A stretch of 64,000 nucleotides of DNA from Streptomyces graminofaciens (GTDB lineage: Bacteria; Actinomycetota; Actinomycetes; Streptomycetales; Streptomycetaceae). The notes under the pieces are model-generated. The model ran no database searches, had not been told where the DNA came from, and was given only the letters and a program-made list of their open reading frames with translations. A program made the translations under genes and the position numbers. The DNA lies in contig NZ_AP018448.1 in NCBI RefSeq assembly GCF_030294945.1, positions 1 to 64,000 of the forward strand. Reading direction: 5' to 3'. The stretch's first letter is position 1. The number at the start of each line of letters is the position of its first letter. Shown here piece after piece: positions 1-64,000 of the stretch.

Positions 1-1
1 G

Positions 2-700
2 GAGCGCGGGCGCGAGATCACGCGCGGGTACGCGGGAGAGCCGGTCAAGGTCGACCACTACTCGGCCAAACGGCACATGCGCGACCTGGAGCGCGCGCAC
101 CGCCTCTTCGGCCAAAGCGCCGAGGAGCAGGGGGAGGCCGACCGCTGCGCGGGCCGCGCCGACACAGCCGAGCACTACGAGCAGCACAGAACGAACCCGG
201 GGGTGACGCTGCGCCGCCTGGAGCGCCTGCAGGCAGACCGGCGCCGCGTCGAGCGCCAGCAGGCCCGGACGGTCGACGACGCGAGGGCGGGTGAGATCAC
301 CCTTGAGGCTCTGGTGGAGGCCCTCGTCCGGCTCGACGCCGACCATGCCGACCTGTGCGACGAGATCGGCCACTGGGAGCGGATCGTCAAGGAGGCCGAG
401 GCCGAGGGCGTGAAGCTGTGGGGGCCGGACGACTTCAAGGCCGGTGACTTCGTGCGCTCCGGCAGCCGCCTGCTGGAAGTACTGCGGGTCAACAAGAAGA
501 CGGTCACCGTGCCCGGCGGGCCCGAGGCAGGGCCGATCGTCTCGCAGGCCAACCGGCGGTACTCGTTCAACGGAAAGCTCCCGTACGACAAGGTCACCGG
601 CCGCGTGAGCGCCGAGGAGATGCGGGCGCTGCTGGCGGAGGGGAAGGCGAAGCCGGGCGGAACCGCCGCCGAGAGCGGGCAGGACCAGCGCGACGCCTGA
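2..700 (+). CDS. DUF3560-like protein, N-terminus outside window
   Basis: The reading frame is open from the first base, so the start lies upstream; 232 residues are visible. The visible part has the charged helical layout of the DUF3560 family found on streptomycete plasmids and phages: a short GEPVKV-type strand near residue 14, a basic stretch ending in RDLER, a long helical region rich in Glu and Arg, then GVKLWGPDDF and a small beta-rich C-terminal part (VLRVNKKTVTVPGG). That family has no established activity. The gene is followed by about 55 bp and then the first copy of the recurrent promoter. Family assignment is fair; function is unknown. Confidence 0.7.
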   Translation, partial: ERGREITRGYAGEPVKVDHYSAKRHMRDLERAHRLFGQSAEEQGEADRCAGRADTAEHYEQHRTNPGVTLRRLERLQADRRRVERQQARTVDDARAGEITLEALVEALVRLDADHADLCDEIGHWERIVKEAEAEGVKLWGPDDFKAGDFVRSGSRLLEVLRVNKKTVTVPGGPEAGPIVSQANRRYSFNGKLPYDKVTGRVSAEEMRALLAEGKAKPGGTAAESGQDQRDA

Positions 701-757
701 GCGCGCCGGTTCCCTGCACACGGCCTGGCATCCGCCGCCCTGACCTGCGCCACCCAC

Positions 758-820
758 GGTGGGGCAGCGCTGAGAAATCCAGTTGCCCCACCCCCCACAT
801 AAAGTATTATGGAACATGTC
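758..820 (+). promoter_or_regulatory. Promoter with inverted repeat and GGAACATGTC element (copy 1)
   Basis: A 9-bp inverted repeat (GGTGGGGCA at 758-766, TGCCCCACC at 784-792) overlaps a -35-like TTGCCC (783-788). A 16-bp spacer leads to a -10-like TATTAT (805-810), followed directly by GGAACATGTC (811-820). The same arrangement recurs upstream of three other genes in the window, which argues for a shared regulator. Promoter geometry is seen; use in vivo is inferred. Confidence 0.75.
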
Positions 821-845
821 CACGAAGCGAGCGAGGAGACTCCCC

Positions 846-1766
846 GTGAACCTGCGCGACGCGGCCGCACTGCTCACCACCCACGCCCAGCACGCCTACA
901 CGCTCCAGCGCGAGGCCGGCGCCGCCCTCACCCTGGGCACCCAGAGCGACCCCCGGCGGCTGGCCCGGCTCGCCCACCGGGCCGAACGCGCCGTAGAACT
1001 GGCCGTGTTGTGGGACGGAGTCCTCTACGAGGCCCACGCCACCGGCCAGCGCGACCTTTTCCCGCTCGCCGACCCCGCGCGTATCGTCGCCGCCGCCCGC
1101 ACCCTGCGGACCCTCACCCGCGACGGCATCACGCGGGCGTACGACCTGACCTGCGAGCAGTTCCCCGACAGCGCCCCGGAGAGCCCCGCCCGGCACTGGG
1201 CAGCACGGCTCTTCCTGCTCCACACCAACATCGTCGATAACCTGCCCGGCGCCTCCACGGCCCCCGCCGTCCTCGCCGAGCTGCGCGCCCGACTCACCGA
1301 CGGCTCCAGCGGCGTACGGCTGTCGGCCGGAACCACGGCCACGCTGGAGCTGGTCACCGCCCTGCGCGAGCGACTTGGCGCCGCACCGGTGGCCGCCCGA
1401 GACATCCCGGCCTGCGCGGGCAAGATCCTCATCCGCGCGCTGGAACTCGCCGCGTTCCAGGGGTGCAGCCTCACCACCGCCCCCGGCCCCGGCAACACCG
1501 CCGTCCTCGTCCCCCTGGTCGAAGGCTGGAGGATCCAGATCGACGACGAGGGATCTGCCGAGCACGCGCCGGAGGACCACACCAGCGGCAGGGGCAGCGG
1601 GGGATGGACGGCCCGCCTGTACGACCCGGACGGCGAAGCGATCGACGTGGTGCGCCACCCCTCCCCCGACACGGCTGATGACTGCCTCGCCGACAGCGCG
1701 GCGTGCGCCCGCCAGCTGACGCAGTGGCGCGCCGAGAACCAGGCGAAAGGCCCTGTCCAGGACTGA
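846..1766 (+). CDS. Unknown helical protein
   Basis: This 306-residue protein is preceded by promoter copy 1. The frame is open from 783, but that start would lie inside the -35 region. I choose GTG 846 because GAGGAG at 833-838 is a good ribosome site 7 nt upstream; ATG 816 inside the GGAACATGTC element is an alternative. The N-terminal two thirds look helical and rich in Ala, Leu and Arg, without an obvious motif; the C-terminal third is acidic (DDEGSAEHAPEDH). I do not recognise it. It heads a run of small genes that continues to the ParB-like gene. Confidence 0.7.
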   Translation: MNLRDAAALLTTHAQHAYTLQREAGAALTLGTQSDPRRLARLAHRAERAVELAVLWDGVLYEAHATGQRDLFPLADPARIVAAARTLRTLTRDGITRAYDLTCEQFPDSAPESPARHWAARLFLLHTNIVDNLPGASTAPAVLAELRARLTDGSSGVRLSAGTTATLELVTALRERLGAAPVAARDIPACAGKILIRALELAAFQGCSLTTAPGPGNTAVLVPLVEGWRIQIDDEGSAEHAPEDHTSGRGSGGWTARLYDPDGEAIDVVRHPSPDTADDCLADSAACARQLTQWRAENQAKGPVQD

Positions 1767-1808
1767 GCACCGCCCTTCCCCGCCCCGCCCGAGACGAAGG
1801 AGGCCCCG

Positions 1809-1982
1809 GTGTTCCCCGACCCCGAACCCGACGTACACGCCCACCTGGACGCCGACCCGCGCTGCACCTGCACACTCCTGCGCTGCGGCGGCTCCGTCCT
1901 GTCCCCCGGCTGCCCCAGCCACGGGATGACCTCGCAACGTACCTTCACGTGGCACTTCGCCGACCGGTGCCCCCACCGCTGA
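1809..1982 (+). CDS. Small Cys/His-rich protein
   Basis: A 57-residue frame starts at GTG 1809 with a strong ribosome site (GAAGGAGG at 1796-1803, 5 nt spacing). It has six cysteines, including a CTC pair and an RC...CPHR ending, plus several His, so metal binding (a zinc ribbon) is plausible. It sits 42 bp after the preceding gene and ends 42 bp before the next, fitting the operon. No family is recognised; codon use (G/C third positions) supports real coding. Confidence 0.65.
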   Translation: MFPDPEPDVHAHLDADPRCTCTLLRCGGSVLSPGCPSHGMTSQRTFTWHFADRCPHR

Positions 1983-2024
1983 CCCGACGTTCCGGGAGAT
2001 CCCGCACACGAAAGGACCGCCGCC

Positions 2025-2771
2025 GTGCCCCAGGCTGACACCCCGCTGGACACCGCAGACCTGTCCACGCTCGCCGACCGCCAGCAGGCCCGGTTCACCA
2101 CCGGGCACAGCCCGGTGTCCGTGCGCAGGTACGCCCGCTCCTCGGACTTCGTACGGGCCGCCGTGCACTCCCGCAACGGACAGGACCGCGCCGCGCTGCT
2201 GACCCTGCGCCCCGAGGCGTACCCGCTCGCCCCGGCCTGGCTGGCCACCATCGCCCAGGCCGCACCGGAAACGGCCGACCACCGGCACCCGTCCGCCGCC
2301 ATGTCCTCGGTCCGGCTGCTCGCGAGGATGACGCCGGACCACCGCAACGGCATCCCCCGGCAGTTGGACGGCTCGGTCGGCTGGAGCATGCCTGGCGCGT
2401 CCGTGCGCGTGTGGCCGGACGGCCGGATCGAGCTGCGCAGCACCACGGGCGCGGAGCTGTCCGGTCAACTGGAGGGCTCCGAGTGGGACTCCTGGAAGGT
2501 GGCCGCCGTGGCAGACGCAGGCCTGCGTCTGCTGTGCGCCCCCGAGGCCCGTCACCTGACCCGTACCGGCCAGCCGTCCGGATGGCACCGGCCGTTCGAC
2601 CGAAGCGATTCCGCCGGGCTGGGGCGCGAGCGCAAGGGCAGCCAGATGTACGACGGCTCCACCGTCGCGACCTGCTCCTGCGGCTGGAGGGTGACGGTCG
2701 AATCGCAGCTGGGTGCTCGCGCGCTCGCCGAGCAGCACCGCCGCGAAGCCACCAGCGGCGAACCCGCGTAA
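2025..2771 (+). CDS. Unknown protein with C-terminal CxC-GW motif
   Basis: This 248-residue protein starts at GTG 2025 with AAGGA at 2012-2016. The middle is mixed alpha/beta without a motif I know; the last about 45 residues contain ATCSCGWRVTVES followed by an ARALAEQH helix, resembling the small zinc-ribbon-like tails common in streptomycete phage and plasmid proteins. It is probably co-transcribed with the genes before and after it. Function unknown. Confidence 0.7.
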   Translation: MPQADTPLDTADLSTLADRQQARFTTGHSPVSVRRYARSSDFVRAAVHSRNGQDRAALLTLRPEAYPLAPAWLATIAQAAPETADHRHPSAAMSSVRLLARMTPDHRNGIPRQLDGSVGWSMPGASVRVWPDGRIELRSTTGAELSGQLEGSEWDSWKVAAVADAGLRLLCAPEARHLTRTGQPSGWHRPFDRSDSAGLGRERKGSQMYDGSTVATCSCGWRVTVESQLGARALAEQHRREATSGEPA

Positions 2772-2841
2772 CCGCCGACACCCGCCCGCACAGAGCGCGT
2801 ACGGCACTCCCACAGTCCCGAAAGACGAGAGAGGCTCCGCC

Positions 2842-3024
2842 ATGCCCCGATCCGCACTGTCCCCGCCGCCCGCGCCGGCCCCCGCGACTGATGACGACCG
2901 CAGGTGCGTCGACTGCGGCCTGCCCTGCACCGAGCAGGTGACCTCTTTCCCCCGCATCGGGGGCGGAACACGTGCTGTGTACGCCTGCTCCGTGCACGCG
3001 GCACAGCGCCGCAAGGCCATGTGA
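2842..3024 (+). CDS. Small protein with two CxxC-type pairs
   Basis: Start ATG 2842 follows GAGAGAGG (2827-2834), giving 60 residues; an upstream extension of the same frame lacks a ribosome site. After a Pro/Ala-rich N-terminus it carries CVDCGLPC, then CSVHAAQRRKAM, a possible zinc-binding knuckle. It is the last gene before promoter copy 2, so probably the end of the first transcription unit. Function unknown. Confidence 0.6.
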   Translation: MPRSALSPPPAPAPATDDDRRCVDCGLPCTEQVTSFPRIGGGTRAVYACSVHAAQRRKAM

Positions 3025-3038
3025 ACTGCACTTTTGGC

Positions 3039-3101
3039 GGTGGGGCAGCGCTGAGAAATTCAGTTGCCCCACCCCATCAATGCAGTATTATGGAACATGT
3101 C
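3039..3101 (+). promoter_or_regulatory. Promoter with inverted repeat and GGAACATGTC element (copy 2)
   Basis: This is almost the same as the element at 758-820. GGTGGGGCA (3039-3047) and TGCCCCACC (3065-3073) flank CTGAGAAATTCAG, itself a small inverted repeat. TTGCCC (3064-3069), a 16-bp spacer, TATTAT (3086-3091) and GGAACATGTC (3092-3101) follow. The first 35 bp differ from copy 1 at one position, while the 3' spacer differs more. It drives the ParB-like gene starting at 3164. Confidence 0.78.
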
Positions 3102-3163
3102 GAGAGGGCGGCTCCCTCCCGGCCCCGCTGAAAGTCCGTCAACCCAGCATGAGGAGGCCAGAC

Positions 3164-4720
3164 ATGGCCACAGCCACCAAGCCCGACTCCGCCGACCAGA
3201 CCGCCGAGTCCGCCCCGGTCGACGCCGACGAGGCGAACCTGACCGCCGTCCTGCTCGACCCGGACACGATCGCGCGCGACGAATGCAACGCCCGCGAACA
3301 CGACACCGAGCCCGACGCCGACCTGATCAACTCCGTCAAGGCCGTCGGTGTCCAGGACCCGGTCAGCGTCCGCCCCCGCCCGGACGGCACGTACGGCGCG
3401 TTCAAAGGCTGGCGGCGCACCCAGGCCGCACAGATCGCCAACGCCACCGCCGAGGCGGAAGGCCACGAGAAGCGGCAGATCAAGGCATACGTGCGCGCCG
3501 ACATGGTCGGCCGGGACGCCTGGACGCGGTTCCTGTCTCTGATCGAGAATCACCAGCGGCAGGGCATGTCCCCCAAGGACACCCTGAAGGCCGCCGAACT
3601 CTCGCTGATCGGGATGGACGAAGTCGAGCAGAAGCAGGCCGCACGGGCCCTGGGCCTCAAGCGCGGCACCGGCAAACGGCTTGGCCGCGCCCAGCAGCTC
3701 GACGACGCCACCCTGCGCCGCGCCTCTGCCGGGGGCATGGACCTGGAACAGATCGCTCAACTCGCCGAGGTCGAGGACGTGCCCCGCGCGCAAGACCGAC
3801 TGCTGCGGGCGCTGGCCCGCGACGAGGCCGAGGAGGGCGGCGGGCGCGGGCACTGGGACCAGGAACTCGCGCTGCTCAAGGCCGAACAGGACGACCGCAC
3901 CGCCCGCAAAGAGGCCGTCGCGGCACTGGAGAAGGCCGAAATCCCCCTGCTGCCCACGCAGGTGCCGTACGGGGAGAAGGACACCGCCCGGCCGCTGTCG
4001 GAACTGACCACGCCGCTGGGCAGGCCGCTGTACGAGGGCAACCACAAGGGCTGCCCCGGCCACAGCGCCCGGCTCGACGACGAGCATCAGCCGGTCTGGT
4101 ACTGCGCCGACCCATCCGAATACGGCCACAAGGCGCGCCCGAAGCCGAAGCCGGAGAAGACGGCCGAGGATGAGGAGAAGGCCGCCGAGCGGGCCCGCAC
4201 CACCGCGTGCAACCGGGCCTGGAAGGCCGCCGCCGGTCCCCGGAAGGAATTCGTCACCCGGCTGGTGCGCGGCAGCAAGGCCCTGCCGGAAGAGGCCTGG
4301 AGGTTCGCCCTCGGGGTGCTGCTGGACCTGCCCCGCTTCTACGGCAAGTGGGCCGGGCGGCAGGAAGCCGAGGACGTGGCCAGCTTCCTGGGGGTGAAGC
4401 TGCCGGAGAGCCCGTTCGAGCGCGTGCGGCTGTCGGATCTGGTCGCCCAGCCCAAGGCCCGGATGGCGCACATCATCTTCGCGCACGTCGCCGCCGCCTT
4501 CGAGCGCGACATGCGCGACCCGAAGGGCTGGAACGACGCCAGCATGCAGGTCCGCTTCCTGTGGGAGGACCTCACCCCCCAGCAGGCCGCCTACCTGCTG
4601 CTCCTGGAGAAGCTGGGCCACGACGACAAGGGCAGCTACCGCCTGTCCGAGGTCGAGGACCAGGCCGTCGCCCCGCACCGAGACGCCGACACCGAGGACG
4701 GCGACGAATCCGCCGCCTGA
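3164..4720 (+). CDS. ParB/Spo0J-like partition protein
   Basis: This 518-residue protein starts at ATG 3164 behind GAGGAGG (3151-3157), rather than at upstream in-frame starts that overlap the promoter. Residues about 30-150 match the ParB N-terminal domain: DPVSVRPRPDG, GWRRTQAAQ near residue 82 (the GERR-type CTP/nuclease motif) and ENHQRQGMSP near 128. A helical HTH-like region follows (AARALGLKRGTGKRLGRAQ). The long C-terminal half is specific to plasmid or phage homologues. ParB proteins bind centromere sites and CTP; no ParA is adjacent and no parS was identified. An alternative role is a ParB-like nuclease or DNA-modification accessory. Likely activated from promoter copy 2. Confidence 0.85.
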   Translation: MATATKPDSADQTAESAPVDADEANLTAVLLDPDTIARDECNAREHDTEPDADLINSVKAVGVQDPVSVRPRPDGTYGAFKGWRRTQAAQIANATAEAEGHEKRQIKAYVRADMVGRDAWTRFLSLIENHQRQGMSPKDTLKAAELSLIGMDEVEQKQAARALGLKRGTGKRLGRAQQLDDATLRRASAGGMDLEQIAQLAEVEDVPRAQDRLLRALARDEAEEGGGRGHWDQELALLKAEQDDRTARKEAVAALEKAEIPLLPTQVPYGEKDTARPLSELTTPLGRPLYEGNHKGCPGHSARLDDEHQPVWYCADPSEYGHKARPKPKPEKTAEDEEKAAERARTTACNRAWKAAAGPRKEFVTRLVRGSKALPEEAWRFALGVLLDLPRFYGKWAGRQEAEDVASFLGVKLPESPFERVRLSDLVAQPKARMAHIIFAHVAAAFERDMRDPKGWNDASMQVRFLWEDLTPQQAAYLLLLEKLGHDDKGSYRLSEVEDQAVAPHRDADTEDGDESAA

Positions 4721-4750
4721 CCCCTCCGGCCAGGCCTCGCACGCACGAGC

Positions 4751-4775
4751 GGCCGGGCACCGACGGTGCCCGGCC
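4751..4775 (+). terminator. Intergenic hairpin after ParB-like gene
   Basis: GGCCGGGCACC and GGTGCCCGGCC form an 11-bp perfect stem with a GAC loop. There is no T-run, so this may be a processing or attenuating hairpin rather than a full terminator. A second short palindrome (TTGAGGACCTCAA, 4791-4803) overlaps the ribosome site of the next gene. Confidence 0.5.
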
Positions 4776-4813
4776 CCCAACCGCCCTGACTTGAGGACCT
4801 CAAGGAGTCCGTC

Positions 4814-5140
4814 ATGCCCAAGTCCGGCTCTGCTGAGCCCGAACCGCAGGAAGACCACGGATACCAGCCGCTCACCCTCGACGTGCTGCGGCAACTCGTC
4901 GGCAACGAGTGGGCCAGCCTTCCGGGCGAAACCCTGGTCGTGCTCTCCCGGGACGCCGACGGCAACGGCTACTCGCCGTTCAGGACGTACGCGCACGCAC
5001 GCTACTCCCCCACCCACGAGCTGACCGGCGAGGTCTACCCGCTGGAAAGCGAACTCGCGGAGTACGCCGACGTGCGTGACCTGCTCCCCAAGGTCCCCGA
5101 CAGCGCCCGCGCCGCGCTGGTGCTCTACCCGCTCGGCTGA
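4814..5140 (+). CDS. Unknown small acidic protein
   Basis: 108 residues, ATG 4814 with AAGGAG at 4802-4807. The N-terminus is acidic and hydrophilic, followed by LTLDVLRQLVGNEWASLPGET and a central VVLSRDADGNGYSP segment. No Cys, no membrane segment, no family recognised. It lies between two intergenic hairpins (4751-4775 and 5154-5181), like several other single genes in this region. Confidence 0.65.
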   Translation: MPKSGSAEPEPQEDHGYQPLTLDVLRQLVGNEWASLPGETLVVLSRDADGNGYSPFRTYAHARYSPTHELTGEVYPLESELAEYADVRDLLPKVPDSARAALVLYPLG

Positions 5141-5153
5141 CTGCCGTGGGCCC

Positions 5154-5181
5154 GGCGGGCACCGCACAGCCGGTGCCCGCC
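5154..5181 (+). terminator. Intergenic hairpin
   Basis: GGCGGGCACC and GGTGCCCGCC form a 10-bp perfect stem with an 8-nt loop, just after the stop codon at 5138-5140. No T-run follows. It resembles the hairpin at 4751-4775 in sequence (GGGCACC/GGTGCCC cores). Confidence 0.45.
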
Positions 5182-5262
5182 CCTCCGGCCTTCCGGCGCC
5201 GGTTCCCGGCCGGGCGTACCAGCGCCCGGCCCATCCCCCGCAACAGAAGAAGGGACACACTC

Positions 5263-5640
5263 ATGCCCACCCTTGCCGAGATCCGCGCCTTCGTCGGCCA
5301 ACTGTCGGAGGTCGGGCAGCTGGCCGCCGTTCAGGAGGCAGCTGCCGAGCGCCTGATCCAGATGGACGCCGCCAAGCGCCCGGTCATCGCCCCGGGCCGC
5401 ATCGGGCGGATCACCACCACGATCACCCCGGCCTGCCTGCGGCTGCTGACCGGCACCGTCCAGCAGCGCAACCGCACCGGAAGCCGCTTCGACTTCCTGC
5501 TCGACGAGGCCTCCACCGAGCGGCTGCGCCGGGACCCGAGCAACACCCGATTCCGCATCGCCGAAGACGAGAAGCGGTACCGGATCCCGAAGATCCCGGC
5601 CGCGTGCATCGAACTCACCGACGCCCCGGCCGAATCCTAG
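5263..5640 (+). CDS. Unknown protein
   Basis: 125 residues from ATG 5263, with AGAAGAAGGGA just upstream; the frame extends upstream to 5146 but that part overlaps the hairpin and has no ribosome site. The N-terminus is helical (LAEIRAFVGQLSEVGQLAAVQ), the middle holds PGRIGRITTTITPACLRLL, and the end is charged. No motif identified. Codon use is typical of the region. Confidence 0.6.
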   Translation: MPTLAEIRAFVGQLSEVGQLAAVQEAAAERLIQMDAAKRPVIAPGRIGRITTTITPACLRLLTGTVQQRNRTGSRFDFLLDEASTERLRRDPSNTRFRIAEDEKRYRIPKIPAACIELTDAPAES

Positions 5641-5648
5641 ACGGCACC

Positions 5649-5685
5649 GGGCCTGGGGGCAGCGCAGCGAGCTGCCCCCAGGCCC
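5649..5685 (+). terminator. Strong intergenic hairpin
   Basis: GGGCCTGGGGGCAGC (5649-5663) pairs perfectly with GCTGCCCCCAGGCCC (5671-5685) around a 7-nt loop, a 15-bp stem. It lies 8 bp after a stop codon. No T-run, so termination would be by hairpin alone or the structure stabilises the upstream transcript end. Confidence 0.6.
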
Positions 5686-5761
5686 GCGCCGACCAAGGCC
5701 CCGCCCAAGTCGCCTACCGGCCCACACACGCGTTTCGCCTGACCAGCATCGGAGCCACCCA

Positions 5762-6127
5762 GTGAACAGCAGCACCGCACCACTCGACACCGCCGCGCAG
5801 ATCGCCACCCAGGCACTTGCCGAACGAGGGATCCCCTCGTACACGGACGACGACGCCGGAAACTCATGGCTGGTCGTTGGCCTGCCCCAGAGCGCAGACA
5901 CCTCCCCCTCCAAGGGTGTCCGGCACGTGGTGCTCTACGTCGTCGACCCCTTCGGCGACCAGGACGAGGTGATGGTGGACCGCGCGCCCACCGGCCCCTC
6001 GGACCACTGGTGCGCCGTGTCCGTCGACAACAAGGGCGTGCAGCGCCCGCTGATCGCCCGGCCCATCCCCCAGTTGGCTGCCTGCATCGAAGCCATCGCC
6101 AACTGGCTCACGCCGCCCCCGGTCTGA
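5762..6127 (+). CDS. Unknown protein
   Basis: 121 residues from GTG 5762 (GGAG about 8 nt upstream). The sequence reads as a compact alpha/beta protein: an N-terminal helix (AAQIATQALAERGIPSY), alternating strands (SWLVVGLPQ, HVVLYVVDPFG, WCAVSVDNKG) and a final helix (LAACIEAIANWL). Not recognised. Located directly after the 15-bp hairpin. Confidence 0.65.
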   Translation: MNSSTAPLDTAAQIATQALAERGIPSYTDDDAGNSWLVVGLPQSADTSPSKGVRHVVLYVVDPFGDQDEVMVDRAPTGPSDHWCAVSVDNKGVQRPLIARPIPQLAACIEAIANWLTPPPV

Positions 6128-6200
6128 TCCGGCCCACAGCTTCCGCTCCCCGCGCCCAGACCGCCCGCATGACCAACCACCCGAAGGGACCGCGACTCCC

Positions 6201-6818
6201 ATGAGCCCAGCCATACCTGTGCGCTGCCTCGGCCGTCCGCTGGCCGGCGGACTGGTCGTGCCGTGGGTCTCCCTGATCCACAACGGGCACGCCGTGTTCG
6301 GCAGCCTCGACGCCGACCGCGCCCGCCGCGCCTTCCTCCAGCGTCTGTGCCAGATCTGCCGCCATCCGCTCCAGGAGCGGTTGTTCGTCATCGTCCGCCC
6401 CATCGACCAGCAGCAGGGCTACTCCCCCGAGCCCGGGCTACACCCGGAGTGCCTGCCGTACACCGCCGCCAACTGCCCCATGCTGAACGGCGCTGTCACG
6501 CACTACCGCACCCGCCCGGTGCTCGCCTCACACCCCGCGGGCCGGCCCTGCGCCGACCCGTCGTGCCCCTGCCCTGCACAGGCCCCCGACGAGGGGCACG
6601 CCGCCCGCAGCGGACGGCCCGCCGACCGGTACGAGGCATGGATGATCGCCGCCCGGCACTACCAGCTCGTCCCCCACCAGGAGGCGCCCGACGTCCCGGT
6701 CGGCATCAGCCTTAACGTGCCCGTCCTGCGCAAGCGCACGCTGCGCGAGGCCACTCTGCCCGCCGAACACGCTGCCGCGCCCGCCCTGTTGCGCATCGCC
6801 CTGGACTTGGAGCTCTAA
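6201..6818 (+). CDS. Conserved actinomycete mobile-element protein, Cys/His-rich
   Basis: 205 residues from ATG 6201. It carries LCQICRHPL, then LHPECLPYTAANCPM and CADPSCPCP, a spacing typical of a zinc-binding module in a family I recall as common on streptomycete phages and plasmids but without known function. The N-terminus (GRPLAGGLVVPWVSLIHNG) looks like a conserved beta segment. No membrane segments. Expressed with neighbours on the plus strand. Confidence 0.7.
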   Translation: MSPAIPVRCLGRPLAGGLVVPWVSLIHNGHAVFGSLDADRARRAFLQRLCQICRHPLQERLFVIVRPIDQQQGYSPEPGLHPECLPYTAANCPMLNGAVTHYRTRPVLASHPAGRPCADPSCPCPAQAPDEGHAARSGRPADRYEAWMIAARHYQLVPHQEAPDVPVGISLNVPVLRKRTLREATLPAEHAAAPALLRIALDLEL

Positions 6819-6878
6819 CCCCCGCCCGGCCTTGCGCGGGTCGGCACACCGACCAAGCCCACCAGGAATGAGGACTGC

Positions 6879-7169
6879 ATGCCCACCGACTACCCCGTGA
6901 CCCTCCCGCCCGTTCCCGACGAGCCCGAGACCGCCTGGCGAGCCCAGCGCGTGGGCGACACGGTCTTCGAGCGTCCGGACGAGGGCTGGCCCTCCGCCAC
7001 CACCACCTTCGCGATCGACGCCTCCAGCGCGGCCGAGGCCGAGCTGCGCGTGCTGGCGTGGATCCACCACAGCGACGAGGACGACCTTCGCCAGGCGACG
7101 GCAACCGCAGAGGGCCCGGCAGGTCCCGACCGCTGGCACGTCAGTCTCCGGATCCTCGGCGAGTTCTGA
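6879..7169 (+). CDS. Unknown small protein
   Basis: 96 residues from ATG 6879 with GAGGA just upstream. It is acidic, with a Pro-rich N-terminus and a core TTFAIDASSAAEAELRVLAWI. No motif recognised. A 7-bp hairpin (7218-7235) lies between it and the next gene. Confidence 0.6.
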   Translation: MPTDYPVTLPPVPDEPETAWRAQRVGDTVFERPDEGWPSATTTFAIDASSAAEAELRVLAWIHHSDEDDLRQATATAEGPAGPDRWHVSLRILGEF

Positions 7170-7286
7170 CACACCCGTCAGGCCGGGCTCACTCGGCCGA
7201 CCCCCTGAATCAACCATCGGCCGGACGCCCGGCCGGGACGCGCCGCCGCAGGCCGTCCCATGACCCCACGAGCAGAGAGGCCCACA

Positions 7287-8225
7287 GTGATCATCGCCGA
7301 CCCGACCACGCCCGCAGGCGCGGCCGTCATCGAACTGCACCAGCAGCTCACCGAACTGGAAGAGAGGGCAGGCGAATGGCCCGGGGCGGATGTCGTCAGC
7401 ATCCTCGAACCCTGGCTGGAGCGGTTCGACTTCGCCACGGCCTCGGCGCCGGCTGTCGCCTTCATCGCACCGCGCCCGCCGGGCCAGGTCTGGCTGCTGC
7501 GCCGCTGGGACCGGCACGAGAACGACGTGCTGCTGTTCACCGACGAAGACACCGCCCTGGCCGAACTCGCGCGGCACGTGCGCAGTTCCTGGGCGAACCT
7601 CCTGGGCGAAGAAGACTTCCCCGACCAGCCGCCCACCGACGACCGCACGGCCGTGGACCTCTACTACGGGCCCGAGCGCAGCAACCTCCCGGACGAGGGT
7701 TACTCCCTCTACTGCGCCACCATCAGCGGATCCGGCCGTGCCCGCGTCGTGCCCCTGGACTTCCGATTCCCCGAGGCCGACGCCTGCGAGCAGGCCAATC
7801 GTGACGCCACCTTCCACCCGCAGACCGACGCGAACGACCTCCCGTGCACCGAGGTCGACGGCGTCCTGGTGTTCGTCTACCTCGACCACGAGCTCGGCGC
7901 CGTAGGGGTGTCGATCCACCTCGACAGCGCCGCCGAACGGCTCGTGCGGCCCGACGGAACGGTGCCGCTGCGCGTCAAGGTGGAGGACACCGTCGTGCTC
8001 GACGACAGTGGTGCGGAAGGCGCGCCGCGACCGCCCTTGCTGGACGAGTTGCTGAACGCGGCCGAGGCCGGCCAGCGGGAGGCGATCCGCGCGGCAGCCC
8101 TGGCCGCCGGGATCCTGTGGCACTGCCGGACCTGCCATTGGGACAACCCGGGTGCGGCAGTCTGCTGCGAGGGCCCCGGGCCCTGCCGGAAGCCCAAGCC
8201 CGCCGCAGAGCAGACCGCCGCGTAG
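7287..8225 (+). CDS. Unknown protein with C-terminal zinc-ribbon-like tail
   Basis: 312 residues. GTG 7287 is chosen because GAGAGG (7275-7280) lies 6 nt upstream; ATG 7260 is an in-frame alternative without a site. The body is acidic alpha/beta with several hydrophobic strands. The last 40 residues hold CRTCHWDNPGAAVCCEGPG followed by PCRK, which looks like a metal-binding ribbon. No family recognised. It is the last gene before promoter copy 3. Confidence 0.65.
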   Translation: MIIADPTTPAGAAVIELHQQLTELEERAGEWPGADVVSILEPWLERFDFATASAPAVAFIAPRPPGQVWLLRRWDRHENDVLLFTDEDTALAELARHVRSSWANLLGEEDFPDQPPTDDRTAVDLYYGPERSNLPDEGYSLYCATISGSGRARVVPLDFRFPEADACEQANRDATFHPQTDANDLPCTEVDGVLVFVYLDHELGAVGVSIHLDSAAERLVRPDGTVPLRVKVEDTVVLDDSGAEGAPRPPLLDELLNAAEAGQREAIRAAALAAGILWHCRTCHWDNPGAAVCCEGPGPCRKPKPAAEQTAA

Positions 8226-8290
8226 GCGAGGGGGAAGGCGGGCCGCGCAGGCGTAGGACTGCGGCCGGCCTCGCCGGGGGCGGGTGCTCC

Positions 8291-8350
8291 CATCCCGAAG
8301 GAAAAGGGGATGACACCCACCCTCGGTATCAGTATTATGGAACATGTCCG
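8291..8350 (+). promoter_or_regulatory. Promoter with inverted repeat and GGAACATGTC element (copy 3)
   Basis: TATTAT (8333-8338) is followed by GGAACATGTC (8339-8348), as in copies 1 and 2. A -35-like ATGACA or TGACAC lies at 8310-8316. A 6-bp inverted repeat (CATCCC 8291-8296, GGGATG 8307-8312) overlaps the -35, a different sequence but the same placement as the longer repeats of copies 1 and 2. It reads toward the SSB gene. Confidence 0.7.
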
Positions 8351-8400
8351 GGTGGCTCCCGGGCACTGCCCGCACGTTCGTCACATCGAGGAGTACCTCC

Positions 8401-8949
8401 ATGAGCGGAGAGACCGCCGCCGTCGTCCGTGGACGCGTGTACGGAACCGTGCGGCTGCGCCACACCGAACGCGGCACGCCCGCCGCCCGGTTCACCGTGG
8501 TACAGGTCCCACGCGAGTACGACCGGGCACGCGGCCAGTGGCGCGACGGGGAACCGGTCCCGGTCATCTGCACCGTCACCGGCCCTCTTGCCCGGCACGT
8601 CGCCGAGTGCCTCACCGACGCCGTGCACGTGATCGCCACCGGCAACGTGGCCCTGCGCGACAACGTGCTCCATCTCGACTCCGCCCAGGTCGGCGTGGAC
8701 CTCGCCCACCACGTCGCCTACATCGACGACACCCTGCCCGCCGTCCTCGCCGGACGCGCCCCCGCTCCGGCCCCGACCGCTGCGGCCACGCCCGAGCCCC
8801 CGCCCGCTCACCGCGCCGGAACGGCCCGCCCGGCCCCGGCAGGCCGCCCCGCCCAGGTTCCGGCAGCAGCGCCGGAGACCGACTGGTGGCGGTCCGCACC
8901 GCGCACGTCCTGGGACGCCGCCACCGCGCCCAGCCGCACCGGGCGCTGA
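8401..8949 (+). CDS. ssb: Single-stranded DNA-binding protein (SSB-like)
   Basis: 182 residues from ATG 8401; GAGGAG at 8388-8393 supports this start over upstream in-frame codons. Residues 1-115 fit the SSB OB-fold: VRGRVYGTVRLRHTERGTPAARFTVV, WRDGEPVPVICTVTGPLARHV, VIATGNVALRD. The Pro/Ala-rich linker and the C-terminus resemble SSB tails, but the usual acidic DDDIPF-type tip is absent (it ends in PSRTGR), suggesting it does not recruit host partners in the normal way. It heads the operon containing the DprA-like and PP-loop genes. Confidence 0.82.
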   Translation: MSGETAAVVRGRVYGTVRLRHTERGTPAARFTVVQVPREYDRARGQWRDGEPVPVICTVTGPLARHVAECLTDAVHVIATGNVALRDNVLHLDSAQVGVDLAHHVAYIDDTLPAVLAGRAPAPAPTAAATPEPPPAHRAGTARPAPAGRPAQVPAAAPETDWWRSAPRTSWDAATAPSRTGR

Positions 8950-9025
8950 CCGCGCCCTCGATCCACCACCGCCCATCGCTGCACCGGCATGCCCGCCAGC
9001 CGCAGCCCTGTCACGGAGGTTCGCC

Positions 9026-9868
9026 GTGCCCAGCCCCGCCCTGCCCGAACGCGCCGCCCGCGCCGCGCTCGCCGCCCACTTCACCCCGGCCGCACTCGCC
9101 GCCGAGCTCGCCCAGTCCTCCGCCCAGGAGGTCTGGGAGCAGCGCGTCCGCCACGACAACAGCGGACGCCTGGCGCAGTACAAGCCGACGGACGAACTCG
9201 CCAACGCGCAGCTGTCCTGCCAGTTCATCATCCCCTCGGATGAGAGCTGGCCCACCGCCCTGGCCGACCTCGGTCCCGACTGCCCGCTCGGCCTGTGGGC
9301 CCGCGGCGGCGACCAGCTGCCGCACCTCACCGCCAACGCCGTCACGGTGACCGGCAACCGCAACGCGACCGAGCAGGCCATCACCCGGGCGCAGGCCTTC
9401 GCCACCGCCGTCGCCGAGGCCGGTCACACGGTCACCGCGACACTCGCGTACGGCGTCGACGCAGCCGCCCACCGGGCCGCCGCCCTGGCCGGACGGGCAA
9501 CGCTCGCCGTCCTGCCACGCGGCCTGGACCGCGCCCACCCACACGACCACGCCCAGCTACTGAGCTCCGTCCCCGCGACCGGCGGCGCGGTGGTCAGCCT
9601 CTACCAGCCGGGCACCGCAGCCAGCGGCGCGACCCTCAGGGCCAGCGCCACCCTGCTCGCCGCGCTCGCACGCGCGGTGATCCTCATCGAGGCCATGGAC
9701 CACGCCGAGGCGGCGATGCACACCGCCGAGGTAGCCGCCGCCCTCAACCGGCACCTGCTCGCACCGCCCGCCACCGAGGACATCCGCGCCGACGGCAGCA
9801 CCCGCCTGCTCGCCGAGCAGCGCGCCGTCCTGGTCCCGGACCCCGCAGCGGCGCTCGCCCTGCTCTGA
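9026..9868 (+). CDS. DprA/Smf-like Rossmann-fold protein
   Basis: 280 residues from GTG 9026 (CGGAGG upstream). Residues about 65-240 match the DprA core: LWARGG, then VTGNRNAT near residue 108 (family: GSRxxT), TLAYGVDAAAHRAAL (family: SGxAxGID) and LPRGLDRAHPHDHAQLL (family: GxGxDxxYPxxN). DprA proteins bind single-stranded DNA and load RecA; together with the adjacent SSB this fits handling of incoming single-stranded plasmid DNA. Several signature glycines are replaced, so it is a divergent, mobile-element member. Nucleotide/lysine-decarboxylase-like alternatives of the same fold are possible. Confidence 0.75.
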   Translation: MPSPALPERAARAALAAHFTPAALAAELAQSSAQEVWEQRVRHDNSGRLAQYKPTDELANAQLSCQFIIPSDESWPTALADLGPDCPLGLWARGGDQLPHLTANAVTVTGNRNATEQAITRAQAFATAVAEAGHTVTATLAYGVDAAAHRAAALAGRATLAVLPRGLDRAHPHDHAQLLSSVPATGGAVVSLYQPGTAASGATLRASATLLAALARAVILIEAMDHAEAAMHTAEVAAALNRHLLAPPATEDIRADGSTRLLAEQRAVLVPDPAAALALL

Positions 9869-9881
9869 CGTCCCCAGCCGC

Positions 9882-9913
9882 CCCGTGCCCGGCCATTCAC
9901 CTCCGGGCACGGG
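9882..9913 (+). terminator. Intergenic hairpin
   Basis: CCCGTGCCCGG (9882-9892) and CCGGGCACGGG (9903-9913) form an 11-bp stem with a 10-nt loop between the DprA-like and first PP-loop genes. No T-run. Confidence 0.45.
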
Positions 9914-9941
9914 CGTGCCCCAGAAGGAGTGACGGACCGCC

Positions 9942-11162
9942 ATGCCCCGTACCACGTACACGCCATCGCTGCCCGGCCTCAGCACCACCGACGACCTGGA
10001 CACCGTCATCAACTGGGGTCTCGGCGCCGACTCCACCGCCTATCTCGCACGGATACTCACCGATCCCGCCGCGCACGGGATCGACCTGGAGCGCACCGCC
10101 GTCCTCTACATGGCCACCGGCAGCGAGTGGCCCGAAACACGGCTGCTGTGCGAGGAGTTCATGCTCCCGCTGCTGCGCGAGCACGGCGTGCGCTTCGTCC
10201 AGCTGGCACGCAACGGGCACCTGAAGTCCGATGGATTCACGGTCCTGGACGACTCCCGCCACCCCGAGCGGCTCTTCGCCCGGGGGCCGTGGACGCTCTG
10301 GGACGACCTGGAGTCCGTCGGCACGGTCCCCCAGCAGGCCGGCACCCGCAAATGCAGCCTGTGGGCCAAGGGCGATGTCGGTGACTGGTGGCTCACCCAG
10401 GTCTTCGGCGGCCGCCCGTTCAGGCAGATCGTGGGCTTCAACGCCGACGAGCCCGGCCGCCCCACCAAGGACACGGCCAACTCGAAGGTCCCCGGACGCA
10501 CCGGGGTGTTCCCGCTTGTGTCCTGGGGGTGGGGCCGGCAGCAGGTCGAGGACTACCTCCTGAAGCGGTTCGGCGTGCACTGGCCCAAGAGTTACTGCAC
10601 CTTCTGCTGCTTCCCCGTCTCGATGGGCGCTCTGCCCGCCCACCTGGAGCGCATGCGGTCCCACCCGGAGATCGCCGGTGAGGTGCTGCGCCTGGAGTAC
10701 ACGGCGATGAGCCTCAACCCGAACGCGAAGCTGTACGGCAAGCGCACTCTCCTGGAGTTCTTCGACCCCGCCCTGCCCAGGGACCGGGCGTGTCTGGAGG
10801 CGTTCGAGCGCGAGCTCGACATGCCGTGGGCGCTCTACCACGTGCGCCGGCTGTTCCTGCTGTCCGCCGACGGCGAGCAGCGCCCGGTGATGCGCTCCAC
10901 CGAGCGCGTCGACCTCGGCCGCCCGCAGCAGCTGGCCCGGCGGCTGCTCTCCATCTCCGAGAGGCACCGCGTCGAGGCCGAGCACGACCCGGTGTACGGG
11001 CGCGCCCGGGCCTGGATCCGCCCCCGCACACAGGGCCGGCCGATGGCGGAGGAACTCTTCGCCACCGCCCCCGCCCGCGTGATCGACAAGCAGGACAAGT
11101 ACTTCGAGCGGGAGTGGGACGCCCTGATCTCAGGCCCCGCCGCCCAGCTCCCGCTCGCCTGA
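9942..11162 (+). CDS. PP-loop (PAPS-reductase-like) ATP pyrophosphatase 1
   Basis: 406 residues. NWGLGADSTAY at residues about 24-34 is a variant PP-loop (classic SGGxDS), placing it in the adenine-nucleotide alpha-hydrolase/PAPS-reductase superfamily. ATGSEWPETR follows where family members bind substrate, and YCTFCCFP near residue 225 gives a Cys cluster that could hold an Fe-S centre. Such enzymes activate substrates by adenylation, for example in sulfur transfer to DNA or RNA. No classical sulfate-assimilation genes are nearby; a second PP-loop gene lies at 13388. The start ATG 9942 has only a distant AAGGAG (9923-9928). Confidence 0.72.
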   Translation: MPRTTYTPSLPGLSTTDDLDTVINWGLGADSTAYLARILTDPAAHGIDLERTAVLYMATGSEWPETRLLCEEFMLPLLREHGVRFVQLARNGHLKSDGFTVLDDSRHPERLFARGPWTLWDDLESVGTVPQQAGTRKCSLWAKGDVGDWWLTQVFGGRPFRQIVGFNADEPGRPTKDTANSKVPGRTGVFPLVSWGWGRQQVEDYLLKRFGVHWPKSYCTFCCFPVSMGALPAHLERMRSHPEIAGEVLRLEYTAMSLNPNAKLYGKRTLLEFFDPALPRDRACLEAFERELDMPWALYHVRRLFLLSADGEQRPVMRSTERVDLGRPQQLARRLLSISERHRVEAEHDPVYGRARAWIRPRTQGRPMAEELFATAPARVIDKQDKYFEREWDALISGPAAQLPLA

Positions 11163-11250
11163 ACCGCCCCCTCACCCCTCCTTCGGAAGGACGTCCCCGT
11201 GCGCGCATCCATGGCCCCAGCCGCTGCTCCTCCTTCGCTGCTCCTTCGCC

Positions 11251-11883
11251 GTGCTGTACCTGGCCACGCCGTCGGGAGCTGACGTACGGGCCGCCATGCA
11301 GGCCGGGCTGCTGGCCTGCATGACGACTCCGGCCCAGGGCAACGTGATCCCGCCCGGCGCGCTGTACGCCTGCGACAACGGCAAGTTCGGCAAGGGCTGG
11401 CCCGGGGCCGATGCCTGGTTCGCCTGGCTGAAGGCGACCGTCGACCGCTACGGACGCGAGCTCTGCCTGTGGGCCGTAGCCCCCGACGTTCCGCTGGACG
11501 CCGCGGCGACCCTGGCCGAGTCGCTGCCGTGGCTGGAGCGGATCCGCTCCCTGGGCGTCCCGGTCGCCTTCGCCGCCCAGGACAGCAGCGAGCACGGCCT
11601 CATCCCCTGGGACTTGATCGACGTGCTGTTCCTCGCAGGCTCCACCCAGTGGAAGACCTCACCCGCCGCCCACCGCCTGGCCCTTGAGGCCAGCGAGCGC
11701 GGCCTGGCCGTCCACATGGGCCGAGTCAACTCCCGCCGGCGACTGCGCATCGCACAGGCCTTCGGCTGCACCAGCTGCGACGGCACCTACCTCGCCTTCG
11801 GGCCCGACACCAACCTCCCCCGCCTCCTGGCCTGGATGAACGAACTCCACACCACCCCAACGCTGTTCGGAGACGAAGCATGA
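11251..11883 (+). CDS. tRNA-guanine-transglycosylase/DpdA-like protein
   Basis: 210 residues starting at GTG 11251. The sequence reads as a TIM-barrel-like repeat of strands and helices with motifs YACDNGKFG, LWAVAPDV, VPVAFAAQDS, DVLFLAGSTQWK, HMGRVNSRRRL and GCTSCDGTYLA, which I associate with phage proteins annotated as queuine tRNA-ribosyltransferase-like/DpdA-type. DpdA inserts a 7-deazaguanine base into DNA; family placement here is from memory and moderate. No ribosome site precedes GTG 11251. A 27-codon frame beginning at GTG 11199 behind GGAAGG overlaps this start and may couple translation. The gene ends in a 4-nt overlap with the next. Confidence 0.5.
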   Translation: MLYLATPSGADVRAAMQAGLLACMTTPAQGNVIPPGALYACDNGKFGKGWPGADAWFAWLKATVDRYGRELCLWAVAPDVPLDAAATLAESLPWLERIRSLGVPVAFAAQDSSEHGLIPWDLIDVLFLAGSTQWKTSPAAHRLALEASERGLAVHMGRVNSRRRLRIAQAFGCTSCDGTYLAFGPDTNLPRLLAWMNELHTTPTLFGDEA

Positions 11884-12398
11884 CGACCCGCCTGCGCCAC
11901 ATCGGCGCCGCGATCATGGGCATCCTCGACCCCATTCCCTCCACCGTCCCCTCCCCGATGAGCGAAGAGGAAGGCGCCTGGGTCCGCGCACACGCCTGGA
12001 CCAAGGGACTACGCAAGATCGACGACGCCTACCCCCACGGCTTCCACCGCTGGTGCTCCTGCGAGCGCGGCATCTGCCCCGGCTGCGCCTCCGGGCACCA
12101 CGACCGGTGCGTCAGCGCCCGCGGCCCCCGCGTCGACAAGCACGCCGACACCATCACCGACGCCCAGGGATTCGTCGTCGCCGTGATCCGGTACGGACCA
12201 GGCCAACGACCCTGCCGGTGGCTCTGCCCCTGCCCTCACCCGGCAGACGTCGAAGAAACCGCTGACACGGGCCAACCCGAGAAACCCCCTGCCGCCCAGC
12301 ACGCCGTCCCCGCGCACCGGCCTGCAGCCGCCCCGGAGGGACAGCTCACCCTCTTCGCGAGCGGCCCTCAGGAACGCGGGGACGGGGAGGCACCGTGA
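11880..12398 (+). CDS. DUF6248-like Cys-rich protein
   Basis: 172 residues, ATG 11880 overlapping the previous stop by 4 nt, so co-translated. The conserved core is SEEEGAWVRAHAWTKGLRKI followed by HGFHRWCSCERGICPGCASG and CRWLCPCPHP, matching a family of small Cys/His-rich proteins of streptomycete mobile elements that I recall as DUF6248. About eight cysteines suggest zinc binding. The C-terminal tail is low complexity and ends with EGQLTLFASG, a QLxLF-like peptide that could act as a beta-clamp-binding motif (inference). Confidence 0.6.
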   Translation: MTTRLRHIGAAIMGILDPIPSTVPSPMSEEEGAWVRAHAWTKGLRKIDDAYPHGFHRWCSCERGICPGCASGHHDRCVSARGPRVDKHADTITDAQGFVVAVIRYGPGQRPCRWLCPCPHPADVEETADTGQPEKPPAAQHAVPAHRPAAAPEGQLTLFASGPQERGDGEAP

Positions 12399-13312
12399 TG
12401 TTCCCGGTCCAGGAGACCCTGCCGTTCGAGGACCTGCGGGAGATACCGACCGCGTCGCCCTGGTGCCAGCGGTGGCGCGAACGCACGCACTCCTGGCGGC
12501 ACGTCCGGGACGGAGGCTTCGACGCCCGCCACTACGAAGTCGCACCGCTCAACGAGGCGCAGGCCGAGAAGTTCGTCATCACCCACCACTACTCCGGGTC
12601 CTACCCGGCGGCCACCCAGCGACTTGCCCTGTACGAAACGAGCACGGGTGAGCGACAGCTGAGTGGTGTCGCCGTGTTCGGAGTCCCCGTCAGCGAGGCC
12701 GTGCTGACGAAGCCCCTGCCACAACTCCGGCCCTACACCGAGTCCTTGGTGTGCCTGCGGTTCGTTCTCCTCAATGAGTGCCCCGGCAATTCCGAATCGT
12801 GGTTCCTCGCCCGCTGCTTCGACGCCTTGCTCGCTGCCGGGGTGCGCGGCGTGGTCTCGTTCGCCGACCCTGTGCCGCGCCGGACCGCCTCAGGCGCTCT
12901 GGTCATGCCCGGGCACGTCGGGACGATCTACGCGGCGACGAACGCGGTGTACGCCGGCCGGGCAACCGCCCGCACGGTCAAGCTGCTGCCCGACGGCACC
13001 GTATTCCACGACCGCGCGGCCCAGAAGATCCGCCGCCAGGAGCAGGGCTGTGAGTACGCCGCCGCCCAGCTCACCGCGCTCGGCGCTCCGCGGCTGCGGC
13101 CCGGCAGCGACCCGGCCCTGTGGCTGCGCGAGGCCCTGACCGCGGTCGGCGCCCGCAACCTCCGCCACCGCGGTGCGCACCGCTACGTGTTCCGGCTCGG
13201 CCGAACCCGCCGCGAGCGGGAGGAGATCGAGCTCGGCCTCCCCGCTCTGTGGCCCTACCCCAAGCAAGCCGACGCCGAGCCCGCGGCCACCTGGGCGGAG
13301 TCCCCGGCATAG
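12398..13312 (+). CDS. Mom-like GNAT protein (candidate DNA adenine modification)
   Basis: 304 residues; ATG 12398 overlaps the preceding stop (TGATG) and sits 7 nt after GGGGAGG. It contains FVITHHYSGSYPAATQRLALY, LSGVAVFGVPVSEAVL, LRFVLLNECPGNSESWFLARC, VVSFADPVPR, MPGHVGTIYAATNAVYAGRA and a C-terminal HRGAHRYVFRLG. This pattern fits the Mom family (phage Mu Mom converts adenine to a carbamoylmethyl-type base and protects DNA from restriction), an acetyltransferase-fold group. The assignment is by motif memory. Its position between a TGT/DpdA-like and a PP-loop gene supports a nucleic-acid modification role. Confidence 0.6.
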   Translation: MFPVQETLPFEDLREIPTASPWCQRWRERTHSWRHVRDGGFDARHYEVAPLNEAQAEKFVITHHYSGSYPAATQRLALYETSTGERQLSGVAVFGVPVSEAVLTKPLPQLRPYTESLVCLRFVLLNECPGNSESWFLARCFDALLAAGVRGVVSFADPVPRRTASGALVMPGHVGTIYAATNAVYAGRATARTVKLLPDGTVFHDRAAQKIRRQEQGCEYAAAQLTALGAPRLRPGSDPALWLREALTAVGARNLRHRGAHRYVFRLGRTRREREEIELGLPALWPYPKQADAEPAATWAESPA

Positions 13313-13387
13313 CCGTCCGACCGCGGACTGCACGCCGTCCTGCGCACCCAGTCCCACCGCCCACTCCTCGACGCAACTGGAGCTGAC

Positions 13388-14419
13388 ATGCCTTCGCGAA
13401 CCGCCAACCGCCCGCCCCGCACCCCCGTTTTGACCTCCTACGATCTCCTCGCACCCCAGCTGTCCGGCGGCAAGGACAGCGCGGTCATGATGGCCGTGTT
13501 CATGGAAGAAGCCCGGACCGCCGGCGTAGCCGACCGCGTCATCTCCTACCACTCCAGCCTCGGTGTGCTGGAGTGGCCGCCCGTGGTCTTCGACGGCATC
13601 CGCTACCCGGGGGTGTCCGAACTCGCTGCGCTGCAGAGCAACGCCTTCGGCGTTCCGCCCGACCGGCACGTCGAGGTCACCCGCACGATGCCGGGCCCGG
13701 ACGGCACCCGGATGCCGCACAGTCTGCTGACCGAGATCGCGGCGTACGGTCGCTTCCCCCGCATGGGCAGCCCCTACTGCCGAAAGGCCGCGAAGGAGAG
13801 CGTGGTCTCCAGCGCCTGGACGCCGATGGTCAGCCGCCTCAAGCGCGAGCTCGGCCGCCCGGTGCGGATCCTGAAGGTCATGGGCCTGCGCAGCGACGAA
13901 GGAGCCGACCGTAAGAAGCGCCCTGCCTTCCGTACGGTGCTGGCCAACAGTGCGCGGGTCGTGGACGAGTGGCTGCCCGTCAAGGACTGGTCGACGGACG
14001 CGGTCAAGGAGTGGCACGCCGACGCACCCGTGCCGTACTGCTGGACGTACGACTCGGTGCCCGGCGCGGGCGACTGGGCCGGAACCTCCCGCTGCTCGTG
14101 CTCGCTGTGTGTCTTCGCCTCCCGCGCCGACGTGCTGCTCTCTGTCGGCCGGCGGCCGCGGCTGGCTGACCTGTACGCCGAGGTCGAGCAGGTGCGGGGC
14201 GACAGCTTCCGCGCGGACTGGCGCATCACCGACCTGATCCGCCACGCCAACACCTGCGGGGCACCCGACCCCGGCGTCGTCTGCCCGGACGACGGGCCCG
14301 AGTTCACCGCCCTGCAGGAGCAGGTCCGGGAAACGCTGAAGAAGGACCCCCGCAAGGAACCCGAGATGGCCCGGCACAGCGGGCGAGCCCTGTGCGACGG
14401 CTGCACCGACCACAACTGA
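13388..14419 (+). CDS. PP-loop (PAPS-reductase-like) ATP pyrophosphatase 2
   Basis: 343 residues from ATG 13388 (GGAG about 6 nt upstream). LSGGKDSAVM at about residues 25-34 is a perfect PP-loop. Later motifs are PYCRKAAKESVVSSA, MGLRSDEGADRKKRPAF and RCSCSLCVFA near residue 235, a Cys cluster suitable for an Fe-S centre. The layout resembles PAPS reductases and the DNA-phosphorothioation protein DndC, but no DndB/D/E neighbours are present. The C-terminus ends in CDGCTDHN. A very strong terminator follows, closing the operon that began at promoter copy 3. Confidence 0.78.
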   Translation: MPSRTANRPPRTPVLTSYDLLAPQLSGGKDSAVMMAVFMEEARTAGVADRVISYHSSLGVLEWPPVVFDGIRYPGVSELAALQSNAFGVPPDRHVEVTRTMPGPDGTRMPHSLLTEIAAYGRFPRMGSPYCRKAAKESVVSSAWTPMVSRLKRELGRPVRILKVMGLRSDEGADRKKRPAFRTVLANSARVVDEWLPVKDWSTDAVKEWHADAPVPYCWTYDSVPGAGDWAGTSRCSCSLCVFASRADVLLSVGRRPRLADLYAEVEQVRGDSFRADWRITDLIRHANTCGAPDPGVVCPDDGPEFTALQEQVRETLKKDPRKEPEMARHSGRALCDGCTDHN

Positions 14420-14425
14420 TACCCG

Positions 14426-14467
14426 CGTGTGCCGGGCCGGGTCTGGACGGACCCGGCCCGGCACACG
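14426..14467 (+). terminator. Strong hairpin terminator
   Basis: CGTGTGCCGGGCCGGGTC (14426-14443) pairs perfectly with GACCCGGCCCGGCACACG (14450-14467) around a 6-nt loop: an 18-bp stem followed by TCTCCCTTT. It lies 7 bp after the stop codon of the second PP-loop gene. Confidence 0.8.
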
Positions 14468-14499
14468 TCTCCCTTTACAGTGGATTCAAGGAGATGACC

Positions 14500-14853
14500 A
14501 TGGACACCAACCCCACCGCCCTGCTTCTCGACCTCGCCGCCAGCGCCCAGGACCTGAGTGACCGGGAGGCGCTGCAGAACCTTCTCGCCACGGGCCACCA
14601 CGCCTGGTGCGAGGGCGTCGCCGACGTCCAGTCCGGCATCCGCCGGGAAGTCGCGAGCCTGTCCGACGCCCAGCTCGCCGAGCGGTGCTCTGCTGTCGGC
14701 GCTCCGTGGGAGGAGGGGATGACGCGCGGCGAGGCGGTCTCCGCGCTCGCGTTTGCCACCTGGGATGCCGCGCCGGCTGCCATGGCCTACGCGGAGCTGG
14801 AAGAGCGCGCTGCGCTCTTCGGTGTCTGCCTTCTTGGCGAGGAACTTCTGTAG
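14500..14853 (+). CDS. Unknown small helical protein
   Basis: 117 residues. AAGGAG at 14488-14493 is 6 nt before ATG 14500; ATG 14494 abuts the site and is less likely. The protein is Ala/Glu-rich and probably all-helical (LLLDLAASAQDLSDREALQN, AELEERAALFGV), with no recognised domain. It lies between the 18-bp terminator and promoter copy 4, so it may have its own promoter. Confidence 0.6.
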   Translation: MDTNPTALLLDLAASAQDLSDREALQNLLATGHHAWCEGVADVQSGIRREVASLSDAQLAERCSAVGAPWEEGMTRGEAVSALAFATWDAAPAAMAYAELEERAALFGVCLLGEELL

Positions 14854-14871
14854 CCGCCTCTCGCGCTGGGC

Positions 14872-14912
14872 TGGACACGAACCCCCCAGCTTTGGCATTA
14901 TCGAACCTGTCG
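14872..14912 (+). promoter_or_regulatory. Promoter with diverged GAACnTGTC element (copy 4)
   Basis: TGGACA (14872-14877), an 18-bp spacer and CATTAT (14896-14901) are followed by CGAACCTGTC (14902-14911), two mismatches from the GGAACATGTC element of the other three promoters. It reads toward the repeated-HTH protein at 14964. Confidence 0.55.
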
Positions 14913-14963
14913 CGCTCGACCGGGCGCCGGCACCGTCTTGCCGATCCTTCCAAAGGGGCCCAG

Positions 14964-15869
14964 ATGTCTCCCGCCGAGCGGCTCGTGGACACCGCGCAGA
15001 TCGTGTCCGAGTTCGGCACGAGCAAGCCCCGGATCAGCGAGTGGAGCAACGACCCGGACAGCGGATTCCCCGCGGTCGCGCACACCGAGGGCCGCAAGCG
15101 GTTCTGGCACCACACTGAGGTCGCGGAGTTCTTCGCGCAGCGCGCCCCGAAGAAGCGCACGCTGCCGGCCGCGGTACTCGAGGCCGACCAGGACGAGCTG
15201 CTGACCAAGCGGGAGGTGGCCAAGCTCCTGGGCTACACCCGTACCTCCACCATCGACGCCTACTTCCGCGACCGGCCCGGGTACTTTCCCGAGCCCGACG
15301 AGGACGTCGACGGACCGATGTGGCGCCGCGGCACGATCGTCGCCTGGGCCAGCAACCGGCCCGGCAAGGGCCGGCGCAGCTCCGCCCCGGCCGCCGCGCT
15401 GCCCCCGGTGTCGGTCGACGGGGACCCCGACGAGCTGCTCGGTACGGCCGAAGTCGCGAGCCTGCTCGGCTACGGCAGTGTCGCTTCCTTCTCCAGCGCC
15501 CTCTACCAGGGGCGCATCCCCGAGCTGCCGGAGCCGGAGACCCTGGAGAGGGAAGAGGGCAGCCGCGGCAGGGCCCGCAAGAAGTGGCGGCGGGCCACCG
15601 TCGTCGCCGCCGCCCGCACGCGCGGTGTGCTGCCGGCCGCCGACCAGGACGAGAACCAGGACCTGGTCGGCGCCGCCGAAGCGGCCCAGATCCTCGGATA
15701 CAAGGATGCCGACAGCTTCATCAGCGCGCTCGGACACGGGCTCCTGCCCGATCTCGAGCAGCCCGACGGGTTCGAGTACCGCCGCGGCAGTGCCGGCCGA
15801 CCGCGCCAGCAGCGCTGGAGACGCTCCCGCCTCGAGGAGCTGGCCGCTCGCCGGTCCTCGACGCCCTGA
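14964..15869 (+). CDS. Protein with four tandem HTH-like modules
   Basis: 301 residues from ATG 14964 (AAAGGGG upstream). It is built from four repeats of a small MerR/excisionase-type helix-turn-helix: DTAQIVSEFGTSKPRISEW (about residue 9), TKREVAKLLGYTRTSTIDAY (76), GTAEVASLLGYGSVASFSSA (157) and GAAEAAQILGYKDADSFISA (235). Repeats 2-4 each end in a wing of the PExxPEPE or PDLEQPD type followed by basic WRR residues. It would bind DNA, perhaps an array of short direct repeats. It could be an element-specific regulator, excision or partition factor; nothing in the sequence decides which. Confidence 0.72.
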   Translation: MSPAERLVDTAQIVSEFGTSKPRISEWSNDPDSGFPAVAHTEGRKRFWHHTEVAEFFAQRAPKKRTLPAAVLEADQDELLTKREVAKLLGYTRTSTIDAYFRDRPGYFPEPDEDVDGPMWRRGTIVAWASNRPGKGRRSSAPAAALPPVSVDGDPDELLGTAEVASLLGYGSVASFSSALYQGRIPELPEPETLEREEGSRGRARKKWRRATVVAAARTRGVLPAADQDENQDLVGAAEAAQILGYKDADSFISALGHGLLPDLEQPDGFEYRRGSAGRPRQQRWRRSRLEELAARRSSTP

Positions 15870-15965
15870 CTACAGCGCACCAACCCCGCGTCACACGCGG
15901 GATACCGTAAGACCGCGGCCTCTGGTTTAAGGGATCGACGAACTCCCGGCGGGCCAGACGCCGCA

Positions 15966-16036
15966 CGATGGCCGGTATGGAGAGGCCAGCCACCTCTCCG
16001 CCGCGAAGCCGCACGGCTTCGCGGCACCGGCCATCG
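15966..16036. other. Three-way-junction inverted-repeat element
   Basis: An 11-bp outer stem (CGATGGCCGGT 15966-15976, ACCGGCCATCG 16026-16036) encloses two adjacent hairpins. Hairpin one is GGAGAGG/CCTCTCC (15979-15985, 15993-15999); hairpin two is GCCGCGAAGCC/GGCTTCGCGGC (16000-16010, 16015-16025), with a 4-nt loop. All stems are perfect and only two bases are unpaired at the junction. It lies between convergent genes in the otherwise empty 15870-16215 gap. It could be a bidirectional terminator, a structured RNA, or a single-strand DNA site (replication, transfer or recombination). Confidence 0.65.
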
Positions 16037-16215
16037 CCGTTACGGCCTGTGCCTCGCCTCAGCTGCCGGGCTGCAAGTCTTTGCCGCCGTCGTTCCCGGA
16101 CGCGGCGCCGTCTCCTTCGGCCCGGCCCGCCGGCTGCCAGGGCGCTTGGGGCGTGTACACCGGGACAGCAGTCTGCGGAAGTCCGCCCAGACTTCGTACG
16201 CCTCGTAGCCGAACA

Positions 16216-17652
16216 TCACGTGGCTTCCCCGGGATTGACGGAAACCAGCAGGCCGTCGCCCGGCCACAGGGCGCACCCGGCTTCCGCCCAGGCCAGTTGC
16301 CTGCCGACCTCGACCAGGACCTCGATACGGTCGGCGGGCCCGTACGTCTGATAGCGCTCGGCCGCCGGATCGTAGACCCGGACCTCGCTCCGCGGGCCGG
16401 AGCACACCAGGGCACGGGCGATATCCGGCAGGCCCAAGCTGAGCCCGTCGCATTCACGGTCCTGGATGAGCTGAAGCAGGTCCGCGGTGACCGCAGCCCA
16501 GTCGCCGACCTCCCCCCAGCGCGCTCCGCCGTCCAGCTCGTGGGTGAGCGTGGACAGCGGCACGATCTCACCCTGCCGGCGGCCGCGGGTGAGGCGTTCG
16601 TAGATGCGTGCGCCGTCAGGCTGCCGGACGTGCGGGTGCAGCAGCGAGGCTGCGGCCACGAGCGAGGTGTTGATCTCCTGGGATGCGGCCGGGTAGTAGG
16701 CCTCGTGGGCGAAGAGCAGGTACACCTCACCGGTCGGCTGCTCGGGACGGTCTTGGGGCATGTGCGTTGCCTCCTTCGTCGTGACGGGGGTTGTGTGGTC
16801 GGCTGAGGGCTCGGGCTGGTGGCGGGGTTGGGGCGGATAGGGACCCAGCGGCTGCTGTCGGCCAGACCGGTCTTGGCGGTCGGGCGATGCGCCGCCCTTC
16901 GTGGGCGTGACGATCCGGCTGGTCTGGACGGCGAGTTGCAGCATCAGCCGCTCGCGGGCGATGAGCTCGCTGGAGGCCGAGCGGGTGTCGCGGCGCTGGA
17001 GCAGGTCTGCCGTGTCGAACAGCTGGTGGTGGCCGACCTTGACGGCGCGCCGCACCTCGTAGCGGTCGCTGCGAAGAGCCGCTTCGACGAGGCCGGTGTG
17101 AAGAGCGGCGAGGCGCTGCAGGTAACGGCAGGCGGCTTCGGCCTCGACGATCCGGACGTTCTCGCCGGCGCGGGCATCGAACCGCTCGGGCAGGTGCTCC
17201 ACGAGCAGGGGGGCTAAGGCGGCCGCGGGCACCACGATGCTGAAGGGGACGCCATGCGTGATCGCGAAGATGGCCGCGATCAGAGTGAGGGCCGTGACGA
17301 CGGCGGTGGCCGGCCGTACGGTCATGGGGCCGAGGCGGATGAGGTGTGCCGGTCGCCTGGCCAGCCAGCGCAGGACAAGGCGCTGGGAGCGAGTCGCGAT
17401 CGGGGTGAACACGGCGATCCGGTGGGGCTGTTCGGGCAGGCTGCCGTCGGCCGGGACACTCCAGTCAATCCACCCCCATCCGGCCCGTTCACGGATCAGG
17501 ACCGGTTCGCAGCCATCCGCGCAACCGGAGCCGCAGCAGACGTGGCCGCCGTGCACCGCGCGGGACCGCTTCCTCTCCCACCGCTGCTGCTGTTGCTGGA
17601 ACGGGCGCAGCCGCTGAGCGATTTCGCTGGTCGGCGGTGTCTGGGTGGTCAT
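16216..17652 (-). CDS. Membrane-anchored plasmid protein, possibly two genes
   Basis: A continuous 478-residue frame starts at ATG 17652, overlapping the stop of the upstream gene by 4 nt. The first about 290 residues have a Cys cluster (HVCCGSGCADGC), a hydrophobic pair of segments near residues 115-150 and a helical cytosolic part. The last 181 residues (from MPQDRPEQPTG) form a separate soluble domain with a Trp-rich end. GAAGGAGG lies 7 nt before an internal in-frame ATG at 16761, so a second product or a distinct downstream gene is plausible. Function unknown; linkage to the Rep-like gene suggests a role in replication or its control. Confidence 0.6.
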   Translation of the reverse strand: MTTQTPPTSEIAQRLRPFQQQQQRWERKRSRAVHGGHVCCGSGCADGCEPVLIRERAGWGWIDWSVPADGSLPEQPHRIAVFTPIATRSQRLVLRWLARRPAHLIRLGPMTVRPATAVVTALTLIAAIFAITHGVPFSIVVPAAALAPLLVEHLPERFDARAGENVRIVEAEAACRYLQRLAALHTGLVEAALRSDRYEVRRAVKVGHHQLFDTADLLQRRDTRSASSELIARERLMLQLAVQTSRIVTPTKGGASPDRQDRSGRQQPLGPYPPQPRHQPEPSADHTTPVTTKEATHMPQDRPEQPTGEVYLLFAHEAYYPAASQEINTSLVAAASLLHPHVRQPDGARIYERLTRGRRQGEIVPLSTLTHELDGGARWGEVGDWAAVTADLLQLIQDRECDGLSLGLPDIARALVCSGPRSEVRVYDPAAERYQTYGPADRIEVLVEVGRQLAWAEAGCALWPGDGLLVSVNPGEAT

Positions 17653-19112
17653 GGTGTGCTTCCTTCCAGCAGGTTGGTCGATGCGGTGACACAGGTGGTG
17701 CAGCGGCCGTCACCGTCGGGGTGGGCGCGCCGGGGAGTTGGGCCGGGGCAGGTGCGGCACGGTGGCCAGCCCAGGCATGCGGGGCAGAGGTCTTCGCCGG
17801 GGGCGGTTGTGGGAACGCCGCAGCCGGCGCACTCGACGAGCGCTCGGTAGGTCAGGGCCTCGGTCACCGTGCGGGCGGCGGACGCCGTGGACGACCGCTC
17901 GGCCGGCAGCCGCCCGTACGGTTCGTCGTCCAGGACGTCGCCGTGGTGGTGACGGCTGTCCAGAGTGGCGGGCGGCGGATAGGCCTGAGCGGCCCGCAGA
18001 CGGGCGGCGATGATCGCACCAACCGTGGTGCGCACTGGGTTCGGCAACGGCCGGTCGGTGATGACGTGGCGCAGCTGCTCGCTGCTCCAGCCGGACTCCA
18101 TCATCACGGTGAGCATGCGGCCCTGGTCGGTCAGCACCTTCCCGGTCAGCAGGAGTTCGGGGCGGCTGCTGCCGATCTCGAGCAGTAGCTGGATTCCCGG
18201 ATGCATCTCGTCCGCCGGAGGCGCGGCCGGCGGGGACGCTGGTGCGTCCGGCTGGTCCGTCCCTGCAGGTGTCGCGACGTCGGCGCGGTCGCACGGACGG
18301 AGGGATCTGGTCTTCTGCTTGTTGGTCTTCTTTCTGTTGGTGTTCTTAGTGGGGCGATTAACCGACGTCGGGTTATCCACCGGTGGAAAACCCGACATCG
18401 GCCCGGACCTGCTGTTTTGCAGGCTGGGCAGGTCGGTGATGAAGTACGCGGCCGCGCCGAGGGTGCCGTCGGGGTGGCGCTCGCGTTCCCGGAGCAGGAA
18501 GCCGTGCTTCTCCAGCTCCTTGAGCCCGCTCTTGACGGCTGCCTCGCCGTCGCGGCCGCGGCGCGCCAGGTCGGTGACGCTCATCCGCCAGCCGTCCCGG
18601 TGCGTGCTGATGAGCCCGAACAGGCCCTGGGCTTTGAACGACAGCCGGGGGTCGCGGAACAGGCCGTTGGCGATCTGGGTGAACTGGTCCCCGGCCATCA
18701 CCCCACGGCGGATCCCCGCCCCGAAGCCGGGCCCGGCCTCACCCGCTGGCACGAAGGCGAGCGCCGTGCCGACTGCCGGCGCGAGGTCGGCACCGCCGGA
18801 GGCCGGGCGGTCCGTGATCGAGTACACGATCTCGCCGAGCGTCCCGTTGTCGTGCCTGAGCTGTTCGCGGACGAGGTAGCCGTGCCTCTGCAGTTCGCTC
18901 AGGCCGCCGCGTACGGCGTCCCGCCCGTCGGGTCCGGCGCGCACGAGGTCGGCGACCGTCACGTGCCAGCCGGCGCGGTGGGTGCTGATGTAGCCGAAGA
19001 TTCCCTTCGCCTTGAAGGAGAGCCGGCTGTCGCGGAACAGGCCGTTGGCGATCTGGGTGAACTGGTCCGCCGCCATCACCCCACGGCGGATCCCCGCCCC
19101 GAAGCGGCTCAT
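17649..19112 (-). CDS. Duplicated winged-helix protein, replication-initiator-like
   Basis: 487 residues from ATG 19112 (GAGGAAG upstream); GTG 19127 would include the ribosome site and is rejected. Two winged-helix modules start at residues 4 and 130 with FGAGIRRGVMA-DQFTQIANG and RLSFKAKGIFG, as in helix-turn-helix proteins of plasmid replication and phage replisome-organiser type. A low-complexity linker (NRKKTNKQKTR) leads to a helical domain and a C-terminal Cys-rich region (CAGCG, CPACLGWPPCRTC, CTTC) that looks zinc-binding. It is transcribed away from the repeat-rich 19264-19770 region, the usual position of an initiator next to its origin. Initiator function is inferred. Confidence 0.68.
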   Translation of the reverse strand: MSRFGAGIRRGVMAADQFTQIANGLFRDSRLSFKAKGIFGYISTHRAGWHVTVADLVRAGPDGRDAVRGGLSELQRHGYLVREQLRHDNGTLGEIVYSITDRPASGGADLAPAVGTALAFVPAGEAGPGFGAGIRRGVMAGDQFTQIANGLFRDPRLSFKAQGLFGLISTHRDGWRMSVTDLARRGRDGEAAVKSGLKELEKHGFLLRERERHPDGTLGAAAYFITDLPSLQNSRSGPMSGFPPVDNPTSVNRPTKNTNRKKTNKQKTRSLRPCDRADVATPAGTDQPDAPASPPAAPPADEMHPGIQLLLEIGSSRPELLLTGKVLTDQGRMLTVMMESGWSSEQLRHVITDRPLPNPVRTTVGAIIAARLRAAQAYPPPATLDSRHHHGDVLDDEPYGRLPAERSSTASAARTVTEALTYRALVECAGCGVPTTAPGEDLCPACLGWPPCRTCPGPTPRRAHPDGDGRCTTCVTASTNLLEGSTP

Positions 19113-19219
19113 CGTGCTTCCTCGCACGCCATGTGCGCGCGGCCGCTGACGCCTTGGAGCAGGCGTGCGGGCGCGAGGTGGCCGGGGCCGCTGGGTGAGA
19201 AGACGTAGGCGAGATCCAT
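19109..19219 (-). CDS. Candidate 36-residue leader peptide before Rep-like gene
   Basis: ATG 19219 opens a frame (MDLAYVFSPSGPGHLAPARL, then about 16 more residues) whose TGA overlaps the ATG of the Rep-like gene (ATGA). Its end contains the ribosome site of that gene. Translation could couple initiator synthesis to passage through the leader. The upstream ribosome site (GGGTGAG) is weak, so it may be chance. Confidence 0.35.
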   Translation of the reverse strand: MDLAYVFSPSGPGHLAPARLLQGVSGRAHMACEEAR

Positions 19220-19263
19220 GCCGTCAGCTCACCCGGCGCCCCCGACCAGGCTGACGGCCACAG

Positions 19264-19770
19264 CCCCCGACCACCGGTCACGATCCGGCAACATGCGCAC
19301 TGGGCTGCCGTGGTCGGGCTTGTGGTCGGGCCGACCACGGGTCTTCCCCGTGCTCGGGAACGATGCGCAATCGCGGCTGCGCAGTGACAGCGGAACTCGT
19401 TGCGCAGTCGGCTGCGCAACGGGTCCGGGTCGTGCGCAGTCGGCATGTGCAGCCGACTGCGCACAGCGGACAGGCACCGCCGGCCTTGGCTCTGCGCAGG
19501 AGGCCAAGTCGTGCGCAACCGGGCTGCTACGGCCTGCCCCTGAAGGCTGCGCGCGCCCGATCGACCGGCGGCCTCTCCCTCTCTACCCCCTGAGCTCGCT
19601 GCACCAGTTCAACCGTCCGCGCCGCCCTTTACGCCGGTGGTCGGTTCAGGCGTGCCCGGTCGTTGTCGGTGCCCCGTGGTCGGGGCTGTGGTCGGGCCGA
19701 CCATGGGCCCGACCACGGGCTTTGTGTCCCCATCGTGACCGTGGTCGGGGGCTCATGGTCGGTGGTCGGG
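19264..19770. other. Repeat-rich putative origin region
   Basis: This intergenic stretch between the divergent Rep-like gene and the transfer operon holds two families of short repeats. TGCGCA starts at 19294, 19364, 19378, 19401, 19413, 19433, 19458, 19493 and 19512. GTGGTCGG occurs on the plus strand at 19310, 19322, 19637, 19676, 19688, 19741 and 19762, and inverted near 19265, 19331 and 19710 (plus a partial copy near 19697), several forming GTGGTCGGGCCGACCAC-type palindromes. Iterons beside an initiator gene define many origins; 8-bp repeats also define transfer loci. Which one this is cannot be decided here. Confidence 0.6.
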
Positions 19771-19792
19771 TCGGGGTCGACGGGTTTTCTCA

Positions 19793-19818
19793 AGGTCAGC
19801 AAGTACACGTTCTGACCT
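19793..19818. promoter_or_regulatory. Inverted repeat upstream of transfer operon
   Basis: AGGTCAG (19793-19799) and CTGACCT (19812-19818) are 7-bp inverted arms with a 12-bp spacer, ending 12 bp before the first gene of the transfer operon. Position and symmetry suggest an operator (transfer repressor site). Confidence 0.5.
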
Positions 19819-19830
19819 GGGAGTTTGACC

Positions 19831-20766
19831 ATGTCCCCTGGCAAGCAGGCGTCGGAGAGCGACGCTGCTCCTCCGATGGCCGCAGGCATCGAGCTGGAGA
19901 AGATGAGGCGCCGCGTCCGCCTGTCGCGCCTGGCCCTGTTCACCGCGATCGCGGCCGGTCCCGTCGCCCTGGGCGTGGCGGTGATGTCCGGCCCGACCAC
20001 GGCCAAGGCCGCCCCCTCGGACAAGCCGGCCGCTGTGCGCACCGCGGCCGCCGCGGCCGACCCGGTGGGCTATGCGCAGGTGTTCGTCGGCGCGTGGTTG
20101 CGCAGCAGTTCCGACGACGAGGGCAGTGCGCAGGCGCGGCTTGCGCAGTTGCTCGCGCCGGACGTCGATCTGCCGGACCCGGTCGCCGGTGCGCAGCCGG
20201 AGCTGGGGTCGGTGACCCCGGTGCGCAGTGCGCAGCGCGACGCCGGCGAGTGGGCGGTGACGGTGGCTGCGCAGTACGCCGACGGACGGGTGCGCTACTT
20301 CGTTGTCCCCGTGGCCGCCGACGCGAGCGGGAGTTCGTTCGCCGTGACCGGTGCCCCGGGGGTGGTGGCGGGCCCGGCGCGCGCCGTGGTGGCCCGGTCG
20401 CCGTACGGCGTGAGCGTGCCGTCCGGCAGCGATCTGGCGTCCGCGGTCGGGGAGTTCTTCGGCGCGTACCTGACCGGGGCCGGGGAGGTGGATCGCTACC
20501 TCGCGCCCGGGGTGAAGCTGTCGCCGGTTTCGCCCGCCCCGTACCAGGCGGTCGCGGTCCAGGAGGTGTGGGGCGCTGAGGAGGCCGCGGCCGCCGAGCA
20601 GGTGCCGGCCGACGGTACCGAGGTCCGCGTCCGCGTCCAGGTCGAGGCCCGGGATGACGCCGGGCGCTGGCCGCTGGCGTACGACGTCGCCCTCAAGTCC
20701 CGCTCCGGCCGGTGGGAAGTCGCAGCGCTGGAGTCCGGGACCGTCCGGGACGGGGGTGCCCGGTGA
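19831..20766 (+). CDS. TcpC/VirB8-like conjugation protein
   Basis: 311 residues from ATG 19831 (GGGAG upstream). A basic N-terminus (MRRRVRLSR) precedes one membrane segment (LALFTAIAAGPVALGVAVM, about residues 35-55); the rest is predicted outside the membrane as two similar alpha/beta domains (YAQVFVGAWL..., then AVGEFFGAYLTGAGEVDRYL...). This layout is that of TcpC, the VirB8-type scaffold of Gram-positive conjugation systems. It opens a chain of genes with 4-nt overlaps. The coding sequence unusually contains eight further TGCGCA hexamers (20073-20273). Confidence 0.75.
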   Translation: MSPGKQASESDAAPPMAAGIELEKMRRRVRLSRLALFTAIAAGPVALGVAVMSGPTTAKAAPSDKPAAVRTAAAAADPVGYAQVFVGAWLRSSSDDEGSAQARLAQLLAPDVDLPDPVAGAQPELGSVTPVRSAQRDAGEWAVTVAAQYADGRVRYFVVPVAADASGSSFAVTGAPGVVAGPARAVVARSPYGVSVPSGSDLASAVGEFFGAYLTGAGEVDRYLAPGVKLSPVSPAPYQAVAVQEVWGAEEAAAAEQVPADGTEVRVRVQVEARDDAGRWPLAYDVALKSRSGRWEVAALESGTVRDGGAR

Positions 20767-21104
20767 ACACGGTGCAGAGCATGATGCTCGCCGGGCAGCT
20801 GGACGACCTCGGCGACAGCTGGATCAACATGTTCGAGGACTGGGCAACCAAGGGCCTGCAGGCCGGTCTGATCGTGCTGGTCGTCGTCATCATGATCCAG
20901 AAGTTCAGCCTGAAGGCCGGGATCGGCGCCCTGCTGCTGATGATCATCGCGCTGGGGCTGTACGACTCCCGCGAGGACCTGGCGGACATGTTCACCGACG
21001 AGGTGAAGAACCCGGCCAAGGGCGCGCCCGCCGTGCCCGGCGTCGTGCAGGGTCCCGAGCCGCTCGCCCGGGTGCACTCGGACGGCGCGGGAGGCCGGCT
21101 GTGA
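20763..21104 (+). CDS. Small conjugation membrane protein
   Basis: 113 residues, GTG 20763 overlapping the previous stop (GTGA). An amphipathic N-terminus is followed by a membrane segment (LQAGLIVLVVVIMIQKF) and a second (IGALLLMIIALGLYD), then a hydrophilic tail. The size and position between the TcpC-like and TcpE-like genes suggest a small inner-membrane component of the secretion channel (VirB2/VirB3-like or TcpD-like). No sequence motif proves it. Confidence 0.65.
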   Translation: MNTVQSMMLAGQLDDLGDSWINMFEDWATKGLQAGLIVLVVVIMIQKFSLKAGIGALLLMIIALGLYDSREDLADMFTDEVKNPAKGAPAVPGVVQGPEPLARVHSDGAGGRL

Positions 21105-21694
21105 GCGCGGCGGCCGCGGGGCGGGTGGGCCGCTTCTACACCTCCGCCCGCCGCCACCCGTGGGTGCTGGGCAAAGTCGCCGACTGGAAGATCCCGCTCG
21201 GCCCGTACACGCCCGCCCAGATCGCGGTCGCGGTGGGCGGCGGCTTCCTGCTGGTCAAGACGATCGGCTGGTGGTCGTGGATGGGCCCGGTGCCCATCGT
21301 GGCCTGGGTGTTGACGGTCTGGGCGGTACGCCGGCCGAAGATCAAGGGGCGCGCCCCGTTGCAGGCGGCGCTGGGCTGGGTGCTGCTCGCCTGGCAGCCG
21401 CAGGGCGGCCGGATGGGCGGGAGGGCCGCCCGGGACCGCCTCTCCCGTCCTCTGCTCGGCGGCTTCACCGTCGAAGAGGCTGATCCCGCTGTCTCGGCGG
21501 TGGCGGCGCCGCCGCGCGCCGACCAGCCAGCAGTCGGCCGGAGCGCGCCCCGGGGCCGGGCTGCCCGTCCGTCCGCAGGGCCGCGCTCAGAGCCGCAGGC
21601 TCGCCCGGCGCCGACGGGGCCGGTGTCGGGTGTGCCGGTGTCGGGTGTGCAGCAGTTGCTCGCCCTGGCCCAGCAGGCGGGGGGTGCGCGGTGA
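21101..21694 (+). CDS. TcpE/VirB3-like membrane protein
   Basis: 197 residues from GTG 21101, overlapping the previous stop by 4 nt. A short cytosolic N-terminus with LGKVADWKIPLGPYTPAQI precedes two close membrane segments (about residues 40-75), the pattern of TcpE proteins that sit with the VirB4 ATPase. The C-terminal half is Pro/Ala/Arg-rich and disordered. The next gene encodes the VirB4-like ATPase, again with a GTGA overlap. Confidence 0.68.
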   Translation: MSAAAAGRVGRFYTSARRHPWVLGKVADWKIPLGPYTPAQIAVAVGGGFLLVKTIGWWSWMGPVPIVAWVLTVWAVRRPKIKGRAPLQAALGWVLLAWQPQGGRMGGRAARDRLSRPLLGGFTVEEADPAVSAVAAPPRADQPAVGRSAPRGRAARPSAGPRSEPQARPAPTGPVSGVPVSGVQQLLALAQQAGGAR

Positions 21695-24360
21695 GGGTGC
21701 CGATCCGTCACATCGCCGGGCATCTGGTGTGGTCGACGCACGGCAGTGTGTGGGCCCTCTACCGGCTGCACCCCGGTCCGGACGCCCGCGGCCGCCGGGA
21801 GGAGACCGTCCAGGGCACCTACGTGCCGGCCGCGGTCCGCGACGAGCAGCTCGCGAAGATCACGCACTTGATCCGTTCGTTGACGGGGGCGCCGCGCCTG
21901 TTCGGGCTGTGCGCACAGGTCGACCCAGGCGAGATCGCCCTGCGCATGATCGAGGGCATCGAGCCCGGCGCCCAACCTCCCGGCGACGCGCATCCGTGGG
22001 TGGAGAACGTTGAAGCCACCCTGGACCTGCTGAACGACCAGGAGATGCACCGGCGCACCCTCTGGCTGGCGGTGCCGCTGCAGAACGACGCCGCGGGCGG
22101 GCAGATGACCGCATCGCTCGGCGCGATGTGGGCGGACGTCGCACCGATGCTGGGCATGCGAGCGGCACCCGTGGCACGCCGCGAGGTGACCGCCTACCGC
22201 GAGCAGGCCTTGCGGGTGGAGGCCGCACTCGCCGGCGGCGTCGCCCTGCGCCCGGCCCGCCCGGCAGAGATCGTGTGGATGATCCAGCACGCTCTCCACC
22301 GCGGCCTGGACGAGCCGCTGCTCACCGAGGCCGAGACCAGCGACCTGTACGGCGGACAGCTGAGGACGGGGATGCTGCACTCCCCCAGCTACGCCGACCT
22401 CGGCCAGGCCCGCCTGCAGGAGGGCGGTGTCGACCCGGCTCTCGACGACGCCGACGACCTGACCGGCGGGGACCGGATCGGCCGGTCGGGCAGCAAGGCG
22501 TGGTGGCGGCTGAGGACGTCGTCGCCGCTCAAGCGGCGGTGGCTGCAGGTGGAGTCCGACGCCGGGGTGGGCTACCAGGCTCAGCTGGCGCTGGCCGAGT
22601 GCCCCCCCGCGGTGAGCCAGGACGCTGCTGACCTGTTCGCCCAGTTGGAGACCCTGGATTTCCCCGTCGACTACACCGTCGACCTCACGCTGGTGCCGGC
22701 CGAGAAGGCCCGCGACCAGGTGCGGCGCAAGAAGAACGAAATCATCGACCAGGCCGACCAGTACGACGCCCGCCCCACCGGCATGCCCGCCTCGCTCACC
22801 GAGGCCGCCCGCGACCTGGGCGAGCTCGACGCCCGCCTGTCCCGCACCAGCGTGGAGGTCGAGGTCCAGTCCGTGACGGTCCTGACCGTGTGGGGTCCGA
22901 CCGCCGCCGTCTGCGACGCCCGCGCCCGGGCCCTGGCCGCGCTGCTCGGCGGCGCCGACTACCGTGCGGTCCGCCCGGCTGGCCTTCAAGAGGCCCTGTT
23001 CACCCTCGGTCTGCCCGGCACCGCACGGCCCGGTGTAGTCAGGGAGTTCACCCAGCACCAGGTCAGTGAAGACTGGGCGCTGGGCGGAGCCTTCACCGCC
23101 TCCGAGGTCGGCGACCCCAACGGCATGTTCCTCGGTATCGACCTGGACTGCGGCACCACCCGCCCCGTCATGATCAACGTGGCGGACGCGCCGAAACAGG
23201 ACGCCTCCGCCTCTATGGGCGTCGTCGGAGATCTCGGCGCAGGCAAAAGCGTCCTGGAGAAGCTGATCTCCGAGGCAGTGTGGGCGCGCGGCGGGGTCGC
23301 GATCTGCATCGACCGCACCCCTGTGCGGGAGTGGGCGGGCTTCGCCCGCACCGCGGCCGCGGGCCGCTGCCAGATCATCGACGCCGCCCAGGCCGAGGTG
23401 TCCATCGACCCCCTGCGCATCTTCGCTGGCCCCGAAGGCCGCCACTACGCCCTGTCCTACCTCACCCTCCAGCTCGGCATCGGCCCCATGAGCACCAGCG
23501 GGGAAGTCCTGCACCACGCCGTGGAGCGGGCCGCAGTCGGCGAAGCCCCCTCCATGCACCGGGTCCTGGAGGTCCTCGAGGAGATGGGCGGGGCGGAGGC
23601 GGGCAAGCGGCAGGACGCGGCCGCCACGCTCGCCGGACTCATCCGCGTGGTGGCCAGCAATCCTCTCGCCGCGATGGTGTTCGACCCAGCCCTGCCGCCC
23701 GTGCGGCTGGACGCCTCCAGTGCCTCCGACATGATCGTGATCACGACGACCGGACTGAAGCTGCCGCCCAAGGCCGCGTTCGACAAGCCCGAAGTGCTCC
23801 ACCAGCAACCCCTGGAAGCCCTGATCGGCCGCGCGGTCCTCTACCTGATCGCGGCGATCGCCCGGCAGACCGCGTTCGAGGACCCCGAACGGTTCACCGC
23901 GGTGGTGACAGACGAGCTGTACTGGCTCACCTCGTCCGCCGAAGGCACCGCCCTGGTCCACGAGATCCTCCACGACGGCCGCAAGCACGGCGCCGGGCTG
24001 ATCGCCGGATCCCACGACGCGGAAGAACTCGGCCCCGACCGCGGGCTGATGGCCTACCGCGCGCTCGCCCGCACCACCGACCGCGAACGCGCCCGCCGGG
24101 GGCTGGAGTTCCTCGGTCTCGATCCGAACGACCCTGAGCTGCTGCGGCTGGTAACCACCGGCCTGTCCCCCGTCGGACAGCGCGGCCGCGAAGGCGAGTT
24201 CCTCATCGCGTGCCCGCGGCAGAACATCGGCCGGATCAAGGTCAGCATCCCGCGCATCAAGCGGATCTCCTCCTCCATCACCACCACGCCGGGACGCCGC
24301 ACCACCGCGCCCGCGCCGCTCGCCGGCGCCGCTGCGGGCGACCGTCAGAAGGAACTTTGA
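21691..24360 (+). CDS. VirB4/TcpF-like conjugation ATPase
   Basis: 889 residues from GTG 21691. The N-terminal 450 residues are an alpha/beta domain as in VirB4 proteins; Walker A is GDLGAGKS at about residues 513-520 and Walker B is VVTDELYWL near 738, followed by arginine-rich sensor-type motifs. Residues ARTTDRERARRGLEFLGLD and NIGRIKVSIP near the end fit the family. VirB4 energises substrate transfer and assembly of the type IV channel at the inner membrane. Length is normal. It overlaps genes on both sides, consistent with one translation-coupled operon. Confidence 0.88.
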   Translation: MRVPIRHIAGHLVWSTHGSVWALYRLHPGPDARGRREETVQGTYVPAAVRDEQLAKITHLIRSLTGAPRLFGLCAQVDPGEIALRMIEGIEPGAQPPGDAHPWVENVEATLDLLNDQEMHRRTLWLAVPLQNDAAGGQMTASLGAMWADVAPMLGMRAAPVARREVTAYREQALRVEAALAGGVALRPARPAEIVWMIQHALHRGLDEPLLTEAETSDLYGGQLRTGMLHSPSYADLGQARLQEGGVDPALDDADDLTGGDRIGRSGSKAWWRLRTSSPLKRRWLQVESDAGVGYQAQLALAECPPAVSQDAADLFAQLETLDFPVDYTVDLTLVPAEKARDQVRRKKNEIIDQADQYDARPTGMPASLTEAARDLGELDARLSRTSVEVEVQSVTVLTVWGPTAAVCDARARALAALLGGADYRAVRPAGLQEALFTLGLPGTARPGVVREFTQHQVSEDWALGGAFTASEVGDPNGMFLGIDLDCGTTRPVMINVADAPKQDASASMGVVGDLGAGKSVLEKLISEAVWARGGVAICIDRTPVREWAGFARTAAAGRCQIIDAAQAEVSIDPLRIFAGPEGRHYALSYLTLQLGIGPMSTSGEVLHHAVERAAVGEAPSMHRVLEVLEEMGGAEAGKRQDAAATLAGLIRVVASNPLAAMVFDPALPPVRLDASSASDMIVITTTGLKLPPKAAFDKPEVLHQQPLEALIGRAVLYLIAAIARQTAFEDPERFTAVVTDELYWLTSSAEGTALVHEILHDGRKHGAGLIAGSHDAEELGPDRGLMAYRALARTTDRERARRGLEFLGLDPNDPELLRLVTTGLSPVGQRGREGEFLIACPRQNIGRIKVSIPRIKRISSSITTTPGRRTTAPAPLAGAAAGDRQKEL

Positions 24361-24713
24361 TGACCTCTTTCGCTCCCCGTCGCTCGAGGCGTCTCGCCGC
24401 AGCCGCGAGCGCCCTCACGGCCATCGCCGTCGCCGTCGGCGTGCTCGTCCTGGTGCTCGGGGCGAGCCTGCCGGAGACCTGGTGGCCACGCACTGGACAC
24501 GCCTTCGCCGCCGACACCGCCGGGACGCCCGCAGGCGCGTGCGATCTGATAGCCGGTCCGGCCAAGGCGTACTGCGAGCGCGGCCGCCACGCCACGAGCG
24601 CCGCTCCCGCCCAGGGCAGCAGCGCCGCCGCCTGGAAGCTGGTCCCCGCCGCGGCGGTGCTGGGGGCGCTCGTGATCTGGCGCCGCGCTCCGGCAGGGCG
24701 AGGGCGGGCTTGA
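24360..24713 (+). CDS. Small secreted or membrane protein
   Basis: 117 residues, ATG 24360 overlapping the VirB4 stop (TGATG). A basic start, a hydrophobic segment (AASALTAIAVAVGVLVLVLG) with AFA-type cleavage possibility, a short loop with two cysteines (CDLIAGPAKAYC) and a second hydrophobic segment (AAAVLGALVIWRRA). The DLI-GPAKAYCER motif recurs in the next protein (SLIKGEARKYCERD), suggesting a shared structural piece. Role in the channel is inferred from position only. Confidence 0.6.
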   Translation: MTSFAPRRSRRLAAAASALTAIAVAVGVLVLVLGASLPETWWPRTGHAFAADTAGTPAGACDLIAGPAKAYCERGRHATSAAPAQGSSAAAWKLVPAAAVLGALVIWRRAPAGRGRA

Positions 24714-24714
24714 G

Positions 24715-27447
24715 ATGTTCCGTCCAGACCGCGCAACTCTGCGCTCGGCCGGCTTCGTGGCGCTGCTCACCGGCGTGTTCGTCATGGTGAACAGCCAGGT
24801 CGTGTACGCGGCCAGCAGCAACAGCGAGACCGGAGACCTGCTCGCGCCGCTGAACATCACCTCCTCCGAGGGGGTACCGATCAACGGCTACGAGCTGAAC
24901 GCCGACGGCGGCTCGATCGTCGCCTTCAAGATGCAGGCCTTGGCCTTCGCCCTGTCCGGGCTTTTCACGCTGATCCGGCTGCTGGTCGGCCTGGCGGGGT
25001 GGGCGATCGAGCTGGCCTTCCGGTTCCCGCTGCTGAAGATCCTGACCCGTCCGGCTCAGAAGGTCGCCGACACCTACGACAACGTGGTCGTCGACACGCT
25101 CGGGCTGAAGGGTCTGCTGCTGGCCTGGGCGTTTGTTTTCGCAGGGTTCATGATCGTGCGCGGTCGTGTCGGCCGCGGTCTGGGCGAGATCTTCCTGACC
25201 CTGCTCATCGGGGCGATCGCCGCTTCGGCTCTCATCCGCCCTGACACGCTGCTCGCCCAGGACGGACCCCTGGGACAGTCCCAGCAGGTGGCCTCCGAGG
25301 TCGCCCAGCAGAGCGTCAACTCCTACGACTGGGGCGGCAAGCTCGCTAGCCGTGGCCCGTGCGCTGGCATGGCCGGCATGCAGGAGGTCAAGTGCCTGGA
25401 ACTTGAAGGCGACAAGCCTGTCTCCGCCGAAGAGGTGGCCCGCCCGATCCAGGACTCGATCACCAACGCCCTGATCGTGAAGCCGTACATGCTGCTGCAG
25501 TACGGGCGCATCCTCGACCCGGCCAAGACTGCCGACCGCAAGGCCTACGCGGTCCACCTGAAATGGATCACCGGTGGGTACAAGGCCGACGCCAAGAAGG
25601 ACAACGAGGACAAGGAAGACGCCTGCAGTCTGATCAAGGGCGAGGCGAGGAAGTACTGCGAGCGCGACACCGACGACGCCCCTGGGAACGACGGAAACGG
25701 CACCCTGCCGGAGCTCACCCCAGGTGGGGAACTGCTCGACGCCTCCAACGCGATCGTCACGGACGAGGACCGCGAGTTCTACGCCTTCATGCAGGACATG
25801 AAGAAGGCCGGCGATGTCGGCAAAGCGTGTGCCGACTATGCGCAGAAGCCCACCTGGTGGCGCGTCGGCGGCGCCGCCCTGCTGCTCATCGCCGCGCTGT
25901 TCATCTGCGGCATGCTGCTCTCCAGCGCCATCGTGCTGCTGGGCACCCAGGGCATCTGCGTGGCTGCCGCAGCTGCGGGCGGTGTCACCTTCATCGCCGG
26001 CATGCTGCCCGGGCCCGCACGCCAGTCCGTGTGGAAATGGCTGTCGATCTGGGGCATCTCGGTCCTGACCGTGGTCGGGATCTGTGCGTTCATCCCGTTC
26101 TTTGGCATCGCCGTGGACGCCACCATCACCGACGGGCCCGACTTGATGGTGGAGCGGATCCTGCTGATCGACGTCCTGGCCGTCGCGGGCGCGGCCGGGC
26201 ACCGCAGGCTCCTGACCGGGATCGCCTCCTTCGGGCGGCGTATGGCCATGCGGATGCGCTACGCCAAGGTCGGCGGCACCCACATGCCCGGCGACACCTC
26301 TGAGCTCGGCGCGGCGCTCGCCATGAACTCGCCCGCCGCGCTGGGCGGTTACGGCGGGGGCCTGCGTGCCTTCACCGGTGGCGGGGGCGGCCGGTTCGGG
26401 CTGCTCGGCACCCGGCAGCGCCTGATGGGCGCGCTGACGTCGCTGGCCGACGGCGCGGGCATGCCCGTGGACACCGGACGGGTGCTGGCCGATGCCACAG
26501 CCGAAGCAGGGCGCGGGCTCGCCCCACTCACCGCGGCGGCCGCTGTGGGCGGGGTCGGTGCTCGGCTCGGTGCGAAGGGCGGTCACTGGCTGCTGATCGG
26601 CCGTCGGCCGGACAAGGAGCAGCTGGCCAAGTGGCGCAAGCCCACCGCCGACGGCGACCCGGACGCGGGCGGCCCGTCCGGCGGACCAGGCGGCGGGTCG
26701 GGCGGCGGAGGGCCCCGTCGTCCCGGCGGTCCGCCCGACCGCTACCGCGACGAGGACGGCCGGGTCGTCGACCGCCGCTCGGGGGAGGTGCTGCACGACC
26801 AGAACACCGACCGCACCTTGCTGTCGACGCGCGCACACAACCGCCTGGTCCGTTTCCGCGGATACCGCATCCTCAACCGGGGCGGCCGCACCGCGTACGG
26901 GGCGACAGCAGGTCTCCCGGCAGGCGTCCGCCGGGCCCGATCGGGCGGATCGCAGTACGCGCAGGACGCCCGCCAGCAGGTGCGGGTGTGGAGCAACACC
27001 GTCCGCGAGGACGGCCGTGCCTGGGCTGAGGCGGGACGGCAGGTAGCCCGGTCCGGCCCCTTCCGCAGCCGCCGCCTGCCGACAGCGACGACAGTGTCCT
27101 CCCCGCGGCCGAACCCGGTGCAGCCGCCGACGGCGACTACCGGCAGCCCTGCGGGCCGTCCGGGGCCAGCCCCATCTGGGCCGAGCGCGCCGGCGTCTAC
27201 GGCGGGAGGCAGCGCCACGCCGACGTCCCCGAACCGGCTCGCGGGCGGTAACGCCCCGCGTCCGGCGAGTCCTGCGCCGAACAGGACGGGTTCGGCCCTT
27301 CCCGGCGCAGGAAGCACTGGCAACACCACGCGCGACGAGGCGCGTCGGCGGATGCAGGAGCTGATGCGTCGGACCGCTCCCGAAGCGGAGCGTCTGCGCC
27401 GTGAGCGGGGCCAGCAGCCGCCGGCCGAGGACGGTGATGCCGAGTGA
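24715..27447 (+). CDS. VirB6/TcpH-like polytopic channel protein
   Basis: 910 residues from ATG 24715. A signal-like N-terminus and about eight hydrophobic segments lie in the first 550 residues, including one pair around ALAFALSGLFTLIRLLVGLAG, a long external loop with paired cysteines, then WWRVGGAALLLIAALFICGML and neighbouring segments. The C-terminal 350 residues are soluble, Gly/Pro/Arg-rich and disordered. This is the topology of VirB6/TrbL/TcpH proteins that form the inner-membrane part of conjugation channels. It overlaps the cell-wall hydrolase gene (GTGA). Confidence 0.75.
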   Translation: MFRPDRATLRSAGFVALLTGVFVMVNSQVVYAASSNSETGDLLAPLNITSSEGVPINGYELNADGGSIVAFKMQALAFALSGLFTLIRLLVGLAGWAIELAFRFPLLKILTRPAQKVADTYDNVVVDTLGLKGLLLAWAFVFAGFMIVRGRVGRGLGEIFLTLLIGAIAASALIRPDTLLAQDGPLGQSQQVASEVAQQSVNSYDWGGKLASRGPCAGMAGMQEVKCLELEGDKPVSAEEVARPIQDSITNALIVKPYMLLQYGRILDPAKTADRKAYAVHLKWITGGYKADAKKDNEDKEDACSLIKGEARKYCERDTDDAPGNDGNGTLPELTPGGELLDASNAIVTDEDREFYAFMQDMKKAGDVGKACADYAQKPTWWRVGGAALLLIAALFICGMLLSSAIVLLGTQGICVAAAAAGGVTFIAGMLPGPARQSVWKWLSIWGISVLTVVGICAFIPFFGIAVDATITDGPDLMVERILLIDVLAVAGAAGHRRLLTGIASFGRRMAMRMRYAKVGGTHMPGDTSELGAALAMNSPAALGGYGGGLRAFTGGGGGRFGLLGTRQRLMGALTSLADGAGMPVDTGRVLADATAEAGRGLAPLTAAAAVGGVGARLGAKGGHWLLIGRRPDKEQLAKWRKPTADGDPDAGGPSGGPGGGSGGGGPRRPGGPPDRYRDEDGRVVDRRSGEVLHDQNTDRTLLSTRAHNRLVRFRGYRILNRGGRTAYGATAGLPAGVRRARSGGSQYAQDARQQVRVWSNTVREDGRAWAEAGRQVARSGPFRSRRLPTATTVSSPRPNPVQPPTATTGSPAGRPGPAPSGPSAPASTAGGSATPTSPNRLAGGNAPRPASPAPNRTGSALPGAGSTGNTTRDEARRRMQELMRRTAPEAERLRRERGQQPPAEDGDAE

Positions 27448-28601
27448 AGCGGGCACGGCGCCGCCTGGGTCGGTGGGGATGCGTGAGTGTGCTGCTGCTG
27501 TTCACCGCCGTGTGCTGCGCGGCTCCTGTCTCGAACGCGATCAGCGCGTACGTCGCGCTGCAGACCGGGCTCCAGGACGATGCCGATGGTGGGATCGCCG
27601 ACGGCGGCAGCACGGCGGACATCCCCGCCCGGATGCTGGCTGCTTATAACAAAGCCATACAGCAAGTCGGGAAGTACGTGCCCAAGTGCCAGGGCATGCG
27701 CTGGCCGATCCTTGCCGGAATCGCCAGGGTCGAGTCGAACCATGCCGTCGGCCGCAACATCGCTGCAGGCGGCGACATCCGTCCGAAGATCTACGGGGTG
27801 CTCCTCAACGGCTCCGGAGCCGGCGGGAACACCACCGTCTTCCCGGACACCGACGGCGGCAAGTGGGACGGCACAGCCAGCGGGGAGCGCGCAGTCGGGC
27901 CCTTCCAATTCCTGCCGTCCACCTGGGAGGGCGTCGGCAAGGACGCCAGCGGGGACAAGACAGCCGACCCGCACAACGCCGACGACGCAGCCCTCGGCGC
28001 CGCCGTCTACTTGTGCGGCAACGGCCGGGACTTGACCAAGCGGGCTCAGCTCAAGGCCGCGATCCTCCAGTACAACCACTCCAATGAGTACGTCTCGAAC
28101 GTGCTGGGCTGGATCGACCAGTACACGGCGGCCGCGAAGGACCCGGACCTGAAGAACGTGACCGGGAAGGTCCGCACCGTGATCGAAGCGGCGCTCTCCC
28201 AGCGCGGTGTGCCCTACTCGTGGGGCGGCGGCAACGCCAAGGGCAAGTCAACCGGGATCTGCTGCTCCCCCAGTGGGAAGAGCGGCGAAAGCATCAAGGG
28301 GTTCGACTGCTCGGGGCTGACCGTGTACGCCTACGCCAAGGCCGGCATCCAACTGCCGCGCACCGCGGCCGCCCAGGCCGGTGTCGGCCAGCGCATCCCC
28401 GCCAGTCTCGGCACCGGTGCGCTCAAGGCCGGCGACCTCGTCTTCTACGCCGACGCTCCCGGCCGCGACGCCACGATCTATCACGTCGGGATTTACCTGG
28501 GCAGCGGACAGATGGTCAACGCCCCCCGTCCCGGAACCGTCGTCCGCCTGGACGCGGTCAACGCGATGCCGGGATACGCGGGAGGGGCCCGGCTGCTATG
28601 A
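27444..28601 (+). CDS. Lytic transglycosylase-NlpC/P60 hydrolase
   Basis: 385 residues from GTG 27444. A signal peptide or anchor (VSVLLLFTAVCCAAP) precedes a soluble-lytic-transglycosylase domain (residues about 70-230) with the catalytic-Glu motif AGIARVESNHAVG and AVGPFQFLPSTW. A C-terminal NlpC/P60 domain (about 245-385) carries FDCSGLTVYAYAKAG (catalytic Cys), YHVGIYLGSGQM (His) and NAPRPG. Such two-domain enzymes (VirB1/TcpG type) cut peptidoglycan strands and crosslinks so the transfer channel can cross the wall. The gene overlaps neighbours by 4 nt. Confidence 0.88.
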   Translation: MKRARRRLGRWGCVSVLLLFTAVCCAAPVSNAISAYVALQTGLQDDADGGIADGGSTADIPARMLAAYNKAIQQVGKYVPKCQGMRWPILAGIARVESNHAVGRNIAAGGDIRPKIYGVLLNGSGAGGNTTVFPDTDGGKWDGTASGERAVGPFQFLPSTWEGVGKDASGDKTADPHNADDAALGAAVYLCGNGRDLTKRAQLKAAILQYNHSNEYVSNVLGWIDQYTAAAKDPDLKNVTGKVRTVIEAALSQRGVPYSWGGGNAKGKSTGICCSPSGKSGESIKGFDCSGLTVYAYAKAGIQLPRTAAAQAGVGQRIPASLGTGALKAGDLVFYADAPGRDATIYHVGIYLGSGQMVNAPRPGTVVRLDAVNAMPGYAGGARLL

Positions 28602-29245
28602 CCAACCCCCCGGCGCGCTCGCCGCGCCTGCTGCTGATCGCCACCGTGGTCCTGGCCGTGGCCGGGGTGATCCTGCTGACGGTGCCGCACACACCAAGCG
28701 CACCAGCAACCTCGGCGCCACCGCGCACGACCGCTCCCACGCCGTATCCCTCGGCGACCGCCGCACGCGGCCGTACTGCGCCGGCCAGCGGCTCTGCCCA
28801 GGCCACGGCATCCCCGAGGTCGACGCAGTCAGCCGGTGCGTCCGCGCTGCCGCCGCACGGCGAGGGCGTGGCCGGCGATGCCGTCATCCAGAAGTCCTTG
28901 GAAGACGCCTGGCCCGCCGACCTTGCCGCCGACGAGGAGCAAAGGCTCCTCGCGGCCGGCCGTGGCCTGCTGCGGGCGGACGCCACCGGGATCGGCCGCG
29001 CCAAGTGGCCCGCGATCTTCGGTAACCAGGACCAGGCGATCGCACCGGCGTTCTCCACCGCCCGCTTCCGCATCCAGGCCGCCATTGCCCGCAGGGACGG
29101 CAGCCGGGACAAGGCGGTAGTGCACCTGGTGTGGGCGGCTGCCGACCGCAGCGGCACCTACACCGACCGGCGCATCACCGACTGGTACTTCACCCGCACT
29201 TCAACGAAAGGAGGGTCCACGTGGACACCTCATCCCCGTACCTGA
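28598..29245 (+). CDS. Membrane-anchored extracytoplasmic transfer protein
   Basis: 215 residues, ATG 28598 overlapping the hydrolase stop. One N-terminal membrane segment (LLLIATVVLAVAGVILLTV), a Ser/Thr/Pro/Ala-rich linker of about 70 residues, then a compact domain (ADLAADEEQRLLAAGRGLL to ITDWYFTRT). The domain order resembles small wall-spanning accessory proteins of conjugation operons; no known domain recognised. Its 3' end overlaps the start of the coupling ATPase gene by 25 nt. Confidence 0.68.
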   Translation: MTNPPARSPRLLLIATVVLAVAGVILLTVPHTPSAPATSAPPRTTAPTPYPSATAARGRTAPASGSAQATASPRSTQSAGASALPPHGEGVAGDAVIQKSLEDAWPADLAADEEQRLLAAGRGLLRADATGIGRAKWPAIFGNQDQAIAPAFSTARFRIQAAIARRDGSRDKAVVHLVWAAADRSGTYTDRRITDWYFTRTSTKGGSTWTPHPRT

Positions 29246-31845
29246 CCGAGCAGGCGGATGACACGGCGGCCAGTCAGGTCCTCGGTCTGTTGGCCGGCCT
29301 GGTCAACGCCGCTGGCTGGGTGATCACCTATTGGTACGTGCCCGTGGCGGCCGCGGCCGCCTGCTGGGCCGTGAGCGAGATGGTGGTGCGCCGTCTGGCG
29401 AGGAAGGCCTCGGCCGAGCGGATGGCGCTGGAACTCGTGCCATCGCAGCACTTCGACCCCGGCCTGGAGGAGATCTTCCGCCGCGGGGTTCAGCTCGCCC
29501 GAGCTTCAACGAGCATGCCGTGGTGGGCGCCCAGGCGGTCGAAGGCGGTGCAGATCCGGCTGCGCGCCGACGGCTCGAGCCCGTTGCGCTACCGGATCGA
29601 AGGCCCTGCCGGCGGTGAACGTCTGCTGTCGATCACCCCGTTCGGTCCCGCCGTCACGGTGAACCGGGCCCGCCCGCTCGTCGACAAGCCGCGTGAGCAT
29701 GTGGTGCGGGCGGAGTTCGTCCTGCGCGGCAAGCCCATCGCCCCGCTGCGGGACGTCCCGCTGGACCCCGACCCGCTGCAGCCGCTGATCGACGCCGTCT
29801 CCGATCTGCGGGCGGAACTGGGGGACCTGGCCGAGATACGGCTCGACATCCAGCGGGCCCCCAAATGGGCGCTGCGGGCCCGGCGTCTGCAGCTGATGTC
29901 GGACGCCCGGCGCAGGGAGCGGCGCGAGGCCCAGCGCGCCGCCCGGTGGGTGCGCCAAGACGCAGGCGGCATCGAGGACTCACTGGCCTGGCAGCTGCAG
30001 CAGCTGGTCAGCGGCAAGCAGGCCGGGGGCGGGCGCCGTCTGGTCATGCCGCCCGTCCCCCGCCGGGTCGAGCCGGCTGAGGCGCTGGGCAAACTCGCCG
30101 ACGACGACCACCTTGTCCGCGTGCAGCTGCTGGTGATGTGCGCGTCGAACACCGAAGGCCGCTCCCAGGCCCGGCTCGCCCAGCTCCAGGCCGCCTTCGA
30201 CGTGTTCGGTGGCGGCTCGCGGTGGGCGATGCGCGGATGGCGGGTCGGCCCGTGGCGGTTCGGGGCGGACCGCTGGCCCAGCCGTCGCGGTTTCGAGCGC
30301 CGCTGGACGTTGGGTCACTGCCAGCCGCCCCGTCCGAACTGGGTACGCCTGGAGGAACTGACTGGCATGCTCAAGCCGCCCACGGTGCACTGCCGGCTGC
30401 CGCTGCTCGCCGGTGATCTGCCGACCTTCGAGTTCAACAACCCCACGTTGCTGCTGCAGGGCGTCTACCGCGGCCCCGACGGCCGCAGGCGTCTGGTCGC
30501 CAGCTATGCGAAGGAGACGCTGTTCGAGGTCGGCGTGGGCAAGGCGGGCGGCGGCAAGACCGAACGCGCCCTCGCGCAGGCCATCGGCTGGGCTCATGCA
30601 GGAGGCGGGCTGATGTTCGTCGACCCGCACCGCGACTCCTGGCCCCGCGCTGTGCCGTTCCTCGCCCACGACGCGCTGATGGACCGGATCGCGCTCATCG
30701 ACCTCAACGCCCACGGGCCTGCGCCTCAGGTGAGTTCGTGGAACCCGCTCGGCATGCACCAGGGCCAGGTGGCACACGAGGTCGTCGAGGCAGCGACGGA
30801 CGCCTTCGCGTCCGCGCTCGGCTGGGACGACGCCAGCGCACCCCGCGCGCTGACCATCCTCACCGCTTCCCTGGCGGTGCTGGTGGCCGTCAACGAAGCC
30901 GCCTGCCAGGCCGGGCGCCCCGACGACCAGGCCACGGTCTTCCACGTGCGGGCACTGCTCACCGACTCGGTTTTCCGCGCTGCGGCGCTCGCTGGGGTTA
31001 AGGGGCGCCTGGACGAGGAGACCCGCGCCTGGTGGCAGACGGTGCTCCCGACGCTGCCGCCGGACTCCTTCGCCGTGGTCCTCAACCCAATCGCCCGCCT
31101 CGCCGCCAACCCCGTCACTCGCGCATTCCTCGGGCAGCCGGCCGGCCGCTACAACATCCGCGCCGCGATGGACTCGAAGATGATCGTGTGGGTGTGCCCG
31201 GGCGGAAACGGGCCCACCGACCGGCTGATCACCGCACTGCTCGCCCGGGACCTGCTGCGCGCGGTGCGCTCCCGCCGGGATACCCCCGAGGCCAGGCGGG
31301 TGCCGTTCCGCCCGTACTTCGACGAGCTGATCACCCTGACCGGAGCGGCCGCAGAGACGATCGCCAGCATGTTTGAGGACTTCCGCAAGTACAAAGTCCA
31401 CGTCCACGGCATGACCCAGTTGCTGGCCCGCCTGCCCATCCCGGTGCGTCTGTCCCTGGTCCAGAACGCCTCCACTCTGGCGTCCACCGCCGGCTCGCAG
31501 TCCGCTATCGCTCCGATCACCTCGGAATGGGGCGACAGTCCCGGACCTGACGTCGTCGCCGCCCTGGACCGGTTCGAGCACTACATGTCGCTGACGGTCA
31601 GGGGCCGTCGTGTCGGTCCCGTCCGGATCACCGGCCCGCACCTCGACGAGGTCTTCGCGGAGTACGCCAGTCCCCGCCAGGCGGCGGCATTGGAGCGCGC
31701 AGCCCGGGCCACGGCCGGCGCCGCGCCCCTGGACCAGCTCACGATTCGCGCCACCGATCAGCTGGGCCGGGTGGGCGCCTTCCTTGCCCAACTCGCCCCC
31801 ACCACCCCGGCAGCCGGACGGCTGCAGAAGAAGGGTTACGAGTGA
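29221..31845 (+). CDS. VirD4/TraG-like coupling ATPase
   Basis: 874 residues. GTG 29221 follows AAAGGAGG by a few bases and is preferred to in-frame upstream codons inside the previous gene. Two hydrophobic N-terminal segments (about 20-55) anchor it; Walker A GKAGGGKT lies at about residues 440-447 and Walker B YFDELITL near 699. These features mark a VirD4-type coupling protein, a hexameric inner-membrane ATPase that brings the DNA substrate to the channel. A long N-terminal region (55-420) with PWWAPRRSKAVQI is specific to the streptomycete version. Ends in a GTGA overlap with the replication-relaxation gene. Confidence 0.85.
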   Translation: MDTSSPYLTEQADDTAASQVLGLLAGLVNAAGWVITYWYVPVAAAAACWAVSEMVVRRLARKASAERMALELVPSQHFDPGLEEIFRRGVQLARASTSMPWWAPRRSKAVQIRLRADGSSPLRYRIEGPAGGERLLSITPFGPAVTVNRARPLVDKPREHVVRAEFVLRGKPIAPLRDVPLDPDPLQPLIDAVSDLRAELGDLAEIRLDIQRAPKWALRARRLQLMSDARRRERREAQRAARWVRQDAGGIEDSLAWQLQQLVSGKQAGGGRRLVMPPVPRRVEPAEALGKLADDDHLVRVQLLVMCASNTEGRSQARLAQLQAAFDVFGGGSRWAMRGWRVGPWRFGADRWPSRRGFERRWTLGHCQPPRPNWVRLEELTGMLKPPTVHCRLPLLAGDLPTFEFNNPTLLLQGVYRGPDGRRRLVASYAKETLFEVGVGKAGGGKTERALAQAIGWAHAGGGLMFVDPHRDSWPRAVPFLAHDALMDRIALIDLNAHGPAPQVSSWNPLGMHQGQVAHEVVEAATDAFASALGWDDASAPRALTILTASLAVLVAVNEAACQAGRPDDQATVFHVRALLTDSVFRAAALAGVKGRLDEETRAWWQTVLPTLPPDSFAVVLNPIARLAANPVTRAFLGQPAGRYNIRAAMDSKMIVWVCPGGNGPTDRLITALLARDLLRAVRSRRDTPEARRVPFRPYFDELITLTGAAAETIASMFEDFRKYKVHVHGMTQLLARLPIPVRLSLVQNASTLASTAGSQSAIAPITSEWGDSPGPDVVAALDRFEHYMSLTVRGRRVGPVRITGPHLDEVFAEYASPRQAAALERAARATAGAAPLDQLTIRATDQLGRVGAFLAQLAPTTPAAGRLQKKGYE

Positions 31846-32756
31846 CCACCACCTTCGAGGCCGTGTCGTCCGGCCGCACTCCGAGTCCCATCGAGCCGCT
31901 GCCGCATCAGCTCCTGGCCGTGCTGGGTCAGCACCGGATGGCGACTACCGGTCAGCTCCACGACCTGCTGCGGCCCGGCATGGCGCGGCAGACCGTCTCC
32001 ACACCGTTGAACAAGCTGCGCCGTGAGGGCCTGGTGGACTACACGGTGCTGCCCGCTTCCAACCGGTCCCGTGCCTGGTATCTGACGGGTGAGGGGGCAC
32101 GGCTGGTGAGGGGCTTCCCCGCGCTGAGGGGCCGGCCGCCGTATTCGATCGCCTCGGCCGCCGCTGCCTCGTTGAAGACGCCTCACACCCTGACCGTGGT
32201 CCGCACCCACCTGGCGTTCGTCGCCGATGCCCGCAGGCGTGGCGACGAGCACGGCCACCTGGACTGGACGCCTGAGATCTCCCACCCCCTCAGCGACGGC
32301 GAGAAGATCATCACGGATGCGGTGATGTACTACACGCTCATCGGTGAGGATCAGCGGACGAAGCTCAGGGCGTTCGTAGAGGTCGACCGGACGACCATGA
32401 GCAGCGAGCGCCTCGCACTGAAGTTGATCGAGTACGCGCGGCTGTGGTCGTACGAGCCACAGCCTGTCGGCCGGTCCCGAGCGCGTCAGTCGGTTGTTCC
32501 CGGTGCCGTCTGGCTGCGCTGGTATCCCGTGTTCCCCCGGGTCCTGTTCGTGCTCACCGGCGCCTCCCGGTACGTCCTGGGCAACAGGATCAACGACCTG
32601 CAGGCCATGGTCGCGCAGCACCCGCTCGTGGGCACGCTGGCCCGGCAGGTGCCTCTGGGCGCGGCGGTCCTGGACGACCTCGAACTCCAGGGGCCTACCG
32701 GCGATGTCTGGGTCCCTCTGGCCGGCGGCGAGCCGCGGCCGTGGACCGACCTGTGA
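31842..32756 (+). CDS. Replication-relaxation family protein
   Basis: 304 residues from GTG 31842. The N-terminus is a winged helix (LGQHRMATTGQLHDLLRPGM, RQTVSTPLNKLRREGLVDY, then AWYLTGEGARLV) followed by a nuclease-like alpha/beta part with DWTPEISHPL, ITDAVMYY and FVEVDRTTMSSERLALKL. This matches the replication-relaxation family (Replic_Relax) of actinomycete plasmids and integrative elements, thought to act in DNA processing for transfer or replication. It is the last gene of the transfer operon and the best candidate here for a relaxase-related function. Confidence 0.8.
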   Translation: MTTTFEAVSSGRTPSPIEPLPHQLLAVLGQHRMATTGQLHDLLRPGMARQTVSTPLNKLRREGLVDYTVLPASNRSRAWYLTGEGARLVRGFPALRGRPPYSIASAAAASLKTPHTLTVVRTHLAFVADARRRGDEHGHLDWTPEISHPLSDGEKIITDAVMYYTLIGEDQRTKLRAFVEVDRTTMSSERLALKLIEYARLWSYEPQPVGRSRARQSVVPGAVWLRWYPVFPRVLFVLTGASRYVLGNRINDLQAMVAQHPLVGTLARQVPLGAAVLDDLELQGPTGDVWVPLAGGEPRPWTDL

Positions 32757-32905
32757 CGCGGCGGCACGGTCCGAACGAATGTCGCAGCCTTGCAACTGCT
32801 CCGGAATCCACTTGATGTTTGCTTGCGCGAATGACTAGTTTACTTATGCATAACGGGGCCAGCCCTTCAACCGTCCCCCGTGTGCTCTGAACTTGGGAGA
32901 TCCAG

Positions 32906-33151
32906 ATGCTGCAAGCTACTGGCGAGATTCGCATCCCTGAAACGCAACCCACTGACGCGTGGCCCGTCCACACGAAGGCCGTCTCCTACGTCGGGAGCGC
33001 TTGCGTGGCCGAAAGGGCCGACGACTTCGACCTGGACGACCTGAACCTGGTACGCCACCGGCTCCCGGGCCGGCGCGTGACGCTTGACGGAGACGTGATC
33101 ACCGTATGGCCGATCTCCTCGCCCGACCAGGCGGGGACTCCCGCTCCGTGA
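32906..33151 (+). CDS. Unknown small protein
   Basis: 81 residues from ATG 32906 (GGGAGA upstream). Acidic and hydrophilic, with DDFDLDDLNLVRHRLPGRRV in the middle; no Cys pairs or membrane segment. The preceding 149-bp gap contains an unusually A/T-rich stretch (32811-32855) that may hold its promoter (TTGCGC, 16 bp, TATGCA), but this is uncertain. Confidence 0.5.
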   Translation: MLQATGEIRIPETQPTDAWPVHTKAVSYVGSACVAERADDFDLDDLNLVRHRLPGRRVTLDGDVITVWPISSPDQAGTPAP

Positions 33152-33504
33152 TTCCTGGGCGACATCAACCCAGGCCGCGCCTAGGCCGGAAGAACCCGGC
33201 GGCCCGCATCTCATTCTCGGGCGCGGGGAATCGCGCAGTCCGAACGACCCAAGGAGCGACACAGACCACATGCGGTCGCATTGAGCGAAGACACGGAACC
33301 ACAAATCGACATCCGGTTCCGAAAGTGACCGGATACGTCCCAAGTTGTGTGAGTGAAGTCAAGTATCAAGGTGGGAAGTTGACTGGCATATGCGTAATCT
33401 GGCGGTCACGCAAACGCATTACCGCAGCTGGACCAGACCGCAGTTCTTGGCCGCCGAATGCCGGGGAAGCGGTCGAACCGCACCGCGTCGTACGGGGAGA
33501 CAAC
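33152..33504. other. Intergenic gap before Tad operon
   Basis: 353 bp without a supported gene. A frame stays open across it toward the lipoprotein, but its composition is not gene-like and it has no ribosome site. It is less G+C-rich than the flanks and probably carries the promoter for the Tad operon; I could not fix a -10/-35 pair. Confidence 0.4.
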
Positions 33505-34119
33505 GTGACTGCAACACAACCACGCCCTACACGGATCGTAAGCGCCGCTGTTCGCACCCGGAAGCACGCAACCGCCCTGCTTCTCGCGAGCAGTCTGCTG
33601 GCACTGGCCGGCTGCAGCGACAGCGACAGCGACAGCGACACGGACGCGTCGCCGTCCACTCCCAGCCCCACTCAGACGGCTGGCTCGTCGTCCCCCAGTC
33701 CCACGGCCGACGCCGAGGACGCCGCCGTCATCGCGGCGTACACCAGCTCATGGGACGCGCAGACCGAGGCATACAAGAATGCCTCCTCCACGGGCACCGA
33801 CCTGAAGAAGAACACCACCTTCAAAGCCCTGGCCGACATTGAGAACGACTTGTCGGCCATGCGTAAGGCCGGACAGATCACGACCGGGAAACCGGTGATC
33901 CATCCGAAGGTCGTCAAGGTCACCGACGCCGAGATCCCCACGGCCACGGTCGCGGACTGCGTCGACACGACGAACTGGACGCTGATCGACAAGGCCTCGA
34001 AGAAGCCGGTCCCGCTGCCAACGGAGCGACTCACCAAATACGTCAGCACCGCAACGCTTGAAAAGTGGGGGACGAAGTGGATGGTCACGAAGTTGACCGC
34101 TCAAGAGCAGACCTGTTAG
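33505..34119 (+). CDS. Putative lipoprotein
   Basis: 204 residues from GTG 33505 (GGGGAGA just upstream). A basic N-terminus, hydrophobic stretch and lipobox LALAGC predict a lipid-anchored surface protein, followed by a short Ser-Asp repeat (SDSDSDSD) and a Ser/Thr/Pro linker. The remaining about 130 residues form a domain (DAAVIAAYTSSWDAQTEAYK, TVADCVDTTNWTLID, WGTKWMVTKLTAQEQTC), an NTF2-like layout by eye. It is the first gene of the block that leads into the Tad genes. Confidence 0.72.
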   Translation: MTATQPRPTRIVSAAVRTRKHATALLLASSLLALAGCSDSDSDSDTDASPSTPSPTQTAGSSSPSPTADAEDAAVIAAYTSSWDAQTEAYKNASSTGTDLKKNTTFKALADIENDLSAMRKAGQITTGKPVIHPKVVKVTDAEIPTATVADCVDTTNWTLIDKASKKPVPLPTERLTKYVSTATLEKWGTKWMVTKLTAQEQTC

Positions 34120-34964
34120 CCCGGCGTCTCACCGTACTCACCGGTGCCCTCGTCCTGGCCTCGGCCGGCATCGCGCACGCAGGTGACGATCCCGACGTCG
34201 ATGCCGGCAAGTGCCAGGTCGTCAAGTTCTGTGTCGGCGTCGGCGTCGACGACGAGACCGGCGGCAGCGGCGGGCAGGCGGGCGGCCCGCAGGGCAGCAG
34301 TGAAACCAGCGAGAGCAAGCTGAAGTGCAAGTACACGAAGATTGACCCGAAGCCGCCAGCCGAGCACCCGGCTTGGAAGGGCCAGGACCCGGCCAAGTAC
34401 GACATGTACTTCAGAGGTTGCTCAGATGGCGGTCTGGACAACCCGGACGGCTTCATCGTCGTGCCAGAGGGCCAGCCTCCCGTTCCGCAGGTGGACCCCC
34501 AGGAGTTGGCACAGAGCGCGGTCGACTCGATGACGCTGCTCGGCCCGGACATCGCCAGCCCCAAGGCGGCCGGGAAGTACACCGTCGGTGTCCCCATGTG
34601 GATGTGGGTCAACCAGAGCGCCACGACCTACGGACCGAACACCGCAACGGCGTCGGCGGGCGGGATAACGGTCACCGCAACGGCGAAGGTGTCGAAGATT
34701 GTTTGGCAGATGGGTGACGGCGCCAGCGTGACGTGCAACGGCCCTGGTACGCCCTACCAGGCCTCCGAGGGCATGGCGCAGTCGCCGACCTGCGGACACG
34801 TGTATTCCAAGACCTCAGCCGGTGCCAAGAACGGCAAGTTCCCGGTCACCGCGACGTCGACGTGGACGATCGACTGGCAGGGCGGCGGGCAGGCTGGCCA
34901 GCTCACCGAGATCCGGCAAACCAACGGGCAGGTGGCGATCGGCGAGCTGCAAGTCGTCAGGTAA
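34077..34964 (+). CDS. Secreted protein linked to Tad locus
   Basis: 295 residues; GTG 34077 lies inside the lipoprotein gene (43-nt overlap), with GTG 34065 as an alternative. A signal peptide (LTVLTGALVLASAGIAHA) leads to a Gly-rich linker and a beta-rich domain with paired Cys (CKYTK, RGCSDGG, TCNGPG, TCGHVY). The GDGASVTCNGPGTPY... and STWTIDWQGGGQ segments resemble PKD-like secreted proteins that accompany Tad-type loci in streptomycetes. Translation probably depends on the upstream gene. Confidence 0.65.
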   Translation: MDGHEVDRSRADLLARRLTVLTGALVLASAGIAHAGDDPDVDAGKCQVVKFCVGVGVDDETGGSGGQAGGPQGSSETSESKLKCKYTKIDPKPPAEHPAWKGQDPAKYDMYFRGCSDGGLDNPDGFIVVPEGQPPVPQVDPQELAQSAVDSMTLLGPDIASPKAAGKYTVGVPMWMWVNQSATTYGPNTATASAGGITVTATAKVSKIVWQMGDGASVTCNGPGTPYQASEGMAQSPTCGHVYSKTSAGAKNGKFPVTATSTWTIDWQGGGQAGQLTEIRQTNGQVAIGELQVVR

Positions 34965-34985
34965 CGCCGCCGGAAGGACTGAACG

Positions 34986-35690
34986 TTGAGCAAGACCCAA
35001 GAACGTGTAGGCACAGCCCCGAACGGAGTTCCTCAGCAGGGGCGCATGGCCGGACCGGTGGCTCCGCCTCGGGTGTCGGCTCGCAGGCGGCGTCCCGGTG
35101 TCATTGCCCTGTCCCTGGCGCTGATCGCCGCCGGAGGGGCTGGTGTTGCCGTCCTGCTGCTGCAGGTTGGCAACCGCACCGAGGTGGTGACCGTCGTCCG
35201 GGACGTCCAGGTCGGCCAGGTCCTCACGGAGGACGACCTGGGCAAGGCCTCCCTCGCCTTGGACCCGGCCGTCAAGGCGGTGCGCAGCGATGACCTGGAC
35301 TCGGTGGTGGGCAAGCGGGCCGCGGTGGAGCTCAAGCCCGGTTCCCTTCTCGCCCTGTCGCAGGTGACGAAGGACTCGCTGGTGAAAGCCGGCGAGCAGT
35401 TGGTGCCGATCGGGCTCGAGCCCAAGCAGATTCCGGCCACCGCGCTGGTGCCGGGCCAGAAGGTGCAGCTGGTCCATGTTCCGGCCCAGGGTGCGACGGA
35501 CACCGGCAAGACATCGGACGCCGTCGCGCAGACCATCGACGGACGGGTCGTGAAGGCGTCCACCGCTGCTCCCGGCACCGGCGTCGTGGTTGTCGACGTT
35601 GCCACATCCGCTACGGACGGCCCCACAGCGGCCGTGTGGGTGGCGTCCGGCACGCTGCGCCTGGTCCTCGCTGCCCCGGACGGCAGCTGA
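34986..35690 (+). CDS. cpaB: CpaB-like SAF-domain protein
   Basis: 234 residues from TTG 34986 (GGAAGG about 9 nt upstream). A basic N-terminal tail, one membrane segment (VIALSLALIAAGGAGVAVLLL) and a SAF domain (VVRDVQVGQVLTEDDLG, VGKRAAVELKPGSLLALSQV) match CpaB/RcpC, a periplasm- or wall-side assembly factor of Tad/Flp pili. TTG as start codon is rarer than GTG. Stop and next start overlap (TGATG). Confidence 0.78.
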   Translation: MSKTQERVGTAPNGVPQQGRMAGPVAPPRVSARRRRPGVIALSLALIAAGGAGVAVLLLQVGNRTEVVTVVRDVQVGQVLTEDDLGKASLALDPAVKAVRSDDLDSVVGKRAAVELKPGSLLALSQVTKDSLVKAGEQLVPIGLEPKQIPATALVPGQKVQLVHVPAQGATDTGKTSDAVAQTIDGRVVKASTAAPGTGVVVVDVATSATDGPTAAVWVASGTLRLVLAAPDGS

Positions 35691-36517
35691 TGGCTGTCAT
35701 CGCGCTGGTCGGGTGCAGTGGTGCACCCGGTGTGACGACGAGCGCGCTCGCCTTGCTGCTGTCCTGGCCTCTGGAGCCGGGCCGGCGGATGATCCTGGCC
35801 GAGTGCGACCCAGATGGCAGCGCCGTACTGCACGGACTGCTGCAGGGCACGCTCGGTGACCGCTACGGGCTGCGTAACCTTTCGGTCGCCGCCCGGCAGG
35901 GCGAACTCGGCGACGCGTTCTTTCGTCAGCTGATCGACCTGAGCAGCGAGGACGGCAAGAAGGAATCGCCGCGCGACCGGCTGCTGCTGCCGGGCATCAC
36001 CGATCCTGCGCAGGCGGCGAGCCTGGGCTCGGTATGGAAAGCCCTGGGGGTCATCTTCCGCGGCATCGAGGCCGAACACGGCCACGACGTCCTGATTGAC
36101 CTCGGCCGCCGGGGTGCTTTCGGGCCGTCCGGCGTCCTGGCCGAGCAGGCCGACGCCGTGTTCATGGTCGTGCGCAACACCCTGCGCTGCTTGCAGGCAG
36201 CCGAGGGCCGGGTGCGCGCTCTGCAGGAGCGGGTCGGCGGCGTCAGCGTGCTGATGATCAATGAGGGTCCGTATCCCGCGGGCGAGGTGCAGCGCGTGCT
36301 CCAGGTGCCCGTGGTGGCCACCCTGCCGTACGCCCCGAAGGACGCCAAGGTTCTGTCCGACGGCGTGGAACAGCCGCGTCACTTCACCAAGTCGCCGCTG
36401 ATGAAGGCCGCCCGGACGGCCACCACGCTGCTGGTGCAGCGGGCCGCAATGCGGCGGGCCCGCCTCGATCCGGGCGGCGTGCGTGCCGCAGGAGGCGAGG
36501 TGACCCGTGCGCGGTAG
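35690..36517 (+). CDS. TadZ/CpaE-like ParA-family protein
   Basis: 275 residues from ATG 35690. The N-terminus IALVGCSGAPGVTTSALAL is a degenerate P-loop (no Lys in the usual KGGxGKT position), with ILAECDPDGSA as the second motif; this is the pattern of TadZ/CpaE localisation proteins, which position the Tad machine at the membrane or pole. AEQADAVFMVVRNTLRCLQAAE fits the ParA fold. ATP binding is doubtful because of the altered Walker A. Confidence 0.75.
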   Translation: MAVIALVGCSGAPGVTTSALALLLSWPLEPGRRMILAECDPDGSAVLHGLLQGTLGDRYGLRNLSVAARQGELGDAFFRQLIDLSSEDGKKESPRDRLLLPGITDPAQAASLGSVWKALGVIFRGIEAEHGHDVLIDLGRRGAFGPSGVLAEQADAVFMVVRNTLRCLQAAEGRVRALQERVGGVSVLMINEGPYPAGEVQRVLQVPVVATLPYAPKDAKVLSDGVEQPRHFTKSPLMKAARTATTLLVQRAAMRRARLDPGGVRAAGGEVTRAR

Positions 36518-38006
36518 GCCTCTGCACACCGATCCCACGGTGGCTTCGCCGCCCGGCCGCCCCCAGCAGGTGTGGCCGCGCCAGGCGAACGGCACACAGG
36601 CACCGGCCGGTGTTGCCTCAAGTACGCGCGTACTCGGCGCCGCGGCTCCTCAGGTCACCGTCGACTACAAGGTCGCCCGGCATATCGCGGCCCAGGTCGC
36701 CAAGCAGCGCGAGGAGTTGCTGAAGAGCACGCCGGATATGGACCGGGCGAGCGAAGAGCAGCGCTGCCTGGACTGGATCAACGAGGCGGTCGCCCTGTGG
36801 TCGGACGCCCAGGCGATGGCGCCGCAGGAGGACGAAGCACTGCGGCGAGGCGTCTACGACCTGCTGTTCCGTGCCGGAAGGCTCCAGCCGTACCTGGACG
36901 ATGACCGGGTCGAGGACATCATCATTCAGGGCCCGAACGAGGTGTGGCTCGACTACGGCGACGGCGAACGCCGCATGGTCGGACCGATCGCCGACTCGGA
37001 AGAAGAACTCCTGGATCTGCTGCGGGAGTTGGCCCGGGGCTCCGGGCACAACGAGCGCACCATCTCCACCGCGAACCCCACCCTCGCCCTGTCCCTGCAG
37101 GACGGTTCCCGCCTTCAGGCCATCACCGGGCTCGGGCCGATGACCTACGCGGTCATCCGCCGGCACCGGGTCTCCCACGCCGACCTGGACGACCTCGTAC
37201 GGCTGGGCACGATCGACCCGATCCTGCGGGAGTTCCTCGGCGCGTGTGTCCGCGCGGAGAAGAACATCATGATCGCGGGGAAGCAGAAGGCGGGGAAGAC
37301 AACGCTGCTTCGGGCGATGCTCAAGGAGTTCGACCCCGAGACACGGTTTGCCACCATCCAGACCGAGGACGAGCTTTTCGCCCACGCCAACGGCTACCAC
37401 CGCCAGGTCGTCTCCCTGGTCGGGCGCGAGTCGAACGGGGAGAGGGACGTCACCGGCCGCAGCGCCGGCGAGGTCACGCTCTTGGACCTGATGCACCCGG
37501 CGCTGCGCATGTCGCTGGAGCGGATCGTGGTCGGTGAGGTCCGCGGGCCCGAAGTCGTCGCCATGATGCAGGCGCTGACGAACGGCTCGGGCGGCAACCT
37601 GTGCACCATCCACGCCCGCCGCCCGGACATCATCTTCGACAGGATCGCCGAACTGTACGCGCTCGCCCAGGACAACCTGTCCGAGCAGCTCGCCTACCGG
37701 CAGACCGCGAACGGCCTGGACTTCATCGTGTACGTCGACATGACGGACGAGACGCAGATCGGCGGCCGCCGCCACCGCTACGTCTCTCACATCCTGGAGC
37801 TGACCGGGATCGGCGAGTCCGGCCGCCCCGCCACCAACGAAGTCTTCTCCCCCGGGGCGGAGTTCGGCGAGCTGCGGGCGGTCCCGCGGATGGATCCGGG
37901 CTGCGCCGACGACCTGCGCCGGGTCGGGTTCGACTCCGCCCTGCTGCAACAGCCCTACGGGGCCTGGCAGGCCCCGCTGCCGCTGAAGGTGGGGGCGCGC
38001 CGATGA
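36507..38006 (+). CDS. tadA: TadA/CpaF-type secretion ATPase
   Basis: 499 residues from GTG 36507, overlapping TadZ by 11 nt. The N-terminal 80 residues are disordered; VEDIIIQGPNEVWLDYGDGE begins the CpaF/VirB11 core, Walker A AGKQKAGKTT is at about residues 257-266, the Asp box QTEDELFAH near 288 and Walker B LERIVVGEVRGPEV near 335. This is the hexameric motor that powers pilus polymerisation. All motifs are intact. Confidence 0.9.
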   Translation: MRGRPLHTDPTVASPPGRPQQVWPRQANGTQAPAGVASSTRVLGAAAPQVTVDYKVARHIAAQVAKQREELLKSTPDMDRASEEQRCLDWINEAVALWSDAQAMAPQEDEALRRGVYDLLFRAGRLQPYLDDDRVEDIIIQGPNEVWLDYGDGERRMVGPIADSEEELLDLLRELARGSGHNERTISTANPTLALSLQDGSRLQAITGLGPMTYAVIRRHRVSHADLDDLVRLGTIDPILREFLGACVRAEKNIMIAGKQKAGKTTLLRAMLKEFDPETRFATIQTEDELFAHANGYHRQVVSLVGRESNGERDVTGRSAGEVTLLDLMHPALRMSLERIVVGEVRGPEVVAMMQALTNGSGGNLCTIHARRPDIIFDRIAELYALAQDNLSEQLAYRQTANGLDFIVYVDMTDETQIGGRRHRYVSHILELTGIGESGRPATNEVFSPGAEFGELRAVPRMDPGCADDLRRVGFDSALLQQPYGAWQAPLPLKVGARR

Positions 38007-38956
38007 CCCTGTTATGGGGACTGCTCAGCGGCATGGCCGTCGTCGGCGGGCTGATCGGTGTCGTGGCCGGGTTCGTGGGAACGACGGCGCCGCGCCGAGC
38101 TCCGTTGTGGCAGCGGTGGCGCTCACTGGGCGCCGGGAAGGACCAGAGTGAGGACGTCCGGCTCCGCCGGCGGACCCTCGCGGTCGTGGCGGTCGCCGTC
38201 TTCGCGGGCGTGTGGCTGGTTTCGGGGAACTTCGTGGGCGGCGCCCTGCTGGGTGCGGCCGTCATCGGCGTACCCTGGCTGATCACCCCAGCACAGACTG
38301 CACAGGAGCGCATCGGCCAGCTGGAGGCCTTGAGCGAGTGGACCCAGCGGCTGGCCGGCCTGCTGCGACTGGGCATGGGCCTGGAACAGGCGATGATGAC
38401 CAGCCGTAAGGGCGCGCCCGACGAGCTTGCCCCGCAGATCATCAACCTGTCCGACCGGCTGCGCCTGGGGTGGCGGCCAGAGGGAGCGCTCCGCGCATTC
38501 GCCGATGAACTGGACGATGTCACCGCGGACAAGGTGCTCGCCGCGCTCATCTTGTCGGCGGGCGACCGCGGCCCGGGCCTGGCGCAGGCGTTGGAGGACC
38601 TGGCCGGAACGGTGCGCGACGAGGTCGCCCGTAAGCGCGCCATCGAGGCCGACCGGGCGAAACCGCGGACCACGGTGCGGTGGATGACCATCATCACCGT
38701 GGGCGTGGTGGTGGCCGGGTTCTTCGTGCCCAGCTACACCAAGCCGTACTCGACGCTGCTGGGACAATTGGTGCTCGCCTTCCTGACGGCGGGGTTCATC
38801 GGGGTGCTCGCCCTGATGCGGCAGCTGGGCTCCTTCCGCCGCATCCCCCGATTCTTGATCACCGATCCGTCCAGCACGGTCCGGCTGCCTGCTCCATCGA
38901 CGGAGCCCGACGTCGTACCGGTCGCCGGCCGTGAGCCGGAAGGAGCCGGCTCGTGA
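38003..38956 (+). CDS. tadB: TadB-like pilus inner-membrane protein
   Basis: 317 residues, ATG 38003 overlapping the TadA stop by 4 nt. It has a leading membrane segment, a central pair (LAVVAVAVFAGVWLVSGNFVGG, then AAVIGVPWLI), a cytosolic T2SSF domain (WTQRLAGLLRLGMGLEQAMM, LGWRPEGALRAFADELDD) and two C-terminal segments. This matches TadB, the platform protein that couples TadA to the pilus. It is followed by TadC with a GTGA overlap. Confidence 0.82.
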   Translation: MTLLWGLLSGMAVVGGLIGVVAGFVGTTAPRRAPLWQRWRSLGAGKDQSEDVRLRRRTLAVVAVAVFAGVWLVSGNFVGGALLGAAVIGVPWLITPAQTAQERIGQLEALSEWTQRLAGLLRLGMGLEQAMMTSRKGAPDELAPQIINLSDRLRLGWRPEGALRAFADELDDVTADKVLAALILSAGDRGPGLAQALEDLAGTVRDEVARKRAIEADRAKPRTTVRWMTIITVGVVVAGFFVPSYTKPYSTLLGQLVLAFLTAGFIGVLALMRQLGSFRRIPRFLITDPSSTVRLPAPSTEPDVVPVAGREPEGAGS

Positions 38957-39837
38957 ACCTGTTCCCCGTCCTCCTGGCCGGCGGCACGGTCGGTGCAGGC
39001 CTCGCGCTGCTGGTGCGGGAACTCCTGCGCCCCCAGCCCGCGTTGGGGCCTGCCCTCGCGCGCAGCGCCCCGGCCGCCTTGACGATGCCGGAGCCGGAGC
39101 TGGACCGCGAGGAGGTGTGGGGCCGTTGGCTGCTGGCCCGTCTCGAGCGGCTGCCCGGCGTGCGGATCCCTGCCACCAACTTGGCTCTTCTGGGCCAGGG
39201 GCCGGGCCAGTTCATGCTGAAGAAGGTGGCGCTCGCTGGTCTCGGCCTGCTCTGCCCGGTGATCGCGACGATCCCGTGGATCGTCGCGGGCGTCTCCCTG
39301 CCGTTCTACGTGCCCGGAGCGGTCGGACTCCTCATCGCGGGGCTGCTGTTCATCACGCCCGATCTCGCAGTACGCGATCAGGCCAAGCGGGCGCGGGAGG
39401 AATTCGCGCACGCCCTGTCCGCCTACCTGGACCTGGTCGCGCTCAAGCGAGCCGCCGACGCCGGTCCCACCGAGGCCCTGGAGAAGGCCGCCGAAGTCGG
39501 CGCCGGCTGGCCCTTCCTGTACCTGCAGGGCGCGCTGCGCCGGGCCCGGCTGGAGAAGATCCCGCCGTATCAGGCACTCACTGAGCTGGCCGCCGAGTAC
39601 GACCTGCCCGTCCTGGACGACGTCGCCGACATCATGCGGGGCTCGGCCACCGACGGCGCCGCCGTCTACAAGGCCCTGCGCGCCCGTACCGCCGCTCTCA
39701 ACGCCGAACTGCTGGCCGACCAGGCCACGGAGGCCAACGCCGCCAGCGAGAAGATGACCGCCCCGGGAGCCCTGCTCGCCGTCCTGGTCATGCTTCTGAT
39801 GGCCTTCCCTGCGGTCATCCGCATGCTCACCATCTAG
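38953..39837 (+). CDS. tadC: TadC-like pilus inner-membrane protein
   Basis: 294 residues from GTG 38953. Hydrophobic segments at the N-terminus, the middle (LAGLGLLCPVIATIPWIVAG, AVGLLIAGLLFI) and the C-terminus surround a T2SSF domain (EFAHALSAYLDLVALKRAAD, PPYQALTELAAEYDLPVLD). It pairs with TadB as platform. A 45-bp gap with AAGGAG separates it from the pilin gene. Confidence 0.82.
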   Translation: MNLFPVLLAGGTVGAGLALLVRELLRPQPALGPALARSAPAALTMPEPELDREEVWGRWLLARLERLPGVRIPATNLALLGQGPGQFMLKKVALAGLGLLCPVIATIPWIVAGVSLPFYVPGAVGLLIAGLLFITPDLAVRDQAKRAREEFAHALSAYLDLVALKRAADAGPTEALEKAAEVGAGWPFLYLQGALRRARLEKIPPYQALTELAAEYDLPVLDDVADIMRGSATDGAAVYKALRARTAALNAELLADQATEANAASEKMTAPGALLAVLVMLLMAFPAVIRMLTI

Positions 39838-39882
39838 CCCCGTCTCAACTCGGAACCGCTGTAGGAGCAAGGAGTCCCGATC

Positions 39883-40098
39883 ATGAACCACACCGCAGCC
39901 CGTACCTACCGTGCGGTGCACTGGCTGACCACGCGTCTGCAGGAGAGCCTTCAGGAAGCCAGGCGCCGTCCGGACCGCGGAGACGTCAGCACCACCACCG
40001 TCATCATCTGGGTGGCCGCTGTCACCGGCGCCGTGATGATCGCCGGGACGATCGCCGTCGTGATAGCCAAGTACAACGGCAAGCTCAACGGGCTGTGA
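39883..40098 (+). CDS. Flp/Tad-type pilin candidate
   Basis: 71 residues from ATG 39883 (AAGGAG upstream). A basic N-terminus with RGDVSTTTVIIWVAAVTGAV resembles a prepilin: charged leader, Gly-Asp cut region, then a long hydrophobic helix. Cleavage would be after the Gly in RRPDRG or nearby, by the peptidase encoded at 46642. It has its own good ribosome site, in keeping with a major pilin needing high expression. Small size is typical of Flp pilins. Confidence 0.75.
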   Translation: MNHTAARTYRAVHWLTTRLQESLQEARRRPDRGDVSTTTVIIWVAAVTGAVMIAGTIAVVIAKYNGKLNGL

Positions 40099-40523
40099 TG
40101 TCCCGTCCGGAGCGGCTGAAGGACTGGTGGCGCGGGCGACGATGGCGCGACGACCGCGGTGACACGTCCATACAGATGGCGATCGTCTTCCCCTTCGTGC
40201 TGCTCGCCACGGTCGCCGTCATCCAGGCCTCCATGTGGTACTACGCGAGGCAGATCGCCCTGACCGCTGCCCGCGAAGGAGCCACCGCAGCCCGCGCCTA
40301 CCAGTCGAGCCCGGCCGATGGCGCGGCCCAGGCGCGGAGCGTGCTGGAGCGCACCGCGGGTGACAGCCTGCGCGGCTACAGCGTCGTGGCCAGCAGCAAC
40401 GGGCAGCGTGTGCGGGTAGAGGTCACCGGAACGGCAATGTCGATGATCCCGGGCATCTCCGGCCTGCAGGTCACCCAGTCGGCGTCCGGGGCCGTGGAAC
40501 GCTGGACGGTCCCGGGAAGGTGA
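40098..40523 (+). CDS. TadE-like minor pilin
   Basis: 141 residues; ATG 40098 overlaps the pilin stop (TGATG), GTG 40095 is an alternative. A basic region (RRWRDDRGDTSIQ) precedes a hydrophobic helix (MAIVFPFVLLATVAVIQASMWYYAR) followed by AREGATAARAY, the TadE pattern. The rest is a small extracellular domain (VVASSNGQRVRVEVTGTA). A pseudopilin-like tip or initiation subunit role is known for TadE. Confidence 0.78.
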   Translation: MSRPERLKDWWRGRRWRDDRGDTSIQMAIVFPFVLLATVAVIQASMWYYARQIALTAAREGATAARAYQSSPADGAAQARSVLERTAGDSLRGYSVVASSNGQRVRVEVTGTAMSMIPGISGLQVTQSASGAVERWTVPGR

Positions 40524-40972
40524 ACAACATGGCCCGATGGGCTCGCAGGCTTCGCAGCGATGACGGCAGTGCCGCGATTGAGGCCGCCATCATCCTCCCG
40601 TCTTTGATCATGTTCTTGTGTCTGGCGATCGCTGGCGGACGCCTCGTCACCTCCGGAGCGAAGATCGACTCTGCGGCTGAGGACGCGGCCAGGGAAGCCT
40701 CCATTCACCGCACCGCCGCCTCCGCCCAGGGCGCCGCGCAGGCGGCGGCCGCCAACGCCCTGAACGACCAGGGCATCACGTGCGCGTCGGCTTCCGTCAG
40801 GATCGACACCGGTGGCCTGAGCGTGCCGGTGGGCCAGGTCGGCACGGTCACCGCAACCGTGACCTGCACCGTCAACCTCTCCGACCTCTTGCTGCCGGGC
40901 GCTCCCGGGGCGCGGACGCTCACGTCAACGGCGACCTCGGTGGTGGACCAGTACCGGCAGCGGAGCGACTGA
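40520..40972 (+). CDS. TadE/TadF-like minor pilin
   Basis: 150 residues from GTG 40520, overlapping the previous stop. RSDDGSAAIEAAIILPSLIMFLC is a typical TadE-like GxxxIE plus hydrophobic helix, followed by AEDAAREASIHRTAASA. The C-terminal domain has two cysteines (GITCASASV, VTCTVNLSD) that may form a disulfide. Together with the neighbours it completes a set of three minor-pilin-like proteins. Confidence 0.76.
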   Translation: MNNMARWARRLRSDDGSAAIEAAIILPSLIMFLCLAIAGGRLVTSGAKIDSAAEDAAREASIHRTAASAQGAAQAAAANALNDQGITCASASVRIDTGGLSVPVGQVGTVTATVTCTVNLSDLLLPGAPGARTLTSTATSVVDQYRQRSD

Positions 40973-41424
40973 TGATCTTCCGGCACATGAGGCAGAGCCA
41001 TCCACAGTGGGATGACCGCGGAGGCGTCACCGTGTTCGTCGCCGTATGCGTCATGGCACTGATCGGCATCATCGGCGTCGCCGTCGACGGCGGCAGCAAA
41101 ATGCGCGCGGTCGAACGAGCCGACTACATCGCCGGCGAGGCAGCCCGGGCCGGCGGACAGGCCATCGACCCCGCTGAGGCCATCAGCGGCAATGCGATCG
41201 TCGTGGATCCGCAGAACGCGCAGGCCGCCGCTCAGGCGTACCTGCGCTCCGTCGGCGCCACCGGCACGGTCAGCGTGTCCGGCGACGGCAAGACCCTCAC
41301 CGTGAACATCACCAGCACCTACGACACGAAGTTCCTGTCGGTGGTCGGGATCGGCTCGCTGTCGGTGACCGGCCAGGGCAAGGCCACCCTCCTGCATGGC
41401 ATCACCGCTCCCGAAGGAAACTGA
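40972..41424 (+). CDS. TadG-like pilus protein
   Basis: 150 residues from ATG 40972 (TGATG overlap). DDRGGVTVFVAVCVMALIGIIGVAVDGGSKM is split here only for reading: a GGVT leader and a hydrophobic helix ending in VDGG, the hallmark of TadG-like (putative Flp pilus-assembly) proteins; then RADYIAGEAARAGGQAID. It lacks the von Willebrand domain of long TadG proteins. Again overlaps the next start. Confidence 0.75.
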   Translation: MIFRHMRQSHPQWDDRGGVTVFVAVCVMALIGIIGVAVDGGSKMRAVERADYIAGEAARAGGQAIDPAEAISGNAIVVDPQNAQAAAQAYLRSVGATGTVSVSGDGKTLTVNITSTYDTKFLSVVGIGSLSVTGQGKATLLHGITAPEGN

Positions 41425-44400
41425 TGCGCACCACCCACTCCCCCACCGCAGCGGCTGCCCGCACCCTGGCCCGTCTTCTCAAGGCCGGCTTGAGCCTGCT
41501 CGTTCTGGTCGCCGCGGTCGTAGGGCTGCCGTTGCTGCTGGCCTGGGTCACTCCGGTCATCTGGGCTTCCACCCACGACGACCTCACGCACCTGCTGGAC
41601 CGACAGGACACGGGCGCGGCGTTTTTGCTGTTGCTCGCCTGCGTGGGCTGGATCGGGTGGCTGCAGTTCAGTTTCTGTGCGGTACGCGAGCTGATCGCGC
41701 AGGTGCGGGGCCGGAGCTGGCACGCACCGCGAGGGATGGGCGCCTCGCAGCGCGCTGCGGCGCTACTGATCGGCAGCATCCTGGTGCTGTTGCCCACGAG
41801 TTCGGCCCTGGCCTTTGATGCTCAGGCCGCACCGGCTACTGCGGCGCCCGTCATCCCCGGCCAGACGGTCCAGGCCTCGCAAGGAGGCGAGACCGATCAA
41901 CCCTCGCCGTCCTCCACGGCGCGCACACCCGCGTCCGGTACGTCGTACACGGTGCGCGAGGCGCGGCCGGCCGAGAGCCTGTGGGGCATCGCCGAGCGGG
42001 AGTTGGGCGACGGCGAGCGGTGGCGGGAGATCGCTTCTCTGAACGAGGGCCGTGTCATGCCCGACGGGCAGGTCTTCCGAGCGAACAGCTTTCTGCAGCC
42101 CGGCTGGCAGCTTCAGATGCCCGACGCCGCTGCGGCGGGAGGTGTCCGCACGCAGTTGGGGGACGGTCCTGCCACTTCTGCTGGCCAGAGCGAGCACGCC
42201 GTCACGGTCCACTCGGGCGACTACCTGTCGAAGATCGCACAGGAGGAGCTCGGCGACGGCACCAAGTGGCCCGAATTATTCGAGGCCAGCGAGGGCAAGC
42301 CGCAGCCGCACGGCCTGCCCGAGATCACCGATCCGGATGTCATCTACCCAGGACAGCAGATCACCGTGCCCGGCGCGCAGGCCGACCAGCAGACGCCGCC
42401 GCGCGAGAGCAGTAACAGGGATGCGGGGGACAACCAGGAGAGCACTCCCCCGGCTACTCAGGCGCCGGACAGCGAGCAGACGCCGGGCGATGATACGGGC
42501 GATGGGCAGGCACCCGCGCCAGGCCAGAGCACCGCGCCCACACCGGAGTCGTCGGCTCCCCGTACCCCGAGCAGCCGGCCCGCCGAGCAGCCCGGCCAGG
42601 AGCACTCTCCTTCCGCAACGGCTTCAGCGAAGCCGCAGCCCAGCAGCGGCGCCTCGTCCTCTTCCTCCTTGCCGTCGGCGTCGGGTGAGCAGCCTGGTGC
42701 CGCTGGCTCCTCCCCCACCGCCGCGGCGTCAAAGACGCCGGCGTCGGCTCCGGCCGACGGTCCGCTGGTGCTGCGCACGGTGCTGGGCGCCGGTGCGCTG
42801 CTGGCCGCCGCCATCACCGGTGCTCTCGCTCTGAGAAGGGCGCTGCAGCGCCGCCGCCGCAAGCCGGGCGAGAAGATCGCCATCGCGTCGGAGACGTCCC
42901 CGGCGGAGGCGAAGTTGGCTGCGGCCGCCGAACCGGGCGGCGCCGCTCGCCTGGACACGGTACTGAGGACCATGGCCCACCAGGTGGCACAGCAGGAGGG
43001 TCCTGCGGTCCTGCCGCAGCTGCGGGCCGCACGGATCGGCGCCCGCACAGTGGAGGTGCTGCCCGAGGACCTTGCCCAGACGCCGCAGGCACCCTTCGTC
43101 TCCGGGAAGGGCGGCTGGTGGGTCCTTGACTCCGATGCGGTCGTCCTGAGCGAGGAGGCCGCCCGCGAAGTGCCGGCACCGTATCCGGGACTGGTCACGG
43201 TCGGCAGCACCGAAGCGGGCGACCTTCTGCTGCTCAATCTCGCCCGGGTGTCCGCCGTTTTGCTGGACGGCAATCCGGTGCACATCACCGAAGTGTGCAC
43301 CTCGCTCGCCCTGGAGCTCGGGATGAGCCCGTGGGCGAGCGAAGTCGAGGTCGTGACGGTCGGGTTCGGCGAGGACCTGCCGCAGCTGCTGCCCACCGCG
43401 CGGATCGCCCACATGCGCCACGCCACGCACGCGCTGCGCGATCTGAGCGAGCGACTGCTCGAGGCCCACCAGATGCCCGAGACCAGTCACCAGCCCTACC
43501 TGGTGCTGTGCGCATCGTCGCTGGACCCCGACGCGGCCTGGGAGTTCGCCGACGTCATCGACAAGGCGGGGACGGTTCCCGTGACCCTCATCGCCCCGGC
43601 GAGCACGGCGGCCGCACACTTCCCCGAGGCGGAGATCCTCAACGCCTCGCTCAGCACACCGCAGCAACTCGACTCCGTCGGCTCAGAGATCACGGTGCAG
43701 CGCCTGGAGCACGCCTCGTATCTGCAGATCACCACCGCGCTGAGGGTGTCCGCGCAGTCGGCCCATCCGGCTGAGGGTCCGTGGAAGGACGTCCCAGAAG
43801 AGCCCGACCACGTGGCCCAGGCCGAGCAGACCGGGCCGCAGGAGACTGCCGTGCCTGCGCCCCGCCCGGGCACGAGCCCCTCGGTGACGCCGGCAGCAGA
43901 TGTGAGCGTCGAGGTCTTCCCAGCCCTGCTCGCCGCCACCATCGACCCGACCGGACTGCGCCTCCTGCGGCTGCCGGCAACCTCACCGGTGCCTCAGGCC
44001 GAGGAGGACCAAGCTCCGGGCACCGGCACTCCGGCGCCCCAGGGCGCACAGGAATCGGAGCCCCAGGAAAAGGAATCGGACGCCGCGGATGCCCCTGCGG
44101 CGGGCACGGGGGCGGAGACGGGGGCGGTGGAGAGCGCGGCTCAAGACCTGCACGCGCCGGAGATCCGGGTTCTGGGCCCGGTCGAGGTGACGGGAGTGGA
44201 CAGCACCGGCCACGGCCCGCGCATGGCCCAGCTCGCCGCGCTGTTGTATTTCCGGGCCGGGCGGAGCGCGGACGCCGTGTGCTCCGACATGGATCCCATC
44301 AGTCCGTGGGGACTGAGCACCCTCAACGCCCGGATGCAGGGCCTGCGCCGTTCCCTGGGCAGCGATCCCGCCGGCAACCCCTACGTTCCACGGCGCAAGT

Positions 44401-44900
44401 CCGGCGAGGACCCCTACCGGCTCTCCCCCGGCGTGCGGTGCGACTGGAGCCGCTTCCTTCAGCTCGTCGAACGCGCGCTGCCGCTGGGCCCGGCCGGCCT
44501 GCCCGATCTGGAAAACGCGCTCACCCTGGTCCGCGGCAAGCCGTTCGGGGGCACGCCACTGCCCTGGGCCGAGCCCTACCAGCAGGAGATGATCACGCGG
44601 ATCATCGACGTGGCGCACACCGTGGCCACCTACCGGACCCCCGCAGGCCCGCACCACGATCTCAGCGCCGCCCGCCAGGCCGTCGCGACCGGCCTCGACG
44701 TCGACGACACCGCTGAACTCTTGTACCGGGACTGGTGCCGCCTCGAATACGCGGCCGGAAACCGGCAGGGACTGCACACCGCCATCACCCGCGTCCAGCA
44801 GGTCAACCAGGCGCTGGACTGCTCGCTGGAGACCGAGACCGAACAGCTCATCAACGAACTCCTCAACACCACCGGCCAAGGACCACGGCGGAACCGGTGA
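41424..44900 (+). CDS. Membrane LysM-BTAD protein of Tad locus
   Basis: 1158 residues from ATG 41424. Two N-terminal membrane segments (about 20-45 and 65-90) and a third near 118-132 lead to two LysM domains (from about 174 and 258; SLWGIAERELGDGERWREIA and YLSKIAQEELGDGTKWPELF), a Pro/Ser-rich spacer, another membrane segment near 450 (VLGAGALLAAAITGALAL), and a long cytosolic part ending in a BTAD domain from about residue 914 (IRVLGPVEVTG, DLENALTLVRGKPFGG, LLYRDWCRLEYAAGNRQGLH). LysM binds peptidoglycan; BTAD is usually part of SARP regulators. It may sense the wall and signal inward, or serve as a scaffold. Confidence 0.78.
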   Translation: MRTTHSPTAAAARTLARLLKAGLSLLVLVAAVVGLPLLLAWVTPVIWASTHDDLTHLLDRQDTGAAFLLLLACVGWIGWLQFSFCAVRELIAQVRGRSWHAPRGMGASQRAAALLIGSILVLLPTSSALAFDAQAAPATAAPVIPGQTVQASQGGETDQPSPSSTARTPASGTSYTVREARPAESLWGIAERELGDGERWREIASLNEGRVMPDGQVFRANSFLQPGWQLQMPDAAAAGGVRTQLGDGPATSAGQSEHAVTVHSGDYLSKIAQEELGDGTKWPELFEASEGKPQPHGLPEITDPDVIYPGQQITVPGAQADQQTPPRESSNRDAGDNQESTPPATQAPDSEQTPGDDTGDGQAPAPGQSTAPTPESSAPRTPSSRPAEQPGQEHSPSATASAKPQPSSGASSSSSLPSASGEQPGAAGSSPTAAASKTPASAPADGPLVLRTVLGAGALLAAAITGALALRRALQRRRRKPGEKIAIASETSPAEAKLAAAAEPGGAARLDTVLRTMAHQVAQQEGPAVLPQLRAARIGARTVEVLPEDLAQTPQAPFVSGKGGWWVLDSDAVVLSEEAAREVPAPYPGLVTVGSTEAGDLLLLNLARVSAVLLDGNPVHITEVCTSLALELGMSPWASEVEVVTVGFGEDLPQLLPTARIAHMRHATHALRDLSERLLEAHQMPETSHQPYLVLCASSLDPDAAWEFADVIDKAGTVPVTLIAPASTAAAHFPEAEILNASLSTPQQLDSVGSEITVQRLEHASYLQITTALRVSAQSAHPAEGPWKDVPEEPDHVAQAEQTGPQETAVPAPRPGTSPSVTPAADVSVEVFPALLAATIDPTGLRLLRLPATSPVPQAEEDQAPGTGTPAPQGAQESEPQEKESDAADAPAAGTGAETGAVESAAQDLHAPEIRVLGPVEVTGVDSTGHGPRMAQLAALLYFRAGRSADAVCSDMDPISPWGLSTLNARMQGLRRSLGSDPAGNPYVPRRKSGEDPYRLSPGVRCDWSRFLQLVERALPLGPAGLPDLENALTLVRGKPFGGTPLPWAEPYQQEMITRIIDVAHTVATYRTPAGPHHDLSAARQAVATGLDVDDTAELLYRDWCRLEYAAGNRQGLHTAITRVQQVNQALDCSLETETEQLINELLNTTGQGPRRNR

Positions 44901-46642
44901 ACACCATGACGACAGCCCGGCAGCCCGCCAAACCAGCCGGCAGGAAGACTCCCACACCACCCGCCACGTCCCGTGCCGCGCCCGCAGCCAGCCCTCAGCC
45001 AGCCCGGCAGGACCCGCCCTGCACAATGCGCCGCACACACGCCGTGCTGATCGCCCTCACCGGCATCGGCACCGTCATCATCGCCGGAATCGGCTTCGCG
45101 GGTTCCTACGCGGCGGTACGGGAACTGGCCCTCCAGAAGGGCTTCGGCAACTTCGCTCACGTCTTCCCGATCGGCATCGACGCGGGCATCTGCGTCCTGC
45201 TGGCCCTGGACCTCCTGCTGACCTGGATCCGCATCCCCTTCCCCCTGCTGCGCCAGACGGCCTGGCTGCTGACGGCGGCGACGATCGCGTTCAACGGCGC
45301 GGCGGCCTGGCCGGACCCGCTGGGCGTGGGCATGCACTCGGTGATCCCGATCCTCTTCGTCGTCTCGGTCGAGGCGGCCCGGCACGCGGTCGGCCGGATC
45401 GCCGACATCACCGCCGACAAGCACATGGAGGGCGTCCGCCTCACCCGCTGGATCCTCTCCCCCGTGCCGACCTTCCTCCTCTGGCGCCGGATGAAGCTCT
45501 GGGAGCTGCGCTCCTACGAGCAGGTGATCAAGCTGGAGCAGGAACGTCTCGTCTACCAGGCCCGCCTGCGCTCCCGCTTCGGCCGGGCCTGGCGCCGCAA
45601 GGCCCCGGTGGAGTCCCTGATGCCGCTCCGCCTCGCGCGCTACGGCATCCCCCTGGCGGAAACCGCCCCGGCAGGCCTGGCGGCGGCAGGCATCCAGCCC
45701 ATCCCACCACACCCGGCACATCCCCAGTCCCCGCCGGCTTCGCCTGCTCCTGCACCGCAACCGGCTCCCGTCCCTGCGGCAGTCACGAACGAGCGGGCGA
45801 CAACCCGCCCCCACCCCCACACCGTCGGCCACACGGCTCCCGCCCGCACAGCACCAACCACACCCCCTCCCCGTACGGACACCCCTGCCAGCACGGATCC
45901 GGCAGACCACACGCCCCGCTCCAACGACACCACCTCACCCCACAACCAGGCCCCCGCTTCCGCCGCTCTGTCCCGCCCCCGCCCCCGCCCGCCCGAAGCC
46001 CGCGAGGAGACCCGCGAGAAATACCGGTCAGGTATGTCGGCAGGTCAATCCTTTGCCACCAACCCGAAACCGCGCCATCAACGCGGAGAAGTACGCAAAA
46101 GCCCAGCCGGTGAAGACGAGACTCATCAGCATGAGAAAACAAAAACGCCCCTGCCGGATAAGAGGGAAGCAACACCAGCTTCCTCCCGGCCGGACCTCCA
46201 GCCGCCTGGTCACACACAGGATGAACACCCTCAGCACCGCCGAGCCGACCGGACGCAGGGCAAAGACAGCCAACTCACCTCAGCCGACCGCTACTACCTC
46301 GCCTGGCACGCCTTCCTGCAACACCACGGACGCGAACCCACACCCCAGGAACTCTCCACAGCCCTCGCCGCCGACAACGTCCTCGACACCACCCGCCAAC
46401 CCGTCAAGCCCAAGACCCTCGCCCGCTACTACCTTCAATTCCGCATCTACACCGCATGGGCCCGCTACCGCACCACGACAGAAAACCCCGACCTCAACAC
46501 CCTCACCGAGCAACTCACCCGCAAAGGCATCACCGCCCAGTACAACAAGCCCCTCCACCCCACCCACATCCACAAATATCTCCCGCACTTCCAACGCCGC
46601 TACAGCACGCTCCAACGGCAATCCGGCCTCCACCATGCCTGA
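44897..46642 (+). CDS. DUF2637 (Spd-like) membrane protein with long tail
   Basis: 581 residues from GTG 44897 (GTGA overlap); ATG 44906 is an alternative. Residues about 50-190 form the DUF2637 domain: four hydrophobic segments (LIALTGIGTVIIAGIGFAGS, FPIGIDAGICVLLALDLLL, WLLTAATIAFNGAAAW, SVIPILFVVSVEAARHAV) as in plasmid spread proteins of streptomycetes. The middle is a Pro/Thr/Ala-rich tail; the last about 110 residues form a separate helical domain (RYYLAWHAFLQHHGREPTPQ, LARYYLQFRIYTAWARY), DNA-binding-like by eye. The last third is A-rich compared with the surroundings, which suggests a recent fusion. Confidence 0.72.
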   Translation: MNTMTTARQPAKPAGRKTPTPPATSRAAPAASPQPARQDPPCTMRRTHAVLIALTGIGTVIIAGIGFAGSYAAVRELALQKGFGNFAHVFPIGIDAGICVLLALDLLLTWIRIPFPLLRQTAWLLTAATIAFNGAAAWPDPLGVGMHSVIPILFVVSVEAARHAVGRIADITADKHMEGVRLTRWILSPVPTFLLWRRMKLWELRSYEQVIKLEQERLVYQARLRSRFGRAWRRKAPVESLMPLRLARYGIPLAETAPAGLAAAGIQPIPPHPAHPQSPPASPAPAPQPAPVPAAVTNERATTRPHPHTVGHTAPARTAPTTPPPRTDTPASTDPADHTPRSNDTTSPHNQAPASAALSRPRPRPPEAREETREKYRSGMSAGQSFATNPKPRHQRGEVRKSPAGEDETHQHEKTKTPLPDKREATPASSRPDLQPPGHTQDEHPQHRRADRTQGKDSQLTSADRYYLAWHAFLQHHGREPTPQELSTALAADNVLDTTRQPVKPKTLARYYLQFRIYTAWARYRTTTENPDLNTLTEQLTRKGITAQYNKPLHPTHIHKYLPHFQRRYSTLQRQSGLHHA

Positions 46643-47445
46643 TGAGATTCGGGCTCATCGCAGAAGAGGGTGCAGCCGGGACTGCCGGTTTTCCGAGGCT
46701 TAAGCTCCGTCCGGTGGAGATGTTCTGGATCATCACGGCAGCGGCCCTGTGGGGCGCCGGCACAGGCGTGCTCATACCGCGCGCCGCGTACCGGCTTTCC
46801 GTGCCCCCCGACGAGCCGTGGCGGACAGCGTGTCCTGCCGGACACCCCTTCGTCGGTGCCGGCAACGGATGGCTCGGGCGGGCCCGCTGCACCGACGGGA
46901 ATGCGTACGGTCCGCGCACCCTCACCATCGCCGTCGTCGTCGCCATGGTCTGCGCGGCGTTGGCGGCCGCCGTGGGAGCCCGCCCCGAGCTGGTGGTCTG
47001 GCTGCTGCTCACCCCCGTTAGCGTGCTACTCGCCGCCGTCGACTTTGCGGCACACCGGCTGCCCGACGTGCTCACGTTGCCGCTCGCCGCGGCGGCGCTT
47101 GTGCTGCTCGGTGGTGCCTCGTTGCTCCCCGATGCCGAAGGGAGCTGGACGCCCGCGCTGCTCGGTTCCCTCCTTCTGGGAGCCTGCTTCTTGGTGCTCT
47201 TCCTCATCAGCAAGGGCTTCGGGTTCGGTGATGTGAAACTCGCCCTCGTGCTGGGCGCTGTCCTGGGCTGGTACGGCTGGCCCCTCCTCCTGATCGGGAC
47301 TTTTGCCGGGTACCTGCTCGGCGCCCTGTACGGCATCGCCCTCATGCTCGCAGGCCGCGGTGGCCCGGCGACCAGGATCCCGTTCGGCCCGTTCCTGCTC
47401 GCCGGGGCATTCGCCGGCGTGATCCTGGGCTCGTACACCCAGTGA
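46642..47445 (+). CDS. TadV/CpaA-type prepilin peptidase
   Basis: 267 residues from ATG 46642 (TGATG overlap); ATG 46720 would give 241 residues starting at the first membrane segment and is a fair alternative. It is a polytopic A24 peptidase: VDFAAHRLPDVLTLPLAAAA carries the first catalytic Asp, and FGFGDVKLALVLGAVLG holds the GxGD motif with the second. It has about seven hydrophobic segments. It would cut the pilin at 39883. A CPAGHPFVGAGNGWLGRARC loop with two Cys resembles the type 4 prepilin-peptidase zinc loop. Last gene of the Tad operon. Confidence 0.83.
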   Translation: MRFGLIAEEGAAGTAGFPRLKLRPVEMFWIITAAALWGAGTGVLIPRAAYRLSVPPDEPWRTACPAGHPFVGAGNGWLGRARCTDGNAYGPRTLTIAVVVAMVCAALAAAVGARPELVVWLLLTPVSVLLAAVDFAAHRLPDVLTLPLAAAALVLLGGASLLPDAEGSWTPALLGSLLLGACFLVLFLISKGFGFGDVKLALVLGAVLGWYGWPLLLIGTFAGYLLGALYGIALMLAGRGGPATRIPFGPFLLAGAFAGVILGSYTQ

Positions 47446-47852
47446 ACCGGGCGTGAGCTGCGAGAACCTTCAACAGCCCCGATGGTGCTCGTCGGAATGT
47501 ATCCATCCCTTGCTCTGAGCAGTTCCTGACGGCCGCTCCGCCTGAACATCGCACGAGGCCTTGCACCGGCAGATCGGCACCCGTGTACCGGTCTTGGACA
47601 TGAGCGATCTGCCAGCGCCCGTGCGGCTCAACGCCGTCCTGCACGAGCTGCTGACCCTCCTGTGACAACCCTGCAGGGACGGGCACGACGAAGGCCCCCG
47701 TCGCCGAGGGCCCGTCTACCTCCGCTCACACGGAGAAGGAATCGCGACCATCGAGCCCCATGGGGCAAGCCCACAGGTCACCTCCGCTCGCGCGCAGAGC
47801 GCCTTATGAGCCCCAGATGTGAGCATCCCCCGGAATCCGCCCCTCGCCGACG
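47446..47852. other. Gap with gene remnant
   Basis: 407 bp between the Tad operon and the minus-strand acetyltransferase. It includes a short frame ending LDMSDLPAPVRLNAVLHELL (about 47591-47664, TGA), which looks like the tail of a lost gene, and a weak hairpin (47693-47712) possibly ending the minus-strand unit. Nothing else is supported. Confidence 0.4.
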
Positions 47853-48422
47853 CTACTGGTGCAGTGGGTCCCGCAGCATCGTGGCGAAGACCGGTGAGTC
47901 GGCGAATGGCTGCTGGGCGCCGATGTCCCGGTAGCCCCAGGATTCGTAGACCGCCTTCAGCCTGCCATTGGAGCGGGTGGGGTCGACGAGGAGGGTGGCT
48001 CGCTCCTCGGTGCGTTCGGCGAGCAGGGTTTCGTGCAGGAGGCGGGAGGTCCCCGCGCCCGCTGTGCCTCGGAACGCCTCGCGGACCAGGACCTCTTGGA
48101 CAGCGAAGGTGCGGCTGCCTGTCTCGTGGGTGAAGTCGTCCGGCTGAGGCTCTCGCATTGAGGACCACCACAGCGATCCGCGCACGAGGGGTGAGCCGAA
48201 GATGTAGCCCGCTGGCTCGTCGTCCTGGTAGGCGATGATGACCTCCCAGCCGTCCCGGGACGCGTAGCTGGTTAGGCGCTCGTCGAATCGGTCCACGGCG
48301 TTGAAGGGGTCGTCCATCAGCCCGAATTGTGTGCGGACCTCCACGTGGATGTCGAGGATGAGCTGCCGGTGCTTGTCCACGTCGTCGGTGCGCAGGAGGT
48401 GCAGGGAGCCGGTGTCCGTCAT
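47853..48422 (-). CDS. GNAT-family acetyltransferase
   Basis: 189 residues from ATG 48422, overlapping the stop of the regulator upstream by 4 nt. GNAT features: EVIIAYQDDEPAGYIFGSPL (beta strands 2-3), FAVQEVLVREAFRGTAGAGTS (acetyl-CoA loop, RGxGxG-like) and LLVDPTRSNGRLKAVYESWGY. The family acetylates amines of proteins or small molecules; substrate unknown. Pairing with an XRE-TPR regulator is a common streptomycete arrangement, possibly producing a signalling or self-protection unit. Confidence 0.8.
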   Translation of the reverse strand: MTDTGSLHLLRTDDVDKHRQLILDIHVEVRTQFGLMDDPFNAVDRFDERLTSYASRDGWEVIIAYQDDEPAGYIFGSPLVRGSLWWSSMREPQPDDFTHETGSRTFAVQEVLVREAFRGTAGAGTSRLLHETLLAERTEERATLLVDPTRSNGRLKAVYESWGYRDIGAQQPFADSPVFATMLRDPLHQ

Positions 48423-49687
48423 GCGACCGCCGTTCGGTAGTAGGCCCGCCAGCCGCGGGCCTCGGGGTTTCGGGGGGCGAGGGTGGTGACCTGTTCGGTG
48501 AAGCGGTCCAGGAGACCGCGGACGCGGGCGTGCCGCATCATCCCGGCGGGGATGCAGTGCGCAGTGGATACGGCCTGTTCGATGTCGTGTTGACCAAGCT
48601 GGGCAACGGCGAGGTTGGCGCGGAGGAGCGCCTTGTTCCGCTGGAGGTCCGGCCGCACGTACGCGAGGCTGCGGTGTGCGTGCTTCTCAGCCTCGGGCCA
48701 ACGGGTGAGGCGCATGCTCGTGACCATGGCGAGGTGGTCGTGTTCGGCCTGGTCGTAGTAGTGAATCCAGGCCGGGCGGTGCTTGTTCGGGTCTGAGCGG
48801 TCGAGTGCCTTTTGGGCCAGGTCCAGGTAGCGCATGGCGCTCCTGGCGTCGCCGAGTTCGGCCTGCGTGAGCGCTATGCGGGACATCGCGAGCGACGCGA
48901 ACAGGGGGTCGCGCCGTGTGATGGAGGAGGCCCGCGCTTTCTCGGCTGCGGCCAGGGCGTCGGCAGGGCGGTCCAGGTTCCGGAACAGGACGCTCGCGTG
49001 ACTCCATACGCGGAACTCGGTGGCGGGGTCTCCGGACAGGCCGGCGAGGCGGATGGTTCTGTCGAGGTGGTACTCCGCCAACTCGAAGCGTTCGCCGTCG
49101 ATGGCTGCCCACATGGCGCTGTTGGAGAAGGCCGCGGCGACTGTGTACAGCTCGGAGCGGATGCGCGCTGAGGAGGTGTTCGCCTGCTGGAGGCTGATCA
49201 CGTTGTCGGTGATGTCCTGGGCGCGCTTCTCCAACTCTGGGGTGCCGCCGTGCATGCTCTCTGCGGTGGTCCAGGCGACGAGTTCAGCCCGTAGCACCTC
49301 GACGTCATTGGAGTTGAGGCGGTGACGGCGGGGACCTGATGGCGTTGCCGTGGAGACACCGGCGGCGGTGGCCGCGGCTAGGAAGGTGCGGCGGTACAAG
49401 TCGTCGTCCTCGGATGCTGGGGAGAGGTTTGATGTCTTTCTCCCCCGGGATGCGAAGCCTAACTCTGTGGCTGGGAGACCCGTCAGCCTCTCCAGCGCAG
49501 TCCGCAGCAGAGCGTTGGGGGATCGGTGCTCTCCCTTGAGCAGCTTCCAGACGTGTCTTTCGTTGACTGTGCCGGGGTGGCCCGTCAGCTTCTCGATCTC
49601 TGTGTTGACCTGGGACGTCAGCTCCTTGACAACCAAGCCGTGCGCCGCCATCCATGATGCGAGCGCCTCGTTCCGTGTCCCCGACAT
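48419..49687 (-). CDS. HTH-TPR transcriptional regulator
   Basis: 422 residues from ATG 49687. The N-terminus (about 15-70) is a helix-turn-helix with long connecting segments (LVVKELTSQVNTEIEKLTG, VNERHVWKLLKGEHRSPN), followed by a Tat- or linker-like stretch and a helical TPR region (ELYTVAAAFSNSAMWAAIDG onward, pairs of about 40 residues). Such proteins respond to peptides or cell state. A divergent promoter region (49688-49850) separates it from the gene at 49851; the minus-strand side has TTGACT (49732-49737). Confidence 0.75.
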   Translation of the reverse strand: MSGTRNEALASWMAAHGLVVKELTSQVNTEIEKLTGHPGTVNERHVWKLLKGEHRSPNALLRTALERLTGLPATELGFASRGRKTSNLSPASEDDDLYRRTFLAAATAAGVSTATPSGPRRHRLNSNDVEVLRAELVAWTTAESMHGGTPELEKRAQDITDNVISLQQANTSSARIRSELYTVAAAFSNSAMWAAIDGERFELAEYHLDRTIRLAGLSGDPATEFRVWSHASVLFRNLDRPADALAAAEKARASSITRRDPLFASLAMSRIALTQAELGDARSAMRYLDLAQKALDRSDPNKHRPAWIHYYDQAEHDHLAMVTSMRLTRWPEAEKHAHRSLAYVRPDLQRNKALLRANLAVAQLGQHDIEQAVSTAHCIPAGMMRHARVRGLLDRFTEQVTTLAPRNPEARGWRAYYRTAVA

Positions 49688-49850
49688 GACGCAACGTTAG
49701 AGCGGCTCATCGAAGCGACGGGTAAAAGGATAGTCAAAACGGCAGGGTGCTTGCAGGCAACTTTCGGGTGTGACGGCAGCGACAGCGGCGGTGGTGCGGC
49801 TGTTTTCTGGATGCCCAGGACGAGCACGACCGTGGACCAGGGAGTCCCCC

Positions 49851-50480
49851 ATGCCCCACCCCAGAGATTTAGAACCCGCCGTTCGTGTCGAGGTGCGCAC
49901 GCCCGTGGAGGCCGGGGCCGGTGTGCTCGTGCACTCCGGCAGCGACCGTGCCTTCGCGTCCTTCACCTGGCTTCTGGCTGCGGCTCAGGACAGGGCTGAG
50001 GCCAAGGCAGCGTGGACGAAACGAAACGGGATCGCGCTCCTGCGTTGCGGTGGCGTCTTCGGTGCGATCCGCATCGAGGCCGACCTGATCCACGCGGCGG
50101 CCGGCATCAAGGACAGCGCGGAGGTCAACGTCTTCCTCGCGGCGGCGTTGCGTGGCGCTCCGGTCTTCCAGGACCAGCACGCTCGCCGGTACTACGTCCT
50201 CGTGCCGAGGAGCACCGGGGAGCGCCAGGAGTGGAGGAGCGGCCGCCTCGCCCCGAAGGCTGAGTTCCTCGGGATCAACAGCGTTATCGGTGTTCCGCGA
50301 CCAGACGCGACCGGGCCTGGAGAGCGCTCCTACTGGTGCGTGCCGCCGGAGGGGCCCGGCCTCCTCGCTGTCCCGGACATGGTCTCCCAGCTCGTCTCGA
50401 TCGGCAGGCTGCGGCAGGTGGAGACGCAGCAGGCAGCCGACGGTTCCGAAGGCGCCACGCCGACGGCCTTCCGGGTATAG
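49851..50480 (+). CDS. Conserved streptomycete protein of unknown function
   Basis: 209 residues from ATG 49851 (CAGGGAG upstream); the frame opens earlier at 49770 without a site. The body has GIALLRCGGVFGAIRIEADL, NVFLAAALRGAPVFQDQHAR, YYVLVPRSTGERQEW and ERSYWCVPPEGPGLLAVPD, a mixed alpha/beta layout that is faintly reminiscent of primase-polymerase N-terminal domains but lacks clear DxD metal motifs. Probably co-transcribed with the next gene. Confidence 0.65.
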   Translation: MPHPRDLEPAVRVEVRTPVEAGAGVLVHSGSDRAFASFTWLLAAAQDRAEAKAAWTKRNGIALLRCGGVFGAIRIEADLIHAAAGIKDSAEVNVFLAAALRGAPVFQDQHARRYYVLVPRSTGERQEWRSGRLAPKAEFLGINSVIGVPRPDATGPGERSYWCVPPEGPGLLAVPDMVSQLVSIGRLRQVETQQAADGSEGATPTAFRV

Positions 50481-50559
50481 ACCGGCGCCGGCCGTGCTCT
50501 CCCCTCGTACGGCACGATCGACGCCTTCCACCACCCCAACCCGCCATCGTGAGAGAGAC

Positions 50560-51231
50560 ATGTCCCGACCCCCTTCCCTCAGTTACAAGGGCCTTCCCGT
50601 CCCCTACATCGCCGCATGGAGCAACGAGCGCCTGCCGGAGCCGGCCGTTGTCCAGGCCGCCGACGGCATCGCATTCGAAGACGCTGTGGGCGCCAACGGA
50701 CACGCTCAGGGCCGTGGCACGGCCGGGGTGCTGTGGAAGCGCTGGGCGCTGCGTCAGGGAGACGGGGCCGCGCTTTTTGACGTGGCGCATGCGCCCCGGC
50801 AGAAGCGCGCGATGCGGAAGCTGCTGTGTCAGGTGTGCGGAGGACCGTCGGACGAGAACGAGCAGGGCCGGCTGTGGCTGTTGGAGGACTACAGGGGCGT
50901 GGACGGCTGGCCCGAGCGGGAGGTCACGGTGCATCCGCCGTTGTGTCTCACGTGCGTGCCGTTGGCCGCGCGGCTGTGCCCGCACCTGCGGGACAGGGCC
51001 GTCGCGGTCCGGGCCCGCCGCGTCTTTCTCGACGGCGTATACGGCACGGTCTATGCCAGCAGCCGTGGGCCTTTCCCCGTCCCGGTCGGGAAGGAGGTCG
51101 TGTTCCCTGACGACTGGCGCAGGAAGTGGACGGTTGGCGCGCAGCTGGCCGCCACCCTCATGGACGTCACGGTCTTCGACCTGGACGAGCTGGGGATGGG
51201 CCCGGCTGCACGAGAGGCGGCGAGCGCATGA
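50560..51231 (+). CDS. Conserved CxxC protein of unknown function
   Basis: 223 residues from ATG 50560 (GAGAGAG immediately upstream). It contains MRKLLCQVCGGPSDE, then HPPLCLTCVPLAARLCPHL, two Cys pairs likely to bind zinc, and a beta-rich end (FLDGVYGTVYASS, DDWRRKWTVGAQLAA). The family is frequent in streptomycetes next to XRE-type regulators; function unknown. Its stop overlaps the start of the interrupted protease gene (ATGA). Confidence 0.68.
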   Translation: MSRPPSLSYKGLPVPYIAAWSNERLPEPAVVQAADGIAFEDAVGANGHAQGRGTAGVLWKRWALRQGDGAALFDVAHAPRQKRAMRKLLCQVCGGPSDENEQGRLWLLEDYRGVDGWPEREVTVHPPLCLTCVPLAARLCPHLRDRAVAVRARRVFLDGVYGTVYASSRGPFPVPVGKEVVFPDDWRRKWTVGAQLAATLMDVTVFDLDELGMGPAAREAASA

Positions 51232-51260
51232 TGCCGCCCGGCGGTACGCCCGTCGTCTTA

Positions 51261-52145
51261 GAGGTCCTAACAGAAGTTGTTGATCAAGTGACTTTCGACT
51301 TGGGTGGTCGTTGGTCTAGTCGTGGGGAAACGTCAGTCGCGGCCGTGGATCGTGTCGGACGAACTGTGGTCGCTCATCGAGCCGTTACTGCCCGAGCCGG
51401 GGCCGAAGCTGGTGGCGGGCCGGCCGCGGGTGCCGGACCGACAAGCCCTGTGCGGGATCCTGTTCGTGCTGCACACGGGCATCCAGTGGGAGTACCTGCC
51501 CCAGGAACTGGGCTTCGGCTCGGGCATGACCTGCTGGCGGCGCCTGGCCGCATGGAACGAGGCCGGTGTGTGGGAGAAGCTGCACCTGGTGCTGCTGAAG
51601 AAGCTGCGGTCGGCGAAGCAGCTGGACTGGTCGAGGGCGGTGATCGACTCCTCCCACGTGCGGGCGGCCCGACGGGGCCCAAAAGCGGTCCCAGCCCGGT
51701 CGACCGCGCACGGCCGGGCAGCAAGCACCACGTCCTTGTCGACGGGCAGGGCATCCCGCTCGCGGTGTCGCTGACCGGCGGCAATCGCAATGACGTCACT
51801 CAGCTGATCCCGCTGCTGGACAAGATTCCACCCGTGGCCGGCGCGGTCGGGAGGCCGCGGAGACGGCCGGACATGCTCTTCGCGGACCGCGGCTACGACC
51901 ACGACAAGTACCGGCGACTGCTGCGGAAACGCGGCATCCGGCCCGCGATCGCCGAACGGGGCCAGCCACATGGCTCCGGCCTGGGCATCTTCCGCTGGGT
52001 CGTCGAGCGCACCATCTCCTGGCTCCACGGCTTCCGTCGCCTGCGCATCCGCTGGGAACGACGCGACGACATCCATGAAGCCTTCCTCGGCCTCGCCACC
52101 TGTCTCATCACCCACCGACACGTCCAACGCCTTTGTTAGGACCTC
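51261..52145 (+). mobile_element. IS5-family insertion sequence (IS1031/ISL2-like)
   Basis: 885 bp bounded by imperfect terminal inverted repeats beginning GAGGTCCTAACA (51261-51272) and ending TGTTAGGACCTC (52134-52145), 12 bp perfect. TTA flanks both ends (51258-51260, 52146-52148), a TNA-type 3-bp target duplication as in the IS1031/ISL2 groups. It carries a two-frame DDE transposase. Perfect ends and target duplication indicate a recent insertion. Confidence 0.93.
51304..52139 (+). CDS. IS5-family transposase, made by -1 frameshift
   Basis: Frame one runs from GTG 51304 (or GTG 51325) through SRPWIVSDELWSLIEPLLPE to VIDSSHVRAARRGPK; the rest is in the -1 frame (GPKSGPSPVDRARPGSKHHV ... 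to TGA 52139). The switch coincides with the canonical slippery heptamer CCCAAAA (51678-51684), read CCA AAA before and CCC AAA after slippage. The fused product has about 278 residues with DDE motifs DSSH, LFADRGYD and ERTISWLHGFRRLR. Fully functional by appearance. Confidence 0.88.
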
Positions 52146-53092
52146 TTAGAGGTTTCTGAACACTCCCCCTCGCGGGGCACGCTGTTACCGGCTGGCGGGC
52201 TCTTGGCGCTCGCCTCCGGTCCGTCGCTGGCGACCGGAACGACACGGGTCGTGCAGGCCGCGCCGGACGTGCTGGCCGAGTGGGTCCGGTTCGGCGGGGC
52301 ATTGATCGTGACGGTCTGGCTCACCGGGGTGGTCATCACCAGAACGTCACACGGATCCCGCTGGCCGCAGCTGCTCGGGTTCGGCGTCGGCGGTGCGGTC
52401 TTCCTCTACACGACGACGCCGGCCTCGACCGCGCTCGCCCAGCACCTGGGTGACGCCGTGTACGGATGCGCCTTGGCGTGGCTGGCCGTCGAGGTGTGCC
52501 GCTCGCAAGGGGTTCGGCTGCGCCCAGGCTTTCCCGTCTCGGACACTGAGCAGCGGCGCCGGACGTGGATGGTCACCTCACTGTCGTATCTGATCTGCGT
52601 GGTCTCGGGCTTCCTGACCGCGCAGATCACGGCTGGCCTGTGGGCCCTCGGGGTCGACGACGCTCTCGTCGTGGGGCTGGAGCAGCGCTCCAGCATCGGT
52701 GTGGTGACGGTCGCGGACGGCGTTCTCGCGTTCGTCACGACGGTCGTCATCGAGGACGTCGTGATCGTGGCGGCGGTCGTCACCCTGCTCGCCGCTGGTC
52801 GCCGCCCGGCGTGGCAGATCTACGGCGTGGTCTGCCTCGTTGAGATCGCTCTCCACTCCTACATGGGCGCGGTCGCCCTCACGATCGCCTTGTACGCCGC
52901 GGGCCGCGTCTGGCTGTACCGGCGGTACGGGGGTGTCGTTCCTGTGGTGATCGGGCACTTCGTGTTCGACCTCACCGTCCTCGCCAACTGGCTGGCCGAA
53001 GCCCCCGTTCCACACATGCTGGCCGGGGGCCTCGCCGTCGCAGCGGTCTGCGGAGCCGCTCAGTTGCGGACGCCGCGCAGGGGAGGCGAGAG

Positions 53093-53293
53093 GTGATCCG
53101 GCGCATGGAGTCGAGGTGGGTCTTCGGCGACTGCCGGCTCGGGTGCCAGAGCACCGGCGTGCTGGTGACCTGGCTCGGCCCGGTGCAGTGGGACGGACAA
53201 CACTCCCCGTTCATGACGTGCGGGCCGTGCCTCAGCCGCCTCCGGGCCCAGGCCGAGCAGTACTTCATCAAGCGGCAGCCAGCCGCCGCGTAG
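53093..53293 (+). CDS. Small Cys-containing protein
   Basis: 66 residues from GTG 53093, overlapping the stop of the protease gene (GTGA). It has FGDCRLGCQSTG, then FMTCGPCLSRLRAQAEQY, a CxxxC plus CxxC pair suited to zinc. Coupled to the interrupted gene, so its expression is probably affected by the IS. Unknown function. Confidence 0.6.
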   Translation: MIRRMESRWVFGDCRLGCQSTGVLVTWLGPVQWDGQHSPFMTCGPCLSRLRAQAEQYFIKRQPAAA

Positions 53294-53374
53294 ACGGCCG
53301 GCTGTCTTCGTCGCTGTCCCCTCCGGCAAAGACAGCCGGGACCCCACCAATACATCCGATAAGGACGGGTTTTC

Positions 53375-53998
53375 TTGAGCTCCATCCCACAGGCCCCGAC
53401 GTCGGAGCCAGCGCGATGCCTGGCGACCGACGAGGTCATCACCGACGCTCTGCGCGGGCGGATCCTCCACGGTGCCTACGCCATCACAAGGCCGCTGCCC
53501 GACACGGCACGGCTTGCAGCCGAGTTCGGCCTGCCCAAGGAGGTGATCGCCACGGCGCTGCGGGCGCTCGCCAACGAGGGCACGGTGTGCGATGTGCCCG
53601 GTCAGGGGATGTTCGTCGCCCGGCTGCCCCGTCTTGAGTCTGCTGAGGCTGCAGCCGAGCGGGTGGAGACGATCCTGCGGACGCGGCTGGAGCACGGCGT
53701 GTACCCCGTCAGTACCTGGTTCCCGGCCCAGGCGAGGCTCCTCGACGAGTTCGGCGTGACCCTGTACGTCCTGCTCAACGTGATCGCCAAGCTCGTGGAT
53801 GGCGGGCTCCTCAGCACAGTCACCTCCCGCGGCCGGATCGTCCTGGACCCGCAGGGCCCCAGACCCCGGCCTAAGGACACGAGGAGGCCGCCAAGGCGGA
53901 GCCGGAGCGGTACGTCCGCCGCGCGATCGAAGAGGGCACGTATCCCCTGCACTCACAGATTCCGTCGCGGCAGAGCCTCGGGGAGAAGTACGGGCTGA
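53375..53998 (+). CDS. GntR-like multi-HTH regulator, probably frameshifted
   Basis: 207 residues from TTG 53375. Two GntR-type winged helices: VITDALRGRILHGAYAITRP plus DTARLAAEFGLPKEVIATAL (first), and ETILRTRLEHGVYPVSTWF plus RLLDEFGVTLYVLLNVIAKL (second). After about residue 165 the frame turns into Arg/Ser-rich nonsense. In the overlapping frame, EEAAKAEPERYVRRAIEEGT and RQSLGEKYGLTAYQAGLAL (53881-54040) form a clear third GntR module, so a single-base change near 53870-53880 seems to have broken the gene. Without it the protein would run on toward the kinase-like domain at 54058. Confidence 0.72.
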   Translation: MSSIPQAPTSEPARCLATDEVITDALRGRILHGAYAITRPLPDTARLAAEFGLPKEVIATALRALANEGTVCDVPGQGMFVARLPRLESAEAAAERVETILRTRLEHGVYPVSTWFPAQARLLDEFGVTLYVLLNVIAKLVDGGLLSTVTSRGRIVLDPQGPRPRPKDTRRPPRRSRSGTSAARSKRARIPCTHRFRRGRASGRSTG

Positions 53999-54057
53999 CC
54001 GCCTACCAGGCGGGGTTGGCCCTGAAGCCCCTGGTGAGCCACCTGGAAGAGGAACCA

Positions 54058-54606
54058 GTGGACGAGTACGACGACGCCGCCGCGGAGGTGGCCCGGAACT
54101 GGAGCGAGCCCCAGCCGGTCTCCGGGACCGAGCCGGGAACGGGAGGGTCGACGGCGCCGCTGGTGCCGTATCTCGGGGTGACGTGGACGCTCGACGGCCG
54201 GGACCCGCGCACGCCCGCCGAGGCCCGTCACCGGGTCGCCGAGGGGTGCCGTCTGTGGCGTGTCCCGATGCTGGTTGCCGACGACCTCACGCTGATCGTG
54301 TCCGAACTCGCGACCAACGCGGTGACGCACACGAAGAGTTCCGAGATCGAGGTGAGCCTCTACCTCACCGGCGAGCAGGTCTGCGTGGTCGTGACCGACC
54401 AGAGCGCCTACCGGACGCTTTCGGCCCGGCAGGCCGGAGCGGACGCGGAGGGCGGCCGGGGGCTGGTGCTGGTCGAGGCCCTGGCGACCCGGTGGGAGAG
54501 CTTCCCCACGGCCTGCGGCACCGCCGTGCGGGCCCACATCGCCCTCCCCCCAGAACACCGCACAGCCCCCCACACCCCCGAGGACACTTTCGATGCACGC
54601 CGCTGA
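54058..54606 (+). CDS. RsbW-like ATP-binding protein (HATPase)
   Basis: 182 residues from GTG 54058, preceded by GAAGAGGAA. Histidine-kinase-like ATPase motifs: LTLIVSELATNAVTHTKSSE (N box with Glu, Asn and His), VCVVVTDQS (G1, modified DxG) and EGGRGLVLVEALATRW (G2). These small proteins act as anti-sigma kinases or partner proteins in streptomycetes. The frame is open upstream and contains the third GntR module, so a fusion is possible (see the GntR entry). Overlaps the next gene by 14 nt. Confidence 0.78.
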   Translation: MDEYDDAAAEVARNWSEPQPVSGTEPGTGGSTAPLVPYLGVTWTLDGRDPRTPAEARHRVAEGCRLWRVPMLVADDLTLIVSELATNAVTHTKSSEIEVSLYLTGEQVCVVVTDQSAYRTLSARQAGADAEGGRGLVLVEALATRWESFPTACGTAVRAHIALPPEHRTAPHTPEDTFDARR

Positions 54607-55012
54607 CGACACGCTCGCGCTCTCTGCCGTGCATGCGGCGGGACCGGCCCGCATGCAGGGCGAATACCTGCGCTGGACCTGGCCCGTGGGCCCCGGGACG
54701 GAAGATCTGGTGCGCACCGTCACAGAGGCGTTCACCCACTGGGGTTTCACGCCGTCTGTCGCCGACCTCCTCGGTGATCTCGCGTGGGAGTTCGCCGGGA
54801 GCTTCCGGCGCAGCCCCTACGTGAAGGTCGCCGTCGGGTGGGCCGATCACCAGGCGATGGTCAGCGTGCGCAGTGCCGAGAGCCTCACGAGCGCCGAGTC
54901 TGCGATGAGCCTCCAGCCCCGTCCCTCGACCTGGGGCGTATGCGGATATGTAGGCGGCACGGACGCGTTCGCCGTCGTCCGACTCGCGCGGCGGATTCCC
55001 CGGATCGACTGA
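54593..55012 (+). CDS. Degenerate HATPase-like partner
   Basis: 139 residues from ATG 54593, inside the end of the previous gene. VADLLGDLAWEFAGSFRRSP and YVKVAVGWADHQAMVSVRSA align by eye with the helix and strands of the preceding ATPase, but the Asn of the N box and the glycine-rich loops are missing, suggesting a non-catalytic paralogue that could dimerise with it. It immediately precedes the RiPP-like cluster. Confidence 0.6.
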   Translation: MHAADDTLALSAVHAAGPARMQGEYLRWTWPVGPGTEDLVRTVTEAFTHWGFTPSVADLLGDLAWEFAGSFRRSPYVKVAVGWADHQAMVSVRSAESLTSAESAMSLQPRPSTWGVCGYVGGTDAFAVVRLARRIPRID

Positions 55013-55137
55013 CCCAGAGCTTCCCGCCCCCGCCTGGGCGGGCAGGCGGGACCCGCCGGGCGAGAGCCCGAGGGCCCCGCAGCGCCACCCGGTGCGGGCA
55101 GCCGGCCCGCACCACCACAAGGAAGAAGGAGAAGCCC

Positions 55138-55245
55138 ATGGAAGCCAAGTCGCAGGCCGCCGCCAGGACCTCGACCACGCAGACGCCCGAGAACCTCGCC
55201 ACCGAAGAGGTGGTCATCGCGGTCGACGTCGACGACGAGGAGTAG
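55138..55245 (+). CDS. Putative RiPP precursor peptide
   Basis: A 35-residue frame from ATG 55138 with a strong ribosome site (AGAAGGAG, 6 nt upstream). The N-terminal part (MEAKSQAAARTSTTQTPENL) is hydrophilic and leader-like; the C-terminus ATEEVVIAVDVDDEE is an alternating hydrophobic/acidic core candidate. It has no Cys and only Ser/Thr in the leader. It stands directly upstream of TfuA and YcaO, enzymes that together make backbone thioamides. Small size, location and the following hairpin all fit a precursor; a leader/core boundary near LATEE is a guess. Confidence 0.72.
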   Translation: MEAKSQAAARTSTTQTPENLATEEVVIAVDVDDEE

Positions 55246-55267
55246 TCCTCACCGCTAGTTCTCACCT

Positions 55268-55309
55268 GGGCGCCCTTCTCCGGCCGACGGTGGCCGGGGA
55301 AGGGCGCCC
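55268..55309 (+). terminator. Hairpin between precursor and biosynthetic genes
   Basis: GGGCGCCCTTCTCCGGCC (55268-55285) pairs with GGCCGGGGAAGGGCGCCC (55292-55309): 18 bp with one T-G wobble and a 6-nt loop. It follows the precursor stop by 22 bp and ends 23 bp before the TfuA start. Such partial terminators let the precursor mRNA exceed that of the enzymes. Confidence 0.75.
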
Positions 55310-55332
55310 GCCCTTTCGAGGAGGTTTCAGCA

Positions 55333-56571
55333 GTGATCCATGTATTTGCCGGGCCGACCCTGTCCCGGCCTGAGCCGTTACTGACAGCGCCCCAGGTACG
55401 GTCCCGGCCGCCGGTGCGGCACGGCGACCTGTTCCCCGAGTCGGTCCCCGACGGCGACACGGCGGTGATCATCGACGGGCTGTACCACCAGGCCCCCGCG
55501 CTGCGGCACAAGGAGATCATCGCGGCGATGGCCCGCGGGGTCCGGGTGATCGGGGCGGCGAGCATCGGCGCCCTGCGGGCGGCCGAACTCGCGCCGTACG
55601 GGATGCGCGGCATCGGCACCATCTACCGCGGGTACGCCGTCGGCGCCCTGTGCGGGGATGACGAGGTGGCGGTGGGGCAGGCCCCGGACGGCCAGGAGGA
55701 GTCACTGACGTGGCCGCTGGTCAACCTCAGGTACATCCTGAAGACGGCCACCGCACGCGGCATCGTCGGCCCGGAGCAGGCAGATGTGCTCCTGGAGGCC
55801 CTGCGGGAGGTCTACTACCCGCAGCGCACCCGGGCCGCGGTGCGGGCCGTGTCCCGCACCTGCGGCGAGGAGCAGTTCGACCGGTGGCTGACCGAACGCC
55901 GCCGGCGCAACCCGCACTTCGGTGACCTCAAGCGGGCCGAGGCACTCAGCGCGGTCCGGGCCGCCCTGCGCAGCCCGCACCGCGGGGCCCCTGCCGAGGA
56001 GCCGCCGGTATGGCGGACGGTGCACTTCCAGCGCTGGTCAAACACCTTCGCCCGCTCACGGGTTGACGGGCTAGACCTGGCCACCGAGGACCGGCTGATC
56101 TATCAACAGGCGTTCGCCCCGGAGTTCACGCGGACGTGGACGGCCTACCTCGAACACCGCTCGCTGCGTCCCCAGCACGGGCCGGGACTGCCGCTCGGCG
56201 CCCGGCTGCAGCAGGTCACCGGCCAGGGCGGGTCTCTCGCCGCGCATCAGGTGTTCCACCCGGCCATCGACCTACGCGACGAGGAGACCGTGGCCCTGCT
56301 GCTGGCCGAGGAGACACCCGAGGACCGCCAGGCGGTCGCCCGGTACGCCGAGGCCCTGAACCGGGTGCGCCGCAGTGTGGCGGGGTTCTCGACCGCGGCC
56401 GTGTGCGACGACCTCACCGGCCGCACGCTCCGGCAGATCTGGCGGTGCCCGGCCGGTGATTTCGACACCGTCGCGTCCGCGCGGGGACTGGTCAGCGGGG
56501 CCCGCGCCGTCGAGGCGGCGAAGCGGCTGATGCCCGGATTCATGGACGAGCGGACGGAGGCGGCCCGTTGA
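55333..56571 (+). CDS. tfuA: TfuA-like protein
   Basis: 412 residues from GTG 55333 (GAGGAGG upstream). The N-terminal 150 residues are characteristic of the TfuA core: VFAGPTLSRPE, PPVRHGDLF, AVIIDGLYHQAPALRHKEII, RVIGAASIGALRAAELAPYG and GIGTIYRGYAVGALCGDDEV. TfuA proteins partner with YcaO enzymes in peptide thioamidation, as in thiovarsolin-type RiPPs and methyl-coenzyme M reductase, probably supplying sulfur. The C-terminal about 250 residues are an extra domain found in actinomycete members. The gene ends overlapping the YcaO start. Confidence 0.88.
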   Translation: MIHVFAGPTLSRPEPLLTAPQVRSRPPVRHGDLFPESVPDGDTAVIIDGLYHQAPALRHKEIIAAMARGVRVIGAASIGALRAAELAPYGMRGIGTIYRGYAVGALCGDDEVAVGQAPDGQEESLTWPLVNLRYILKTATARGIVGPEQADVLLEALREVYYPQRTRAAVRAVSRTCGEEQFDRWLTERRRRNPHFGDLKRAEALSAVRAALRSPHRGAPAEEPPVWRTVHFQRWSNTFARSRVDGLDLATEDRLIYQQAFAPEFTRTWTAYLEHRSLRPQHGPGLPLGARLQQVTGQGGSLAAHQVFHPAIDLRDEETVALLLAEETPEDRQAVARYAEALNRVRRSVAGFSTAAVCDDLTGRTLRQIWRCPAGDFDTVASARGLVSGARAVEAAKRLMPGFMDERTEAAR

Positions 56572-57716
56572 GGCGCGAGGACGACATGGCGGTCCTGCCG
56601 GGCACCCTGCGGGCCCGGGGCCCCGAGGAGACATGGCAGGCCCTGGCCCCCTATCTGCCGGGGTTCGGGATCACCCGCGTGGCCCGGCTGACCGGCCTGG
56701 ACTGCATCGGAGTGCCGGTGTGGACAGCGATCCGGCCCGCCTCCCTGACCCTGACCACCTCCCAGGGCAAAGGCCTGACCGACGGCCTGGCGCGGCTGTC
56801 GGCGGTCATGGAGGCCATCGAGCTGTGGCACGTGGAGCAGCCCCTGCCCATCGCCGCGGCTGGCCCGGCCGCGGAAGTCGCCCCCGACTGCCCCGTCGCC
56901 GACCTGCCGCTGACCGTCCCCCACAGCGCGGATGTACTCGCCCGCATCGCGTGGGAGTGGACGCCCGGCACCCACCTGATCAGCGGCGAGCCGGCCGTGG
57001 TGCCGGTCGATCTGGTCCGCCGCCGCGCCCAGCGGCCCGAGTGGGCCCCTGATCTGCTGCGGGCGACCAGCACCGGCCTGGCGTGCGGCAGCACCCGCGA
57101 CGAGGCGCTGTTGCACGCGCTGTACGAGGTCGTCGAGCGCGACGTGCTGTACCGGGACGGGTGGAGCGGCGGGCGGAACCGGATACTGATCGCCCCGCAC
57201 ACCGTCACCGACCCCGACGCCCGGGAGGTGATCAACCGGCTCCTCGACGCAGGGATGGGGCTGGAGTTCTTCCTCGTCGACGGGCCGTACGGGCTTCCGG
57301 TGTGCGTGGCCTACCTGTGGTCGGAGGACCACCCGCAGGTGTTCGCCGGCGGCGGCTGCCACGCCCGCCCCGGCATCGCGGCCACCCGCGCCCTGACCGA
57401 GGCCGCCCAGTCCCGCGCGGCCGTCATCGCCGGCACCCGCGACGACCTGCCCAGCGACAGCCCCGATTTCGGCAGCCTGCCGCACCGGCCGGCCACAGCA
57501 CGCTCGGCGATGCCGTGGCCGCAGGCGACAGCCCACTTCCCGTCGCCCCTAGGCGGGTTCACCGGCCACATCGGGGAGGTGGCCGAGCGGATCGAGATCG
57601 TCACCGGGCACGACCCGGTGGTCCTGGACCTGTCCGCGCCGGGCCTGCCCGTCCACACGGTGCAGGCCGTCTGTCCCGGCACCCGCTCACGGATCAGGAG
57701 GGCGATGCCCCGATGA
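56568..57716 (+). CDS. ycaO: YcaO cyclodehydratase/thioamidase-like enzyme
   Basis: 382 residues from TTG 56568 (TTGA overlap, GGAGG 7 nt upstream); ATG 56586 is an alternative. YcaO ATP-binding features are intact: SQGKG (65-69), E82 and E85 in SAVMEAIELW, then STGLACGSTRDEALLHALYE (168-187) with E187, E190, R191. With TfuA it should activate backbone amides with ATP and install sulfur. No heterocyclisation partner (E1-like or dehydrogenase of azole type) is nearby and the precursor lacks Cys, so thioamide formation is the likelier reaction. Ends overlapping the methyltransferase start. Confidence 0.87.
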   Translation: MRREDDMAVLPGTLRARGPEETWQALAPYLPGFGITRVARLTGLDCIGVPVWTAIRPASLTLTTSQGKGLTDGLARLSAVMEAIELWHVEQPLPIAAAGPAAEVAPDCPVADLPLTVPHSADVLARIAWEWTPGTHLISGEPAVVPVDLVRRRAQRPEWAPDLLRATSTGLACGSTRDEALLHALYEVVERDVLYRDGWSGGRNRILIAPHTVTDPDAREVINRLLDAGMGLEFFLVDGPYGLPVCVAYLWSEDHPQVFAGGGCHARPGIAATRALTEAAQSRAAVIAGTRDDLPSDSPDFGSLPHRPATARSAMPWPQATAHFPSPLGGFTGHIGEVAERIEIVTGHDPVVLDLSAPGLPVHTVQAVCPGTRSRIRRAMPR

Positions 57717-58591
57717 CACACCCCACCGCGCGCCAGCCCGCGCCCCTGCCGCCCACCGAAGACCCCGCGGACCACTTCGACGCCTTCCACGCCGCGCGGG
57801 CCCGCACCGATCTCGTCGCCCGCCTGTACGAGGCGGCGATGGGCGAGGACTACCCGCACGAAGTCAACGCCTCCACCTCGTGTGACTGGCCCCTGCTCGG
57901 GCTGATGACGACCCGGCTGCGGATGCGTCCCGGGCAGAGGCTCGTGGACGCGGGATGCGGCACCGGCGGGATCGGGCTGTGGCTGGCCCGCGCCCTGAAC
58001 GCCCGCCTGGAGGGCATCGACATCTCACCCGTCGCCCTCGCCCGCGCGACCAGGCGCCGCAGCCGGTTCGTGCCCGCCGACCGCGCCGCCTTCCACGTCG
58101 CCTCAATCGACGCAACCGGCCTGCCCGACCGTCACGCCCACGGCATCATCTGCATCGACGCCCTCAGCTTCACCCAGGACCGCGGCAAGGCGGTCCGCGA
58201 GCTGGGCCGCATCCTCGCGCCCGGCGGCCGCCTCACCCTCACCCGGTCCCTGCGCCCGGGCGCCGAACCCGCCTGGGAGGAGCAGGCCCATGCGGCCGGC
58301 CTCACCGTGGAGCACATCGACGAACGCCCCGGCGAACCGGCCATGTGGGAGCGGCTCTACCGGCTGTGGCTCGCGCACGCCGACGACCTGCACCGCGAAC
58401 TCGGCGACCAGGCGCGGTTCATGCTCCACGAGGCGCGCCGGATGCTGCCCGCCCTGAACGGCCGCCGCGCGGTACTGCTGACCCTGCGACGCCCCCCGAC
58501 GCCACACGCAGAGGACGAGGAGGCCGATAGGATGCCCGAGCCCGGCCGCCGCGCGGAGGGCACTGTGACCAGCGAGAGGACCCCGCAGTGA
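57713..58591 (+). CDS. Class I SAM methyltransferase
   Basis: 292 residues from ATG 57713 (ATGA overlap). Motif I LVDAGCGTGGIGLWLA at about residue 77, EGIDISPVALARAT (motif II acid), IICIDALSFTQD and ILAPGGRLTLTRSL (motif III) define a small-molecule-type Rossmann methyltransferase. The N-terminus (TEDPADHFDAFHAARARTDL) resembles ubiquinone/sarcosine methyltransferases. It could methylate the peptide (N- or O-) or a small co-substrate; its C-terminal 40 residues are charged and disordered. Overlaps the next gene. Confidence 0.82.
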   Translation: MTHPTARQPAPLPPTEDPADHFDAFHAARARTDLVARLYEAAMGEDYPHEVNASTSCDWPLLGLMTTRLRMRPGQRLVDAGCGTGGIGLWLARALNARLEGIDISPVALARATRRRSRFVPADRAAFHVASIDATGLPDRHAHGIICIDALSFTQDRGKAVRELGRILAPGGRLTLTRSLRPGAEPAWEEQAHAAGLTVEHIDERPGEPAMWERLYRLWLAHADDLHRELGDQARFMLHEARRMLPALNGRRAVLLTLRRPPTPHAEDEEADRMPEPGRRAEGTVTSERTPQ

Positions 58592-59601
58592 GCCAGCGCA
58601 AGCACAGCCGCGCGGCGGTGTTCTCGGCCGGGTCCTGGGGCACGGCCGTCGCCAAAATCATGGCGGACGCCGGCAGCCGGGTCACCGTACACGCCCGCCG
58701 CCCCGAGATCGCCGACGCGATCAACATCCGGCACCGCAACCCGGCCTACTTCCCCGAGACCGAGCTTCCCGCTCTGCTCACGGCCACGACCGAGCCGGCG
58801 GCCGCCCTGGACGGCGCGGACTTCCTGGTCCTGTCCATTCCCGCGCAGGCTCTGCGCGAGAACCTGACCGCGTGGGCGCCGCTCATCGCAGCGGACACCG
58901 TGGTCGTGTCGCTGATGAAGGGCATCGAGACCGCAAGCGGCAAGCGCGCCAGTCAGATCATCGCCGAGGTGACCGGCATCGGCGCGGAGCGGATCGCGGT
59001 GCTGTCCGGGCCGAACCTGGCGGGCGAGATCATGCAGGGCCAGCCAGCGGCCGCCACGGTGGCCTGCCCGGACGACAGCGTCGCCCGACGCGTCCAGACG
59101 GCCTGTCTCACCCCGTACTTCCGGCCCTACACCAGCACCGACGTCGTCGGCTGCGAGATGGGCGGCGCGGTCAAGAACGTCATCGCGCTCGCCGTGGGCA
59201 TCGCGGCCGGCATGGGTATGGGCCACAACGCCACCGCCATGCTCATCACCCGCGGACTGGCGGAGACCACCCGCCTGGCCGTGGCCATGGGCGCCAGCCC
59301 GGTCACCCTCGCGGGACTGGCCGGACTCGGCGACCTCGTGGCCACGTGTTCCTCACCGCGTTCACGCAACCGCACCTTCGGCACCCACCTGGGCCAGGGC
59401 ATGAGCGTCGAGGAGGCCACAGCCGCCACCCGGCAGACCACCGAAGGCGTCAAGTCCGCAGGGGCCGTCCTCGAACTCGCCCGCGCCCACGGCGTCGAGA
59501 TGCCGATCACGGACATCGTCTCTGCACTCCTGCACGAGAAGGTCACGCTCGATGAGGCCGCCGCCGCACTCATGCAGCGGCCCCCCAAGCCCGAGCACTG
59601 A
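58588..59601 (+). CDS. GpsA-type NAD(P)-dependent glycerol-3-phosphate dehydrogenase paralogue
   Basis: 337 residues from GTG 58588. VFSAGSWGTAVAKIM (nucleotide-binding loop, first Gly of GAGSWGT replaced by Ser), LVLSIPAQALRENL, VSLMKGIETASGKR, VLSGPNLAGEI, GGAVKNVIALAVGIAAGMG (catalytic Lys near 195) and GLAGLGDLVATCSSPRSRN cover the whole family. The length is standard. In a RiPP-like cluster it could supply or use a glycerol-phosphate-type substrate, or have a new oxidoreductase role. Overlap with the methyltransferase ties it to the operon. Confidence 0.85.
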   Translation: MSQRKHSRAAVFSAGSWGTAVAKIMADAGSRVTVHARRPEIADAINIRHRNPAYFPETELPALLTATTEPAAALDGADFLVLSIPAQALRENLTAWAPLIAADTVVVSLMKGIETASGKRASQIIAEVTGIGAERIAVLSGPNLAGEIMQGQPAAATVACPDDSVARRVQTACLTPYFRPYTSTDVVGCEMGGAVKNVIALAVGIAAGMGMGHNATAMLITRGLAETTRLAVAMGASPVTLAGLAGLGDLVATCSSPRSRNRTFGTHLGQGMSVEEATAATRQTTEGVKSAGAVLELARAHGVEMPITDIVSALLHEKVTLDEAAAALMQRPPKPEH

Positions 59602-59668
59602 CCCCCGGGCGCCCCTCGCGCAGCGCCCCTCACCACGTCACCCTCCCCATCACGGAGGCCCCTTTCCC

Positions 59669-60022
59669 ATGCACGCCACACCTGTGCCGTCCGCTGTCCA
59701 ACTCGCCGTCACCGCCGCCCTCGTGGGCTGGATGCTCACCGGGTTCACCCACCTGCCCGGCAGGTGGCTGCGCTGGAAAATGTTCTGCCGCGCCCGCTTC
59801 ACGATCATCACCCTCGACGGCACCAAGAACGGCCACACCGAACCGGTGAACCCCTACCGCTACCTCTCCCCAGGCAGCTTCCTCCTCAGCCCCGAACGGC
59901 TCCAGACGATCATCACCCACCTGACCCGCCCCGGCGGGTACGACCGGATCGACGGCCGCGGACGAGTCCTCTCCACGCAGGGCGAGCAGCCGATCGAGGT
60001 GATTGACAGTGTGGTTCGTTGA
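59669..60022 (+). CDS. Small protein paired with HTTM protein
   Basis: 117 residues from ATG 59669 (CACGGAGG upstream). A short hydrophobic start (AVTAALVGWMLTGFTHLP) is followed by GRWLRWKMFCRARFTIITLD, a WKMF-type motif like those next to or inside HTTM proteins, then NPYRYLSPGSFLL and a final domain. It overlaps the HTTM gene by 14 nt, so the two are translated together and may form one complex. Precise role unknown. Confidence 0.65.
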   Translation: MHATPVPSAVQLAVTAALVGWMLTGFTHLPGRWLRWKMFCRARFTIITLDGTKNGHTEPVNPYRYLSPGSFLLSPERLQTIITHLTRPGGYDRIDGRGRVLSTQGEQPIEVIDSVVR

Positions 60023-60863
60023 CGCCCTCGCCTCCGGGTTCCAGCACCCCACCGATCCCGGACGGCTCCACCTGTTCCGCATCCTCTACGGCACCGTCTG
60101 CACCCTGCGGTTCGCCCTCTCCTTCGGCCAGGGCGGATGGGACCGGTTCGCCCCCGGCTCACTCAGCACCCACACCGCCGAGCAGCGCTACGGCCCCGCA
60201 CGGGCCCGGTGCCTGAGCGGCGCCTACCGGCCCGTGCTGATCGCCCGCACGATGGCGGCCGCCGCCTTCGCGGCGGGTCTGGCGCCCCGGGCGGCGCTCG
60301 TGATGGTCCTGGCCGGTGCCGCGATGGAGCTGTGCTACCTCAAGAGCCCCAACGCCGTGCGCTACACCCTGCTCACCGGCGGCTGCCTCCTCGTCGCCGG
60401 CGACCTCGGCCGCGGACCGGCGATCGAGCACGGCTCCAGCACGGCCAACACCTGGGCACTGTGTCTCCTCGTGCTGATCACCACCGACGTCTACTGGAAC
60501 AGCGCCTGGCACAAACTCCGCTCACCACAGTTCCGCACCGGCCTGTACCTGGCTCAATGGGTCCACACCTACACTCAAGTCAAGGACCGGCTTCCCTACC
60601 GGGGCCAGCACGCCATCCCCGGCCCCGTCCGCCGCCACATGGGCAACCTCAACAGTCGTGACGTCCGGCTGTGGCGTCTGGTCGCCGCGACCGTCATCAC
60701 CGCGGAGATCGCCCTGCCACCCGCCCTGCTCATCGAACAGACCACGCCCTACGCCATCACCGCCGGCATCACCATGCACGCCGCCTTCACCTGCCTCAAG
60801 CCCCGCCAACTCATCACCTTCTCCAGCCTCACCGCCGGCACCTACACAGCCTTCGCCCCCTGA
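60009..60863 (+). CDS. HTTM (vitamin-K-dependent carboxylase-like) membrane protein
   Basis: 284 residues. GTG 60009 is 7 nt after GAGGTG; TTG 60003 is another in-frame option. Six or so hydrophobic segments with LHLFRILYGTVCTLRFAL at the start and TTDVYWNSAWHKLRSPQFRTG near residue 165 (the Tyr..Trp..Lys signature of HTTM domains). The HTTM family includes vitamin-K-dependent gamma-glutamyl carboxylase, and many bacterial members have unknown substrates. Since the putative core is Glu/Asp-rich, peptide modification is conceivable; no evidence of carboxylase catalytic residues beyond the fold. Confidence 0.75.
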   Translation: MWFVDALASGFQHPTDPGRLHLFRILYGTVCTLRFALSFGQGGWDRFAPGSLSTHTAEQRYGPARARCLSGAYRPVLIARTMAAAAFAAGLAPRAALVMVLAGAAMELCYLKSPNAVRYTLLTGGCLLVAGDLGRGPAIEHGSSTANTWALCLLVLITTDVYWNSAWHKLRSPQFRTGLYLAQWVHTYTQVKDRLPYRGQHAIPGPVRRHMGNLNSRDVRLWRLVAATVITAEIALPPALLIEQTTPYAITAGITMHAAFTCLKPRQLITFSSLTAGTYTAFAP

Positions 60864-60976
60864 TCTCTCGCCGACAGGACGCAGTCGCGCCCCGCCAGAC
60901 CCCTCACGGGAAACCGGCGGGGCACCACTGCATCCGGGCCCCAGCCGGCTTCGGCCGCTCATAGACAGCCCCGCCC

Positions 60977-61678
60977 TTAAGACGGGTGGTACGCGCTCAC
61001 CAGCAGGGTGTCGGCGGTGCGAGGCCCGCCGGTGGCGGCGGGCAGCACGTCAACAGTGATGTCGGTAAATCCGGCCTCGTCGAGCAGCTTGGTCCACACG
61101 TGCTCCTGGAGGACCCAGCGGCGCATTGTGGTGGTTCGGCCGTCCGGTGTCTTTGCCGGAATGTCGGCGGCCGTGGCATCGGGCTGGGCAGGTGCCCCGT
61201 TCAGGTAGTGGGCGAGGGTTGCGAACACCAGTCGTCCGCCCGGCTTGAGGGCGGCGGCCGCCGCAGGCAGCAGCTCGCGCGGGTCGGTGAAGTCCACGGC
61301 GCCGAAGACGCTGTACAACACGTCGTACGCGCACGTCATCGCCTGCAGGTGGGGCACCGCGTCGGACTGCACGATGCGCAGGCGCGGAGCGAGGTGGGCA
61401 TAGAGGTCGGCTGCCATGGCGTGCTGGGCGGGCGAGGCGTCGACGGCGACGATCCGGGCCGGCTGGTGATGGACGGCCAGGTGCGCTGCATGCCGGGATG
61501 TGCCGGCGCCGAGGTCGCCCACACAGCGGCCGGTCACCTCACCGAGGACCTCGGGACCGGGCCCGGCGTCCTGGCCCCAACTCCAGTAGAAGGTGCCGGG
61601 AACGGCGCGGTCACTGGTGGCGCGGGCGCGGCCGTAGTGGTGCCAGAGGTCTGCGGTGCTGGTGGTCACCCGGACCAT
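60977..61678 (-). CDS. Class I SAM methyltransferase
   Basis: 233 residues on the minus strand from ATG 61678 (GTG 61669 is an alternative, in frame). Motif I CVGDLGAGTSRHAAHLA near residue 52, IVAVDASPAQHAMA (motif II), DVLYSVFGAVDFTDP and ALKPGGRLVFATLAH. Convergent with the HTTM gene; a weak 8-bp hairpin (60889-60923) lies between them. It could serve the RiPP-like cluster or belong to the regulator unit to its right. Confidence 0.78.
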   Translation of the reverse strand: MVRVTTSTADLWHHYGRARATSDRAVPGTFYWSWGQDAGPGPEVLGEVTGRCVGDLGAGTSRHAAHLAVHHQPARIVAVDASPAQHAMAADLYAHLAPRLRIVQSDAVPHLQAMTCAYDVLYSVFGAVDFTDPRELLPAAAAALKPGGRLVFATLAHYLNGAPAQPDATAADIPAKTPDGRTTTMRRWVLQEHVWTKLLDEAGFTDITVDVLPAATGGPRTADTLLVSAYHPS

Positions 61679-61736
61679 CCTGGCGGCCTCAACCGGGCCG
61701 TGGGCCGGTTCGCCGAAATCTCACCCGGGCATGCCG

Positions 61737-61766
61737 TCGGGCCCCAGCCGTGCGGCCGGGGCCCGA
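61737..61766 (-). terminator. Hairpin after glycine-rich-domain-like gene
   Basis: TCGGGCCCC (61737-61745) and GGGGCCCGA (61758-61766) form a 9-bp stem, extended by an inner GCC/GGC pairing. It lies just 3' of the gene at 61789-62259 on the minus strand and may end that transcript before the methyltransferase. Confidence 0.55.
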
Positions 61767-61788
61767 GGCGCTCGTAGCTGCGGCGTGA

Positions 61789-62259
61789 TCAGTGCGAGTC
61801 GCTGCCGGGGTGGCACGGGCCGCAGTCGGCGGCGTCCGTCCACAACGGCAGGTCGACCTCCCAGCCGTCGGCGGCGACGATGTGGGCCGTCTTGATCACG
61901 GAGCCGTCGTTCTTCATGTCCACCTTGGGCACGTGGTGCAAGAACTGTCCGCCGTTGAACTTCTCGCACAGCTCGGCGTACGCGACCGTGTCCAGGATGA
62001 CCGTGTGGACGCCGATGTCGACGAGCTTGCTGGGCGCCAGCCCCAGCCGCTCGCCCCGGTGGTTCATCGCGGTCAGCAGGTAGGCGTAGCCCTGACCGAG
62101 GACCCGGGCGGCCATGACCGAGTCGTAGGGGTAGTCCCGGATGAGGAGCCCGACCTGCTTCTCCCACAGGTCGGCCGGCACGACGTTGCGTGCGTAGCGG
62201 ACCGGGCCGGTCGCCGGGTCTGCGGCCCAAGGGGATGCAACAGCGGCGGTGGCTGCCAT
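61789..62259 (-). CDS. Glycine-rich-domain-protein-like (GRDP/DUF1399-type)
   Basis: 156 residues from ATG 62259 with GGAGG upstream; the frame continues further but has no site there. GLAPSKLVDIGVHTVILDTV, YAELCEKFNGGQFLHHVPK and CGPCHPGSDSH resemble the GRDP-like (DUF1399) family, whose members carry WHTHILHT...YxxFC...FIHH; here the Trp is Val. These proteins occur beside streptomycete XRE regulators. Function unknown. It is divergent from the regulator at 62447, sharing the operator region. Confidence 0.6.
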   Translation of the reverse strand: MAATAAVASPWAADPATGPVRYARNVVPADLWEKQVGLLIRDYPYDSVMAARVLGQGYAYLLTAMNHRGERLGLAPSKLVDIGVHTVILDTVAYAELCEKFNGGQFLHHVPKVDMKNDGSVIKTAHIVAADGWEVDLPLWTDAADCGPCHPGSDSH

Positions 62260-62350
62260 GGGGTGCCTCCGATGGACGGTGCCCCGCGGCGCGGGGCGGT
62301 GCACCGAGCACACCGCGCCGACCGGACTCGCGGTGATCAACTCTCCATCT

Positions 62351-62377
62351 GTGCAAGGCGTTTGCACGTCGTGCAAG
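62351..62377. promoter_or_regulatory. GTGCAAG repeat operator
   Basis: Three copies of one heptamer: GTGCAAG at 62351-62357 and 62371-62377 as direct repeats 20 bp apart, and an inverted TTTGCAC (62361-62367) between them. It lies between the divergent GRDP-like gene and the XRE-TPR regulator, a natural autoregulatory site. Confidence 0.68.
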
Positions 62378-62446
62378 CGGCCTCGACGCGCCCGGCCAGC
62401 GCCCGTAGCGTGGGGTCCCCCTGTCTGTGCGGTGTGGGAGGGACGC

Positions 62447-63739
62447 GTGCCCGTTGACCCGCTCTGGAACAGCACGACAGCACTGCAGTTAGCCGCGCAG
62501 CGGCGCCCCGGCGCGCTCATCCGGATCGGACGCCAGCACCACTGCTGGACGCTGGCCGCTCTCGCAGACCGGATCGGCTGCTCGCCCGCGACCGTCTCCC
62601 GTCTGGAGCGCCGCACCCGGATCGCTGACCTGGCCCTGGTGCACCGTGCCGCACGGGAAGTCGGCGTGCCCCGACACATCCTCATGACATCCCTCGCGCC
62701 ACCCCCCGCTACGGCAACGACGGCCACTAGAGTGACGGCCAGTCAGCGTGACGCCGAGGAGGACCCCATGCGCCGCCGTACGCTGCTCGCCGCCACGGCG
62801 GCCGCAGGCCCCGCCGCCCTGCTGATGGGCCTGGACGACGCTCTGGCCGACACCCCCGCCCCGTCCGGTGCTGGGCCGCTGGACAGCCGTCTGACGGGCG
62901 CCCGCGCACTGTACGACCGCGGCGCGCACGCACGGCTCCTGGTCGCCCTGCCCGGCCTCATCGCCGACGCGCATCAGGGCGCCGTCTCCCGCCGCAGTCT
63001 CGACCAGGCCCGGCTGTCCGCCGTGTACAGCCTCGCCTCCGCCGTGCTCATCAAGCTCGGCTCCTACGACCGCGCCCGGCTCACCGCGGACCGTGCCCGT
63101 ACCTGGGCCGAGATCTCCGGCTCCCCGCTCGCAGCCGCGGCCGCAGCACGGGAGTTGGCCATCGTGCTGCGCCACCAGGACCAGCACGGCGCCGCTCAGC
63201 GCCTGATGTCCTCGGCAACCGACGACCTCGAGGCGAGCGGGCTGCGCACCGACGCCACGGCCGCCGCCTACGCACAGATGCTGTGCACCCTGGCCTACAC
63301 CGCCGCTCGGGCCGGGCAGCGCACCGAGGCCCTGGCGATGACCGAGGAGGCCCGCCGCGCCGCCAGCCGACTGCCCCAGGCCGCTCCGCCCGGCCGGCTG
63401 TTCGCCATCAGCCCGGCCGCCGTCGACCTGTACGCGGTCGGCGTGCACTGGGCCCTCGGTGACGCCGGCGCCGCCCTGGACGCCGGGAAGAACCTGCGGC
63501 CCGAGCAGTTCCCGACCGCCGAGCGCAAGGCCCGCCTGGGCACCGACATGGCGCGCGCCTGGTGGGCCTGGCAGCGGCCCGAGCAGACCGCCCGCGCGCT
63601 GCTGGACGCCTATAGGGCCAGCCCCGGCGAAGTCCGCGACCGGCCCGCGATCCGCCGCATCGTCACCGAGCTCGCCGAGCGGCACCCGCGAACCAGCGGC
63701 GTACGCGAACTGCACACCGCCGTGACACGGGCCAGCTGA
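62447..63739 (+). CDS. XRE-type regulator with TPR domain
   Basis: 430 residues from GTG 62447 (GGGAGGGA upstream). An HTH_3/XRE domain near residues 30-85 (CWTLAALADRIGCSPATVSRL followed by ERRTRIADLALVHRAAREVG), then a Tat-like or linker segment (MRRRTLLAATAAAGPAALL), then a helical TPR domain with repeats (SVYSLASAVLIKLGSYDRA and similar). Such proteins sense peptides or small molecules and often control adjacent biosynthetic genes, so it is a candidate regulator of the RiPP-like cluster. Its stop abuts the IS6-like element. Confidence 0.8.
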   Translation: MPVDPLWNSTTALQLAAQRRPGALIRIGRQHHCWTLAALADRIGCSPATVSRLERRTRIADLALVHRAAREVGVPRHILMTSLAPPPATATTATRVTASQRDAEEDPMRRRTLLAATAAAGPAALLMGLDDALADTPAPSGAGPLDSRLTGARALYDRGAHARLLVALPGLIADAHQGAVSRRSLDQARLSAVYSLASAVLIKLGSYDRARLTADRARTWAEISGSPLAAAAAARELAIVLRHQDQHGAAQRLMSSATDDLEASGLRTDATAAAYAQMLCTLAYTAARAGQRTEALAMTEEARRAASRLPQAAPPGRLFAISPAAVDLYAVGVHWALGDAGAALDAGKNLRPEQFPTAERKARLGTDMARAWWAWQRPEQTARALLDAYRASPGEVRDRPAIRRIVTELAERHPRTSGVRELHTAVTRAS

Positions 63740-63740
63740 C

Positions 63741-64000
63741 GGCGCTGTCAAGTTGGTTAGCCGGTGGGATGATCTTCTGGTTGATCGTGCTGGTAGGGGC
63801 TGTCCGTGGGGGCCGTGTCGCCGTCGTACAAGGGGCGCCGGTACCCGGTCGAGGTCATCTCCCACTGCGTATGGCTGTACTTCCGTTTCCCGCTGTCGTT
63901 CCGCGAGGTCGAGGAGCTCATGCTCGAGCGCGGGATCGCCGTCTCGTACGAGACGGTGCGCCGCTGGTGCGCCAAGTTCGGGCAGCGGTACGCAGGCGCG
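63741..64000 (+). mobile_element. Left end of IS6-like insertion sequence
   Basis: Beginning at GGCGCTGTCAAGTTGGTTAG (63741), one base after the regulator's stop codon, this region has the character of an IS6-family end, followed by a transposase start at 63806. The right end is outside the window, so target duplication cannot be tested. Confidence 0.68.
63806..64000 (+). CDS. IS6-family transposase, N-terminal part
   Basis: The frame from GTG 63806 reads MGAVSPSYKGRRYPVEVISH, then CVWLYFRFPLSFREVEELML, RGIAVSYETVRRWCAKFG and QRYAGA at the window end. This is the conserved N-terminal HTH of IS6 transposases (YPxEIIxxxVxLYFRFxLSxRxVEELL). The DDE domain lies beyond the window. Confidence 0.85.
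   Translation, partial: MGAVSPSYKGRRYPVEVISHCVWLYFRFPLSFREVEELMLERGIAVSYETVRRWCAKFGQRYAGA

Follow-up and report, generated by a model that had tools for sequence, protein, structure and literature searches.

The operon between positions 55138 and 60863 of the window (the whole stretch of 64,000 nucleotides of Streptomyces graminofaciens DNA that was analysed) raises the question of what a GpsA-type glycerol-3-phosphate dehydrogenase does in a cluster built around a TfuA-YcaO pair. GpsA supplies bacterial phospholipid synthesis. The sequence-only reading of this DNA had described a precursor, a hairpin, TfuA, YcaO, a methyltransferase, GpsA, a small protein and an HTTM-like protein as one compact operon, and all of these were recovered where it had placed them, on the forward strand.

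The precursor peptide gene (55138..55245; Shine-Dalgarno AAGGAGAAG) encodes 35 amino acids, MEAKSQAAARTSTTQTPENLATEEVVIAVDVDDEE, and is separated from tfuA by a gap containing a G+C-rich hairpin with a 19-bp stem (55267..55310, by RNAfold). The tfuA gene (55333..56571, 412 aa) encodes a TfuA domain at residues 48-166 followed by a long C-terminal extension (PDB 6xp8), and adjoins ycaO (56568..57716, 382 aa; nearest solved structure 6pe3, MJ1094), which is the sole YcaO match in the whole genome. Both products score above the curated cut-offs (PF07812, 143.4 bits, cut-off 30; PF02624, 196.9 bits, cut-off 25.7). They are followed by a class I SAM-dependent methyltransferase (57713..58591, 292 aa; PF13649, 59.5 bits, cut-off 27; nearest solved structure MitM, 8zc8), for which solved-structure, Pfam and NCBIfam searches returned generic leads only, and by gpsA (58588..59601, 337 aa; NF000942, 447.9 bits, cut-off 257). 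Overlaps of 4 bp join tfuA to ycaO, ycaO to the methyltransferase gene and the latter to gpsA. After a spacing of 67 bp comes the gene for the small protein (59669..60022, 117 aa, with its start corrected to 59669), which accompanies and overlaps by 14 bp the HTTM/MauE-like membrane protein gene (60009..60863, 284 aa counted from the GTG at 60009, the more likely start than the TTG at 60003).

A neighbourhood survey found the same gene order again in many records, that is, beyond chance; the family occurs in Streptomyces and Embleya and is often plasmid-borne. Types A, B, C and D were distinguished. Every set of type A, B or D that is readable beyond the methyltransferase gene shows gpsA after it (also L133-L136 and L143), and types B and D have no small or HTTM gene. 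Type C has a more distant TfuA and carries a P450 gene at the position held by gpsA in type A. One further locus (L026, which L142 also denotes) has a TfuA-YcaO pair with identities of 45% and 54% to that of the window, and neither this methyltransferase nor gpsA. To be counted as a type A/B locus (n = 38), a locus had to contain tfuA, ycaO, the methyltransferase gene and a complete or partial type A/B gpsA; GpsA is intact in 36 of them, the exceptions being L017, where the contig breaks off within it, and L024, where it has one stop.

The refutation test set beforehand, whether related clusters also carry the precursor, was carried out, and the precursor was present: a peptide ending in VVVAVDVEDEE or a variant of it was found in 36 of the 38 type A/B loci, each homologous ORF with its own Shine-Dalgarno, and in all five further type B/D loci. 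It was missed in L017, where the contig begins about 200 bases upstream of tfuA, and in L021. The family motifs are an N-terminal KS/SKS and a C-terminal VVxAxDVxDEE; the most conserved part is the C-terminal VVxxEDVExE segment, and the last 11 residues match V[VI][VI]AxDVxDEE in 20 of 32 de-duplicated precursors. Several invariant residues show synonymous codon variation. No repeat was seen by eye in the window precursor. The 87-base gap between precursor and tfuA folds at -51.3 kcal/mol (RNAfold; z = -5.1 against 60 mononucleotide shuffles), and in 28 of 32 loci the corresponding z does not exceed -2.0 (exceptions L003, L015, L018 and L066); the hairpin is probably a partial terminator or attenuator, or a 3' stabiliser. 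Because precursor, hairpin and operon are conserved and TfuA and YcaO score far above the Pfam cut-offs, the identification of the operon as a RiPP cluster with an adjoining TfuA-YcaO pair and a conserved precursor is solid, and the earlier proposal to that effect is upheld.

YcaO proteins also participate in azoline and amidine formation, and the family has no known product, so that the pair might install another backbone change of this kind, or the short ORF might encode a carrier or regulator with the true substrate elsewhere. Both versions are very unlikely. An azoline would find no Cys, Ser or Thr in the type A C-terminus VVVAVDVEDEE, and a non-substrate role for the short ORF fits poorly with its retention in 36 of 38 loci and with codon variation at invariant residues. 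Thioamidation of the peptide is, going by the family, the likely outcome: the available passages of PMC8120280 and PMC13185837 tie the TfuA-YcaO pair to this modification.

The membrane module was considered apart from the rest. The AF2 model of the small protein is modest (N-terminal helices, the remainder beta-rich; mean pLDDT 69.9) and that of the HTTM-like protein poor (pLDDT 47). Weak matches were obtained in 7/7 aligned members to both PF05090 (HTTM; best E 4.8e-4) and MauE (best E 1.5e-5); the window protein itself gives 12.0 bits to PF05090 (E 0.15, cut-off 27.7) and is under the MauE cut-off too. The pair of small and HTTM genes is found again in a TfuA-YcaO-P450 cluster, and distant homologues of the pair adjoin RiPP radical-SAM C-methyltransferases. 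It is an optional module found again outside the family, and its presence in both kinds of RiPP-type cluster points to a common, uncharacterised membrane step. The earlier suggestion that GpsA and the HTTM pair jointly decorate the peptide was abandoned: types B and D have gpsA and no pair, and the pair occurs in type C and at the radical-SAM loci with no cluster-type gpsA in the stretches examined. HTTM is known from the vitamin-K-type gamma-carboxylation enzyme. Carboxylation of this kind on the Glu-rich tail was also rejected, in view of the sub-cut-off match, the pLDDT of 47 and the retention of the acidic motif by types B and D without the pair.

The genome of the window has a separate housekeeping gpsA (G000:C1:4577969-4578964), 61% identical to the cluster copy. 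Cluster GpsA retains the residues invariant in housekeeping GpsA (84 columns are invariant across both sets), including invariant Lys, Asp, Thr, Arg and Asn that we take to be the DHAP site. At a 90% threshold no column is fixed differently in housekeeping and cluster GpsA. A relaxed list includes H35, M149, T157, L241 and T285, none of which is common to all three of types A, B and D (H35, for W, is found in types A and B and is absent from D; T285 is confined to type A). Type D GpsA falls within the Streptomyces housekeeping set, a placement which suggests that gpsA may have entered this same kind of cluster a second time, by a recruitment of its own in type D; a single origin of the A, B and D enzymes was left unrejected by the AU test (p = 0.154).

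Intact GpsA was also found without tfuA, in 19 loci (18 and L139). Of the 18, 13 adjoin methyltransferase, YcaO, small or HTTM genes or their remnants. These orphans are scattered through the type A clade, with at least 14 state changes on the tree, and dN/dS was low, at 0.04-0.32 for 14 selected pairs that included an orphan and 0.13-0.23 for three in-cluster pairs. Among 392 Streptomyces genomes, type A GpsA occurs in 10 orphan and 8 in-cluster loci and intact type A YcaO in 0 and 8, none lying outside a cluster (Fisher p = 0.008, with related loci counted as independent). On plasmids, TfuA is absent from 8 of 35 full-length GpsA records (at least 62% identity) and GpsA from none of 27 TfuA records (at least 46%), with p = 0.007 under the same assumption and with some records being near-copies. 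The orphan search was seeded with GpsA, a bias that comparison with YcaO, methyltransferase and HTTM in the same genomes lessens and in part leaves. Substitution of orphan gpsA for a lost housekeeping copy was rejected, both being present in 10/10 orphan genomes checked.

Decay has also removed gpsA. In 14 genomes type A HTTM is present solely in broken or fragmentary form; type A GpsA is absent (E 1e-140) from 11 of these genomes and present in three (G131, G254 and G296). Two loci hold ycaO and methyltransferase wreckage with gpsA absent (L140, L141), one has an HTTM fragment only (L083), one a broken gpsA next to an intact HTTM gene (L080), and two plasmid records give partial GpsA matches only (H87, H88).

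These patterns bear on three roles for GpsA. It may be biosynthetic: a decoration of the peptide might draw on it for glycerol-3-phosphate or for NAD(P)(H) turnover, or the enzyme might have acquired a new use in reducing or oxidising the modified peptide. The place of gpsA immediately after the methyltransferase gene in types A, B and D, overlapping it by 4 bp in the window, speaks for this, as do the P450 of type C, sitting in the place of gpsA as if tailoring enzymes had been swapped, and the disappearance of gpsA along with the other genes in many decayed loci. However, a new substrate is not indicated, since the housekeeping-invariant residues are retained; the host already owns a housekeeping gpsA; and in type B operons gpsA is last, with no further gene common to the annotated records, so that no evident consumer of extra glycerol-3-phosphate is found. 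With the 19 loci of intact GpsA without tfuA also against it, a biosynthetic role is rather unlikely. It is less probable still that the extra copy persists because it benefits metabolism (phospholipid supply, redox or osmotic balance), sharing mobility and not function with the RiPP genes. That most orphans are intact with low dN/dS and that many GpsA copies are plasmid-borne would agree with such a benefit, but GpsA adjoins the same methyltransferase in three subtypes, perhaps after more than one recruitment, and few Streptomyces genomes have a type A GpsA (17 of 392, E 1e-140).

As GpsA is intact and is kept in several lineages after loss of the pathway, it is more likely a self-resistance copy than a peptide-decorating enzyme. 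Some observations count against self-resistance: the 4-bp overlap of gpsA with the methyltransferase gene is equally expected of a pathway enzyme; GpsA is frequently lost, as in the 11 of 14 HTTM-remnant genomes and in L080, L083, L140, L141, H87 and H88; the L026/L142 pair has no gpsA; no substitution is common to types A, B and D; and the AU test leaves a single origin open.

The model as a whole, a RiPP operon whose GpsA is a product-insensitive self-resistance copy of a housekeeping target, is given a probability of about one half; it is built on the set of genes observed, the conserved precursor, the pattern in which GpsA is retained, its low dN/dS and its intact invariant residues. In this model the 35-residue precursor would be made first, and the hairpin would probably let fewer transcripts proceed into the enzyme genes. 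TfuA and YcaO would, as family members, replace backbone amide oxygen by sulphur in the C-terminal core, which is rich in Val and Ala; the methyltransferase would add one or more methyl groups. In type A, the small and HTTM-like membrane proteins may form an optional maturation or export module, as their recurrence in RiPP-type clusters suggests. GpsA would stand outside the peptide chemistry, as a second, product-insensitive copy protecting the producer from a presumably toxic product; the housekeeping glycerol-3-phosphate dehydrogenase would be the likely target, and several lineages without the biosynthetic genes would retain the copy as immunity. A more specific form is put forward tentatively: a thioamidated, methylated acidic peptide that inhibits GpsA and so blocks phospholipid supply, the resistant gpsA having been recruited perhaps twice and kept as an immunity gene by non-producing relatives. 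To our knowledge no earlier natural product has GpsA as its target, and the literature among the matches listed contained no natural antibiotic against it. If true, the cluster reveals its own target, the orphan copies offer natural resistance genes for testing, and the VVxxEDVExE core defines a mass to seek; even if GpsA proved biosynthetic, a TfuA-YcaO pathway dependent on a glycerol-3-phosphate dehydrogenase would amount to new chemistry.

The thioamitides (thioviridamide, thiostreptamide S4) resemble the window operon in their TfuA-YcaO pair and C-terminal core. Thioamitide clusters carry dehydratase/kinase and decarboxylase genes, whereas the window operon proteins include no lanthipeptide-type dehydratase, kinase or decarboxylase, and the type A core has no Ser, Thr or Cys. 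The TfuA-YcaO clusters of Actinobacteria surveyed with RiPPER (PMC6511847) are, as the main text presents them, alike in the adjacent tfuA and ycaO and in the short precursor opening a conserved operon, and the window family may be the uncharacterised "Network 2" of that survey. Its main text contains neither "methyltransferase" nor "HTTM", with "glycerol" in the methods only and "dehydrogenase" for VarO only. The claim that the gene set is new among thioamide RiPPs is upheld for the parts of the literature examined, which do not describe it. The thiovarsolins share a TfuA-YcaO pair in Streptomyces; in contrast to them, as described in the available parts of PMC6511847 and PMC8120280, the window precursor lacks core repeats, and the operon encodes neither a VarO-like (heme-oxygenase-like) protein nor an amidinotransferase. 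The crdG product of the linaridin corynaridin (PMC9927463, in the portion available) is likewise an HTTM-type membrane protein of unclear role in a RiPP cluster without a protease gene, whereas the HTTM-like protein of the window has a separate 117-aa partner protein and falls below the Pfam HTTM cut-off. No self-resistance case involving GpsA was found in the literature among the matches listed. Resistant-target duplication, which ARTS and similar tools seek, likewise puts a duplicate of a housekeeping enzyme into the cluster, with the housekeeping copy retained, and such a copy in places outlasts the loss of the pathway, as does the GpsA described here, which would be presumed insensitive to the product.

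The operon at 55138-60863 of the window, i.e. the first 64 kb of a single-contig genome of 11.6 Mb, is real as claimed by the sequence-only reading: precursor, hairpin, tfuA, ycaO, a class I SAM-dependent methyltransferase gene (MT), gpsA, a gene for a 117-aa small protein and an HTTM-like gene follow one another, all on the + strand. TfuA, YcaO, the methyltransferase and GpsA well exceeded their Pfam cut-offs, and GpsA was also above the cut-off of an NCBIfam subfamily model; the membrane protein matched HTTM and MauE, both below cut-offs only, and Pfam and NCBIfam profile searches gave no match for the small protein. Ahead of the operon lie a GntR-type regulator (53375-53998, Pfam search) and an ORF (54016-55012) presumably resembling an ATP-binding anti-sigma-like protein; in some plasmid relatives, an “ATP-binding protein” and short ORFs are found upstream of the cluster. 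The second class I methyltransferase directly behind the operon (60977-61678, - strand; Pfam search) did not show up in the conserved gene set of the relatives.

Relatives were gathered by protein searches of PLSDB plasmids and genome contigs, and those found are Streptomyces. The window cluster belongs to a family and is not an isolated case: in a tblastn table over loci, 38 loci of types A (gene set of the window) and B (without small and HTTM) hold tfuA, ycaO and MT plus a complete or partial gpsA, three of them (L078, L110, L114) being exact repeats of other rows in GpsA. All six enzyme and membrane genes are intact by the single-stretch test in 22 of the 38; seven are type B (L006, L016, L065-L069), and the other nine (L009, L011, L017, L021, L023, L024, L035, L109, L110) are type A loci cut by a contig end or with tfuA, gpsA, small or HTTM broken or missing. 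Beyond the 38 are L133 and L143 (type B), L134-L136 (type D, also without small and HTTM) and L138, which ends inside MT at a contig end. At L026 (= L142; Streptomyces sp. NBC_00249, 6744-11889), tfuA and ycaO share 45% and 54% identity with those of the window, and neither window-type MT nor gpsA is present; they are followed by delta-aminolevulinate dehydratase, a methyltransferase and porphobilinogen deaminase, other housekeeping-type genes standing by TfuA-YcaO. L029, L030 and L137 each have a distant ycaO-tfuA pair in reversed gene order, adjoined by a methyltransferase that shares about 50% identity with that of the window, and no gpsA lies within the stretch examined.

The precursor called in the window recurs in related clusters, as a short acidic ORF preceded by a Shine-Dalgarno sequence at 36 of the 38 type A/B loci, 69-170 bases before tfuA (41-151 bases at L133-L136 and L138). 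Its start is mostly M-x-(x)-SKS or a close variant, L022 being an exception. Its conserved portion is the C-terminus, which reads VVVAVDVEDEE for the majority of type A precursors and VVRIEDVEDEGP for the majority of type B, and VVRSEDVEQEECYTF or a near variant for type D; L005 and L013 have VVVAEDVENDDPFVPA, and L024 has DLVLAEDVEQEW. After removal of six rows (L021 and L070, not of this precursor family, and four repeats), V[VI][VI]AxDVxDEE fitted 20 of the 32 remaining precursors, in which several invariant residues are encoded by two or three codons; the precursor-tfuA gap folds with z ≤ -2.0 in 28 of these 32 loci (mononucleotide shuffles, a rough control). The window cluster is very probably a RiPP operon with a real precursor, and its gene content makes thioamide formation a likely prediction.

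The cluster GpsA could be a self-resistance copy of the housekeeping GpsA or a biosynthetic enzyme. It is 61% identical to the housekeeping copy of the same genome. In an alignment of 67 sequences, including 15 housekeeping copies, in-cluster copies and 18 orphans (intact cluster-type GpsA at loci without tfuA), 84 columns are invariant in both housekeeping and in-cluster GpsA, among them K111, K196, N197, D249, T253, R260 and N261, which we take to be the DHAP site; six of the 84 are each altered in one of the orphans. GpsA trees, the second of which took 16 of 44 type A rows, unite types A and B on a single branch (support 99/95, 99/97) apart from the housekeeping copies. The three type D GpsA rows group within the housekeeping set of Streptomyces (set support 99/100), suggesting that gpsA was recruited a second time; a single origin was not rejected by the AU test (p 0.154).

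The 18 orphans come from the tblastn locus table, L139 being a nineteenth. At 13 of the 18, gpsA is adjoined by whole or fragmentary MT, YcaO, small or HTTM genes; L105, L106, L107, L111 and L113 have none. In one orphan (L112, genome G013) a stop interrupts the match within its first codons, leaving the gpsA start uncertain. The cluster/orphan label changes at least 14 times on the GpsA tree, and dN/dS ranged from 0.04 to 0.32 in 14 chosen orphan-containing pairs and from 0.13 to 0.23 in three in-cluster pairs. The orphan gpsA of G254 occurs at G254:C1:91919-92917 and G254:C1:11447916-11448914, near both contig ends and facing opposite ways, an arrangement that terminal inverted repeats would give.

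One set of 392 Streptomyces genomes served to compare the cluster genes. Seventeen of them hold type A GpsA (E ≤ 1e-140), seven with the cluster (8 loci) and ten without, the two G254 copies being counted once; all ten orphan genomes also have housekeeping gpsA. Full-length YcaO (≥ 65% identity) and MT (≥ 60%) were each found at 8 loci, all inside type A clusters. YcaO remnants of type A outside clusters are broken (G231, G019, G242, G062), MT is represented by fragments in G242 and G052 and by one truncated copy in G367, where it lies next to an orphan GpsA of type B, and intact type A HTTM occurs outside a cluster once (G275, L080). Intact YcaO at 48-56% identity was found in seven genomes: with a type B or D set including gpsA in G193, G300, G152, G256 and G090, at a locus cut by a contig end in G028, and at L026 (genome G173). 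Fisher's test for GpsA versus YcaO outside clusters gave 0.008. On plasmids, several of them near-copies of one another, TfuA is missing in 8 of 35 full-length GpsA records (partial records H87 and H88 left out) and GpsA in 0 of 27 TfuA records (Fisher 0.007). On one plasmid (L061, NBC_00455, 7001-9227), a second gpsA-small-HTTM copy lies about 30 kb from tfuA-ycaO, with a GpsA that hardly differs from the one in cluster L003 of the sister plasmid.

Among cluster genes, GpsA stands out as the only one that occurs intact by itself many times. In fourteen of the 392 genomes, the only type A HTTM lying outside a complete cluster is broken or fragmentary; type A GpsA is present in three (G131, G254, G296) and absent in 11 (G052, G065, G142, G160, G250, G262, G292, G306, G365, G377, G378), with no gpsA at the two loci inspected among these (L083 of G365, L075 of G160). 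L140 and L141 also hold ycaO or MT wreckage without gpsA. GpsA has therefore been retained by some lineages, while others have lost it. With these losses taken into account, we rank a self-resistance copy first, with a probability of about 0.5; a biosynthetic role of GpsA in the pathway is considered less likely.

Type C, represented by L070 (S. anulatus NBC_00535 plasmid, 4145-9849), has tfuA, ycaO, a methyltransferase, P450, small and HTTM in this order, P450 standing in the place of gpsA; its tfuA-ycaO is more distant than in types A/B, and a short-ORF search upstream of tfuA gave no clear precursor candidate. Small and HTTM occur jointly in types A and C. More distant pairs were found at L072 (3159-7792), L073 (3030-6894) and L074 (7933-10610), with HTTM parts that share 26-33% identity with the window protein across the aligned stretch; the L074 small protein is 67% and 71% identical to those of L072 and L073, and its match to the small protein of the window has 29% identity (E 5e-8). 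The L072 and L073 pairs adjoin TIGR03975 proteins (RiPP maturation radical SAM C-methyltransferase; 607 and 619 bits, cut-off 282), L072 also with a methyltransferase, and the L074 pair adjoins DUF5825 and a methyltransferase; these pairs and their neighbours possibly form a further RiPP family.

No gpsA inside a RiPP cluster was found in the accessible portions of PMC6511847, PMC8120280, PMC13185837, PMC9927463 and PMC8510958, and the main text of neither PMC8120280 nor PMC8510958 contains the term gpsA. Among the matches listed, which cover few subscription papers, no case linked RiPP, YcaO, TfuA, thioamide, HTTM or self-resistance with glycerol-3-phosphate dehydrogenase. These precursors may already be part of RiPPER's Network 2. 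Linaridin clusters also carry an HTTM protein, according to PMC9927463, and the small-HTTM pair can be read as a predicted optional module for RiPP maturation or export.
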